Source: Paulownia fortunei
Lineage: Eukaryota; Streptophyta; Magnoliopsida; Lamiales; Paulowniaceae
Assembly: GCA_019321725.1 (NCBI GenBank)
Contig: CM033112.1
Coordinates: 24,086,509 to 24,150,508 of the forward strand
Direction: 5' to 3'
DNA: 64,000 bases
Each line of letters starts with the position of its first letter. Within the stretch, counting starts at the first letter, position 1. The notes beneath the pieces were generated by a model, which searched no databases, was not told the origin of the DNA, and worked only from the letters and a program-made list of their open reading frames with translations. A program made the position numbers and the translations under genes. Below, piece after piece: positions 1 through 64,000 of the stretch.

Positions 1-923
1 AAACAGGTAAGGTCAAAATCTGGATTTTGTGTCACAGTGTATACAGTAGATGTTAGCTCAACAAAGTAAACAAAACTGAGCGAAACAGAGCATAGCTAAA
101 GAGAAACTTTGAAAGTGAAAAATAGAGAAATAGATCTTCTTAAGTCAGTTGGCAAATGATAATTATCCAAAAAAGTAAAAATACTCCGATTTGGCAAATG
201 TAAATATTTTCAGCATTATAACGGATAGACTGGGCATTAATCACGTATAAGCAACTGTTTTGCAGTGCAGCATGCATGCATATCCTATACATTGTACAGG
301 GGATGCTGCTAACATGTGCAATAAATTATTACACCCACCTCCAACCCTCTCTTTCTGGAGGAGAAAGGATAAACATTTTATACATTAGACAATAGAATTA
401 TCACATGAAATTCTTAAAATTCAATGCCAGTGAAAAGCAAAAAATCAGCAAAATCTTTCAACTAAGGAAATCCCATCATTAGAACCTTGTTGCATTACCA
501 TATTTGTGACTTTGTTTGCTCTAGATTTCGTTTTTATAAAGAATTAAAAGAAAAATAAATTATTTTTCTCAGTAAAAAAGCAATTGTTTGCTTTAGCCAA
601 TTCTAATGAAAAGGCATATATAATCAATCAATTACATTTCACCTCTTACTTCTCTTTCGATATTAAAACTAATGACATTTTTCAGTTCTTTTCTAACTTT
701 AAAGTTTCGACTACTACACTATCAAGAGCATTTTATGTATATAACATATTATGTTCCCAACTAGAGACGAGGTTGATATGATTTTTTTCTCAGCAGATTC
801 TTGAATATAAAGTATAGGTTATGTTAAGTGAGGTACTAGAAGTATATGGTAAACCGAACAACATCTCATAAGTGAGTCAACCAATCTTCTTAGGTTATGC
901 AAAGCAAGTAGAAGGAAACCAAC
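1..923 (-). other. Probable intron 2 of the BTL1-like carrier gene
   Basis: This AT-rich stretch follows a clear splice donor (minus strand, GT at 923-922) and holds no exon I can recognise. The next expected carrier exon, which would continue after the LETIR motif, is not visible on the minus strand, so it should lie left of the window. The short ORF at 584-781 on the plus strand looks random. Confidence 0.6.
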
Positions 924-1662
924 CTGATGGTCTCAAGAGGGGCAAGAATGGCTTTGGTCATAGCCCCTGCTAAAGCCCCACTAAGGAACTCGCCAACTTC
1001 TCTAGTCTTCACCAAATCCTGAAGCAAATCAAAGAGGTTTACTTTTTTCAAACGACCTAAAAGCTTATCCTCTGGAGCTCTGCCACTACCCATAATGTTA
1101 GTAAACAATTTTCCTTTTTTCTGAATCTAAAATGATGCAAAGCTCCATCCTTGATCAAGTTAAGTTGAAAATAAAAAGTAGAAATGCTATGACTGTCGCA
1201 AATGAATAAAAATGGTCAATCCTCGGTTAAGCTGAATATATTAGTTCAAATAGCATACAAACCCATTAAAGGGGTCCTCCAAAAGGGGTGGAAAAGAGGT
1301 CGTAAATTTCCAGAATATACCACTTTGACGTACTGAAAAGCAAGGGAAAAGCAATTTAAATTTAAAACAATGAAGCAAGTGGGGAGATGGAAACTGGATG
1401 GATAATTGAACCAACCACAAGAAAATGGCAAAAGATGAGGAAACAAGTAAAAATAAATAAAATAGAAAAGGAGGAAACGGACCTGAAGTCCTCGTCCAAG
1501 ATCGGGAACACGAAGCAGGTGGTGGAAAGGTGAGGGATTTTTATGGGAAAGAGAATGGAGTTGAAGCTGGAGTTGTAGCTCCTCTTTGGGTACCATCATC
1601 ACTCCATAAATATCTTCCATAACGCAGTAGCTCTTCTTCTGCGATTCAGATTCCATGGCCAT
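924..1662 (-). CDS. BTL1-like mitochondrial adenine nucleotide transporter, 5' part only
   Basis: Two exons are visible. Exon 1 runs 1662-1483 from ATG at 1662, with a second in-frame ATG at 1656. Exon 2 runs 1120-924, phase 0 at the first junction. Exon 1 carries VMEDIYGVMMVPKEE, typical of the plant BT1-like carriers. Exon 2 ends with GEFLSGALAGAMTKAILAP followed by LETIR, the start of the first mitochondrial-carrier repeat (first membrane helix and its P-x-[DE]-x-x-[KR] signature, here PLETIR). The family moves adenine nucleotides across organelle inner membranes. By the form of the N-terminus I place this with Arabidopsis BTL1 (At3g20240) rather than BT1 itself. The rest of the protein lies outside the window. 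The order BTL1, SAUR, delta-VPE on the same arm in Arabidopsis supports this. Confidence 0.85.
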
Positions 1663-1750
1663 TACAAATAAAACAATAGAAAAGAAACGACAAAAAGAAC
1701 AAATTTTGAATTCAAAATGCAGTTCAGTCTTGAAATGTAGAAAGTAGTAT

Positions 1751-1757
1751 TTTTATA
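1751..1757 (-). promoter_or_regulatory. TATA box of the BTL1-like gene
   Basis: On the minus strand the sequence reads GTATAAAAATAC, about 90 bases upstream of the ATG at 1662. That spacing is normal for a plant TATA box with a short leader. Confidence 0.6.
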
Positions 1758-1802
1758 CTTGGTTTTTATATCAAATGGATTGGGTTGTGGGGGGGAGCAG
1801 GG

Positions 1803-1808
1803 CACGTG
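1803..1808 (-). promoter_or_regulatory. G-box (CACGTG) upstream of the BTL1-like gene
   Basis: A perfect CACGTG core lies about 50 bases upstream of the TATA box. G-boxes bind plant bZIP and bHLH factors. The flank reads CACGTGAC, which also fits an ABRE core (ACGTG). Binding is inferred from position and motif only. Confidence 0.45.
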
Positions 1809-1991
1809 ACTGATATAATAAATATGGTAATGGTTGGAGGGGAAGAAGAAGATGAGAAATAAAAGGCAGAAAAGTGAGAGAAAGAGACGTGCCTGGTGGC
1901 GATGCTGGGTCTGGGACGGGGTCTTTTGGATCATGTGAGACTAAATGGAAAGTCTCCCGCCCACCAGCCACCCCACCACACCACCAAGAAA

Positions 1992-2067
1992 AAAATGGGA
2001 AGCTATTTGGGGGTAAGGTGTTTGTTGTTTTGCTGCAACCAAAATGGGAAGCTATTTGGGGGTAAGG
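1992..2067. repeat. 27-bp direct repeat, two copies 49 bp apart
   Basis: A near-identical unit containing GGGAAGCTATTTGGGGGTAA occurs at about 1992-2018 and 2041-2067. It lies in the distal promoter of the BTL1-like gene. Downstream at 2118-2125 the plus strand reads TAGGGTTT, a telobox in reverse orientation. Confidence 0.7.
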
Positions 2068-2129
2068 AAGGAGGAGGGGTAGTAAATAGTAATTCTATTC
2101 AGCATTTCTCCAGGCCCTAGGGTTTCTCC

Positions 2130-4440
2130 CTTGAAATGCTAAATCAACCTCCGTTTCTTGCGCCTTTTTCTTTCCTTTTTTTTTTTTTTTTCCTTCCTTT
2201 TTCAGATGATATTTATAATTAATTAATATGATGAATAATCAAATATGAAAACTTAAAACTAATAAAAGATTTAATAAATATCCACAGCTTGCACTCAAGA
2301 CCACATTTTATTTCAATTTCCATCTTATATTTTATAAAAAAATAATATATATTCACATCAAATTAATTAAAATAATAAATATATATGTGATATAAATTTA
2401 TAATATAAAATATATAATGAAATATAAATTTATAATATAATGCTGAGTCAATTGGCAAGTACTGATCAGTCTAGGATTGGCATTAAATGGGAGGGCATGT
2501 TGAATTAAAAATGGGAAGAAGATAAGCACTATTTAGGGTGATCATTTGATGGTTTACTTTTTTATTAATTTTTAATTAAATTGTTACATGTAATTTTATT
2601 AAATATTATTTTTAAATATCGACTTTACTAAATAAAATTAAATGTATGTGATTGCAACAAAATATTATTAACAAAAAATCAAAATATATATGAAAAATAT
2701 CAAAATAGAAATGCAAGAATCGAGTTTTCAAAATTACAAAAGTTATATTATTGCAAATTGTATTGTAAAAATAAAATGAGATAAAAATAATAATTAATGT
2801 TAAATAATAAGGATGATTAAAAGTTGAAAGTAAGGTTTGAACTTTAATTGGAGTTGGTCAATATTCTATTAAATAATTGATAATATTGAATAATAATTAC
2901 ATTTAACTTATTATAAGGGAACGGTGTGATTTTTATTTAAATTTTTAAAATATAAATTTTTTGGTAAATCAATATTAATGGGACAATGTAATGCGATTCG
3001 AATGGTTTGAATAATTTTAAAATATTATTGATCACCCTTAGAACTATTGGAGGAGGAGTCTTAGAGCCTTCGACTCAATTTCAAATTTATTTTCATATTT
3101 TTAGTATTTTTAAATTAAATTTTTTAAAATTTTATTGTAAAAAATAAATAAATTTGAATTAATTATGTTTATATGTTAACTATATAGTTTGAAAATAAAA
3201 ATATATTTATTTTAAATGTAAAATATTAATATATTTGAAATTGAATTTTGATAAGTGCACGAAAAAATATTAAATTTTAATAATTTTGAAAATAAATTTT
3301 AAAAATAAAAATAAATTGTATTTCTAAAGAAAATTAATAAAATACATATATTTTCAAAAATTCAAATTGTAAAAAATAAAAAGATCCTTATTTGAAAATG
3401 AAATAAACGGATAGTTAATCGACCGACCAAAATACCATGTAATGTAGCTTTTTTAAGTTTACTTTTTCTTTTTATAAGTGTACCTTTAGAATAATAGACA
3501 AATATACGATTTGGTTTTCAATTTGAATTGCCTTGGTTCAAATTAAATCCAATTAATTAACATATTAATTTTTGGTTTGGAATTTTCGGAAAGATTGAGA
3601 ATTGATATGAGGTTTTTGATTAATTGGGGTTATCGCCAAATTTGGAAGGTTTGGGGTTTGAAGAAGCAGCCCTGAATAGAATAATGTGCCTGGGATAAGA
3701 AGTAAGAAGAGAGATGAGCGAGAGTCACGGGAGATAAAAATACAAAAGATAGAAAGAATAAAAACTCAAGTTTAGAGTGAAAGAGTTTGATATTCTCGTC
3801 TTAATTTCTGTTGAAAGTATTGGAAGTATTTCACAAACATAACTTTCAAAAATGTGTTTATTGGCTTTAATTGTAAATATAAATTCTGTCAAAAATTGAA
3901 CTGTTTTGCTAATTAAATGATCAACTTCAGAAATTCAATACAATTTAAATTAAGATTATTTTCCCTTTAAAATAATGCAAAACTTTAAAGAGTTTAGTTC
4001 AATTATCAAGTATTCACTGTGAGCAAACATAAAAATATAAAAATTTAATAATATACGTGTTCTCGTTAAGAAGGGGTATCGATAAGTGTATAAAAACTTG
4101 CGCTTACCATGCAAACTCGCAAGGAGAGTGTCTCGTTTCATAAATATCGATATTACGATACTAGTGGATTTATGTTGGTGTTTATTGGAAAACAAATATA
4201 TTAAACAACCTTCTAGAAAATTTGCAAAAAAGCATTAAGTATGGAAATGGATATATGAATTTAATAAATGTCATAAGCTTAATCAAGTGATTAATTGATG
4301 ATATTATTATTCGTAATTGGAAAGAATTCTGACTGTAATTCCATTTATTTTGACAACCCACATTCAAATTTGAATTGACAATTTTCCCTACTATATCAAT
4401 GTTTTGACTTGTGACTCTTCAAGGTACTCGGCAAAAAAAT
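2130..4440. other. AT-rich intergenic DNA
   Basis: Long runs of A and T with scattered short ORFs lacking coding character. I recognise no gene, RNA or intact mobile element here. A poly-T run lies near 2175-2191. Confidence 0.5.
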
Positions 4441-4479
4441 AAAGAAATGAAAATGATGAAGCCTCATAGTAGCAATCAA

Positions 4480-4740
4480 TGCCCTCCACTCGCAAAGCCG
4501 ATGCCGCCCTCAGTTAGTCTGTCGTCAATCCAGAAGCACCCAATAGAAGAAGGCTGAACCCACCACCGCCACCGCCACCGCCACCTCCTCTGTCGCCGCC
4601 AAACAAAAATAACGACTGAGTCCGAAGTTATTGCAGATGGGTTTTGCCAAAAATTTTGATTTTCCAGAGGCAAGAAGGGGCTCGTTCCATGTTGAATAAT
4701 CAATTTTGGTTTATTAGTAGGAAATTAGAGCTAGTATATC
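4480..4740. other. Higher-GC patch with (CCACCG)n, no gene assigned
   Basis: A short GC-richer island interrupts the AT-rich DNA. It contains an imperfect CCACCG hexamer run at about 4561-4588. Short open stretches exist on both strands, but repeat-coded arginine/tryptophan or histidine/arginine tracts dominate them. It may be a relic of a lost 5' exon or leader; I cannot name it. Confidence 0.3.
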
Positions 4741-4749
4741 CGTGAATCA

Positions 4750-5770
4750 GCTGCCGTTCGCACAAGAAAGAAAAAAAGAAAAAGATTAATTCTATTTTAT
4801 CTTATCTATTCTTATTAATCGTTTTATCTATTATATTTTTTCAATTGTCTTATTTTACTATTTATACTCTTATACTGTCTTAATTTATCCATTATATTCT
4901 TGTTTTATCACTTTGTCCCTATATTTTTAAAAAATAATCAAATTGTCGTCACTTAATATTTAAAGTAAATTTTTTTAAAATGTTGTAAATTAAGAAACTT
5001 GCATTTATATTTATATAATTTTTTTAAACTTAATTAATTAAGACTTAATATAACATTAAATTTGATTTTTAAAATTTTATTATACTTAAATTTAATAACT
5101 ATTTTTATTTTAATATTGTTCCTATTAAATTTCTATAGGGTAGAATATATTTTATTAACTATTACATTTTACCTATAAATTTTCTACTCACAATAAATAT
5201 AAATGATATAATTATTTTCTAGATAATATTTTATTAAATACATAAATATTAGTAAATAAATTTCTTGATTTATCAAAATTTCATAGAACAATGATAAATA
5301 AATACAAAGACATTTTAGGTTTAATTTGCTACTATTAAATCAACTACAAATAGTCGAATTATTGCAATTTAATATACAGTACTTTAAATATTAAACAAAA
5401 TATAGTCATTTGAGTATTGACTATTTTTGAGTTTAAAATAAGTTTTATGAACTTACGATAATTCTATTGATAATAAAAAATTTATTAGTAATATATCACG
5501 TATGTAATAAAATATTATTTAGAAATATATTAGATGTTTTTTAAATTTATGATGAGTAAGAAATTTATAATTAAAGTGTATTAGTTAATAATAAATATCA
5601 TACTATATAGTAAATTAATAAAAATTATACTAAACTAAAAAATAACCATTATAATTTAAGTACAATAAAAATTTAAATAAATTTAATATAAAGTATTAAT
5701 TAATCAAATTGAAAAAATTATTAGAACATGTATACAAATACATAAATATGAAAATATTTTAAAAATAACT
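4750..5770. other. AT-rich intergenic DNA
   Basis: Very AT-rich, no ORF of note, nothing recognised. Confidence 0.5.
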
Positions 5771-5877
5771 TATTTTTCTTCTTTCTTCCCACTGTTTCTT
5801 CTTCTTATTTTCTCTCGCTGTTTCTTTTTTGTTCTTTCTCCTTTCCATCCGTCTATTCATTCTTCTTCTTGTTTCTT

Positions 5878-6300
5878 GCTAGGAATTTGAGGGCTCCGGG
5901 TGGGGCATACTTGTGAAAGGAGGGTTGGGAAGTTTTGCCCCAAGTTTACTTCAAATTCAGGTTGAGGAAGCTCCCTCCAATTCTCATTTGCAGGGGTTGC
6001 AAATGTAGTACAAATTATTTCCATCATGGCCTTGGCAGAGGAGCAAACCATTGCATGAACTTATGATATTAACAAGTTCAAGCAAGAATCTAAGGGAAGG
6101 TGCAAGAACTCCATAAACACTATCATTCAGGGTCACAAATGTAGGATTTGTCTCTATCATATTTACAAAAGAAACTACCTAAATCTTTAAAGTAGTAATT
6201 CTGCTGGTGGGCTAAAAAGGGACTCCTAATCTATCTATCCTGTTCCTTCAACACGGACCTAAATCTGACGAGGGTTTTTGCAGGATGAAGAGGGAGAATA
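5878..6300 (-). pseudogene. Decayed F-box protein gene (F-box plus associated domain)
   Basis: Reading the minus strand from about 6285, a frame gives PAKTLVRFRSVLKEQDR, then an in-frame TAG, then IRSPFLAHQQNYYFKD. This is the second half of a plant F-box motif (usual form LP-K-L-RF--V-K-W--LI--P-F---H). Further on, another frame gives ISSCNGLLLCQGHDGNNLYY followed by ICNP, then a shift of frame leads into WRELPQPEFEVNLGQN. That order (NGLLC, then YYICNP, then W-ELP-P) is the start of the F-box associated region of SCF substrate receptors. At least one stop and two frameshifts are needed, and both the 5' end and most of the C-terminal domain are missing. It is a fragment with no likely function. 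Confidence 0.7.
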
Positions 6301-6599
6301 ATATTTTTACTATACCTCACTTTGTTTTTTAAATTGGGTATTTAATTAGGTAACGGGGTAGAATTTCTCTACCAATAACCGAACCCGATTCTAATACCCA
6401 CCCCTAAATATGACCATATGTGGGTGTATAATCGTTATTTTTTTACCCTTTCCATGATTGTAAATAAAATCTTATAATAAATTTATAATATTTCTTGTTA
6501 TTTTTTCATTTTCTCTATTAAAATCAAACATGTAAAGAACATCATGATTGATGCATCGTATTATAAGTTGAGCTTAATATTTTCAATTTAATAACCTAA

Positions 6600-6744
6600 T
6601 CCAAGTCTAAGAGTTTGAGAAACTCTATCAGTGCATGCATCTTATCATGTGGTAGCATAATTCATACTAGAGCAACTATAAATTCTCTATTCTTTTTATT
6701 TGAAGATACGTGAATTTCATTTTGCACTTTTTGCATTTTGTGCG

Positions 6745-6824
<80 letters not shown>

Positions 6825-9470
6825 CTATACTGACTTGATCGTCGGAAAAATATTATTGGGACAACCCCGATGCCCCTAACGATTTGTTTGTATCACAGGT
6901 AGAAAATCCACCATTTAACCAACTACTTAGGATATGAGTTAACTTCTATCAATCTAGCGATTAACACACCACATTGTTTTGGTGTCATCTATGGGAACAC
7001 CTATCTCGACACTGATAATGCAGGCAAGATCTAGAGCGAGATAAGCAAACGTCTAAGACGTTCATTAAAAGAAAATGATTAATGGCCACATAGTAGACCA
7101 GTAGTGATAAGAGCTTCTTCCCTACAATATCTACCTCTATTGCAGAGAGAAGCTCCTGCTGAAGCAGTGATAGTACAGATCACGCAAGAAGCCCTGATAT
7201 CTCTGATAGAGGATGCATCAATTAGAGTTGTAGCAATAGTAGTAGCCCAGTATTCCGAGATTAATCAGAGAAATGAGCCCCCGCAGTTCTTTTGCCCAAG
7301 CCGAGAAGCACCTATGCTCCAAAAAATGATGAGATGAGGCTATAGGAATCTAAAAAAAATAAAGTCAACACTCGCGAGGAGGTTAGCAGTTGAGCATCCC
7401 TTCGAGATGAGGATGAGCTGGAGTTAGGAGAATAAGAATAGACTTGCACGAAGCATAATATGATTCCACTAAAGTCAAAAGGTCATGCTGAGGATTACTT
7501 GCCACTCATGGTGATACTTTTAAGACACAGTCCCTTATTGTCTGCAATCTTGGTAGATTCCCTCCATTTGAGAATTAAGGTGACGAATGTATCGAAGTAA
7601 GATGAAATTGAAGATCCCTAGAAACATCAGGATAAGTAATATGCCACAACGAATCTGGATAATTGTAGTGACTTTGCATACTGCAAGATCTTTCGCAACA
7701 TATTCTCTAAGCGTGCCTTGTCATAGTTCAACTAACTGCCCATCGCCGGTAGTATTACCAGTAGTTGACCCATTATTTCTTGCATTAGTTCTCTATCAAC
7801 AGAAGGTTCCCAAAGGCTCTCTTATTTATTCGCAGTGTCCCAAAGAGAATGAGAGCCCTTGAGAGAGTACATCTAATGTTTCATAGATGCAGTGCATAAA
7901 GTGTCATGACAATCACCAGCTAATGGCTTACATTATATAGTAAAACATCTGACCTGATAGATTTAAGAATTCCGTAATGAGAAAAACTCTAGTAACTTTC
8001 AAAGAGTTACTGTCTAGAGCGGAGAAATATATCCATATTGAAAAGAAAACCAACATTGGCATTGGCGGAAAATGGAAGCATAAGGATGAAAAAAGACTAG
8101 AGAAAAGGAAGAGGAAGCAATGTCTACACATGTATTCCCATATATACCCTCATTACACGTCATTGAATGCATCTAAGACAGAAATTTAAGTGGTAGCTGA
8201 ACAACATGGGTTAGTTCAAACCCCGATAAAGATGAGCGATGTCCCCAAGAAGTTGAAATCGAATAAATATTGTTGTTTTCACTGAGATAGGAGGCACACT
8301 GCTTATGAATACTACCACCTCAAGAATGAAATAGAGAAATTAATACAAAAGGGTTACTTGAAAGAATTCATGGACCGACACCCCAAGGCCCCCCAAAATG
8401 GGTAAGCTTTAGGGCAACCAAGTGTTAGCCAAAAAAGAGACCCCAACAATAACGATCTTCCCCACAACATGGGTGATCGACATTATTTTGAGAGCCCTAG
8501 TAAGTAAGAATTCATTAAATGCCAAAAAAACAGTATACCAATACCCTCTTTAAATAGAATCCCCTCTAAGCACATATACTATCTCCAAGAGCAACATGAG
8601 AAGATTTAGTTTAGGGATCGCATTCATTCACAAAGAAAACCACATAATGATGCGATAGTCATCTCTGCCACTTTATCGAATTTATAGGTCAAGAAGATAT
8701 TGATAGACATCAGGAACTCCATTGACATACTCTTTTATGATGCGTTCACATAGTTAAGAATAAATAATGCCCAACTCCATAAGGTGAACACCTCGCTTAC
8801 AAGTTTTAAGAGATAAGTTGTAGAAGTACTAAGAGATATCTTTATTTCTTTATCTTTAGGGTTGTACCCCAAAAAATCAACTAAGATGATCAATTTTTTA
8901 GTAGTGAAGGCACTTATGACATACAACATGATATTGGAGAGATCGGGCCTTAATCTTTTTTCGCATTGTAGCATCCACATACCACATAAAATTGAAGTTC
9001 CCCATTTCATGAAGGATAGAAGAATCTGTAAGAGATTGAAAGATGGCACAAGTGTGCCATGCCAACACCCTAAGAAGGTCTAAAGAAGTAATAATATCAC
9101 GCTACCGCATTGAGCCAAACTAGAATAAAGCAAAGCAAAGGTTTTCTACCCTAGATACATGAGGTAGAAATGCCCTCAGAAGAGAAATTGGGGAGCAATA
9201 AATGAAATATGGAGGGAATAAGAATGGGCGTAGTTGAAGACCTAGGAATAATTGAACTAATTGAACTTGCCCTAGGTGGTGGAGCAAAAATAATGAGGAT
9301 TGAGTGAAAAATAGATAATTGTCTTATAGTCCTTAAGAAATAGATGGAATGATATTAAAGGCTAAACACATACGGCCCACTTAATACTTGAAGTAACGGA
9401 CCAATGATATTTCAGTTCCAAGGTTCAAAGGTAAATGACGTATTCGTAGTGACTTCGTAGACATGAATAA
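6600..9470 (+). pseudogene. Degenerate Ty3/gypsy (Tat-type) retrotransposon: LTR end, gag and protease remnants
   Basis: At 6830-6860 the sequence has the ACTGACTTGATCGTCGG signature found near the 3' end of Tat-lineage LTRs. It is followed near 6975 by a TTTTGGTGTCATCTATGGGA stretch like the untranslated start of such elements. Gag traces follow: FSINRRFPKALLFIRS around 7790-7840 and RAEKYIHIEKK around 8015-8050. A CCHC-like relic with LKNEIEKLIQKGYLKEF lies at 8310-8370. Protease-end traces include DILFYDAFT (8720-8750) and INFLVVKALMTYNMILERSG (8888-8947). Stops and frameshifts occur throughout, so it is long dead. The coding series then breaks off and resumes with reverse-transcriptase remnants beyond 16622, so the element at 9471-16621 was inserted into it. 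Confidence 0.75.
6750..6819. repeat. (AT)n microsatellite, about 70 bp
   Basis: A nearly pure AT dinucleotide run with one phase slip near 6790. It lies just upstream of the Tat LTR signature, within or next to the decayed LTR. Confidence 0.95.
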
Positions 9471-9493
9471 TGTTGGGTTCGCTATAATCGCAG

Positions 9494-9565
9494 CCCGACA
9501 GCCGGCGCTGGGCGCTGGGCGCCCGGCACCCGACAGCCGGCGCTGGGCGCCCGGCTGCGCGCCCG
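9494..9565. repeat. GC-rich 35-bp tandem unit in the copia LTR start
   Basis: A CCCGACAGCCGGCGCTGGGC unit starts at 9494 and again at 9529. It contains self-complementary GGCGC/GCGCC steps, so it could fold. It is a sharp GC peak in AT-rich surroundings. Confidence 0.6.
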
Positions 9566-10551
9566 ACGGGCAGCAGTGGTGCTGCTCGTCGTGTCGTTCC
9601 GGGTCCGTTTTTTTTTTATTTTCTGGAATATTAAAATTAAATGTTAATTTTAATTTTTTTCTGAAAAATTGTTTTTCAAAGAAAAATTGTTTTTTTAAGC
9701 AATTAAAAATTATACCAAGTTAAAAGAAAAATTGCGTTTAACAATTTGGTAAATTTACATATTTTGATAATTACATATGATGTTAATTATGAGCATGTAT
9801 GGGATGATCATGAGCCATTGGACCAATGTGATTGGTTTTATTTAATATTTTTGGGTTTTAAAATGGGGCCTGCGAGCCTCTTATTTCATTTATGTAAATT
9901 ATTTTATTTTCTGTAAAGAGAGTAGAATAGAAAGTAAGGTTTTTCTTTTTCTTTGGAAGACGAAGGAGAATAAAAAAGGAAGGCCCATGATTGTATGGGG
10001 TACAATTATGTAATAGAATAGGTTCTATTCCATTTTATTACCCTTAGACTGACCTTAGGTCCATTTTTGGCTCAAATGGACCGCATAGGACTGATTCATG
10101 ATCATCCATTTATTTAAGTATGTATTAGATGCATGCTTAGGATTTTATTTAATGCTTTTATGCTTGTGGAATGATATTATGATGCCATGCATTAAATAAC
10201 CAACATAATTTAAATTATGATGAGGTCTTGGATAAAATTAAACCCCACTTAATTTTTTAAAATTAAGTAAAAGAATTTTTTGAAAATTCGATTTCAAACA
10301 AAAATGGACAAGTTAGGTAGGACCTATCGTTCCATGCCTACCATCAAAGATAGAGACATGACGACCGCTACCGCACTTGATCATTGACCATGAGTCGTGG
10401 GGTGGTCTTGTGTTGGAAAGCTGTGATCTCTATCAAGCATAGAGATGCTCGTGGGATGGAATCATCATTATGTTGACCATGAATCGTGGGACATCTTGAT
10501 GCTCTATCTACACGAAAGTTTGATGGGTATTGTTTGACACTTAGTACCATA

Positions 10552-10680
10552 TGGGCTCATAAAATTGGGGTATATGAGAAGAGGTGAGGCAAAACAAACT
10601 TGAGGGTTGTATAGTGATACAATCGTCAAAGAGTTGACTACCGATAAAAATATTTCATGGGCTCATAAAATTGGGGTGTG
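10552..10680. repeat. Short direct repeat in the copia leader
   Basis: The segment TGGGCTCATAAAATTGGGG occurs near 10552 and again near 10659, about 107 bp apart, in the untranslated region before gag. Confidence 0.6.
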
Positions 10681-10867
10681 AAATATTTCCATTGGACCTC
10701 AAGCTCACTAGGAAATTTGATTTCCCGAAATTCCATTAGGGGTGATGGAATTCGAAGAAAATAGTGGGAGACATTTAGTATTAAAGACCTTATATTAAAT
10801 GAATATATTTTTCCCATAGTTTACTCATTTTCTGCTTCTTGCATATTTTGTAGATTATTCTACTAAA

Positions 10868-13800
10868 ATGGCAAAGAATCCACTTGCAACAATCATTGAA
10901 CAAAACAAATTAACTGGACCTAATTTTGTCGATTAGCTAAGAAACCTGAAGATAGTTCTTCAGTCAGAGAAGAGGGCATATGTCCTCGACACTGCGCCTC
11001 CTTTGGTACCGCCGGAGGATATTACTTCAGAGGATTATGCAGGTTATTTACGTCATGTTGATGACAATCTGCAGGCTCGATGCTACATGCTGGCATCGAT
11101 GTCAAATGAGCTGCAGAGGCAGAATGAGGATCAAGATACTGCCTATGGGATCCTCATTCACCTACAAGAGTTGTATGGTGAAAGAACTCAGCAGACGAGA
11201 TATCAGATCTCAAAAGAGCTTTTCAGATGTCGTATGACTGAGGGCTCTTCAGTCCATGATCATGGATTGAAGATGATAGCCCTTATTGAAAGGCTGGCAT
11301 CCCTTGGAGTCGTTATGGAGAACGAACTCTATACGGACCTTCTGCTGCAGTCTCTGCCTCCATCATTTGACACCTTTGTTGTCAACTTTAACATGCACAA
11401 CATGGAGACTAGTCTCGCTGAGCTTGTGAACATGTTAAAGACGGCTGAGTCCACCATGAAAAAGGACAAGCCGGTTCTGCTTGTTGGATCTTCTTCCGGA
11501 TCAAATGCTAAAAAGCCCAAGAAAGGAAAGAAAGAAGAGGGAAAGGGTTCCTCTAAACCCAACAAGCTGAAAGCTAAAGGCGGTGTCAAAAAGGTTTCTT
11601 CTCAAGCCAATGACAAGTGCCATTACTGCGGCAAACCAGGGCACTGGAAGAGGAATTGCAAGGAGTATCTTGCAAGCCTGAAGAGTTCAGGTATATATTT
11701 TGTTGAAGTTAACTTGTCGGTTAACAATACTTCTTGGGTATTAGATACCGGTTGTGGCTCACATATTTGCAATGATTTGCAGATGATGGCAAGAAGTAGG
11801 AAGCTGGATGGAGGAGAAACGGTTCTTAGGATGGGAAATGGAGCAAGAGTTGCTGCATTAGCTATAGGGACCGTTAATCTGGCTTTAGAGAATGGTTATG
11901 TAATAGTTTTAAATAATTGTCTTTTTGTTCCAGATATTATTAAGAACATTATCTCTATTCCAGTTTTGGATAGAGAAGGTTTTAGATTTACCATTGAAAA
12001 TGAAAATTGTTCCATTTTCAAACGTTCTGATTTTATATATTCTGGTTCTTTGACGAATTGTTTATATACTATTACTCCCCATAACCCCATTTTCACAATT
12101 CAACAACATAAAAGAAAATTAGATAATCATAGTTCAATGAGCCTGTGGCACGCAAAATTAGGACATATTTCTGAGAAGAGAATTAACAAATTGGCACAAT
12201 TGCTTGATCTAACGAGAGAGCAAGAACTACCAACTTGTGAATCCTGCCTCAAAGGAAAGATGACCAAATCTCCATTTGTTGGACAAGTGGAGCGAGCCAA
12301 GCATCTATTGGATTTGATCTATACAGATGTATGTGGGCCACTAAATATTAGTGCCCGTGGGAACTATAACTACTTCTTAACATTTACCGATGACTTCTCT
12401 AGGTATGGTTATGTGTACCTTTTAAGGTACAAGTCTGAAGTATTTGAAAAGTTCAAAGAATTCAGAACTGAAGTAGAGAAACAAACTGGATTAAGTATAA
12501 AAACTCTTCGATCTGATCGAGGAGGTGAATACTTAAGCACATAATTTTTAGATTATCTAAAAGAGAATGGGATTCTCTCACAGTGGACTCCTCCTGCTAC
12601 TCCCCAACTCAACAGAGTTGTGGAACGCAGGAATCGAACCTTGTTGGACATGGTTAGATCTATGATGAGCTTCACTTCATTACCTCTCTCATTCTGGGGC
12701 TATGCCTTAGAAACGGCGGCATACCTATTAAACAGGGTGCCATCTAAAGCCGTCCCTAAAATACCATATGAGATGTGGTATGGAAAGACACCTTCCTATA
12801 AATACCTTAGGGTATGGGGGTGTGTTGCTTATGTGAAGCAGCTAGTGGGAGATAAGTTGGATATGAGATCCAGCTTATGCAAGTTTGTGGGGTATCCAAA
12901 GGAGTCTATTGGATACTATTTCTATGATGCCACGGAACAAAGGGTGTTTGTTTCGAGGAATGCTACCTTCCTTGAAGAAGAATTTCTTTCAGATGGAAGT
13001 GACAATGTCGTAGAACTTGAAGAGGTTCAAGAACCACAGAACACCCCAACTGACGCAGTAAATGGTATACCAGTTGATGCTGGACCCTCTAAGGCACAAT
13101 CTCTTCGAAGATCCGAAAGGGTCTCAAGCGTACCTAAGAGGTACAACTTGTTGTTAGAGAACAAAGAAGAGGGACTCCCCTTGGATAATGATCCAAGAAG
13201 CTATGGAGAGGCGATGTCTGACATCGACTCGAAGAAGTGGCAAGAAGCTATGCAGTCCGAAATGGACTCTATGTACTCCAACAAGGTATGGACTTTGAGG
13301 ACCCACCACAGGGAATTGTTCCCATTGGCTGCAAATGGGTCTACAAGCGGAAGCTTGGAGTAGATGGAGAGGTAGCAACCTATAAGGCACGATTGGTAGC
13401 AAAAGGTTATACTCAGAAGCAAGGAATTGATTATGAGGAAACTTTTTCACCAGTAGCGATGCTTAAATCCATACGGATACTGTTAGCCATATCTGCATAT
13501 TATGACTATGAGATATGGCAAATGGATGTGAAGACCGCTTTCCTTAATGGAAACATTAAGGAAGAGATCTACATGAAGCAGCCAGAAGGCTTCATATCCA
13601 GCGGGAGCGAGCAAAAGGTTTGCAAGCTCCAGAGATCCATTTATGGACTCAAACAAGCTTCGAGGAGTTGGAACATCCGGTTTGATGAAACGATCAAAAT
13701 GTTTGACTTTCATAAGAACCCGGATGAACCATGTGTCTATAAGAAGGTTAGTGGGAGTGCAGTTACATTTGTTGTGCTCTATGTTGATGACATCCTACTC

Positions 13801-14385
13801 ATTGGGAATGATGTAGGGATGTTGCAGTCAACGAGGACTTGGTTATCTAATCAGTTTTCCATGAAGGACTTGGGAGATGCATCTTTTATCCTAGGGATAA
13901 AGATCTATAGAGATAGATTCAGAAGGATGATCGGACTATCCCAGTCCATGTACATAGACAAAGTGCTAAAAAGGTTTAGCATGGAGGAATCCAAGAGAGG
14001 ATTTCTGCCTATGAATCATGAGGTTTCACTCTCTAAAGTTATGTCTCCTAAGACACCTGAAGAGAGAGAAAAGATGGCTCGCATACCTTATGCTTCTGTA
14101 ATAGGGAGCATAATGTATGCAATGTTATGTACAAGGCCTGATATAGCACATGCTCTGAGTGTCATGAGCAGATATCAGTCCAATCCAGGAGAAGAACACT
14201 GGAAAGCCGTTAAGATGATCCTCAAGTACTTGAGAAGGACTAAGGATATTTTTCTGATATACGGCAATGGAAAACTAAAACTGGAGGGATATACAGACTC
14301 TAGTTTTCAGTCCGATATAGATGACTCAAAGTCCATGTCCGGATACATATTCACCTACAACAACCGGAGTGCACGAAAGGTATAA
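10868..14385 (+). pseudogene. copia gag-pol reading frame with two stops and one frameshift
   Basis: Starts at ATG 10868. A TAG at 10934-10936 replaces what is normally a tryptophan codon in the early Gag segment (FVD-stop-LRNLK). The frame is then open to a TAA at 12542-12544, just after the integrase GGEYLS motif, where the family has glutamate. It continues in the same frame to about 13297, where one base appears lost, and resumes in the next frame to 14385. Visible motifs: zinc knuckle CHYCGKPGHWKRNC (about 11620-11661), protease WVLDTGCGSHI (about 11737), integrase HHCC ending in CESCLKGK, TDDFSRYGYVYLL (about 12388-12425), reverse transcriptase [11 protein letters not shown] (about 13780) and an RNase H start ending SMSGYIF (about 14332-14350). 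It cannot encode a full polyprotein. Confidence 0.93.
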
Positions 14386-14565
14386 TCCGATTTTATATTT
14401 TTATATATATTCACTTGAATAAGCGCGATCGTTAAAATCGCTTTCGAATCAAAGGGGTTAAATTTATGTTTGATAAAAACGAAAGGTATAATCCGATTTT
14501 ATATTTTTATATATATTCACTTGAATAAGCGCGATCGTTAAAATCACTTTTTGAATCAAAGGGGT
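14373..14565. repeat. 106-bp tandem duplication at the copia/LTR junction
   Basis: A unit starting ACGAAAGGTATAATCCG occurs at 14373 and again at 14479, nearly identical, each ending in AAAGGGGT. It lies exactly between the broken RNase H of the copia unit and the LTR-like block. Read on the minus strand it may be the tail of that LTR-like block. Confidence 0.85.
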
Positions 14566-16621
14566 TGTAGGGAATGAAGCAATCAATTGCTTATCCTGGA
14601 CTATCAGAACTCGCAGGGATCCAAGTGTCTCCCCTCTATCAGGTCCACGATACGGAAAGCAACACCAATCAAAAGGATTCGCTAGTATCCTTTTAATTGT
14701 TTACTAATCTAGAACCGGAGTATTTTTTCAAGAACAATAAAGATTGATTCTTTATGTTCTTGAAACAATAATATGAAGAAAATAACAAGAAACTGATTTT
14801 CTTTTTTTTTCTTTTCTTTTTTCTTGAAGAGTAAAAATAGAAGACTTTAAACAAAATATTTTTGCTCAAATTTTTGAATTGAATTATGTAATTTTCATCC
14901 CTCATATATATAGGGTTGAAAATTTTAATCCTTTTCCAACTCTTGGAAAGTTTTTCTATTTTGAACTATTTCAAAACCTTATCTTGGAAGGATTCCAAAT
15001 CTTTCAAGAACTCTTCTTTTTTTTTCACTCTTCTATTGTATGTGGACTAATTTGAGACTACATTAATCATCAAAACTGTCTACATACATTGTTGATATTA
15101 ATTTGAACTCTTCAAATAATATCAAGATAGATATATATATCATATATATATACTATAATTATATTTATACATAAATTAAATCTTAGTGGCCTATTTTATC
15201 CTATAAAATTGGTCACTTTATTTATTTATCTATAAATATGTTAATTAAATAAATCATATTTATTTAATTTATTCTCTTCATACTTTAGTGAGCTTCTTAA
15301 GTGATCCACATTTATTTTGGGATTGGACTCAAAAATCCCCAAATCAATTCAATTGATTCAATCCCAATTTAATCAATCCAATTGATTAATTTAATTTACT
15401 CCAATTGGGCTTCCTAATCAAATTAGGTCCAATTAAATAATCCAATTACTTAATTGAATAATTTAATTTAACTATTAAATTAAATAGAACCCTTAATTAA
15501 TTAATTGATCAGTATTAATTAATTAATTTCCAACCATTGGATAAAATCTAAAATTAAAAATGTTACTTTTCATAAAGATGTGTGACCCTCTTAGGTTCAC
15601 TACTAAGCTAGTAGTGGGTTTGCAACATTTGCAACTTATGAATAACAATTATTCCAATTAATTAATCCGCTTGGAATCAACTCCTTAATTTCAAGAACCT
15701 CACTATCCATGAAAACACCTAGCAAGTAATCATGGCAAACTAGTCTTAGGTGAAATAGCGAGTAAACCTATTTCTGTTGCGAGTACCATACACGTACGGT
15801 CCTTTCGACAGCTAATCTCCTGATTGAATCTAAGGCATGGATTATAAGTCGAAACCCTAAATGATTCAATTGCTGTGATCCCATTTCAAGTTCCAATGAT
15901 TCTTGATGAATCATAATTCATTCTGCCTTGGCCAAGGTCTTTGAATCACGAACTATGAAAACACAGGAGATTCCCTTGTTTTAAAAAAAAACAAGTGTCG
16001 AATTCTATGTTGGCCACTGACAAACCTCCATGCACACCAGTGCAACACCCAACATACCCCCTTTGTGATTGTCAAGCAATCATAAGATATATCAAAGTGC
16101 TGTAGGATGCACACAAGGCTACCATCGTGCCTCAAGTCTAAGGACTAGTCGTGTACTATCGCAACACAGAAATTCTTATTTCGACGGGCAAAGCCTCCAA
16201 CTAAGAATTTCTTGCGGGCCATATTCGGTGTACTTGTTCCCTAACAAGCACCCACATATATGCACTTACGTCTCTACGCTAATGCCAATGGATTGTGACA
16301 TCCTCGTCTCACGAGCATGCATTATATGTACGAGTCTTACTGAGCTATTTGATATCCCATCTCAAAAAACTCTCGACTCGGAACTTATTTAAAACCAAAG
16401 CCTTAGAGGCATGTTCCATGATCGCCATCATATGCGCGACCATGCCCCATAGCTAAATTTGGTCTAAGGACTTTATCTAATGTGCAGAAATAAAAAATGC
16501 AAGACATAAGATAAAGAAAATGCCATTTTATTAATATGATTCCCAATAAGATTGTCTTTACAAAAGCAAAAGAGTATAATACACCCAATCTAATTGGGGC
16601 GTTGGGCATCTTACTCTAACA
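14566..16621 (-). mobile_element. LTR-like block in reverse orientation
   Basis: No coding potential. On the minus strand it begins TGTTAGAGTAAGATGCCC at 16621. It then runs through segments typical of long copia LTRs, including an early region with an AATAAAATGGCATTTTC stretch, and reaches TTCCCTACA at 14566. TG...CA ends fit an LTR. The right end is followed directly by AATAA (16622-16626), matching the five bases before the copia unit at 9466-9470. An alternative reading has a purine tract (AAAGGGGGTA) just before TGTTGGG at 16054 on the minus strand, which would make 16054-14566 the LTR. I cannot decide between these without a second copy. Confidence 0.6.
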
Positions 16622-17012
16622 AATAAGGCATACTGAATGGATACTGTTCTACTCCTACAAATAGACATGTGGTCAGACTTGTCCCGATAAGCCAAATTAA
16701 GAAGTCTCATAGGGGGCACTAGGCATATCACTTGAAATAGGTAGCTCTAGATAGGGCCTTCTATTAGAAGTAGACCAGTTATAGACATGATGTCCAAACA
16801 TGAGAAAACATCAACTAGAAGTGTTTCAAGTATGCGAGGAATGAAGGTTCTTAGATGCATGACTAGAAAGGGGCATTGAGGCTATCCAGGAGAAAACTCA
16901 TGCGCCTCTACGAACCATCAATGACACGTAGAAGATGGTGGGACTGCAAACGACCCTGAGTCAATCCATCTCGAGATTAGTGGACAGAAGCCGCCACTCC
17001 TATGAGTTACTT
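16622..17012 (+). pseudogene. Tat-type gypsy reverse-transcriptase remnant, left part
   Basis: Around 16835-17000 the plus strand gives KVLRCMTRKGIEAIQEKTHA and, further on, SQSISRLVDRSRHSYEL. These match the segment after the RT core of Tat elements (FLGFM-T-RGIE, then RLASLSRFISR). Frameshifts and one stop are present. This is the far side of the gypsy element that begins near 6600. Confidence 0.65.
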
Positions 17013-17621
17013 TCAGGGGTGCTCATTCGACCAAATTGAATTGAATTGAACCGAACTTCGGTTGGTTAATATCATAAACCAAACACTAAATGAAATTAAT
17101 CAGTTTAATTTGGTTATAATTGATTTTTTTTTCCGACTTCTGGTTAGGTGCTCATTCGACCAAACTAAATTGAATTGAATCGAACTTCGGTTGGTTAATA
17201 TCATAAACCAAACACTGAATGAAATTAATCAGTTTAATTTGGTTATAATTGAATTTTTTTCTGACTTCTGGTTAATCAATTTTTTTAAAAATAAAATAAA
17301 AAATCAATAAAAAATAGCTAATAAAATTATAAATATTATTTTCAATTATTTTTAGTTTGATTGAGTAAGAAATAAAAATAGCATACACATAAACAATAAG
17401 TATAAAATATTATGTAAAAAATACATAAATATATAAAATTTGTAATTTGATTTTGATTGAGTTCCATTAATCGAAACAAAGATCAAAACTATATCGAAAA
17501 TCAAAAATTTGAAAAATGAAAGTTGAAAACTGAACCAAAATTCTCGATTCGATTTTGGTGCAAACCAAAAATTTAATTTTTTTATTCGGTTCGTCTTATT
17601 AACTAAATTGTGAGCATTCTT
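17013..17621. mobile_element. hAT-like MITE inside the gypsy remnant
   Basis: The element begins TCAGGGGTGCTCATTCG and ends GTGAGCATTCTT, giving short imperfect inverted ends (GTGCTCA and TGAGCAT). It is flanked by AGTTACTT (17005-17012) and AGTTACCT (17622-17629), an 8-bp target duplication with one difference, as hAT elements make. It has no coding sequence. Its left part holds a 129-bp tandem duplication (17021 and 17150) containing CGAACTTCGGTTGG, and its right part reads in the complementary CGGTTCG style. Removing it and one flank copy rejoins the gypsy frame. Confidence 0.65.
17021..17278. repeat. 129-bp tandem duplication in the MITE
   Basis: Two copies of a unit starting GCTCATTCGACCAAA at 17021 and 17150, over 90 percent alike by eye, differing at a handful of bases. 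Confidence 0.9.
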
Positions 17622-18165
17622 AGTTACCTTAGGATGAGAAGGGCTCCAAGTGGGTTGAGGTATAGCAGCTGGTTATGAGAAGGTTGGAGACATACTTGCT
17701 CTATCTCCCAACTCGAATAACACCCGAGGATGATGAAACGCCGTTCCTCCCCCTAGTGGTCTAGGGGAAAGCCATTAGTGCCTTCCTAGTACGACACGAA
17801 ATAGGAGAGCAACACATTGCATACTACATTGGTTGCATCGCACGGAACCCAAGTTCAAGTATCTTAAGATTAAGAAGATAATATCATAACTGTCATAAGG
17901 GAACCTCTATTTGAACAAGGAAACTATCTTAATATGTAGTCGAGTATTAACCTCAGACGAGCACCGAGGGGCTACTCGGTCCCTGAGAAAACAAAGCAGA
18001 GGCGAGAGTAGCCTACCAAGAAAAAAAGATATAAATAATGTGAAAATAGTAAGCAAAACCTACCGAAGTGCTTCTCTAGCAAGTGCCCCCCACCAATATG
18101 GTGATAAGGTCTCAACAACGCACTCATCCAGTACACTGACATGCAGTCCTGTATGAACGCACCCT
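17622..18165 (+). pseudogene. Tat-type gypsy RT/RNase H remnant and LTR-proximal tail
   Basis: From about 17690 the plus strand reads LETYLLYLPTRITPEDDE, then AISAFLVRHEIGEQHIAYYI after an in-frame stop. This corresponds to the connection between RT and RNase H in Tat elements (LYLAVS---VSAVLIRE---QPVYYVS). Near 17955-17985 the sequence CACCGAGGGGCTACTCGG resembles sequence near the 3' end of this lineage. Beyond 18165 no more retrotransposon sequence is evident. Confidence 0.6.
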
Positions 18166-19247
18166 GACACGATGACAATAGCCTCTTTTTGGAGTACACT
18201 CAAAATAACCATCTTGCAAGTGATAAAGAACTCATTGACCGCTACAAATTCAATATGTAAAATTTCTTGTATCCCCCTCAAAACACTTTTGCTTATTACT
18301 TTTTGAAGCAATTAAACACAACAATACATTGGATATTAACTAACAAATTATAAATATCAACCATCAATAATTAGCTAATTACAAAAAAATAAAAAATAAA
18401 TACCCACACATCTTATGATATTCAAACCCAATAGCTCATAATATTGAAGCTTAAAAATTATCACTTGAACTAAGTTTCTTTGGCCAATTACGTACAATTA
18501 CCAAATTGTCATGCTTTAGTTTAATTTAGATTTTAGGCTAAAATTCATAATGGCGGACGAAGTGTTTGGCATAAAATAAAATTAATGTGTTTTCCGAATC
18601 ATAATAATCTTTGCACTAGTTTTAGAATTAAATTGTGTCGTTAGTTCAAAAGTCACTAAAAGTAGTTACCAATTCATTTTGAAAATAAGTAGGAATGAAA
18701 AGAGTTTTAATATTAATTGGTTTTCATTAGGTTGTTTTGTTACTTCTCTTTGGCCAAATGGAAAATATTTTTGAATAAACATGTTTTAACTAGAATTAAG
18801 ATTATATATATATCAATTGAACTATTCATTTCTATTTAGGCAGTTTTCAAAGAAATAAAATAAGTTGATTTTCAATTATTTTTATATGTTTCAAATCATG
18901 ATCAATTAGATTATAATTGTAACAAGCTTACATCTTACTTAGATGAATCCTCAAAAACAAATAAAGCACAGGGTAAATGATAAAATTGATTTTTAGGGAG
19001 TTATGAAACTTTAAATCCAAAGAGAATTTATTATAGACTCCACAAAAATCTCATTATATGAATGAATCTCGCGTTTTATAAAAGAGGAAATAAAGAAGAG
19101 AAAGAAAAGGATGAAACCGTCATTTTCTCTTCTTTACTTCTCGATTACTTGCACAAATTTTCCGAGTAATTGAGAGAAAAAAGAATGGCATAAAAATTTG
19201 TTTTTTGTTCCCCGCGCCACGAAGCGCCGCAGTGCTCTGCTTCTTCC
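18166..19247. other. Intergenic DNA and helicase gene promoter region
   Basis: AT-rich, no gene recognised. The last 100 bases become GC-richer toward the helicase start. Confidence 0.5.
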
Positions 19248-19261
19248 ATTTCGCGCGAAAT
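19248..19261. promoter_or_regulatory. Palindromic E2F site
   Basis: The sequence ATTTCGCGCGAAAT is a perfect palindrome containing the E2F/DP consensus TTTCGCGC on both strands. It lies 29-42 bases upstream of the helicase ATG. E2F sites near the start of plant genes usually accompany S-phase or DNA-repair expression. Confidence 0.75.
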
Positions 19262-19266
19262 CTCGA

Positions 19267-19275
19267 AAACCCTAA
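19267..19275 (+). promoter_or_regulatory. Telobox (AAACCCTAA)
   Basis: A telomere-repeat-like motif lies 15-23 bases before the helicase ATG. Teloboxes are common in 5' leaders of plant genes for ribosome, replication and cell-cycle functions, and often act together with E2F sites. Confidence 0.75.
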
Positions 19276-19289
19276 TTGTTCAGGCGGAT

Positions 19290-21097
19290 ATGGCGAAGAA
19301 GGACGTCACCAGAAAAGAGCTATTGGAGCGATGGAGTGTCATTGAACAAGAAGACGATGATGATGGCCTTTCCTATATTCATCCCATCAAACGTCGTCGT
19401 CTTCGCCAGCTCAAAGAACAATGGTTCCCTTTCATTTTCCGACGCCATTCTTTTTCCCTTTTTATTTTCCAATCAGTTGTGAGAGATTGCATTCCGGTCG
19501 CATTTCTCTTTTTATCGAAACCGTCCCTTCAAAATTTCAAGCGTTAATTTAGAAGTATGAATGTTCACAAACAAGAAAGATAAAAGACCAGATATTCCAA
19601 TCTAAATTGTCTTCCATGTTTAAATTAGGAGTATAAAAATGTTTTTCGAGCTCTATTAAATCATACGGCTTAAATTGAAATACTTGGCTATTAACAAGGG
19701 TCACATTTGAGTGGAAAGCTATCGATATTAATTGGCCTTCTTGTATTTTTTTCTTTAAATATGTTCTAAAGATGGGTTAATAATGCTCCATATCCAGGTT
19801 TTCAGATGCATTCAACTTCTTGATATATTTGCCAAAAGAAAATCATGTTTGGTGTGGATATTGGGATCTGATGGGGCCTCTTCTGGAGACATTCTACAAT
19901 TATTTAAAGGACGAATGCCATGATTCTCCTCTCAAGCTTTTGTGGAATAGAATTTCTGAAGAGATGAGAAGTTGCACTCTATGCATTCACCAGCATCATC
20001 AAGCACAAGAGATGTATGGTACAGAATATGAGCAGAGCTGTATCAGTCCTCTACTTGATGTGCTGCATACTCTTGATGAAGAACGAATAAGCCTACACCT
20101 CAAGGATCTTAATGCTAGAATAGTACGAGGGGACTATGATACTACACATGATTATGGAGAAGTTGTTAGTGTTATGTTTGAGGTATTTATCCACACTCTA
20201 TCTGGTTTTGCCTTTTCCATTTAGAAGTCACTGGGATTATGGCTTAACTAACTTATGGTCGATTCTGTATGGTGGTTCATATATTCTCTGTTGGAGTTTG
20301 ACAATATAATGAAGGCTGCTCTGCTTGTTATCTGTCTTTGCTATGGCAGTCCAACAGGAAGGGTGGTGTAGAATTAGTTTGCTTATGGAAGAAATATGGT
20401 CATTTAAAATATTCATGCTACATGTAAGAGTAGAAACCTGTTACCAGCATAGGTAAAAATTAGGGGAATCGAATGTAATCTAAGTTCTCCCTAGAATGGT
20501 TGTGAAAAGAAACTTGGAAAAATTAATAGAAGTATTGTATAGGAAGACAATCAACTACTCTGAGAAGACAAGAAGCAACATTGGCAAAGTAAAGTTGAAA
20601 AATGGCTGTGATATAAGCCAATTTACTTCTGATCAAATTTGCACCAAACTTGCGCTGGGAAAAAGGTCCAACAGAACTTTACTAAAAAGTGAAACTTGTA
20701 CTGAAGAATGAAACATAATGAAACTCTGTTAGACACTTTTAAGAAAGAAAAGAATCTGATGTAGGTTACTTGGTCTGTATGATGAGATAGACAGTGGGCA
20801 CACAATGACATAAACTTGAAAGAGCATAAAATAGATAGCATCTAGTTGATGTGAGTATTGTATGGAAAAAGGGTTCCACCACTTGCTTTAAAATGCTGCC
20901 ATCTTAGAACTTATGCTGGTAAGCTCTGGACTGCTGCTTTGCAATATATTTCATGATTGTCAAGTGGTACAACTTATTTTAGATTTTCGTAAATTACAAG
21001 GAGTTGTACTTATGGTACTGTTCTTGTTACTTGGGGGAACAAATTACATTGTGGTTATATATATGTTTTTGAGAGTAAGGAGGATAGTCAGTGTCCC

Positions 21098-21135
<38 letters not shown>

Positions 21136-24100
21136 ATTTTGCGAAATTAAAATTTATCAACACTAACAGCTATTTTGAATGGGTTCAAGTCTTAATTTCT
21201 ACATCAACTATTAGTTTGTTTTTAAGATTTTTAAATAGATGGGTCATGTGCTCTTACTACATGGTGGGGTGTGGTTAAATTTTGGCACCTTCCCCTCACT
21301 TGACAAATATAGTCTGCATTTAATAAGTTTTGCTTGCTAAATCTAGACCAAATCTCTGAAGTTCTGTGGATTCAGATATCTAAATCAACTGACCAGCTGA
21401 ACCTATCTTAACTAAATTATGCTGCTGGCATTCATATCAAGTTTCATTTATTAAATTTGAAATGGGATTCTTTTTATCTACTTCTCACCTCTTTCTTTTA
21501 GTGATACTTTTTATGGTAATGGAATTTGGGTACAAGAGAGCAAAATTTTGATGGAAAATATTGGATGGATGCCTCGTGCTAATTCACTGTATATTAGATT
21601 TCATATTCTTCCTTCATCAGCTCCATTTTTTTTTATATGATTTCATTTATATGTCCTCATCATTAATTTTGTTTTTTAACCAAAGGTTTTGATGTTTCCC
21701 ATCTTGTTGGATGACCAATCCTTGGCCACGGAGTTTCAAAATTTTATTGAAGCAATTGATAATTCTCATGAATTGACATTGGACGGACATCAACAGTATC
21801 CAGTATGACTTCATCATGATCATTTTCCCTTGTCCTTTAGATTTTTTTCTTTAATATACACTTTGCGTGTTTCTGTGGCAATCCTACTAAACCGTCCTCT
21901 CTTCCTTTTCTTATTGTTTGTCAGGGAGTTTATGCATTGCTTTTTTTCAACAGTAGAAGAGTGCGATCTATAGGTCTTCGCTTGGCTGGACATATGGGTA
22001 AATTGAGGTACCCTTTTTCCTTGTGCTGGCAGTTTGCTATAGCTTGATTTTAATTACAATCTTTTGAATGTTATTCTTCAATTTGTATTTTGTTATGCCT
22101 CTGCAATTCATCATTATTTATGTTATAATGTTTTATGAGCTTGGGAATGGAGGTAATCCTTGGAGGCCATATATTATGCCAAGTTCTTATAGCACATATC
22201 TTATTCTGAAGTTTCTTTCTGATATTACTCAAAAGAAAAAAAAGTAATGGTTTCAGTATGGTATGATGATATGCCTGATTTAAATAGAACATATTCCCTT
22301 GCAATTAGTGATTTTGGTGGGATCAAACTTACTGACGTCACTCAATGTGGACCATGCTAATGTTTGTCAATTCTATTTGTAATTTTTCTGTGGCTGCTGT
22401 TTGTACAACTTTTTTGCTCTAAAGGCCTTTCTTTGGGCAATGTGTTATTTTTATATGTAGATACTTTTAAAAAAATCTCATGGTTTGATAAATTTGGTCA
22501 TTCATATTGCTTTTGGTGATTTTCTTAATGTCAAGAATTCATGGTATAGCTGTATGCTAGAGGATCATTTTATTCTTTGGATGTAAATGCTTGGTAGTTT
22601 GTTTGTCTAATGTTTTGAGTCTTTGATCCAGTGAAATGCTTACAGATGATCACCTAATCTGTAGTTGGGAATTGTTGGATCGCAATTTTCGGTTTGCCAT
22701 AATTCTGACTATTCCTAGTTTTATAATGCTCAAATTACAGATTTTCTCTCTCTTGGAGTGGTTTCTTTCTTGTGGAATTTCAGTTTGTCTAGGAATCATA
22801 TTAAAATAAATAGGAGTGTTTTGTTTGTCGTTGGACCTTCTTGTTTGTTCTTCATGTTGCTCTGCTGATTGCGGAATTTAGATATCAGTCAGTGTACAGC
22901 TTTGTTGATGTTCTATTTTGAACCTTCACGTGAAACTAAAGGTACACTTATCCTTTTTGGATGACCAAGGTTCCCTCACGAAGTTGATGCTTTTGCTTTG
23001 ACTATAATTAGTGGCAGGGTGAGCAAAATGTTTAGTTGACTGTGTAAATTCATATTTTCCATTCCACATATTTGCACTCCACATATTTGCAATCCATTTT
23101 GTTTTCAATTGTCGTAGTTTGGATTATTTTTTTGTAATATTAAAGCTCATCTTATTTTGCAATCAGGTTGCATGCAACTTAAGGAAATTTTTTAATCTGG
23201 ATCTTGGTTGATTTAGGATGTTTCTATTGGTAACCATTTCTTGGTTGATTTAGGATGTTTTGATTGGTAACCTTAAGAAAAGACATTAACAACTTTTCCA
23301 AATTAGTTGGGGGAGGAGTGGTCATTGGAAAAAGTTGGAGAGAGAGGAATGAGAGTGTGAGGGTGTCAGGAGTTTCTGCGGCGCTGGAACTTTTTAACTG
23401 CCAGATTCCAAGGTATTGGATTGTTAAAGAATTTTTGGCCTCACTAACGAGTTCTGGGCTTGTGATCATATGAAAGATCTGAAAAAGGGTTGGCCTGCCA
23501 TGATTTTGCCCCCATTACAAAAACAAAATTATTGCATCCCTATACTGTATTGGTTTATATGGTGCTTTTTATCTTTTAATTGTTTTTAATTCTTTCTCTG
23601 TATCTCTCTCTCTCTCTTTTCCCCATCCATTCTATCATATCTTAAAACTACTTTAGTGTTTTTGCCAAACACTGTTTGATGTGAGAGGGTATATGCAATC
23701 TTTTAAAAAATTGTTGCACTTGTCATGTGTAAGTACACATTTTTGACACTTTTCCCATTTCAATACAGTCTACAACAGCAGAGTTATACATGGTTGAGTC
23801 TTGGAAATGGCCAATCCGTGTTATAAAGGTCTTATTGAATGGACAAAGCGTAATATCCAACCAAAAGCCCTTGAAAATTGTGTTATTTCTTCTTCTGTTT
23901 CATGCAGGAGATCAACAGACTTGGATCCACTGCAGCATTTAGTCAAGAAATGCATTTGCATATTGGAAACAGAAGGCGTGCAGTCAGCTGTTGAGACATC
24001 AAGACCTAGGGTGCAACTGGATCGAATAACTGTATGGCTTGGAATGAAAGCATTGTAGGAAGCAGCTGGTTTCATTTCTCAATATGTGTAAACAGATACT

Positions 24101-27100
24101 TGTTTTGTGATTAATAACTTTTCCCATTTTTCATCTTGAAGGGTTGGGTTTTTAGAGCCTCCTGCATTTGAAGAAGGGATTTTAGATCGGTATCCCATTT
24201 TCCTTAGTATTGTGCTGAACCATATTAGTGACGATTCACTTGAGTTTTCTCATGCGGTTAACTGCCTGAGACTACTATTTGAGAAGCTTGGTATATGATT
24301 ATTTTCGCTTTTTGGTAATTTAATAAGTGCAAACATTTGGCAACACGTGTTTTGATGTTATTGTTGCACAGGATGTAAACTATGGTTGAGGGCTACATTG
24401 TCTCCTAGTGTTATGAGAAATACACTTCTCGGTCAGTGTTTCCATACTCGAAATGAGAAAAGCCATAAAGAAATTTTTGATCTTTTCCAGCCTTTTCTGC
24501 AGGCATGTCTACATTTTGTTTGAATTCTTTCACTGATTCTCTCTCTCTCTCTATCCTTTCTGTTCTTTTATTTCTTGGAGACGTAAGTGGTGTGCTATTC
24601 TTCATTGCCTATAATGTTTATTTTATCCTTCCAGTCTCTTGAAGCTCTGCAAGATGGAGAACATGAAAAACAAAGAAGGCATTTTCTATACTTTCTCCTG
24701 CATCAAGTGCCTGTGAGCAGTAATTTTAGCATCCTGATGAGGAAAAAGGCTTGTCAGGTTGCTCTTTCATCTTCTATGACATCTTAGCTAAAGCATGTTA
24801 TTTTTGGCTGCCTGCAATGTTCATCTCTGGTGGTTTTCCTTTTCATGCAGATTGCTCTTCTCATTATTCTTCGAGGTTACAGGATGGATCCACCTTGCCC
24901 ACCTTCTGAATGTGCACACATGTGGTAGGCATCTGTTGGGAACATGTCTGTGAGCTTTATTTTAGATGTGTGGACAAGTAATGTAACTATTACGAGTGAT
25001 TGGATACCTGAACATACATTTATGCTAGTGATTAATTTAAATTGATTTTTTATTTCTCTGTTTCTCTTTGCCGTGAATTTTACAGGGGGCCTTCTCTTGT
25101 GTCTTCTCTGAAGGATTCATCGCTGCACAGTTCTCTTCGGCAACCTGCAATTGATCTTATTCAAACAATTGTAGTGTCTGATGCTTCTGCATTGATCTCT
25201 GTAATTTTGAATGGTCAGTTGCATCCAAGTGATAAACCAATCAGGCCTACTAATTATGGTGATGTGGAAGATGAAGAAGAGATTCTGTCTGGTCTCCATA
25301 TTGAAGAGAAGGATATTAGTTGTTGGAAAGAGTTCAGTCTGCAGCATAAAATAATCTCACAAGTAGATGGGAGCTGGATGTGTATACCAATGTTATGGTT
25401 TGATGTGTTAGTTGAAATTGATCCGTTGGTCCTACCATTATCCTTTTCCAAAGCTGTTTTTTGGGCATTATCTCGGTTTTCGCTGATAGCAACTGAGAAT
25501 AGCACAGAAATGGCTCTTTCTGTTAGGAATTGGTTGGCAACCTGTGCTTCAGAAATTTCTTATCTTTTCGGGTGGAAGGTTCCCTCTGGTTCTGATGATG
25601 GTGGGGATGGAACAGAGTCAAGAAACTCTATTAGAACTTCAACAATGTGCCTGCCTTTAGTTAGGACATTCAAGAGGTTAGTGCCTTATATTAGATGTTT
25701 TTATGGCAGCTCAAGTAATATGAACATCATAATTTGGGCATATGTGATTTTTTGCACTCTAGATGATAGAGTTGAAAGAATAGCTCAATCTGGACATATA
25801 ATGCAGGTTAACTGCTCATTACACTGTTAGAATGGAGCAAGGAGAGCTTAGGAAGCAGTGGATCTGGGAACCAGTGATGAGCAATAGTTTGATTCTCTTG
25901 CTTGTGGATCCTAATGATGTAATTGTTATTCATTATGATAGTTTTGCTTTGAGTTCTTGACAAATATGATTGTTATATTTTCTTGAATGATCTTGTCTAA
26001 AGTTGGGCCCCAAATTTATCTGATTGCTGTAGAATACCAGGCAAGTGGGTAGGCTTATTCTCGAACAAGTTTCAAAGATGCGTGGCCTTACTTGTGGTCT
26101 GCAATTTCTTTGCTCCGCACCATCTTCATTGTCAGCCATTCTTTTGGGGTTGAGACATGCTCTGAAATTGGTAAGATATTGTAGTAAAGTGGGACAGCTA
26201 CTTCTTTTAGTGTCGAGAATAACTTTGCTTGCAAATGTTAAAGTGCACGAGGGTAATGACTTGTCATCAAATAAAGGTCACTTGACTTTAATTACATATG
26301 TCCATATCTGTCACAGTTGCATGGGTTTTTTTGGAGCACTTATTCATTATAAAAGACGAGAATCTGGATTCACTTAAAATTGTTTTTGCTCATACCATAA
26401 GCTTCTGCAATATTGCTGAAGCCAGTTCCTGATCTTTTTTGATTTCTCTTCTCTAATAGTTAATTTTTGAGATATGTTTGAGTGAATTGCATCGAGATGG
26501 CTGCTTGGTTGCCATCTTTTCTCCCTAAGTAACAAACTAGTTAGAAGTTTAATAATTTTGATTTACTGATGTAGTTTTGTCCAACATTTTTCAGGTTCAG
26601 TTGGATTCTGTTTTGTTAAACTTTCAGACTTTACATCATCTCTTCTTCATCCTGTGCAAATTGCTCAAAGAAGGGAATTCATCTGCTCAGACCATATCCC
26701 AAAACCCGTCGGATGTTACCAACATTTTGAAATTTTCTTTGCAAGGTGGATTTCTAAAACAACCTGTATATGATTCTTCGCCCACAGATGTTGATCGGCA
26801 TTCATCAATTGCTAGCTCTGCATTATGGAAGAAGTTTACCTGCTTACTATCACAAGTTGCATGGCCTTCAATTCTGAAATGCTTAGATGGAGGCAAGACA
26901 TTCACAGATTACACAGTATCTCAGGTATTCATTACACTACTATTATGAGATGTCTATGTTAATTCTTTCTATGTTGTTATTTTAGTTTTTTTGTGCATTT
27001 CCTTGGACCTATTTAGTTTCTGTATGCATATTCATTGATCTCTTGAGCATCTTCATGTCTTTGAGAATATATTTTTTGTAAATGCATATATCAGCTGTGA

Positions 27101-30100
27101 GAAGGACATAAATGGTCCAAGATGAAACTTTTCAATAGCTTATTAATCTTGAGTAATGGGTGTTAGTTGGAACATGTAATCTGCCAATTGCTAGCCTTCA
27201 CTGTAGTTTATTATGTTGACTCGTTTCAGTGGATTCTTGGTTAATTAAATTTACTTCAGGACCAGGTTTCTCTGTACTTATTTCTGCTGTTTCTGTAGTA
27301 GGAGACCCTTTAACACATATTTGTTTCTTGTTTCAGATGACATGTATCCGTCTGCTTGAAGTCATGCCTGTTGTTTTTGAAAGGCTTCCAGAAAATTCTG
27401 GCATAATGTTGGAAACTTTTGACAGCATAAAGTGGCTTCATGATTTGGCTGATTGGGGAAAGTCATCACTTGCTGTCGTGGTTAGATATTGGAAACAAAC
27501 ATTGTCTTATTTGCTTGGTCAAATTAAAGCGTCCTGCAGTAATAAATCTGCTTCAGCAATTAGTGATATTGAGAAACTTATTTCATATGGTGAGCTTTTC
27601 AATTTACCCATGATCTGTTTTTATTCTCCACAGTGTCAATTAAAAATCGCTGCCTGCATATAATGTTTGATCTTTGGTTGGAGTGCAGAAAAAGTTTCAA
27701 TGGATGAAGTGAGCAAGCAAGTAGCACGCCTTTCTGTTTCATTAACAGATGAAGGTTCTGCATTGATCAGGAGAAACTTTTCAGCAGAATCTGAAATTTT
27801 GGTAGTTGATGAAGCAAAAGTGAGTATTCTACATTCTGAACCATTAATGGACCTGGAGGGAGGCCATGTCATAATTCTTTCTGATGATGAGAAAGAACCA
27901 GAGGTTTCTGCCCATATGGGGCTCTCTAATAGTTGGTCAAGTGAAAGTACATATGTTGATAATCATGCTGGTACAAGTGCTGCTGGAGGAGAGCTAAAAG
28001 CAGACCTGAAGGAAAAAGATGTTAGCACCCATGGTGGTCTGATGGTCTCCCCTGAGGCTTGTCCTCGACTGGGTTCTTATTCTAATGATATTGTTATTGA
28101 GAAAATGAGCTCAGATACTAATGCAGGCATACAAACATCTCAATCCCCAGTTCAAGCAGAGCTATCAGAAAATAAGAGAAAGGAAACTGAAACAAAAGAT
28201 GGTGTAAAGGACAATTCAAATTTGACGGAGATATCTGATCGAACTGTCAATTCCAAACAAGTCTATTCATTTGCGTCTCAACTCTATTCCAGTAACACGC
28301 CCTCTGATATAAATCTGACTTCTGCAAGCAATGTCGTGAATAAACCTCTAAAAACTAGTGATGAAGTCGTAAAAGAGATAGTATGTGATACTGATGATGA
28401 TGAGTGGAAGTTTTCTTTTTTCAAACCACCAAGACGTCACCAGCCACTAATTACAAAGCCAAGCACTTCTGGCCCTAAACGGCAAGTCATCCAGCTTACC
28501 CTACCTCTGGAGAACAGACCTGGCTCTATGAGGCTGGGTGGTGGAGTGAAAAGATTTCAGCCCCCTAGGCTTGATGACTGGTATAGACCCATCCTAGAGT
28601 TGGATTTCTTTGTCGCTGTTGGATTAGCTTCTGGAACTGACAAAGACTATCAAAGTGTTGGCAAATTAAAGGAAGTCCCTGTTTGTTTCCAATCACCTGA
28701 TGGGTATGTTGAAATTTTCCGGCCCTTGGTACTGGAAGAATTCAAAGCGCAATTGCAGAGTTCTTATCAGGAGATGGCTTCTGCTGAAGAAATGTGTTGT
28801 GGAAGTTTATCTGTGCTGTCAGTTGAGAGAATTGATGATTTCCATGTTGTGCGCTTTGTCCACGACGAAAATGAGTCCACTGGATCTAAAAGCCTGTTGG
28901 AAAATGATCTCATTTTACTTACCAGACAACCTCTGCGGAATTCTGTCAGTGATGTTCACACTGTTGGAAAGGTATCCTATATTTGAATATCGTGATATGT
29001 AATAACTTTGGTTCTTGAGTTGACTTGTATGACCTGAGTGGTTACCTAATTTAGGAGACAGAAAACAAAGGGTACAGTTGCCATTTCACTAACTTCATGG
29101 TCAAACTTTTCTTCAAGAATTCATTTCCGGGGGTAAATTTAGTTACAGAAGTTAATTAAGCCAATTCAACTCAGCAAGCCATAGTTATGTGGGTCGGCTA
29201 TATGAATGTCTTCTTTTGCTCTGTCAATGGCCATCTCTAGATGTTACTGGAATTCTTCTTTTTATGAAAATCAATTTATGTCTTCTTTGTTATGAAAATC
29301 AATTTGATGTTATTAGTTACAGAAGTTACTATGCTGACAAAATGTTGTTTACATGCATATGTCATTTCATTGTTATTCTTAAGAGGTTGCTGAAATTCTT
29401 TTTTTTTTTTTTTCCGTTGTGCTAACTGACGACACAGTTTTTTGGTATATGGATGATCTAATTGGTATTTTACCACTGTCCATCCTTTTGTTTTATTATC
29501 AGTTGGGGGATTATGTAGTTTGTAATTTGTGATTAAGTAGTATTGGTAATTTTTCTTGATGCTTAAGGTCTGTGGATAGATAAATTATGAACTTGACCAA
29601 TTTTCCCAAAATGTATTGTTCCATTGTTCAGTCTGCATTTTGCTGATGCTTTGTGTCTGTTCATAGGTTGAGAGGCGCGAGAAAGACAATAAAAGAAGGT
29701 TGAATATCTTAGCCATCAGACTGTATCTTCAAGGATGTTCTCGTCTTAATCGAGCTAGAAAGCTTCTTACTGAGCGAAGCAAGTGGTATGTTAGTCGTAT
29801 TATGAGCATTACCCCTCAACTTCGAGAATTCCAGGCATTGTCATCAATAAAGGAAATCCCTTTGCTTCAAATCATCTTGAACCCTGTCAATCATCCTTGT
29901 GGTCAATATGAATCGAAAACTGAAAATCTTAGTAAACTATCTCAACCTTTGCAGCAGATTTTTAAGTCATCATACAATGGCAGTCAGTTGCAGGCTATTA
30001 GTCTTGCTATTGGTCCGTTTGACTTGAAGAAGGATTTTGACTTGACTCTCATACAGGGACCTCCAGGTGTGTTGTTTTTATTTGCTTGCCTTTTTTATTT

Positions 30101-33100
30101 TCATTTTTGTGTGCTCTGGTTTCTTATGTATTTATCAATTACTCATATTTATATTCTGTGAGCGTACTTTTGCGCCAGGAACTGGAAAGACCAGAACAAT
30201 TGTGGCCATTGTTAGTGGTTTGCTTGCTTTTTCTCAAATGAAGGATTCCAAAAGATTAAGAAATGGTGGATCAGTGTGTAGCAATAGCTCTAGCGCTAAC
30301 CAAAGGATCAGTCAGTCTGCTGCAATTGCGAGGGCCTGGCAGGATGCAGCACTGGCTAGACAATTAAATGAGGACACCGAAAATAACAACAAATCTGCAG
30401 GAAGCTGCACTAGAGGCCGGATTCTCCTTTGTGCTCAATCCAATGCTGCAGTTGATGAGCTAGTTGCAAGAATATCCAGTGAAGGTCTTTATGGCTGCGA
30501 TGGACAGACGTATAAGCCATATCTTGTGAGGGTTGGTAATGCAAAGACAGTCCATCCAAATTCTCTACCCTTCTTTATTGATACACTTGTTGAAAATCGT
30601 CTAGGGGAGGAAAAGAGGAATGCACATGATGAAAAAAAGAGTGGGACTTGTGCAGACTCTTTAACCATAATACGTACTAATCTAGAGAAGTTAGTGGACC
30701 GCATAAGATATTATGAAGCCAAGAGGGCTAGCTTGGAGGAAGGAAATTCTGACTCTAAAACTATAGCAAAAGGAGATTGTGGAGATGCCAAGGTATTGTC
30801 TGATGCTGAACTAAAAGAAAAGCTAAGGCAGTTATATGAAAAGAAGAAAGCAATATATACAGATCTTGCCAATGTTCAGGCAAGAGAGAAGAAAGCCAGT
30901 GAAGAAATCAGAGCCCTAAGACACAAATTTCGAACTGCCATCTTGAAGGAGGCTGAAATTGTGGTGACTACACTAAGTGGCTGTGGTGGAGATCTATATG
31001 GGGTGTGCTCTGAATCTATATCAGGCCATAAATTCATTAATGCATCTGAAAATACTCTATTTGATGCTGTTGTGATTGATGAAGCGGCTCAAGTACTTTC
31101 TTTTCCCCTTCTTGTCTTATCCTTATTCTCTCTGTTGATTTGCTTTTTCAATTGTCATGAATCCTCGTGCATCTTTCTTTTTCTGCCTTTTGATACTGTG
31201 TTCTATTTTACTTTTTACCCAAGGCCCTGGAACCTGCCACTTTGATTCCATTTCAGCTCCTAAAATCGAGGGGAACCAAATGTATCATGGTAAGCAGTTG
31301 ATCAAGCATTTGCTTCATTTTTGTTTTCAAGAATGCTCGGTATCATTTACACGGGGATTTTTTTTGTAAGGTTGGTGATCCAAAACAGCTTCCTGCCACA
31401 GTTCTCTCTAATGTTGCCAGCAAATACTTGTTTCAATGCAGCATGTTTGAAAGATTGCAGAGGGCAGGTCATCCTGTAATCATGCTCACCCAACAGGTAG
31501 TCTGAATATCCAAGTTGTTTCTTAATGAGAAAAATTCCTCCCTTTTTTCCACTTTTTAACTTAAAGGACCATTAATCTGACTCTAAGCATATGAACGTAC
31601 TTATTTTAGTTCTATAGCCAGCAGGTCTTGTGATTTTTGATTGATTTTTATCCAACAGATAAATCTGACTATTTTTAATGTCTTTAATAGTCTCTTCTAT
31701 TATTCATTCTCCCTGCTTATGAATTCATCTTTGGCTTAGTAGATTTGTGACTCAGCATGGCAAATAGTGGCTGTAAAATGGTTCTTATACCTCTTTGCTT
31801 AAATAGTTTACGGAGCATCTTGAAATGATTTTGGAAATTTTCCTCCCACAGTTCCTTGCACTTTTCGATGTGTTTTGGTCTACAAGAATGGAGTAGTTTT
31901 ATTACCTGGCGAGGCCTTCAACTCCACCACTTTCTTTTGCTTGGCAGATATTGTTTGAGATAGATAGTTGGAACTGATGTGAAAGTCAGGACATTGTGGT
32001 AGTTTTAAGAACTTTTCCTTAAGTTTGTATATTTTGGTTATTACTGGTAATAGGATATGTACTAGAAAAGCTATTTTAGCTTGAAATATGTGGAAGCGAA
32101 AATGTTTCAAAAGAAGTGCTTCAGTGTCTCTTTGATTAGTTAGAGTGCCAACAGACAAACTATTGGTGTAATAGGTTCCAGTACAAGGGACATGAAACTC
32201 AATTCAAGAATCAGTATGTCGCACAAATATGTGCTTTCTTCAACTTTGTCATTACAATGCTACACGAAAGGAATTAAAGATACACATGTTTCAATCTTTT
32301 GTTTTCTGCATAATCATTAAACATAAAAAGGTTAAATGGAAAAGAATAACTGTTTAGTTGATCATGAGAGGAGAGGAGCAAAAGGTTTGGTTGAGCTTGC
32401 AGTTAAAGATGAGGAGACTCCATTTGAAAATTTTCTTTCTGGTAACAGCGGTTCAAACTATTGAAACTTCGTAATGGTTATGAAATTGTCAGATATAAAT
32501 TTTTAATATGTATTCTGATCATTAAAAAGATGGCAGAGATCAAAGCTGCCAATCCATTAAGGAGTCTGCTAATATTTTAAAGATAAAATGCAAAGTTCTG
32601 GTGTTGGTGGAAAGATCAATGTTTCTTTTGAATTGCTATAGTATAAAACATTGACCTGTAAAAGCCTCTTGTTTTGATGGCTGTTGTATTATTTTATTCG
32701 CGTATTAGTACAAACTTCATATGCATTTTATGGTTGCAAGCTGCACCTATACATCTCATGTCGAAAATGTAGATAGAAATACCTTAAGTGGATTTGATTG
32801 CTTGCAATTTAACAACCTCTATTTCAGGAGCATTGAGCTTGAAGATATAGCCATTTCATACAAAGCCTGCTATGTACAATCTACCTTCGAACACTTGAAT
32901 TTTTGAGATGAAATTAATGAACAAAGTTTGTCTTAGATAAAGTATTAAAGTCTGTTATTTAGTTGTATCTTTTTTTCCTATCATTTCTGCCTTGTTCTGT
33001 TACTGCTAGAATTACTTGTCTTTCAGTATTAAACAAATAATCAAAGTATTCATGAAATTACCAGTATAGGATGCATCCAGAGATATGCCATTTTCCTTCT

Positions 33101-34609
33101 TCACATTTCTATGAGGGCAAGTTGCTGAATGGAGATCAGATGTCTGGAAAAGCTGCATCCTTCCATCAGACTCGGTGCCTTGGGCCATATGTATTTTTTG
33201 ATATTATTGACGGGCAGGAGCTTCGTGGTAAGAACGCAGCGTCGTTGTCCCTGTACAATGAGTCTGAGGCTGATGCTGCAGTTGAAGTGTTACGATTTTT
33301 TAAGAAGAGGTACTTAATCCATCATCTCTGTGATTTTTTTTGGTCAACCACTTTTATGATTAAGACAGTTGTATTTGACAGTTATCCCTCTGAATTTTTG
33401 GGCGGAAGAATTGGCATCATAACTCCTTATAAGCGTCAATTATCGCTGTTACGTTCACGATTCTCGAGTGCATTTGGGTCTTCTATCACAGCTGACATGG
33501 AATTTAATACAGTTGATGGTTTTCAAGGTCGAGAAGTTGATATCCTGCTACTTTCTACTGTTCGAGCATCAGGATCCTGCTCTGAAATACCCAGGGTTAG
33601 CTCTAGCAATCTTGGATTTGTGGCTGACGTGAGACGGATGAATGTTGCTTTGACTAGGGCCAAACTCTCTCTGTGGATTTTTGGTAATGCAAGAACATTA
33701 CAGACAAACCAGAGCTGGGCAGCTCTTGTAGAAGATGCAAAACAAAGGAATTTGATTGTATTGGGAAGAAAGCCGTACAGTTCGATATGTAAGTTCGGTT
33801 TGGAAAACAGACCAAGTTCACGAAATTCCTCAAATATTCAGCTGGAGGAAGTTGAAAGGGTCAAAGCTGTAAGTGAATGTGTGAATACACAGAAGAAGAT
33901 TGTGAATCATTCTTCTGAAAGGAAGATAAAATACATTGGTACTGTACTGGAAAGTGTCAGTACAGGTGAAGATATTTCTCCTTCAGCGAAGGATGGCGCT
34001 AAAGATGACAAAAAAAGAGCTAGAGATGGAACAAAATTTTCAGTGATGGAGGAGGTTGCATCTGTTGTAAATCCAAATAGTGATAACAAAGTATTGAATG
34101 GTGCAATGTCAAATGTGGAAGAAAATCAAGAGAAAACTGATAAAAGCTGGGCCTATAGGGATAATGACAAGCAAATTAATGTGGTAAAAGCTGATGTTGG
34201 AAAGGGAAACGATAATTACAATATAAGGAGACATTCAGCTAACACTGGAAAGGCGAAGAGTAGAAGTCAGAAACACCTGAGACCTGTAGCCGATGAAATG
34301 CGTTCAAAAACTATTAAGCATGATAGGCCACTGGAGGTGAAAATTGCCACATCGTCTTCTGAGAGAAGCTTCAAGGAGAAGGGTGAACAAGGAGCTTCTA
34401 ATCAAGTTGAAATACTTAGAGATTCAATCATGAAAAGGAAACAGCAGCGAGAAGCCGTTGATGCTCTCCTGTCGTCAGCTCTTATATCTTCAAAGAAGTC
34501 AGAATCTTTGGTGAAATCATCTGTGAAGAGGACTCTTTCAAAAACAAATTCCAGTGGTCATCCGTCAGACCCCAGAAACGAAGAAATGGTTAGGTCATCC
34601 TTCTCGTAG
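19290..34609 (+). CDS. SEN1/senataxin-type superfamily 1 RNA/DNA helicase
   Basis: 21 exons, 2342 codons by my model: 19290-19423, 19798-20182, 21686-21802, 21925-22007, 23908-24054, 24142-24290, 24372-24502, 24635-24757, 24851-24924, 25086-25676, 25807-25918, 26033-26170, 26595-26924, 27337-27589, 27689-28971, 29667-30066, 30179-31092, 31224-31289, 31371-31496, 33065-33309, 33382-34609. Every junction keeps phase. The N-terminal 1300 residues form a helical SEN1-type region (WCGYWDLMGPLLETFYNY near the start). The helicase core has Walker A GPPGTGKT split by intron 16 (about residue 1480), CAQSNAAVDEL, Walker B DEAAQ (1784-1788), GDPKQLPATV (1812), YRMHPEI (1853), VDGFQGREVD and RRMNVALTRAK. 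A lysine/serine-rich tail follows. Sen1 helicases resolve R-loops and end transcription in the nucleus. Length and layout match a long Arabidopsis homologue, At1g16800 as I recall. The C-terminus could differ if a donor at 34589 is used. Confidence 0.92.
21098..21134. repeat. (TTA)n microsatellite in helicase intron 2
   Basis: About twelve TTA/ATT units in the 1.5-kb second intron (20183-21685), which otherwise shows nothing recognisable. Confidence 0.95.
22008..23907 (+). other. Long helicase intron 4 (1.9 kb)
   Basis: Phase and protein continuity join exon 4 directly to exon 5, so this whole stretch is intron. It contains a 30-bp imperfect direct repeat at about 23204 and 23241 (TTGGTTGATTTAGGATGTTT) and a CT run near 23602-23616. 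No exon or element was found. Confidence 0.75.
24503..24634 (+). other. Probable GC-AG intron of the helicase gene
   Basis: The exon before it ends TTTCTGCAG and the intron starts GCATGT. The acceptor is TTCCAG at 24634. The nearest GT donor, four bases on, would bring a TGA into frame at once. The GC donor keeps phase 0 and joins the family sequence PFLQ to SLEALQDGEH. Confidence 0.75.
31497..33064 (+). other. Long helicase intron 19 (1.6 kb)
   Basis: Lies between the exon ending MLTQQ and the one starting YRMHPEI, two adjacent helicase motifs. No coding sequence or named element is visible inside. Confidence 0.75.
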
Positions 34610-36152
34610 GCCATGCTTATGAAATTCTGTTGGTTAATTCCACTTTACCACGTTAATTGTCACTGGAAAAATGGGCATTCATTTTGCTTGGGATATAATA
34701 AGTTTGCTGGTAATTTTTTTTTCGCCTTTTTGAGATTAGCAAGTGAGCTCTGGTTTTAACTTGAATTCAAGTTCTCAGAACTACCATCTTGGCCTTTCCC
34801 TTGGCATGCTTGCCAGCGATCTTTTTATTCTACCAGTAACTTGTTTTATTCATGAATTCAAATTTGTTAGTGAGTGTTCACAGCTTGGGGTTCACAACAG
34901 CATGGAAAGATTGTGATTGACTTCATATCCTTGTTGGGCTGTCCATAACTAATGACTCTTTCTAGAAACAGGCATTTTCTTACGAAATACATTCCTTAAA
35001 GTACATGATATCCATGACAAGGATTATTTTGTATTGGTATTGAGAGTTGAAAAGTGATATAGGGTAAGGGTGCAAAATGCCAATTTTTCCAAATGATTAG
35101 GCCAGTGACAGTGCTTGGATTTTCAAGATTTGCTAAAAGTCATATTCTAAAAGTATTATTGCCCCTTAGTAATAATCTACCATTTTGAATTTATGTTTAC
35201 AATAACATCCATTTCAACCGTGCCCAAACACTTTGATTTTGCCTTGATTACTGCAAAAAAACCAAACAATTCTCTCAAAAAATTCTGTGCTTGGATGTGC
35301 TTTGAGCATCATTGATTGACTTCCACTTCTGCAATCTGCATCCTAATAGTTTATAATGTATGATCAGATTCATAAAAGGGAGTATTCTTCAATATCCAAG
35401 GAGTTTAAAGAGCCTCAGACCTCCGAAGGTGCTGTTATGTGATGAAAGGCGCTCCCTGCTGTATCAAATGGTATATCACCCCAAAGGTAAATACTATTTT
35501 TTTTTCCTGTTGCATAGCTTATTCTTCTTCTTTTCTTTCATGGATGGTGAAGTGATTGAATATTACAAACCACCATTCACTTTAATCTTTCGGTTTGTAT
35601 ATGTAATGTACTTTCTAAGATTAGCGGTGGTCCCTTTCGCTGGAGGCCCCTCTAAAAACATTTTTGCTGCTAATATTGATACAATAACGAGCATTGTTTG
35701 GTATTTCCTATTGCTGATTTAATCTGTTGCATTTCATCCTTGCTTTATCATGTTTATTTCCTATGGCTGATTTATCTGTTGGATTTCGTTGATTTATCAT
35801 GTTTTAACTTGTTAATGCGGTTCACCACTTAATTCATATTTTGACTGCCTGTTAGCCCTTTTGAATACTGTGTAAATCAATGTGAATGTATACGCTTTAA
35901 CTGTTATTTATCTTGCAATGATGGAACTAGGATTAAATGATCATGCGTTATTGAGAGGGGCCCTGCAGGGGCCCCATGAAAGATCCAATTTGTTCAGTAT
36001 GATACATGTGCATACATACAAGAGGAAACAAGAGGTAGTTAATGAAGTAATCAGAAATGTGGGAAGTGGCTTGTTTATTTTCTGCAGTTCATTCATTGTG
36101 TTGCATACTTCACTGTAGTGATGGATGATGTTGCAGAACAAGGTCCCAAACG

Positions 36153-36203
<51 letters not shown>

Positions 36204-37960
36204 TAATGTGTTTGATTGCTACGAGGATGCTGACACACCGCCCAGCATCTCTGTGGTTCATGCATATGCATGTAACTTAACTTCTCCGGAAAAAAATTGG
36301 TTTTTTTTTTTTGGTTTTTGAACTTGTAGTGTCTCTCTCCCTCTTTTTCTTTCCCAGTTGACTGAAGGAGCAGAATTGAGTGATCCACCGCTACCATCCC
36401 AATTTTAATTTCTGGTTTATTTTTGGTTTCATCGGACTCTCATTTAGTCTTTACATTAAATGTCTATGGAACCCAATCATACAATCACTTTGCTCTTACA
36501 TATTACCTTGGTAGCAGTCAGTGGGTTATGTGAGCAAGAAAAAAGAGAGAATTCCACCAAGAATTTATAGGATCTTGGACTTATAAGCTTTTAGTCGTTG
36601 AATTCCAATGAGTAGTTATAATTGTTTCCTCATTTTCTTTATTTGGTGGATCAATTCCACATGTGAAGAAAGTTGGCTCATGATTAACTCAAAAGCCCAA
36701 GTTTAGTGGGATTTATTTTGGAAAAAAAAGAAAAGAAAAGAAAGGCATCAACCAATGTGTACCAACATTTCCCTTATGTTTTGACTTTGACCAAAAGATG
36801 CAGAGTTGGATCCGGTACGTATTTTCAGAGTCGGTTTTCTTAATTACTAGTAATTTGTTTCACACACTATCCAATCACATTCTATTATGGTGCTAGCTAC
36901 AAGACCTAAACTAAAAGCCACCACCATATAAAATTTATATAGCAACACATGCAAGCTTTTCCACTTTGACGAACAACTATATAAACAATTTGTGGTCTAG
37001 AAATAATGATTGCTATGAGCAGAAGGGGGGCTACTTGTAATTATTTTGCTGTTTTCTACTAGTGTAAAGAAATGGGGAAATCACATGGAATTCTTGTGTG
37101 CCATCTTCCACGATCTTCTAAGCACTCCAAATCCAATAAACAAAAGCACAAAGTACTTGGGAAGAAGAATTAAATATGCAATGAATCAATTAATGGCATT
37201 AAATGGTCACCAAAAGTGCAGAAACCAAGAACAAGCTGGGAGAAAGTGGTTATGATTATTATGTATTAGTATAATAATACTATCTATCATGTTCTGTCTG
37301 AAGACAACCGACGCCCCTTTCCCAATGGGCTACGTTTTACTGTTGAACCATTCACTAATCTACACACCACAAAATTATTATACTTGAGAGATAAATATAT
37401 CAATCATATTCTCCAGTCTGTATATATGAGGAAATTCTTACTTCTTACATTGTTCAATAATAATTGATTAATATTATGATGAATCTGGTATCATCATCAT
37501 CATCATCATTACCGTTTAGTGTCATACACCCAATATAACAATACAGCATTCTATATATGCGTAATGGATAAACTATATTCTAAATTCATTAGTAGAGTAG
37601 AGAGTAGAGAGCTTAACTGATGATACCTAGACTATTTATATTGGGAATACTTAACAAGTACATTAATGAATCGATTGGTACTGGTGCCAAATGCCAGTGC
37701 CAGACTTTGAAGACTAAATTCCAGAAATTAGTTAATTGATCAATTAATGGCAGATCTATGAAACGAAAAAAAAAAATAGTAATTAATTGAAAACCCTTTT
37801 AATTTAATGGTTTGTGATTTTGAGGCAGGCAGGATCTGAGGAGCATCCAAGACAAACCACGATGTATTATTGACTATTAATGATTCATACAAGTATATTG
37901 TACGTACTCCTTGTTAATCGCTGTGCTGTTAACATAACACAAGTTGAAGATAATTTAATG
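34610..37960. other. Helicase 3' region and intergenic DNA
   Basis: The first few hundred bases are probably 3' UTR. A possible small exon with AG/GT borders lies at about 35369-35486; joined to a donor near 34589 it would add some 25 residues and a stop. Otherwise only scattered ORFs without coding character. A near-perfect GC palindrome sits at 35957-35975. The short ORF at 37046-37255 looks random. Confidence 0.4.
36152..36201. repeat. Compound (CT)n(CA)n microsatellite
   Basis: About ten CT units followed by about fourteen CA units without interruption. Confidence 0.97.
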
Positions 37961-38018
37961 GTTGACTCAGGGAGATAAGACACACACAAAAGGAATCTCT
38001 CCACTTGGTTTTCTCTCT

Positions 38019-38026
38019 ATATATAT
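38019..38026 (+). promoter_or_regulatory. TATA box of SAUR gene 1
   Basis: TATATATATG lies about 120 bases upstream of the ATG at 38146, after a pyrimidine-rich TTTCTCTC stretch. Spacing fits an intronless SAUR with a short leader. Confidence 0.5.
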
Positions 38027-38145
38027 GCATCATTTTCCATTTGCCCACTTCGTGCAAACTGCAATCATTTCTGCGGAAGCTCTCTTTTCTTTCATTTCCA
38101 CTACCTGCAGGTCCCTGCACACACACACGCACATTCATCATATAT

Positions 38146-38685
38146 ATGGATTCATCAAGAAAGTCTAACAAGATAAGAGATATAGTTAGGCTTCAACAGA
38201 TCCTCAAGAAGTGGAAGAAGCTTGCCAACAACAACAGGACCACTTCAAGTACTAGCAGCAGCAAGAGCATTAAGTTTCTGAAGAAAACACTCTCCTTCTC
38301 GGAAAGCTCGTCGTCAGCATTGGCAAACGCTGTACCAAAAGGGTACGTTGCGGTGTGTGTAGGGAAAGAACTGAAGAGGTTTGTGATCCCAACAGAGTAT
38401 CTGAGGCACCAAGTGTTTGGGATTCTACTGAGAGAAGCTGAAGAAGAATTTGGTTTCCAACAAGAAGGGGTGCTTAAGTTTCCATGTGAAGTGGATTTGT
38501 TTGAGAAGATATTGAAGATGATGGAAGACAAGGGATCATCATCATCACCATCATCATTGCTGTTGCAGGATGAGGAGGAGTTTGGATGCGTGGGGGATCA
38601 TGACTTCATCATCACCTGCGCTAATAACTACTCACCAGATACTGAGCTAACCCCATCCCATCACCACCCTCAGATGTGCAGATGA
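38146..38685 (+). CDS. SAUR family auxin-responsive protein
   Basis: An intronless 179-residue frame. The start at 38146 begins MDSSRKSNKIRDIVRLQQIL, a usual SAUR N-terminus with a basic amphipathic helix; an upstream in-frame ATG at 38005 would add an unlikely leader. The SAUR domain covers about residues 62-125: VPKGYVAVCVGKELKRFVIP, then LRHQVFGILLREAEEEFGF and QEGVLKFPCEV. Small auxin-up RNA proteins inhibit PP2C-D phosphatases and so promote plasma-membrane proton pumping and cell expansion. The acidic, serine-rich tail (SSSSPSSLLLQDEEEFG) is longer than usual. It converges with a second SAUR 1.5 kb downstream. I cannot assign a family number. Confidence 0.92.
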   Translation: MDSSRKSNKIRDIVRLQQILKKWKKLANNNRTTSSTSSSKSIKFLKKTLSFSESSSSALANAVPKGYVAVCVGKELKRFVIPTEYLRHQVFGILLREAEEEFGFQQEGVLKFPCEVDLFEKILKMMEDKGSSSSPSSLLLQDEEEFGCVGDHDFIITCANNYSPDTELTPSHHHPQMCR

Positions 38686-38888
38686 CATCCTACCTACTCC
38701 ACATTATTCCCATCATATCGAGCATAATTTATTTCCCTTTTTCTTCTTCATGACAAACATTAAGTTGTATTTTTGTTTTTAAATCTTAACGAGTACTATA
38801 TATTCTTGTCAATTCCATGTAAAATTGGAGACAATGATCATGAGGCTAGCTACCTAGCAGCTAGAATACGCGCAACGCACATGCTTTT

Positions 38889-38972
38889 AAAAAAAAAAAA
38901 AAAAAAAAACAAAAATAAAGGATTTTATTTCTAACCCAGTCCTCCTCCTCTTTTTTTTTTTTTTTTTTTTTT
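38889..38972. repeat. A21 and T22 runs 41 bp apart (short foldback)
   Basis: An A-run at 38889-38909 and a T-run at 38951-38972 can pair into a hairpin just after SAUR gene 1. Both are also slippage-prone. Confidence 0.9.
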
Positions 38973-39904
38973 CAGAAAACAAGAATTGTGTGTGAAAAAT
39001 GTATCATCTTGAATATCTACGTCAGTGTTCTTATTAATCCAGAAGAATGATGTTGGAATTTGATGATTTTGTTGTATTTTTCAGCATTCTATTAAAATCT
39101 GATAATGAGGTTGAAGCAGAGAAACTTGAACAATGAATCAAGAGTTCCATTCAAGTGTTTGAGAACAAGAGGGGAAATGTTAGAGATGAAGAAATTGATA
39201 ATTTTGAAAGTAATTACCTCGTAGAAACTGTGAGAACTAGTATGAATCTGATGTGAGAAACAGGATTACAACAGAGTAGATGATTGATGAGATCAAGGCA
39301 GTGTGTATGATGCTGGGAAACATCATCTCTGAAACAGGCTTCATCATCTCTAAAATCCCTTTCTCAATAGCAGTCCAGACCTTTCTTCCTCTTAACTCTC
39401 AACTAAGAAAATAAGAATCCTTTAATGTGATGCAATCATTTTATCTAGCTGAACTAAGAAAGAATGAATATTCTTTAAACTGACTATTAAACTTGCCATC
39501 TTTATCTGATACAATCCTTTTTTAACATCAACATATGATATTTGGAATTTGGTGTCAATATTTAGTAAAGCAAATCAATTGCAGCCATCCATAGCCTCTC
39601 ATATCATGTATGTTTTGCTAATATTGATCATGGTTGAGCTAATAAATCGTTCATACCTTGGCTAGCTTAGCTTTCTTTTGGTCAATTATGTTAGATGCTC
39701 GACACTACTTTTTTTATTGCTCTGCAATTAGGATGAATAACTGCAGATACGCCCGCCAATTGCCAGAAATGAAGAACAAGTATGAAAACACAGCTAGAGT
39801 CCAAGTACGAGAGCTTAACTTGATTCTATGATTGAACGACCTTGTTCCCTCAACTCCATAATCACTTTGTGTCCTTGTTAATTTTATTAAATATAAAAGC
39901 ATGC

Positions 39905-39948
<44 letters not shown>

Positions 39949-40200
39949 GCTAATTATCTGTTAGTAGTCGATGCCTTGTTAAAACTGGATACTCTTTCGT
40001 CTCATTAATCCAACTTCAGTTCAAATGCATGCGATAGCGATCATCAAGATGATGAAAAGAATGAAATAAACGAGACCAGATAAAAAATTATTATTATTAT
40101 TACGTCAAAAATTAAAAAATAAATAAATCAAATTGCAAAATATAATACTCCCTACGAGTAGATAAAACTTGAAATCTGATAATTTCCATGTGTACTAGCT
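38973..40200. other. Intergenic DNA between two SAUR genes
   Basis: AT-rich, no gene recognised. Includes an (AT)n run of about 40 bp at 39907-39946. Confidence 0.6.
39907..39946. repeat. (AT)n microsatellite
   Basis: Pure AT dinucleotide run of about 40 bases. Confidence 0.97.
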
Positions 40201-40231
40201 AGCTAGAGTGCCGCTTCTCTTTAGATAATTG

Positions 40232-40683
40232 TTATATAGGAGTAGTATAATAATAATGAGTACGTATGTAGGTGGAGGAGGACTTGGAGTCGGAGTTGGA
40301 GTTGAATTTGCAGGCTGCTAATAATTTCTGAAAATCATCTTCACCACAAGGGATCCTCAATCCGCCTTGTTGCTCGTATCCGAATTCTTCAGCCGCCCTG
40401 TCCATAAGGGGCTTAAAATCCGGCACTGATAGGAACCTGGTGGGGATGAGGAATCTGCGGTGGTGCGGCCCAACGTACACAGCCACAAATCCTTTAGGAA
40501 TAATTGGATGATGATTCTTAGTTTTAAGTTGGGCATCGGAGAGTGGTTGATCAGCGGTGATTAATGAGTGCTCCTCCAGGGCTTTAGATTTGTTGTGCTT
40601 CTGCACCGGAAAACCTGTTTTCTGGGAACTTTAACCACTTGCAATACCATCTTCTTCATTCTTCTGGAATTCATCATGTTCAT
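40232..40683 (-). CDS. SAUR family protein, frame broken near the N-terminus
   Basis: The SAUR domain is intact on the minus strand: IIPKGFVAVYVGPHHRRFLI, then FLSVPDFKPLMDRAAEEFGY and QQGGLRIPCGE. That frame has no ATG; it opens after a TAA at about 40630 and could only start at a GTG. A good start exists one frame over: ATG at 40683 gives MNMMNSRRMKKMVLQVVKVP, a typical basic SAUR start, and would reach the domain if one base were restored around the AAAA run at 40618-40621. So the gene is either intact with a sequence error or recently broken. Position between the BTL1 and delta-VPE genes fits At3g20220, the SAUR in the matching Arabidopsis block. The C-terminal tail is serine- and tyrosine-rich. 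Confidence 0.75.
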
Positions 40684-40701
40684 GGCTGCCTCACAAACAA
40701 T

Positions 40702-40732
<31 letters not shown>
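40702..40732. repeat. (GAT)n microsatellite upstream of SAUR gene 2
   Basis: About ten trinucleotide units, 20 bases upstream of the SAUR ATG at 40683, so probably within its 5' leader. Confidence 0.95.
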
Positions 40733-40733
<1 letters not shown>

Positions 40734-41624
40734 AACGAACAAGGGAATTATAAGAATACAATCCTACACCAGTACTACTATCTATATCTATTAGTAAATT
40801 CATGCAACGCTGGCTACCACTACATTCTCTTACAAATTCCAAATTACAGGGGATGTTGGCTAAGGTGGTTTTCTCTCATCAGAGAAAAAGGGATGGCTCC
40901 TAAAAACACTACCCTTCTCCCTGCCCCGCCCCACCCCTGCTAAACTAAAATATCGCTACCCAACTTGATTCTATTTTAACCACAAAGCTAGGTGCTTTTA
41001 GTGTTTCACAATTTTGCTGCATGCTAAATGTGGCAGCTGGTATTCCATATTTGGCGCCCCAAAATGTCGGCTCCCTACATTAGTAACTGACAATCCGTGG
41101 GTCAAAGTCAGAAGCATTCATTGAGGAATGTAGTAAAAAAGCAATTATATGAATGAATAGAATTCAAACATTAACTAGGAGTAAGGAGTATCTTCCTCAA
41201 GGCCATACAACAACATCTACGGCCATTCAAACTATTTTCTTACAAACACGACCCTCTCTCTATTTACACTAATAATCCCACATACAAAATCTACATTTTT
41301 ACTCGAAATCAATGTCCATGTAAAATACAATAATAGATTCACAGATGATCACAAGCGGCTCCACCAACATACACACCCAACCTACCAATGCCTAGCCCAA
41401 CATTTAGCCACGCGGTTCCTTATACAGTCTCAGCTATATGTGATAGCAATGCAAAATCTCAATGCCTGCCTTTTGATCTTTGTTCATCATTGGGATTGTA
41501 GTAAAAGTAAATATATTTACCTTGTCTATAACCAATTGGCAGCTCTCTGGACTAACAATTGCTTGATTCTAGATCGGTCAAAATTTCCAAATTCTGGAAA
41601 CACGCATCCACACCACAAACAGCA
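40733..41624. other. Promoter of SAUR gene 2 and 3' flank of the SG1-like gene
   Basis: No further coding sequence recognised. The stretch next to 41625 should hold the 3' UTR of the SG1-like gene. Confidence 0.5.
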
Positions 41625-44600
41625 TCATCGTGAATATTTGTCTACCAGTACCTTTGCTTTATCAGGTGCAAAGAAATGTGCCTGTTCACATCCATGACCA
41701 GTTATAGTTGTAGCCTATACATTTTATATCAAGAATTGTGTTAAGAACTTTTGGATATAATTTAAGGACCTAGGAGGTAACTATCACATTGGGACAGAGG
41801 GAGAATACCAGTAGAACACAATCTGCATTTTAAACACTATCAAAACTCTTATGCCACGACTAACATAGAGAATGATAAGAAATAATTTTCAGGGGGTCTG
41901 AGTAGCAGTGCTTTTATTCTGTCTCTCCGGAGACATTCACTTTACTGCGAGTATCTTTCTTAGGGCTCGTTTGCTAGGCTTGATGACATAAGGAGGGATA
42001 GATTAGATGTGTTGTGAAGATGGCATATCAACACTATCCTATTTCATGTTTGTTAGAGTTTATGAATGAGCTTGATACCCATGAGATAATAATAAGCATT
42101 GTTTGGTTGGAGATATATATTGTAAGAATACATTATGAAAAGTCAATTTTACCCTTCAAAATTAAACATATATTAATATTTATTTATGAATGTAAACATA
42201 TACTTTTATTATTTATATATATTATAAATAACATACATTTACAGTATGTATATTTTCAATTTATATAAATTATATTATTTATATCGTCAAATAAATATAT
42301 ATTTCTAAGTATACATATTTTAAATTAATTGCATAATTATTTAATATAAATAATAATAATATATTTATTAATATCAATAATATATATTATTAATATACAT
42401 AAAAATATAAACAAATATAATGAAATATATTATATAATATGCATATAAACATATATTTGTATTATTTATAAAAACATATTGCTTATAAAATATATTTATA
42501 TTATTTATACAAATATATTACCTATAATATAAATATTATTATTTATGATACACTATTAATTTTAATATTGTAAATGTTAATATATAGTATTAATAGTATT
42601 TATATTATTCATATTATTTACAAGATTATTTATATATTTATGTATATTATGTATAATATATATTTATTGATATTATATTATTTATATACAAATACAAATA
42701 TATATTTGTAAGCATACATATTTTATATTATTTAGATAAATATATAGTTATATATATGTATTGATATTTATAATATTTTATAATATAATATTGATATCTT
42801 ATTACTAATATTCTATATATTATATTATTATTAATATAAATATTAATAATATAAAAATATATAAATAAACATAATTAAATATATTTATGATATATATAAA
42901 CATGTAATTTATATTATTTATATAAATATATTACTTATAATATTATTATAGATATAAATATGTATTATTTATGATATATTAATATTAATATTGTAAACAT
43001 GTTAATATATATTATTGAAATCACTTATATTATTTATATTAATTATATATTTATTTATATTGTTCATGTATATAAATAAAAATATATATTTCTAAGTATA
43101 CAATATTTTATATTTTTAAATAAAAATATATTTATATGTTTATTATTAATATTTTATAATATATTATTCATATTTATATTGCTAATATTATCAATATTAC
43201 ACTATTATTAAAATTAATTTTAATAATATCTATATTATATAAATAAATATAATTATACATATTTACAAAATATATATAAACATAGATTTGTATTATTTAT
43301 ATAAATATATTACTTATAATTAAGTATAAATTATGATATAATATTAATATTAATATTACATACAGGGCCGAGACTATGTGGGAAAACCCATCAATCCAAT
43401 CCATATCCTACCTAGCAAACAAGCTCTTTTAGTGCAAAAATGCATTCAAATTCTGTATCGTTTATCCACAAGATAAAGTCCATTAAACAAGTGCCGGGCT
43501 CAAAAGCAAACATAGTGTAAGAGTTGCCCACTAGCGATGTGGTTGCCACAGTAGGTATGGCGACAATTCTATTACTACATTCTTATTATCATATTTAATT
43601 GCACTGCTTCTCAGTTCTGAATCAGGATTCTGGACAAGTGATGACCATCCTACCAATGAAGAAGAAAACCTTCTTGGGGGCTCTCAAAACATTTAACATT
43701 TCAACTTCACACCTATTCTTAATTCAATCCTCTACTTTAGGATAATCAATTAAAAGGAGTTGTATGGTGAACATGGGCACTTAAATGCAATATAGCCGCA
43801 AATGGAGATTTACATTTGCAGGTTACTATGAGTTATCAGGACAAAAGTCACCATGATACACAAACAAAATGTGAGACCCACAGTATTGAAGATAGACCTA
43901 GACCTAGATTATGATCTTCAAATGTTTTAGATTCTTATGTTATCTACGATGAATCGAAGAGCAAAGGTGTTATTAATGACTCATTGAGGCCCCCAGTTTA
44001 AGAATTTTTTATACATCATGAAACAAATATACGCCAAATACTATAGATAGAAACAACACTACCATGAGTAAATGTGAGAGAAGCAACGGGACGGGCACAA
44101 AATTAATATAAAGAACTTTGGTTGAAAGTTTGAACCTTGCTCTGAATGGTTTCCCCATAACTTGAAAATATCTTTCCCAAGAAGATAAGCAAAGGCAAGA
44201 CAGTCAACTGTCTTTTGCTATTGTTCTCTCACACAGATAGAAGGTGAAAGGGATTAACATTAATGCTCTAACCTGTATAAACATTCTCTCCGCATCACCT
44301 ATACTTCCATTCTCTTTCAAGATAATTCCCTGCAGAAATGATAATTCCACTGTTAGTGGGCGCCTATGTTTTACAACAACCAGCTGCAGGGTCCTCTATA
44401 ATTAACAGACGCTAGTAGGTATACGGGAACAAATCAATAGGGTTCATAGTAGTGCATAAACGACTGCAGGAAAATGTATTTGCCTCAGGCAGGCATCAGG
44501 ATAATTCTGCGCAGCATTCATTCAACTTAGGCACTTTAGCCAATTTTTATATAATTTCAATCCTGCATTTATTTCTTTTTGAGAAATATTCAGAGTCTCA

Positions 44601-47600
44601 ATGCAAATGCAACTATAATTTTCTTTGATGTTTAGCCCAAACTAGCAATTCCATTTAACTTGCCTTGACAACCCAACCCAACTAATTTACACTGGGTTGA
44701 AATATAAGATGTGCATACAGCAGAGACTTTAATTTGCACGTTCTTTAGTTTTAAAACCCATAGTGAAATTTTATTTGAATAATTGCTGTATCAGCTTGGC
44801 TTAGGTCAGTGTCAACTTTCTATTACTGTCCTCTAATGTTCACAAGTAGTCATGGAAAAATCCACTACCTGATGTTCACATGCTTTTAAGCATATCAGAG
44901 TTACTCTTCTTTATTTTTCACACAACTTTCAACATATTATCATCTTCAAAATAGAAGAATGGTTTAGGTCACAAGCAACCGACCTTCTCATAAAGCTTTT
45001 TAATCAAGCTTTTAAAGAATAAGTACAACAACTACGGCACTTGAAAATTATTTTAAGAATATAATACGATCAGTTTGTCTTGTCTATATATGAAAAATAT
45101 TTTTCTCTCTGAATCCATCAGGAAATTCCCATGATACACATCAGTAATTTTATGTCAAATAAATATGGAAAAGGATATATTTTATTTCATCAGTCAGAAA
45201 CTTCTCTATTAGGAGGATAGGAAGAATGTCAGTAGAACTCTTATGCAAGATGGCTATAGGTAATTTTGGATGGATAACAATGGATGCAGTTTTATGTTTC
45301 ATTGATTGTGTGCAGATAACCATTGGATGACGCATGAAGGAAAAAAAAAGTATAAAAGAACCTTGGCTAAGTATCCCCTAAAATCATCAGGGTGGCTAGA
45401 GATAAGTTGATCATAAACAGACACTGCGTCACTGATGTGGCCCCAATCTGAATAGGCTTTTCCAAGAAGCAAGTCAACCTGCAAATTGCACCACGTCAAC
45501 ACATCGAATCAAACAGGATTTTTAAATTTCCTCTAAATTATGATTTCAAGGCCAGCAACATTGGCACTATATAAATGGATTTTTTCTTGTAGTTTATTTC
45601 CAACAACTAAACAAGTCATGGGGTCACTTTGAGTTAAATATATATTGGGATTACATACTTATCACAATGATAGAGGAGATAATACAGTCCACATCCCATA
45701 CTGTCATCATACTATTGTAAGGCAAAAAATTATGATACACCTAAACCAAAGTCAAAATTTGTAAATGTGCAGCCACATCTATCCCTTCACCGGCAGAAAT
45801 CATTGCCTCTCTAGCCTAGTTTAGATAGGTCATCTATAATCAGCCTAAGAATCTTATAAAACATAATCACAGCAATAAGATAGCATAATATATGGATGAA
45901 CATCAAATCAGAGTAAATGTTTTCCCGAGCTACTCGAAACCTTTACAGGATCCACAGGGCATATTTCACTAGTTACGAATGTTAGCAAATTCTGCAATGC
46001 AGTTGGATCCTCTAAAATTACATGACAGGTTTACTAGTCTCCAAAAGGAAGCCCAGAAAAAGGAAAAAAGATCAAGGAATTTTAGCCAAAATTTAGCTGT
46101 GTTTTGCTTTGATTGACACAAAGACTCATCTACTTTGGTTTGATAGAATCAGACCAACCAGAATTAAGAACCCAGCTGATTAGAACTTGATTAAATTATT
46201 TATAAACATTTACGTAAACCTGTCAGTGGATCAGGTTTTGACCTGGACACAGCCAACATCATGGTAATTTATCTAACCTGAACCTGGACCTGCTGACAAA
46301 CCTAATACATATAACTCTTTATCCTAGGCACATCATGATTGTATCTGTATATTGGAAACCGGATACCCAAGAGTAGATTGATTTCTTCTTCCCTCTAAAA
46401 GCAACTAAAGCCAACAAATATTGATGCATATATACATTGATTCTGTCAAAAGATTAAGGAGGCCAGCATCCATCCATGTTAGCATTTATACATTCAACTT
46501 GGTTTTCAGATATTTAACCTTTATGTGCAATCAAATATAAATATTTCCAACATAAAAGGTGCATCCTGTCTACAAGCATCAAGTATTCAACTGCAGCAAT
46601 GTTTAAGAACTAAACCATTTGGTGATGCTTCAAATTGTAACATCAATGCATTAAGAGAAGAACTCACTTGAATGGGATCCACATCAGATCTCGTTTCCAC
46701 TGTGCTGCTGACAGTCCCATCACTATTACCACTAGATTTTTCTTTATTCAAGCGTTCACGAGATGCCAGGAGCACTTGAACCGCCTTCACAGGAAGCAAA
46801 CATATTTACAGCATGTATGGATGAAATACTAACAATAGAAAGTGTGGGAAACAGATGAAACAGGTGGTAAACAAACAGTCACTAAACTAGGGTTTACGCA
46901 ACTCTACTTGAGTTGCATCAGTCAAATTTGCGATGTAAGAGAAGGTTGCAACATTCATCCAGACAGTGCATGAGAAAGCAACAGACTAATACAAGATCAT
47001 TTAAGTGACTTGAGAAGATAATCAATTAAGTTACAAAATATAGCATCATTGCAAACATGTTTATTCATTTTGCATTTGAACAACCTCATCAGGTTTTTTG
47101 GCAGCCAGCAACGAATTTGTAAGACCTTGAAGGACTTCAAAATCAACACTTTTTGATGCCTGCATGAAATCGAAAGAGAGTATTCAGCCGAGGAGGAAAA
47201 TGTTACCTCAACTTGAAACTTTCCTGAACCATGAGAAAACATGTACTTAAAGAATTAGTTCTGTATATGCAACAAAAATACTCTAGAGCCTGTTTACAAT
47301 GTAGTGGTGGCAAGGACACACAGATAAGTGTCATGCCCAAGCGAAGGTTGATAAAGGTTATGTTTGGCTAAGCTAATTTAAATTATTTTATAAGCTTCTA
47401 CATCATATAAGATGTTTTTGGAACTTATAAGATGCTAGATCTTATTTTAGAAATAAGTTCTTGAAGTCTTTGGATAACATAAAATGATGGAATAAGATGT
47501 TAGTAATGACAATTTTGTAATTAATACGGTCAAAACTAAAGGGGCTTGTAGAGATTTAAAAATAAATTAAGAACTCTTTACTTTTTTAAAAGAGCTCTCA

Positions 47601-50600
47601 TCTCCTAAATTTTTTACCAAACACTCTAGGACATCAAATAAACTCTCAAAAACATCTTATAAAATATTTTCAGCTGCTTATAAGCTCAGTCAAACACCCT
47701 CTAAGTTGCATGACAATTGTCATGAAATCTCACACTCGGCTGACTAACCTTGTGATACTTGTGGTTGTGTGAGCATCGGACGAGTATCACATGGACAGTT
47801 TGGAACATGAATAATGGGCCGCAAGGGAAGAGGGTAGCATTCGTTTTAACATATATACAATTGCAAGTCCAAGTTGAGGAACACAGTTTCCAAGTGAAAT
47901 GATCATAACACCTCAGAAAAGCATTCAGCTACAAAAACAATGACCCATGAGTCTAGGGCATACTAACCCTTTCAGCACTTCTATATGCAAGAATACTTCC
48001 TTCATAATCTTTGAGCTCATATTTGACTTCACCAAGCAAGCGAAAAGCATCAGGATAACTTGGTTTCTTCTGCAGAAGTAGGCCAATTTAGAAACAGAAC
48101 TCCCAGCTCGAGATAATTTCCAATCTGCTATGTCCATCATGATAGCGAAATAAGAGCAATAAATAACGAACCTCAGTCAATTTTTCAAGCAAAGTTGCAG
48201 CTCTTTTATATTCTCTCATTTCTGCTAATGTCACTGCAGCTCCCTACAAAAAACACTTTGAGTAAATTTGAAAGGGTTGGATTAGTTGATAAATGACACC
48301 ATAGAGTTACTGGAATTCTTTCTGGTGCAGTTACAGTCTGGACATTTTCTTATCAAAACGTTCAAATAGCCGCCACAGAAAATGGAAATCATTTGGCTTT
48401 TAGAGCTGCCTCCAGTGTAGTTGTTCTTGATGCACAGCTAGTTCAAGGTTGTTCAAGACACTTTACAAAAAAATTATGAAACATGAGAATCTTCAAAACA
48501 TACTATGATCTGACTTAGACGCCTATATACTGAGAATTTACAAGCATAAGAATTGCTGTACACTGGTCACACTAGCTTGGTCAAACTTACCATCATTAAG
48601 GCTAGTCACACTATGTTATTCTAGAGTTGAACTTTACAAAAGCTTCCCTCTCATTCCTAATTAGCATCTAAATATTGCTAGGACCATGTTCTTGCAATGC
48701 AAATCCCACTATCTGTCTCCACTAGCGAAAGCAAGTGTCTAAATTGGACACCTGTTCAACAGGTGAACCTTCACAATGCAAACCTCAGATGGGGGGTGAA
48801 TTTATCAGATTCAGCATTATTTCAAAATTACGCACTGATACCAGATTTTATTAAATGACGTAACGAATTAACGAATTCGACCAACTCAGTAATTTTCCCA
48901 TACAGCTACAGAGCATTATACAATACATACGATTTTATCTCATCATCACATTGCAACTCACTTCAAGAGCAGTTGAATCTTCAGGTGAGATACCAAGTGT
49001 TTCTTCAAACTGCTTCAGCCTCTTCTGCAAAAGTATAAGAATATTATGGTAGATGGCTGACGCTTTGAGACATTACTCTGTTTAAAGCCTACAGATATGA
49101 CAGAATGATGTAAAGGGAGATGTTATGAATAGAAGCAATTGAAGGGTCTTCTAGACTATGATATGTACAAGAATGGAGCAAGAAGCAAAGGAATTATATT
49201 AAGTGAACAAGAAACAGTTCTGAACAGATGCGGATATACAGAATATAACAACACTAACATTACATTTGGCTGACTGCATAAGTAATCCATGGAATAATTT
49301 CAAACAAGTGTAAACACATGCCAAAGTGGAATTCTAAATATAAAGTCTTAAGGGCTATTGGAATTTTGCACCAGCGAACAAAAATAAAGAAAGCAATAAG
49401 CAGTAACCAAACATCTAAGTTAGGATCAGATATAAATCCACTGCTTGAAGTCAAGGATATTATTCTCACCTCAAGGTTTGATCTCTCTTCTTCTGAAATT
49501 TTATTAACTGTGGCAGCCTCCTCTCTAGGGCTGACACTGTAATTCCAATGCCCATATTAGTTTTATATACAAGTAGATTGCAAATAGTAGATTTTTCACA
49601 ATAGGACATCAAAATTCAATGCACGCAGTTTAGGAGATTGACATGTTCTGGCCAAATGTTTAGACTTAGTTTCCTCTATTTGGTGTGGTTTGACACATCT
49701 TATTTTGTACAGAACCATGAGCACCCTCAAGTTAGGACCAACATAGGGTGGAGAGCTTAAAACAGACATTGACATAAACTTTCGAATGGCAAAACAAAGG
49801 GAGATTGAATCTAATGGCTCAAAAGCCAAAGAACCTATTAGCAAAATGGGAAATTACTATTGTAAGTAGATCCCTAGCATAAAATAACACATACAAGTAT
49901 ATTATAATGAATTTAAAGACCTCTGTTTTGTCTTTTCAATCACATCATCAGTGCAAAGCACACAGGAAACCATATGACAGGACAAATCTTGACGGCAATA
50001 CTTAGAACTGAACAGGAAATGGACTGTGAAAATTGAATCAAACACAATGACTTAACCAAATCCAGGAGCTTATGAATCAGAGAAATGCACCAGCAAATGG
50101 CCAGAGAGTTTGGTCAAAGTTGTTGAAGTTCTTTAAACATGTACCTTCCAGAAGGGAGAAAGTCTCCAAGAGCAATACTAACCCAAATGCAGCAACTGCA
50201 ACTCCAACTCCAATCTACCATATCCATTCTAAAATATGGAATCAGCAATCATAGGACAACTCAGAACATTCTAAGAAAGAACTAAATAATTGCATCAGCT
50301 AAACCAGTGATATTACCTTACTCCCCAGTCCAATTGTGCTACTGTTTGTCTCACTTGGAGCATCATAATCAATTGCCCCAAATTCTTTCTCCTCTTCTGC
50401 TTTTTTCTGCTCAAGCGCGGACCTTCACAGTTGGTAGAAGTTTATGGTCAACGTAACTACAAATCAAAGTTGCTTACAGTATAAAAGAGAGAAAGAGAGA
50501 TAAAGGTTACAAGGCCGAACTACTGAGAAAATAGATGTATTCCATTGCTATGCGAATGGATGAAACCCGGGGAATAGATGGATAATGGATGTCAAAGTGG

Positions 50601-51365
50601 TAAAGGAGACCAACTTTAAACACTCTATATTGGAAAGAAAATGTTCAAGTGGTTAACGGAATAAGTGCTGCTGCACGTATAAGGAAGAATCATGGCACCA
50701 AAAGCAAAACAAAAGACAAAAAGTTACAAATCCAAAATGTAATTTCTAAGTTCAACCACATTTTCTTTATGCTGCGGACTGGGCTACATAGCTGGACAGA
50801 TAATCCGAAAATAAAAAACTAGAAGAAGAAAAATGAAAAAGAAAACCTGATAGAGGGCACCTTACTTTCTAATAGCTTGGAGACGTTGCTCGAACTCAAG
50901 GTCATCGGAAGAAGTGTAGTTCAATTTTCCACCAGTTGGAGAACTTAAACCAGGCGCCTCTGCAAAGAGGTTAGAGAAAGGTCATTTCTTTAACAGTGTG
51001 GGAGGAGTTGAACAGGGAAAGAAGCAAAATCAACAGTGGAAGAATAATGATATGGAGTTACGGTTAGGTAAGGTGGAAGATTGCTTAGGGGACGACTTCA
51101 TTTTCCTGTAACAAGTCAACAAGTTAAGTTAGCAGAGGACTATTATCACAAAGAAAAATACTGAAATGAAACGAAAAAGGCACGTGATGAGGGGTTACTT
51201 GCTGTCAGCCTTTCTTGATTTCGGGCCAAAACCGCGTTTAGAGGGAGAAGAATCCGAGCATTGGATCGAAATCCCAAACCCCGACTTGGGATAGTTAATA
51301 TGATTACAACAAGGGCCAGATGATCTGATAGGTGAGAGATGAGGATGAAGCAGAGCAGCAGCCAT
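41625..51365 (-). CDS. SLOW GREEN 1-like chloroplast TPR protein
   Basis: 14 exons on the minus strand: 51365-51199, 51105-51062, 50959-50866, 50422-50317, 50214-50145, 49536-49470, 49024-48962, 48243-48172, 48069-47968, 47159-47085, 46784-46668, 45478-45362, 44329-44273, 41681-41625. The N-terminus (MAAALLHPHLSPIRSSGPCC) is rich in alanine, serine and arginine with few acids, like a plastid transit peptide. A glycine/valine-rich membrane segment is coded in exon 5 (IGVGVAVAAFGLV). Exons 7-13 give tetratricopeptide repeats, for example GAAVTLAEMREYKRAATLLE and LGKAYSDWGHISDAVSVYDQ; the last exon codes AHFFAPDKAKVLVDKYSR. About 402 residues if whole. The family member SG1 (At3g18420, from memory) is needed for early chloroplast development. 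Exon 5 is one base short for its neighbours' phase (see findings). Introns hold two TIR elements. Confidence 0.87.
41963..43426. mobile_element. TIR element with extremely AT-rich interior, in the last SG1-like intron
   Basis: Left end GGGCTCGTTTGCTAGG (41963) and right end CCTAGCAAACAAGCTC (ending 43426) are inverted copies with two or so differences. Flanks are TTA on the left and TTT on the right, close to the 3-bp duplication of PIF/Harbinger elements. No ORF is seen. The interior from about 42120 to 43365 is made almost wholly of TAT/ATT-type words with very few G or C. It accounts for most of the 2.6-kb last intron. Confidence 0.6.
47356..47701. mobile_element. MITE of about 346 bp in an SG1-like intron
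   Basis: Left end GGTTATGTTTGGCTAAGCT and right end, read on the minus strand, GAGGGTGTTTGACTGAGCT are imperfect terminal inverted repeats (about 13 of 19 match). The inner parts also pair (TTTTATAAGC and GCTTATAAG). There is no coding sequence and no clear target duplication. GTTTG-type TIRs are common in plant MITE families. Confidence 0.55.
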
Positions 51366-51640
51366 TGTTGTTTGTAATTGAAATTGTGCTAAGACTTGTG
51401 AGAAGCAGCAGGAGGCTTATCGTTGGACTGCCACTAAAAATCGCTTTTCGCTTAGAAGCGAGTCTGTCCGTGGAGTGAAAACTCGCGAGTATTATATTTT
51501 GTACTTACCTTATCCGACGCTTAAACCCAACAGACCTACAACCTGTACTAGTTGCGGTAGGGTTTTATCCATCCCCCCAAGTCGAGATTTCTTCGTCTTT
51601 CCTCCTGGAAAAAGAAAATCAAGCAAGCAAGCAAGAAGCC
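51366..51640. promoter_or_regulatory. Shared promoter of two divergent genes
   Basis: Only 275 bases separate the ATG of the SG1-like gene (minus) from that of the small gene at 51641 (plus). A telobox in reverse orientation, TAGGGTTT, lies at 51558-51565. A bidirectional promoter is the simplest reading. Confidence 0.6.
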
Positions 51641-52036
51641 ATGGAGCAATCACCCCGGGGAGAGAGTAGGAATAACAATCACAGTAAACAGAATAATAAG
51701 AAGAGTAAAAGGATGCCGAGCCCTCAAGAGCTGGTGGCCCACTACGAGAAGCAGGGGATGGAAACTCAGGAGGCCTCCCTCAAAGTCATTCAGGATTTGC
51801 AGGGAGCCCTCTTCAGGATGATCACCGCCAACCGCAAGCGCAAGTCTCCAGACGTCACCTCGGCCAAGCTCGACGCCATCCACTCCCGCCTGCTTCATCT
51901 CGAAATGAAGATAGATTCCAAGCCCAGTTACCCACAGGCCCTGGCTCTCGGTGTCGCCTCTGCCGGCATTTGGAATGCTGCCGTCCAACTCTGGAATTCC
52001 GTTCGCCAGGCCACCTCTTCTTCACACTCTTCATAG
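51641..52036 (+). CDS. Small protein of 131 residues, function unknown
   Basis: A single open frame with ATG at 51641 and TAG at 52034, in locally GC-richer DNA. The first 26 residues are basic and asparagine-rich. A middle segment (SPQELVAHYEKQGMETQEAS, then KVIQDLQGALFRMITANRKR) looks like two helices, and KLDAIHSRLLHLEMKID may form a short coiled coil. A small-residue stretch near the C-terminus (ALALGVASAGIWNAAVQLW, about residues 100-118) could be a weak membrane helix. Codon use is clean and the frame is open at GC-rich third positions, so I take it as real. I do not recognise a named family. It shares a short promoter with the SG1-like gene. Confidence 0.75.
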   Translation: MEQSPRGESRNNNHSKQNNKKSKRMPSPQELVAHYEKQGMETQEASLKVIQDLQGALFRMITANRKRKSPDVTSAKLDAIHSRLLHLEMKIDSKPSYPQALALGVASAGIWNAAVQLWNSVRQATSSSHSS

Positions 52037-53179
52037 TATATTCAATTCGGAACGGAAGTATAAGATTAAAAGGCTTGCCTTTTTTTGCTCTACTGTTGTC
52101 TTCCTTTGGTGGCGGTGTTTGTTGCTCTGACTTCTGCTGTCTCTCATGTCACAGCTTTAATTTCCTCTGTATTCACAAGATGTGGAATCTGGATTCTATC
52201 TATAATTCAGAACACCATTTTACCGGCACTTCTCTTCAACAGTTTACTAGGCATTTTTTTTTCTTTAATGTGATGTTATTTCCATTCTCACTCGAAGAAT
52301 TAGTAGTCTCGCATGGGGTCCAAAAGATTCTGTCTTGTTCACAGAATGAAAATTGCTAAGAGTGCTCTTCATCTTCTTGTCATGTTATTGTAGTTGTGGC
52401 ATTAATCATCATTTAATTTTTATTCTTATCTAAATATCAACTGATCATTCAAAAGCGCACGGTGTGTTTAGTTCATCAGTTGTCCGATCAAGATCATGGT
52501 ATGTTTGTTTGTCAGTTGTCCCATTTGACATATTTGTTTCATTTGTAAACACCATTAGGTAAACCAACTTTCCAAGAATCTGAAACTTGAAGAACCTGGG
52601 TGGTTAAAGTTTGTTAAAACAGCTGATGAGGATAAAGGTGAGAAAGATTGGGTTTAGCTTGACCAGGCTTACACCAGAAGCGTGGTGAAGGTTTGCCCAT
52701 CGTTAGTTCTGTTGACTGCAGGTACTAGTTTTTCACCGGTGATATAACAGCTTGGATTTGTTTTACATGCATTCCTCAAATGGCATGCAACAATATCATT
52801 GTATAGGGATGCATGTGGAGACAATTCAATTCCGTTTTTGTAGTTTCACGAAGACACTAGTCTAGAGTTTGGTTTCCCCTTGATAACTTTTAAGTGCTGA
52901 AGTCGGGCCATAGGTATATTTTCATCTGATGTAGGAAGCTTATTTTCATCTATATGTGTCTTTGTGATATATCAAGTGTATGTATGCATTGCCAACATAG
53001 ATGCTTCACATTATTTGAATAATAATTTGAGTATGTTGTTGGCCTTCTCCTCTATTGTTAGTTCAGATTAGCTATGCGGCAGAATATCCAATTTGCTTGC
53101 AGAGGATACTGAAAGCCAGAATAGAGGTAATGTGCAAGGATCTAGAGTTGGTAATAGAGCTTATTTAAAAAGAGCTGCC
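52037..53179. other. 3' flanks of two convergent genes
   Basis: Between the small gene (plus) and the VPE (minus). The first part is likely 3' UTR. Nothing else recognised. Confidence 0.5.
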
Positions 53180-56128
53180 TTAAACAGCGGAAATTGATTT
53201 GCAGATTCTTGCGGCTGCCTTGTTCATCTGCTCTACCGTAATCCTGGCATTACACATGTTAGCAAATGCTCACATGTATTTCATTCCATACCTCGACAAA
53301 GATCCACAATGCTCCTCGTATGTCTTTACCTGTAAGCAAAGAATAAAAGAAAGATATCAAGACACCAGTTGCTAGAAATATGGCTTGTTCAGTTCTGTTA
53401 TATTAGTTAACTGAGCTTATTAAATTTATATATTATCGAAATCCATCAATTGCTAGCAATCGTATAGTGTCCAGGCAGTCCCAAAACCAAATTCCATAGT
53501 GCAACATGCTTTTGAAAACAAATAAAACATATATTGAAGGAGGATTTAACTTACAAATGTCTTAAGGCAGCTCCAGTCATCCACAAGGGGCTGTCCTCCT
53601 GGTCGGACAGTGTGCAACATTGCAATGCCACGTTTAGCTCCGAAAAAAAATTTACTTATTTGCTTTACTTTATTATCTACAAGCATCCTGCTACTGATCT
53701 CATTGAGTAACTGCTTCTGAGCTTCCACCCTCCTTATAGAATCTTTTGGGGCTTTGTAGAACTGGGGGAAGGAAAAGAGGATCCAAAACATGGAAAAATT
53801 ATGATAAGAAGGATGGTGATAGTTAGCAATTTCTTACAATCAACTTTGATACTAAATTATAGTGGATAATCAACAAGGTAAATGAAGTAACCTTCTGCTG
53901 ATAATGGAGGAGGTCTGCTTCCCGCTGGCTTACAGCTTTTACTGCTGATGGGGCAGCACTATGTTTGCTCCAAGTATAATTATCATTCAGTGTACTTGTA
54001 CCCAAATAAGTGTATAAAAGTTCCCTACTAAGCACCGGACTACCATACTGCATAACATGGGAACCAAGATCTGAATTTTCTACTGCTGTCCTCCGTCTAA
54101 CCTGTGCCAATCAGACTAAATCATATCATGATCTGAACGAGAGAGGGGATTTAAAATGAGTTTATACAGATTCATCTCCATTCATGGACGACATTACCAA
54201 TTGAAGCTGCTGCCCCAGAGTTTCAGACCGTAAATCATGTTTTTCACTGCATAATAGAAGTTGGAAGTAGTGAAAGCAACAAAAGAGCCGAAAATATTCA
54301 GAGTGCATAGTGTGATGCATGTGACAGCTCATTTTATCATCAGTAAATGTGTAAAACTGCATGTATCTACAAACCTGCTGCAAAGAGAGAGATTATACCT
54401 GTCTTCCATCCAAGAAACACTGTACACATCCCCCAAACAAACGTCATAAGCTGGAGAAATATAAGGATAGTCATCAGGACAATATGTAGCAAAACTGTCC
54501 TCTGTTGCATTCGCTGCTGTGATTGCATAAATATTTATAGTTTCTGGAAGAAGACCCTCGAATATACTCCCGGATTCACAGGCTTCAAGGTAAAATACCT
54601 ACGTCATATGTAGTGACGAGATCATTAGTATGAGGGTTTCATTTCACTAATAAAACACAGAGCTAATGCAGGCTCAAAATACTGACCATGCTTCCATATG
54701 AAATGCCTTCATGCTTTGTCTTCAGGACATTGATGAGATCATCAGCATAAACGTATTCATCAGAAGGCATCGCTGTTGCAACACGGTGACATGGATCAGA
54801 GGCATTTATCTACTCATTAAGCAAGATAAAAGATGAAAACACTTTTTTCAAATGGTCTATTCAGCCACACCAAGTTGTGCTGCTTTCTGGTTCTTTAACA
54901 TGTATGTTCAAGAAGAATTATATTTAAATAAGATGGGATTCAGATGGGTTGCATAGAAGCTCTTGTATGATCCTTGGAGCACATACGAAAAGGTGACGCG
55001 GATTCAGTAAACTGAATGCTTCCCTTGGGATGAAAATAGTGGCGATGGCTAAAGAACTTATTTTGGGACAGACATGGTGGATGGGACAAAGAGGACAAGT
55101 TAGATAAGAGATTCAACTGGAAATGAAAAGGATTAAAGAAGGAAGGCGTGAAGGGAAGAATAAATCCCACAAAGAAAAAGAGATTGCAGACTTGCCCTTT
55201 CTTTTTTTTTTTTCATTTTCTTTTCTGTGGCTAACCATGGATAGCAGAACATTTTTGAGGTTTGTTAAGCATTTGGTGTGTTTTTTCTGAAGTATCTTCT
55301 TACATGTGTTGGGATAACACTGTTTATTTGCTAATAGTTAACTTTGCAGAATTGACAGAGATCAAGAAAACTCAACACGATATGTAGTTTTTGAAATACT
55401 AACCAACCACTCCAGGACTTCCGTGATCGCTATAGAAAATGAATATATGGTCTTTGGGACCACTATCCAGAACCTTTCCGCTAACTCCTGTGAGAGCACT
55501 TCTATTCCCAAGTATAACAGCAAAAAGGTTTTGGACATTGGCATTCTTTCCAGTATAATCCTGAAGCATATTAAGTTTACATATCAAAAATGCGGTAATC
55601 AACTGAGGCTACAAATACCTCTAATCTGAATTCAACATTTAATTCTAACATGACCTTGGGAACTCCTTCATAGACATTATCACCACTTGGACTATTAATA
55701 ATAACACCAGGCCTAGGATTGTATGCGCCAAATGCTATATCATCATACATGAACACTATGATGTTTTCTTCTTCCAATCCACCTTTCTTAAGTATTTGAA
55801 AGGCGTGGCATACGTCAGCCTGAAACATCATCGTAACAGAACACTTGAAAAGCTGGTTACTGGTATATAAGAATATTCTGTGAACCAGTAAAAATATTTA
55901 GCTTTACACCTGATGCCTATAGTTTTCATAACCACGCGAGCCTGCAACCAACAGTGCCCATCTCGTACCCTCTATGTTATGGGGATTGCCAGTTGGTCCA
56001 GCCTCTCTCTGAAGGAATTTTGATATCTTCGCTGACAAACTTGGAGGATCGTGATCAAGCTGCTGACTAGTGATAGAAGAATCCAGTAGTTCGAGGAAGA
56101 GAAGTGCTCCAAGAATGTGTCGAATCAT
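53180..56128 (-). CDS. Vacuolar processing enzyme (legumain, C13), delta-VPE-like, with premature stop
   Basis: Nine exons: 56128-55910, 55819-55655, 55560-55404, 54772-54687, 54598-54399, 54246-54198, 54101-53892, 53761-53555, 53329-53180. A signal peptide ([20 protein letters not shown]) precedes the propeptide. The C13 protease domain starts at [20 protein letters not shown]. Catalytic His174 is in YSDHGSPG and Cys216 in YLEACESGS, so the dyad is complete. VPEs cleave after Asn/Asp in the vacuole, maturing seed proteins and executing cell death. SPG after the HG is unusual (mostly GPG or APG). The C-terminal prodomain reaches [10 protein letters not shown], then TGA at 53270-53272; 29 more family-like codons ([20 protein letters not shown] and onward) follow in frame to TAA at 53180. 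As it stands the protein has 450 residues instead of 480. Neighbourhood and divergence suggest delta-VPE (At3g20210). Confidence 0.9.
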
Positions 56129-57480
56129 CGCAACTCTGGAAAACTTGATATTTTAGTTGCTGCTGCAGAGAAAATGATGAAATGAGTTGCTAATGGCTTA
56201 AAATAGTAGCTATAATGCTCAGGCCCCCAAAACCTGATCAGAGTCCTAATCACTTTGAAATCCGTTACGAAGTGATGAAATCAACTAAATCATCAAAACT
56301 ATACAATGGCATTTGTTTGAGAGCTGATGTAAGATGTAGGCGTCAAACTTTATTAACTAATTTACAAATGCATCAAATATAAATATCTGTTGCCAAATTT
56401 CTCAATTTCCAGCAGCGAAAGATTTCCCGGAACTATACTTTGTTCAATTTCACATCAAATTACATCAATTAGTTATCTACAGCATTCCCAGAAGTTAAAT
56501 GAATTACAGTATCTTATGGAGGAAATGAACAAAATGCACTGAGGATGAAAAAAGTTACAAAAAAAAAAAACATGGAGAAATCTTCTGACTAAAGCACCGC
56601 TAAAGGTATCATTACAATGACCATAGAAGTCTAACTAGAGGCCTCCCAGATAGCCATCCAATGGGTTGAATTCATACCTTTATTAACCTAGAAATAGGAA
56701 GGCATGAAGACTCAAAGGTACTTCCAAATGTTCACAAGATCTCCCAGCTCAAAGAGATTTTCAAATCTTCTTCTTGTTCTTAAAAAACTGATTTACTCGC
56801 AGCTGCAGTGATCAACTACTCCTTATTGTAGGAAATCTGATGATGATAAATGTACCCGAAAATCAAAGCTGAAGGTGAATAAAAGGATCCAATCTTTAAT
56901 GCGTGTCAAATAATGACAAAGCAATGGATAAGCAAGTCATAATTACAAAATGAAAACATCTCATGTCAATTTAAGGTCAACCTGGCCTCATCTAATGTTT
57001 AGCATAGATGTATCAAGTTGATAAATTTTGATTGCATAAACAAAATGGAAAAAACCTGCAAAGAAATGCTAGGTACCGGTAGGTAGAAAAGAAGAAAAGT
57101 GGAGAAGTACTGAAAAGCTATCTGCAAAAGAACTTGAGAGATCATTCTGCAATAATTTTAGGACACAATCAAAAGTTGTGATCAGAATAAACCTCTCGGT
57201 TTCTGCTTTTTGCCAAGGCTTGAAATTAGTTGGGCATATATAATTAAGAAGGAATTTGTGTTATAGCCGCAATGCGAGGGAATCTCAACCTGCCTTAGTC
57301 TCTTTAATGTATGAAAAGCAACTTAGTCGTCGTTTCTTCAACCTTCTGATCGATGATGGTGTGAAACTAGTTTTGGGACTTTCACTCCGTCGTGAAGAGC
57401 TAGCGGGCAGATTAACGCCATTGTTTCTCTTCTTTCTTCAAAAAATAACTTCCTCTTTCTTCAGATGGTTGAGATCTGAT
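56129..57480. other. Promoter of the VPE gene and intergenic DNA
   Basis: No gene recognised with confidence. Two short stretches at 57250-57480 (minus) have serine/arginine-rich open frames that might belong to the weak gene candidate to the right. Confidence 0.4.
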
Positions 57481-57775
57481 CAAACTTGTTCTCTTCACTT
57501 GAACTAGATCCAACTTGGACATCCCGAAAGTGGCGGCGGCGGCGACGCTTTACAGGATTAACATTCTTCAGCTAATTGTGCCATAAAAAGCAAGAGATAA
57601 CTGACATATACACACACACACACACAACATACTTGTAATGCAAACAAATATGTGTTGCACAAGGCCCAGCACATCTTACAGAAGCTTCTGGCGGCTGTGC
57701 ATTGGCAAATCCTGACCTTGAACAAGAGGTAGAAGAGCATCAATGCTGGAAACAAGTTAAAAATGCACTGCAAAT
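57480..57775 (-). pseudogene. Possible gene fragment, unidentified
   Basis: On the minus strand a frame reads SIDALLPLVQGQDLPMHSRQ from about 57750 and ends at a donor-like CT-GTAAGA. Beyond a CA-repeat-containing gap, KNVNPVKRRRRRHFRDVQVG and SSSSEENKFDQ follow near 57480-57560. The arginine run is coded by CGCCGC repeats. The two pieces do not join in phase with any AG acceptor I can see, and no upstream exon is visible. It may be a decayed gene or part of a leader. Confidence 0.25.
57605..57626. repeat. (CA)n microsatellite
   Basis: About ten CA units. Confidence 0.9.
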
Positions 57776-58077
57776 TAGAGAGATGATATTAATCGAAATA
57801 TAAATCAGATTAACTATAGAGCATAAAAAATTGAAATAATGAAAGAGTTGTAGTTAGATAACATAGTCCAATCGGGAAGCATGAGCAAGTTAAGGAGATT
57901 GGAGAGCCTAATTAAAGATGCGGGACAAAATAAGCCATGTTGTTGTGAAATACTGTGTGATAACTAGTAGGTATTTGCAGTTGATCACACCTCAACTTAA
58001 GAATTTTATTACTTTATTTTTAAAAGTGTAATTTAAGTATTTTATTTTTGTAAACTTAATTATTTTAACACTTCATT

Positions 58078-58441
58078 TAGAAATCATAATGGAGCGGATA
58101 CAAATCCAAACCCGTCCCACTAGCTGGTTTTTAAAGTTATAAACGCGTTTTGAGTGAATTTTGATTTTACCGCCTCGGACCCGTCTCGTTTAATTTTTTA
58201 TTTTAATATATATGTATTTATGTAATATTATTTTTTAAAAAATATATTTTTTAAAAAAAATTAGTAGTGTTATTTTTAAAAATTATATTTTTTTATTAAT
58301 TTTAAATTATAAAGTTGACCTAATGGGTCAAGTGGGTCTAAACCAGACCCAGCAAATCTGGCACAGGGCGGGTCTTGAGTCCTTAAAAACCTTGACAGAG
58401 CAAGTTTTGGGTTTTGACGAACTCGCCCATTGCCATCCCTA
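58078..58441. mobile_element. hAT-like MITE of 364 bp
   Basis: Left end TAGAAATCATAATGGAGCGG and right end, on the minus strand, TAGGGATGGCAATGGGCGAG are degraded inverted repeats starting TAG, like many plant hAT MITEs. Flanks ACTTCATT (58070-58077) and ACTTTATT (58442-58449) match at 7 of 8 positions. GGGTCAAGTGGGTCTAAACC words inside are typical of this family. No coding sequence. Confidence 0.6.
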
Positions 58442-58910
58442 ACTTTATTCTTACAAATAAGTTTTAAATACTTTGTCCTCTCATATTATGTTTATGTTTA
58501 TACCTCCAATATCTTTTCAGATCAAATTTTTATGAGAATGCACTTAATTAGTTGTTGTCGCTTGTTTTTTCCAGTCTTTTCATCAAAAACCAAGAAAAAA
58601 AAGTATTATAATATTATTTTTATTATTATCAAACGGTGATATATTTGCTCAAATAATGTCGATCGCAGTATGAAAAATATTTTAGATACCACCATTTATT
58701 GTATTTTTATCATTGATTGTAAAAAAAAAATTATTATAATATCTTTTTCTCGGCTTTTGAGTAGGAAAAAAAATGAGGGATGAGGGCAAATAAAGAGCAT
58801 TTCGGTAAAACTTTGATCTGAAAATAATATTAAGGGACAAAGTGTTATAATAAATATAAGTTGATGGGGCAAAGTGCTTAAGATTAAACAAAACGATCAA
58901 CACAAATTAT
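58440..58910. repeat. Imperfect inverted repeat of about 200 bp per arm
   Basis: The left arm (about 58445-58640) and right arm (about 58690-58905) read alike on opposite strands: both contain ACTTTGTCC, TTTTCAGATCAAA, and AAGAAAAA or GAGAAAAA followed by a run into TATTATAAT. A spacer of about 50 bp separates them. The small ORFs in the two arms are translations of the same repeat, not genes. Confidence 0.75.
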
Positions 58911-59499
58911 TGAATGAAATATTTACTCAAAACTTAAGTAATAATTAAACTAAGTGAAATTTTACTCTATATTCAAATTCATGATTGCACTAGTTTTTAT
59001 GTTGTATGACCTTAATGATTCATGTTATTTTCTTTTTATTTAGTTTCACAGAATTTTTTGTATTTTTTTTTTGAATTTTCTACTATCTCTTCTCCCTCCC
59101 TCAAAATTTAGTTATTAATCTAACATCTTCTTTTTTTTACATGATAAAAATGATAACATATATTGAAATAATGAATAAAAGAGCATTATTATTTTCTTTC
59201 ATTATTTTCTATTGTTTAGATTGAAAGTTAATTTTATGAATTTTATATAAATCAACATCAACTAAATTTTGGAAAAAATCAAGGTAAAGTTAAAATAATA
59301 AATGAAACGCATGCTCAGTAAATTCTATATATTATTAGATATATTGAACAACTGTAAACTATAAAGAACAAATTGTTGTAAAAAAGTTTTAGTTGATTTT
59401 AATAACCCAAAATGACTTCATACATATTATTAAATTTGATAATAGCATATGAATATAAAGGCAAAATTGTATTTTTATTCATGTAATTGGCTTGCTTTA

Positions 59500-61610
59500 A
59501 TGTTAGTTCAAATTTCATCACATGCCCAATATATTTGCAATTTGTAAAATTGCTGATGTACATTTTCTGTTGGTTGTTTTTATAAGGAAAATGCTAAAAT
59601 TTCTCTCCAATTCAACTTTCACATATTTTTCCTTAAAAAACATTAAAAATGAAGAAAAATTATACTTCACTTAAATGTGTAATTAATTAAGAAATCTCAT
59701 GGTTGAGATCTAACTTAGATCATACAGTCAATACAAATTTAAAAAAAAAAGCATTTCTTGTATACGTTCTAAATTTAATAAATTAATTATATTTTAAAGT
59801 TGAATTATTTTATACATGTCAGTTAAGTATTCTTTGTATGATAGACAATAATATTGGACTTTGATAAGATAAATTAATTTATTTAATTTACTATAAATAA
59901 TTTCAATAATAAATTAATTTAAGTCCTTACTGAGGCTTAAATAATTGAAAATATAATTACATATATCATAATATTTTATAATAGTTTCGGTTGATATTCA
60001 ATATTTAACCCAATTTTTGAATTATTATTATATTGTAAAGGATTGTAATATAATCTATAGAGATAAAAATATTATACGTATATAAAATTCATATTGAAAA
60101 GTTATATATAGTATATTTTCAACTTAATTTCTTCTTTATTTTCACTGCTTCTGAGGAAATTAAAATGAGTGAAAGTTTATTCGGAGGGAAACTGTGTATT
60201 TTTCCTCCAAAAATAACTAATAGATAAGTCCATAAATAATTTTACCCTCATTGCAAAAAAAAATTCCGGATTTCAGGTATCATATTTTGGGCAATCTGAT
60301 ATTTTTTGGTGAAATTTAAATTCTTTAACGAATTTTGGAGTAAACTTTTTAATATTTGAGAAATATAATATGTGAATTAACACCCATATTTTAAAGGAGT
60401 TAAAGTAAATATAGCCCATTCTTAACCAATAAAGGGCCTCTCTCTCTTATAAATATTTTTCTTTAAAAAATTTAAATTTTAATCCATATGCTTAGCTTAT
60501 AAGGTTTATTTAGGTTAAGAATGAGCCTCTTGATTTATTATGGCTTTATTTCTTTCAGGTTTATAAAAATAAACTTCATTAAGCATACAAATTAAACTTT
60601 ATTTGTTTTAAGGTTTTTTATATTTATACGAAATAGGTCCTTTATAGGTTAAGAATGGGCCTATTTTCATTTTTACTCTTTTAAAATGTAGGTTTGTTAA
60701 TTTAAAATAATATTTCTCAAATATTAATAATTTAATTCTAATTTTACCAAAAAAGTTAAGTTTTGCAGGAAAATGTCACATACCCAAAACATAACACCTG
60801 ACATTGAAGATTGTTTTGTTTTTTTTTTTCGAAATGGTGGGAGAATTATTTAGGTGGAATTATCTATTGATTATTTTTGAAGAAAAAATTCTAAATTCTC
60901 CGCCATATCAATTTTCACTCATTTTTTCCTAAAAAGCAGGAAAAATCCTAATTTTTCCCCAAATCAATTTTCACTAATTAAAATGAAGAAGAAACTGAGT
61001 TGAGATATACTACATAAAACTTTTTGATATGGGTTGTTATATATATAACATTTTTATCTCTATTAGATTACATTAATATTATTTAAATAAAATATCATAA
61101 GACATATATGTCATATCCTAACTTATTTAAGCTTAAAATCAATTATCATAAGTTAAGTAATTTAATTTATTTTAGTAAGTCCAATATTATACTTATCATA
61201 CAATAAAAACTTAAAATGATAGGTACAATATGATTCAACTTAAAATATAATTAATTTATTCTATTTAAAACCTTTTTTAATTTTTGTTGATTGTATTCTA
61301 AATAAAAATAGTGAAAAAGAAAAAAAAAACTTGACTGAAGTTGTTCAATCCAAATTTGTCTGAATCAAGAGATTTTTTTATTAGTTAAACATTTCAATGA
61401 AGATATTCTTTTTCCACTCTCATTTCTTTTTGATTTCATTTATTTTTGAGGAAAAATGTGTAAAAATTAATTTAAAGAGAAATTTTAATATGTCTCTTAT
61501 AAAAATAAATAATAGAGAAGTCCTCATCAGCAATTTGTAATGTATTTTTGAAAAAATTCCAAATTTAGGTATTATATATCAGACATGTGATGAACTTAGA
61601 CTAAATGTAT
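59500..61610. repeat. Giant imperfect palindrome (foldback), about 2.1 kb
   Basis: The left half reads, in reverse complement, along the right half with its centre near 60550. Paired landmarks include TTCATCACATG (left 59514; right near 61590), AAATTTCTCT (59593; 61480), AATATTGGACTT (59850; 61175), CAGGTATCATATTTTGGG (60276) with CAGGTGTTATGTTTTGGG (minus, near 60800), and CCCATTCTTAACC (60417; minus, near 60645). Spacing is kept throughout, with small indels, so the arms are collinear for about 1 kb each. No ORF of note. There is almost no unpaired loop. Confidence 0.85.
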
Positions 61611-62530
61611 CAAATTATAAAAAATATTATATAAAAATTGTCACCCATATTTCAAAAAATCAAAATAAAAGCTGTTTGAGATATCTAAAAATATATAAAA
61701 CTCCTTGAGCTTTCATTGATAAATTAAGTTGACAAAGAGATTATTTAATATGAAAGAAAAAAATCATTTTTTTGACAGACAATATTAAATGATAATATAT
61801 TAAAAAATTTATCAAAGAGAATATATCATTTTGACATATTAAATGATTTTATTATTTTTTTATTTATGATTTTATTAAACAGACAAAGAGAATTTTTTTT
61901 TTATGAAACCAAAAAATAGTTTAATGCAACAAGAATATAAATAATTATAATTTATAAATTAAAAATTTTACTTGATGAAAGTATTACTTAATTTTAGAAT
62001 ATTGAATAATTATATTTCTTTAAATACTTCATTTGATTGTTTTGTTTCTTCATCAATTGCAGCGTCAATATTTACTGATTTAAAGTTATATATCATTGCA
62101 AAATTGTATATTTTATAACTTCTCTCTGACAAATAAATCATTACTAAATCATTAAGGGTATAAATATTTATTTAAAGTATGACTAAAACTTTGTTGAAAG
62201 AAATGCTGAAATTAAAAATCAAAGTAAAATAATAATAAGAATCAATAAAAGATATCTTTTGTGTGATATATTATTATAACTTTTATTAGGATCATAGTTT
62301 TCAAGTACGTAATTTTCACTAGTTACAACGGAAGGAAAACTTGGTTGTGTCAATTACGTGAAAGCATATTATTAATTAATTATTGGTTCAACACAATTGG
62401 GGACTTTTAAGTTGTTGATGATGGATTGAAAAAAAGCCTAGCCAAACTAGTTACATATATGTGTACGTGATGTTAAATTACAGGTGCGCAGAGAGTATAC
62501 ATATATATGTATAGGATATGGCGGTGAAAG
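61611..62530. other. AT-rich intergenic DNA
   Basis: Nothing recognised. The right end should hold the 3' UTR of the next gene. Confidence 0.5.
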
Positions 62531-63822
62531 TCAGACCCATTTGCCTTTGATCAAGGGGTGGGTGGAAGCTACAGTTTCCCCAAATGTTTTGATCAGATCA
62601 CAGCATTCAGCGAGGGTGGTGCCGTCTTCTTGTTGTTCCGTCTTCAACTCCAGGCCCAACTCTTGTTCTATGTCGTCAGAGGCCGATATCAGCAGAAACT
62701 CGCATCCTTCATAGTTGAGGAAATCAGGTGGGTCAGCCGGTGGTAACGCTGATGCCCAAATAACCCCTGCATGTGGGCCGGAAATGCTGCCTTTCTCTTC
62801 TTCTTTAGTCCTCTAAATTCATGTGAAGAAGAAGAACCCGCCGCCGCGTGCTGGTCCGGGTTCTTTATCTGGATAATGAATGAGGCTTGGCGTGCTATGT
62901 TGAGGCCTTCCTGCGGCTCCTCCTTCTCACCTTCTGGTGGGTATTCCAGCTTGTAAACCAAATGCGTGTGCATCCTGCTCTTTCCAGCTGGATTGTGCCT
63001 TAGGATCCGATATACCCCTTCTCCTGCCGCTCTTGAATCCGGCAGGTGCCTCCGACCTCTTGTTGCTGTCTCATATTCTTCTGTACGATTATCCAAATTT
63101 AATTGACCAACATTAAAATATACATACACTAAAACAAGAAAGAGAAGCAAATATCTATACATGCACTGCAGGTATACGTAGTATGTATACAACCTCCTTT
63201 GAGAGCAGCCTTGACGTGTTCGATTTTGGTGGTGACCATCTCGACGAAACCCCAATATGGAGTGCTCTTCCTGGTAGCATCTGGAAGGCTTTTACGTCCC
63301 ATCACAATAAATCGCAGCAGCGGTTGTTCCTCAATGTTTACTTGGTGCCCACCACCACCACCACCTTCATCTTCCTGATCACTAGCGTCCTTGTTGGTTT
63401 CGTGAGCACCAGCAAGCCCCTTAGCGCCTTCTTTGCCAGAGTGGGGGTCTTGTTTTTCTTCAAAGCGTCTCTCCCCAGACTCTGGCCGCAGAACCAGGTA
63501 CAAGCGTTGCACGTCTTCCGCCCCATGCGCTTCTTCTTTATCAACTTTTGGCCTATAAAAGAAGAATATTTCTCCTCTTTCCTACACCATCAATCCAACC
63601 AACAACATGAAATCTTAATAATTTACGAGAGAGATAGGTAGCTAGTTACAAACTAAGAACTCACTCCATCATATATATATATATATATATATATACATAC
63701 ATAAAAATAACAGAGGAATATTCATTCGTGAAATCAACTAATAATTAACATCAACTGAGTTTCCGTACCTGAATATCAACACTGGGCTCCGGTCTGGTCT
63801 TCGTTTCCTCGCCTTGTCCCAT
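62531..63822 (-). CDS. Conserved plant protein of unknown function, frameshifted near its C-terminus
   Basis: Three exons: 63822-63769, 63581-63194, 63080-62531. It starts MGQGEETKTRPEPSVDIQ. Exon 2 begins ERGEIFFFYRPKVDKEEAHG, with RLYLVLRPESGE, and further on STPYWGFVEMVTTKIEHVKA. Exon 3 has EEYETATRGRRHLPDSRAAG, LVYKLEYPPEGE, SFIIQIKNPDQ and AAFPAHMQGLFGHQRY. I remember this series of motifs from a plant-only family without a known role. After RYH the current frame runs out at TGA 62689. One frame over, DPPDFLNYEGCEFLLISASD continues openly for almost 70 codons to LIKGKWV and TGA at 62531, the usual end. So one base is missing near 62739 (a CCC read as CC). A poly-glycine run sits in exon 2. 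Confidence 0.8.
63671..63695. repeat. (AT)n microsatellite in the first intron of the last gene
   Basis: About 25 bases of AT repeats in the 187-bp intron 63582-63768. Confidence 0.9.
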
Positions 63823-64000
63823 TTCACTACTGTTATTACTTCAGTTCTGCTAAAGGGAACTAATTATTTTCACTTTCGGATTTCTTTTCGAGACCAAAAG
63901 ATAATTATTCAACTGCTAGAATATATATATGACCTAGCTACTAGTTATCTTTTTTATTTTTCTTTCTTCTCATCATGAGTCATGACACGACGATGATGAT
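63823..64000. other. 5' leader and proximal promoter of the last gene
   Basis: Only 178 bases remain. No clear TATA box or other element identified. Confidence 0.4.

What the first reader, a model, noticed from the sequence alone, without database searches (positions are those of the whole stretch)
59500..61610. Two-kilobase quasi-palindrome with collinear, diverged arms and no loop
Landmarks on the left reappear in reverse complement on the right in the same order across about 1 kb, centred near 60550. It is too long for an ordinary MITE, has no ORF, and the arms have drifted, so it is old yet still present as a foldback. If transcribed from either side it would make a long hairpin, a possible source of 21-24-nt small RNAs, as with MIRNA-like inverted-repeat loci. 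It could instead be a foldback transposon or two head-to-head copies of one element.
Basis: partly seen in the sequence, partly recalled or inferred. Interest (0 to 1): 0.75.

Follow-up and report, generated by a model that had tools for sequence, protein, structure and literature searches.

The report
Head-to-head pair of decayed Helitrons
The long mirror-image stretch is real, but it is the worn remains of two opposite-facing copies of an ordinary, non-coding plant jumping element (a Helitron), possibly one old insertion that was copied back on itself, and nothing found here shows that it does anything today.

Summary
The palindrome is real: no shuffle approached its score. It is larger than reported, 58882-62322, with a spacer of about 55 bp at the centre. 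The window's own plant genome was searchable. Both arms belong to one dispersed family of about 4.5-5 kb (173 matches from 40 scored of 462 candidates). Its terminus carries Helitron 3' marks: hairpin, CTAG, then host T. The right arm keeps CTAG-T at 62319-62323. The left arm is a second copy in the opposite direction, so the 5' sides face each other. The 'arms within arms' are a family feature. Both arms share a deletion scar not seen in that form in 27 of 27 other copies spanning the site. They stop about 63 family positions apart, with 8 bp or more of inverted microhomology. A search with the centre found no second copy of the junction. This favours fold-back inverted duplication of one insertion. 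The tree points weakly the other way (AU p = 0.037), so two neighbouring insertions remain possible. The arms have drifted like unlinked family copies, without pairing-preserving bias. A small-RNA role is physically possible but unsupported. Verdict: an ordinary transposon relic with an instructive fossil junction.

The parts
58882..60511 (-). Left arm: partial Helitron copy, sense strand minus (3' side to the left, last ~300 bp of the 3' end missing, 5' part missing)
   Evidence: nhmmer with a profile of 17 other genome copies: model 303-1995 at 58882-60433, E = 1.2e-286; 60443-60511 matches other copies by blastn, by the profile only weakly (model 2102-2175, E = 0.009)
60512..60566 (+). Single-copy spacer at the centre, part of the right arm; the left border may lie anywhere in 60480-60511
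   Evidence: Right-arm match 60634-60499 = model 2114-2241; microhomology GTTTATTT 60504-60511 / AAATAAAC 60567-60574; another copy matches 60480-60610
60567..62322 (+). Right arm: partial Helitron copy, sense strand plus, 3' terminus kept, 5' part missing
   Evidence: Model 2-446 at 62322-61921, 912-1981 at 61672-60656, 2114-2241 at 60634-60499
62319..62322 (+). Helitron 3' terminus CTAG, followed by T (62323); the hairpin upstream is degraded here
   Evidence: Coincides with the end of family homology
60414..60440 (+). Left copy of the private deletion scar
60634..60661 (-). Right copy of the same private deletion scar
59534..59662 (-). Subterminal module A, outer copy of the left arm (inverted to 60125-60257); family feature
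   Evidence: blastn 71%, E = 1.2e-8; an inverted pair at the matching place passes the 70-bit cut in 6 of 20 other copies (L012, L016, L018, L020, L025, L027)
60125..60257 (+). Subterminal module A, inner copy of the left arm
60690..60990 (-). Segment with module A, inner copy of the right arm (contains a local 39-nt direct duplication, 60885-60923 / 60941-60979)
61380..61680 (+). Segment with module A, outer copy of the right arm

Best explanation
The quasi-palindrome is a dead transposon relic: two partial copies, facing each other with their 5' sides, of one dispersed, non-coding Helitron family of this plant genome. Shown: both arms are that family; the right arm ends at a Helitron-type 3' terminus; a search with the centre found no second copy of the junction. 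Inferred (about 0.6): one Helitron inserted with its 3' end at 62322, lost its 5' half and a short internal piece, and the broken end then folded back on a short inverted microhomology and was copied, giving an inverted duplication with a spacer of about 55 bp. The arms then drifted for about as long as other copies of the family and lost different outer parts. I found no coding capacity and no sign of selection for pairing. If read through it would fold into a long imperfect hairpin; that would be a side effect.
For: Family: 173 matches from 40 scored of 462 first-look candidates; sharp common boundary in the copies. Terminus: one search showed the end of 16 of the 20 fetched copies; in the 13 whose family match reaches it (model start 6 or less), 9 keep CTRR (8 CTAG, 1 CTGA) and 7 of those 9 are followed by T; the window's right arm reads CTAG then T. 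The far end resembles TC...ACTATTAAAAG in 4 of 6 copies read by eye. No ORF of 100 aa or more in the one full copy looked at (L030). Inverted duplication: both arms carry the same scar. The 27 of 27 other copies that span the site have 37-154 nt between model 1984 and 2112 (L024/L039 and L027/L044 look like near-duplicates, so about 25 are distinct); the arms have about 11 and 21 nt (positions) with near-identical sequence. A genome search with the centre gave 50 matches from 37 of 37 candidates; outside the window none crosses the scars, and none holds both sides of the junction. The one match that runs past it by ~23 bp (C10:6279277) is an ordinary one-arm copy. Arm end points lie ~63 of ~4700 family positions apart (the left one rests on a weak hit); chance under independent breaks is about 0.03. 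Spacer plus 2-8 bp inverted microhomology is reported for fold-back inverted duplications (PMC3907307, passages). With the window as positive control, 0 of the other 20 copies have an inverted second copy of more than 263 positions of model 900-2240 within their 6-6.5 kb stretches.
Against: The tree of 22 rows does not join the two arms (0% of 200 bootstrap trees). An AU test mildly rejects them as sisters (p = 0.037), and their identity (74.7% over 802 columns) is below the family median of 76.1%. No section stands out in arm-to-arm identity (its last section, around the scar, was poorly aligned). The family shows no native inverted repeat at the junction by a shuffle test (0 of 23 scored copies). 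Only 40 of 462 candidates of the arm search were scored, so a sublineage sharing the scar could have been missed, and short matches over the scar could fall below the cut. Local inversions beside the body also occur in other copies (L013; L051), so rearrangement other than fold-back copying is possible. The hairpin before CTAG is degraded in the window copy.
Confidence: 0.85

Rival explanations
1. Two independent insertions of the same Helitron subfamily landed side by side head to head, and the region between (both 5' halves) was later deleted; the shared scar is then a sublineage trait or was copied between arms by gene conversion.
For: Arms are as different as other family copies and not sisters in the tree. 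Two head-to-head dissimilar neighbouring Helitrons, explained by consecutive insertions, are published in maize (PMC2267711, passages).
Against: Scar shared by both arms and not seen in that form in 27 of 27 other spanning copies or in the centre search; both arms end at nearly the same family position with spacer and microhomology.
Confidence: 0.35
2. A functional inverted-repeat locus: transcribed from a flank, it makes a long hairpin that Dicer-like enzymes cut into 21-24-nt small RNAs against Helitron copies or genes, like the Mu killer locus of maize.
For: Predicted hairpin energy of 59500-61610 is -611.8 kcal/mol against -354.9 (sd 9.8) in 12 shuffles; longest uninterrupted helix 21 bp; 393 of 1033 21-nt windows have at least 17 long-range pairs. 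A read-through hairpin from an inverted transposon duplication is the proposed Mu killer mechanism (PMC3440606, start of abstract in the search listing).
Against: No excess of G-U-tolerated changes for either transcript strand (44 and 57 of 252 mismatches); arms drift like other copies; longest perfect arm match 19 bp; no Rfam match at gathering threshold in the window. No expression data available.
Confidence: 0.06
3. A foldback or Mutator-like transposon with ~1-kb terminal inverted repeats that moves as a unit.
For: Long inverted arms; Mutator-like elements with multiple long TIRs exist in plants (PMC3310237, abstract and section list).
Against: No second copy of the junction was found; the family occurs as a one-arm ~5-kb unit without inverted ends; no clear excess of exact 9-bp direct repeats at the outer edges (3 observed, 1.9 expected) or at the edges of either arm (0 observed, 1.8 and 2.4 expected); Helitron terminus.
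Confidence: 0.02
4. Assembly artefact or chance pairing of AT-rich DNA.
For: Composition is 18-24% GC over 59-62 kb, and loose scoring matches other AT-rich parts of the window.
Against: Shuffles with local composition kept never reach the arm scores; arms differ by about 25%, which a misassembly would not be expected to produce.
Confidence: 0.01

Closest known systems
Non-autonomous plant Helitrons (3' hairpin + CTRR, A/T target, no target-site duplication; features as quoted in PMC2267711; absence of duplication recalled)
   Same: 3' terminus, lack of coding in the copy looked at, dispersed copies with one sharp end, no target-site duplication found
   Different: This locus holds two 5'-truncated copies facing each other; a helicase partner could not be looked for because the search did not complete
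Adjacent head-to-head Helitrons of maize (PMC2267711, passages read)
   Same: Two Helitrons head to head
   Different: There the two are dissimilar and carry different gene fragments; here they are the same family and share a private scar
Fold-back inverted duplications (PMC3907307, passages including part of the abstract)
   Same: Single-copy spacer between inverted copies, short inverted microhomology at its edge
   Different: Large human chromosome rearrangements with spacers of kilobases; here ~1.7-kb arms inside a transposon and a ~55-bp spacer
Mu killer of maize (PMC3440606, start of abstract in listing)
   Same: Inverted duplication of part of a transposon that could form a hairpin RNA
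   Different: Mu killer silences Mutator elements; here no transcript or effect is known and the arms have drifted ~25%
Mutator-like elements with multiple long TIRs (PMC3310237, abstract)
   Same: Repeated modules near an element end
   Different: No terminal inverted repeats at both ends, no target-site duplication found, Helitron terminus

Membership tests
Helitron | 3' end CTRR (CTAG) followed by host T | tested here: met
   9 of 13 copies whose match reaches the end keep CTRR, 7 of the 9 followed by T; window right arm CTAG then T (3 further copies shown there begin inside the model, 4 of the 20 were not given to it)
Helitron | Hairpin 10-15 bp upstream of the 3' end | tested here: inconclusive
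   Read by eye, e.g. L023 ACATGCAAGGCACGT, L021 TGTACAATGCACG, L022 TTTACGCACGTAAA; degraded in several copies and in the window copy; not scored statistically
Helitron | 5' end TC preceded by host A | tested here: inconclusive
   By eye: L030 and L032 fit A then TC...ACTATTAAAAG-like; L029 and L035 have TC but another preceding base; L031 and L034 unclear. The window copies lack their 5' ends
Helitron | No target-site duplication | tested here: met
   No clear excess of 8-9-bp direct repeats at outer or inner edges; a weak test at this age
Helitron | RepHel protein in autonomous relatives | not tested
   Search with PF14214 did not complete; the one full copy looked at has no ORF of 100 aa or more
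Mutator-like / foldback transposon | Terminal inverted repeats at both ends of the mobile unit | tested here: not met
   Ten extended copies: no inverted match between the two ends at E 1e-10; short internal inverted pieces only
Mutator-like / foldback transposon | 8-11-bp target-site duplication | tested here: inconclusive
   None above chance, but erosion could hide it
MIRNA-like / inverted-repeat siRNA locus | Phased or discrete 21-24-nt reads from the hairpin | not testable with these tools
   No small-RNA data
MIRNA-like / inverted-repeat siRNA locus | Arm changes biased to keep pairing | tested here: not met
   44 (plus) and 57 (minus) G-U-tolerated of 252 mismatches
Fold-back inverted duplication | Single-copy spacer and short inverted microhomology at the junction | tested here: met
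   Spacer 60512-60566, 8-bp microhomology; exact border uncertain within 60480-60511
Fold-back inverted duplication | The two arms are each other's nearest relatives | tested here: inconclusive
   Tree does not join them, AU p = 0.037; the shared private scar points the other way

The most novel reading that the evidence does not exclude
The palindrome arose during or soon after Helitron insertion, when a single-stranded Helitron end folded back and was copied, and the resulting inverted repeat acted for a time as a natural hairpin silencer of its own family, a Helitron counterpart of Mu killer.
Probability: 0.05. Interest if true: 0.6.

Novelty: new member of a known kind. Interest (0 to 1): 0.2.

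Why it matters
It explains an apparently odd foldback as a transposon relic, and it shows a readable fossil junction (spacer, microhomology, shared scar) that may record a fold-back copying event inside a Helitron. As a warning for genome reading: a family with internal inverted modules makes nested palindromes when two copies face each other.

Tried and rejected
Tried and dropped: (1) a TIR element of ~1 kb duplicated head to head. This came from the four-copy module A (quartet support 31:4:2 on 273 columns); other genome copies showed that module A is internal to a larger element. (2) Target-site duplications at outer and inner edges: no clear excess. (3) A native inverted repeat of the family as the fold-back site: 0 of 23 scored copies significant (four further copies were left out because the anchor motif was weak). 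(4) A shorter subfamily with its own 5' end near the junction: the profile match of L019 and L023 stops near there, but their end sequences share nothing visible; L010 only has an internal deletion there. (5) Host name: the protein search gave as best match an unnamed 74% relative; named plant hits lower down are scattered over many families. The host is left as an unidentified flowering plant. (6) Gene conversion limited to the centre: no rise of arm identity towards the centre (with a poorly aligned last section). (7) A first scan for second inverted copies had a filter that also hid most of the window's own right arm; it was replaced. Two rows of the tree (L012, L021) had abnormal lengths (2304 and 1313 bp); they stayed and were left out.

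Full report
Observation. The inverted repeat is real. Arms 59418-60524 and 60555-61679 align at 77% with permissive scoring (1022 aligned positions, 188 gap positions). With stringent scoring they score 310, against a shuffle maximum of 54 in 200 shuffles. In each of four sections (outer, middle, inner, core) 0 of 300 block shuffles reach the observed score in both scoring schemes, while the sequence just outside does not stand out. A second symmetry lies inside each arm: a ~130-bp module in inverted orientation at both ends of a non-symmetric middle; it is clear in the left arm and weaker in the right arm.

Family. The window's own genome is held (509 Mb, 1247 contigs; window at C8:24086509-24150508). 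It gave 173 matches to the palindrome from 40 scored of 462 candidates. I fetched 20 of these places with 6-6.5 kb each, ten extended stretches of 9.9 kb over ten of them and 501 bp of 12 further ones. The copies have one sharp end in common and extend about 4.5-5 kb with variable losses. A profile of the first 2.8 kb, from 17 copies, matches the window as follows: left arm, model 303-1995 at 58882-60433 (E = 1.2e-286); right arm, model 2-446 at 62322-61921, 912-1981 at 61672-60656, and 2114-2241 at 60634-60499. The palindrome is therefore two copies of one end of this family, facing each other, each lacking the far half of the element. The module A pair is a family trait: an inverted pair at the matching place passes the 70-bit cut in 6 of 20 other copies (L012, L016, L018, L020, L025, L027).

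What the element is. Read as a 3' end, the common terminus shows, in the better-kept copies, a short hairpin, an A/T run, CTAG and then T. One search showed 16 of the 20 fetched copies. Of the 13 whose match reaches the end, 9 keep CTRR and 7 of these are followed by T; in the other 4 of the 13 the four letters are changed. Three copies whose matches begin inside (model 36-68) were not counted, and four (L012, L013, L018, L027) were not given to the call. In the window the right arm ends there: CTAG 62319-62322, T 62323. The other end of full copies resembles the Helitron start TC...ACTATTAAAAG in 4 of 6 copies, by eye, with the host A in 2. The published features (TC, CTAG, hairpin 10-15 bp upstream, A and T flanks) are as quoted in PMC2267711 (passages). 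The one full copy looked at has no ORF of 100 aa or more (L030), so the family looks non-autonomous; a helicase partner could not be looked for (search unanswered).

How the two copies came together. For one event: both arms carry the same reduction of the stretch model 1984-2112, to about 11 and 21 nt, with nearly the same sequence (CCCATTCTTAACC.ATAAAGG.CC). The 27 other copies that span it have 37-154 nt; three of these have shorter stretches of their own (88, 61 and 37 nt) with different remaining sequence. L024/L039 and L027/L044 look like near-duplicates, so about 25 are distinct. A genome search with the centre scored all 37 of its candidates. Its 50 matches fall on the left half or the right half; outside the window none crosses the scars. 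One (C10:6279277-6279407) runs about 23 bp past the junction, to 60480. I fetched that place (L051): it is a one-arm copy that goes on to model 2774, with a small inverted piece (model 1923-2022) beside it, not a second copy of the palindrome. It does mean that the right arm may reach 60480, so the inverted homology at the junction is between 8 and about 30 bp. By the shortest reading the arms end ~63 positions apart on a ~4.7-kb element, with a 55-bp single-copy spacer and an 8-bp inverted microhomology (GTTTATTT 60504-60511, AAATAAAC 60567-60574). That is the structure reported for fold-back inverted duplications (PMC3907307, passages). Against one event: the arms are 74.7% identical, below the family median of 76.1% (70 of 231 pairs are lower). 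The left arm is nearest to L009 (80.6%), and the AU test gives p = 0.037 against the arms as sisters. The tree is star-like with few supported branches, so a duplication soon after insertion would leave little shared branch length. I put one event at about 0.6 and two insertions at about 0.35.

Function. The arms drift like other copies in the sections that could be compared, and G-U-tolerated mismatches are not in excess for either strand (44 and 57 of 252). The sequence would fold well as RNA (-611.8 against a mean of -354.9 kcal/mol in 12 shuffles), but so would any inverted repeat of this kind. No Rfam match reached threshold. No expression data exist here. The nearest gene that I recognised is a peptidase C13 (legumain type) gene on the minus strand, exons at 54.3-56.15 kb, about 2.7 kb to the left; open frames at 62.5-63.6 kb had no Pfam match.

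Verdict. A relic of a non-autonomous Helitron family; an ordinary kind of thing with an informative junction. Not evidence for a small-RNA gene. The claim that no equal case is in print is not made; searches covered foldback elements, hairpin loci and Helitron pairs only in an open-access library, and of their listings I opened three papers.

Noticed in passing
window 42001-43400: Very AT-rich island (11.8% GC in 42001-43000) that gives loose matches to the palindrome, apparently by composition alone.
   Followed up: no
L013 1344-1854 (C19, also L033); L051 883-983 (C10): Two other copies of this Helitron family carry a piece inverted relative to, and directly beside, their own body (model 73-595 in L013; model 1923-2022 in L051): local inversions may be common in this family.
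   Followed up: partly
L034 (C5), positions 1161-1995 of the reverse complement: A 418-bp tandem duplication, 99.8% identical, inside an old Helitron copy: a recent event in an old element.
   Followed up: no
window 10937-14385: Copia retrotransposon open frames: gag, zinc knuckle and integrase part in 10937-12544, reverse transcriptase in 13222-14385, in more than one frame.
   Followed up: no
window 27664-34609, 37966-38685, 54329-56152: Genes near by: Sen1-like helicase (plus), SAUR auxin-responsive protein (plus), peptidase C13 (minus).
   Followed up: no
L029 ~4990-5210, L030 ~5125-5364, L031 4651-4940: A ~70-bp tandem repeat lies near the 5' end (Helitron sense) of full copies.
   Followed up: no
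L012, L016, L017, L021, L022, L024, L025, ~1.5-3 kb beyond the arm: Seven of 20 copies hold a short inverted piece of the arm (model about 1422-1687) further along the element: another internal inverted repeat of the family.
   Followed up: no
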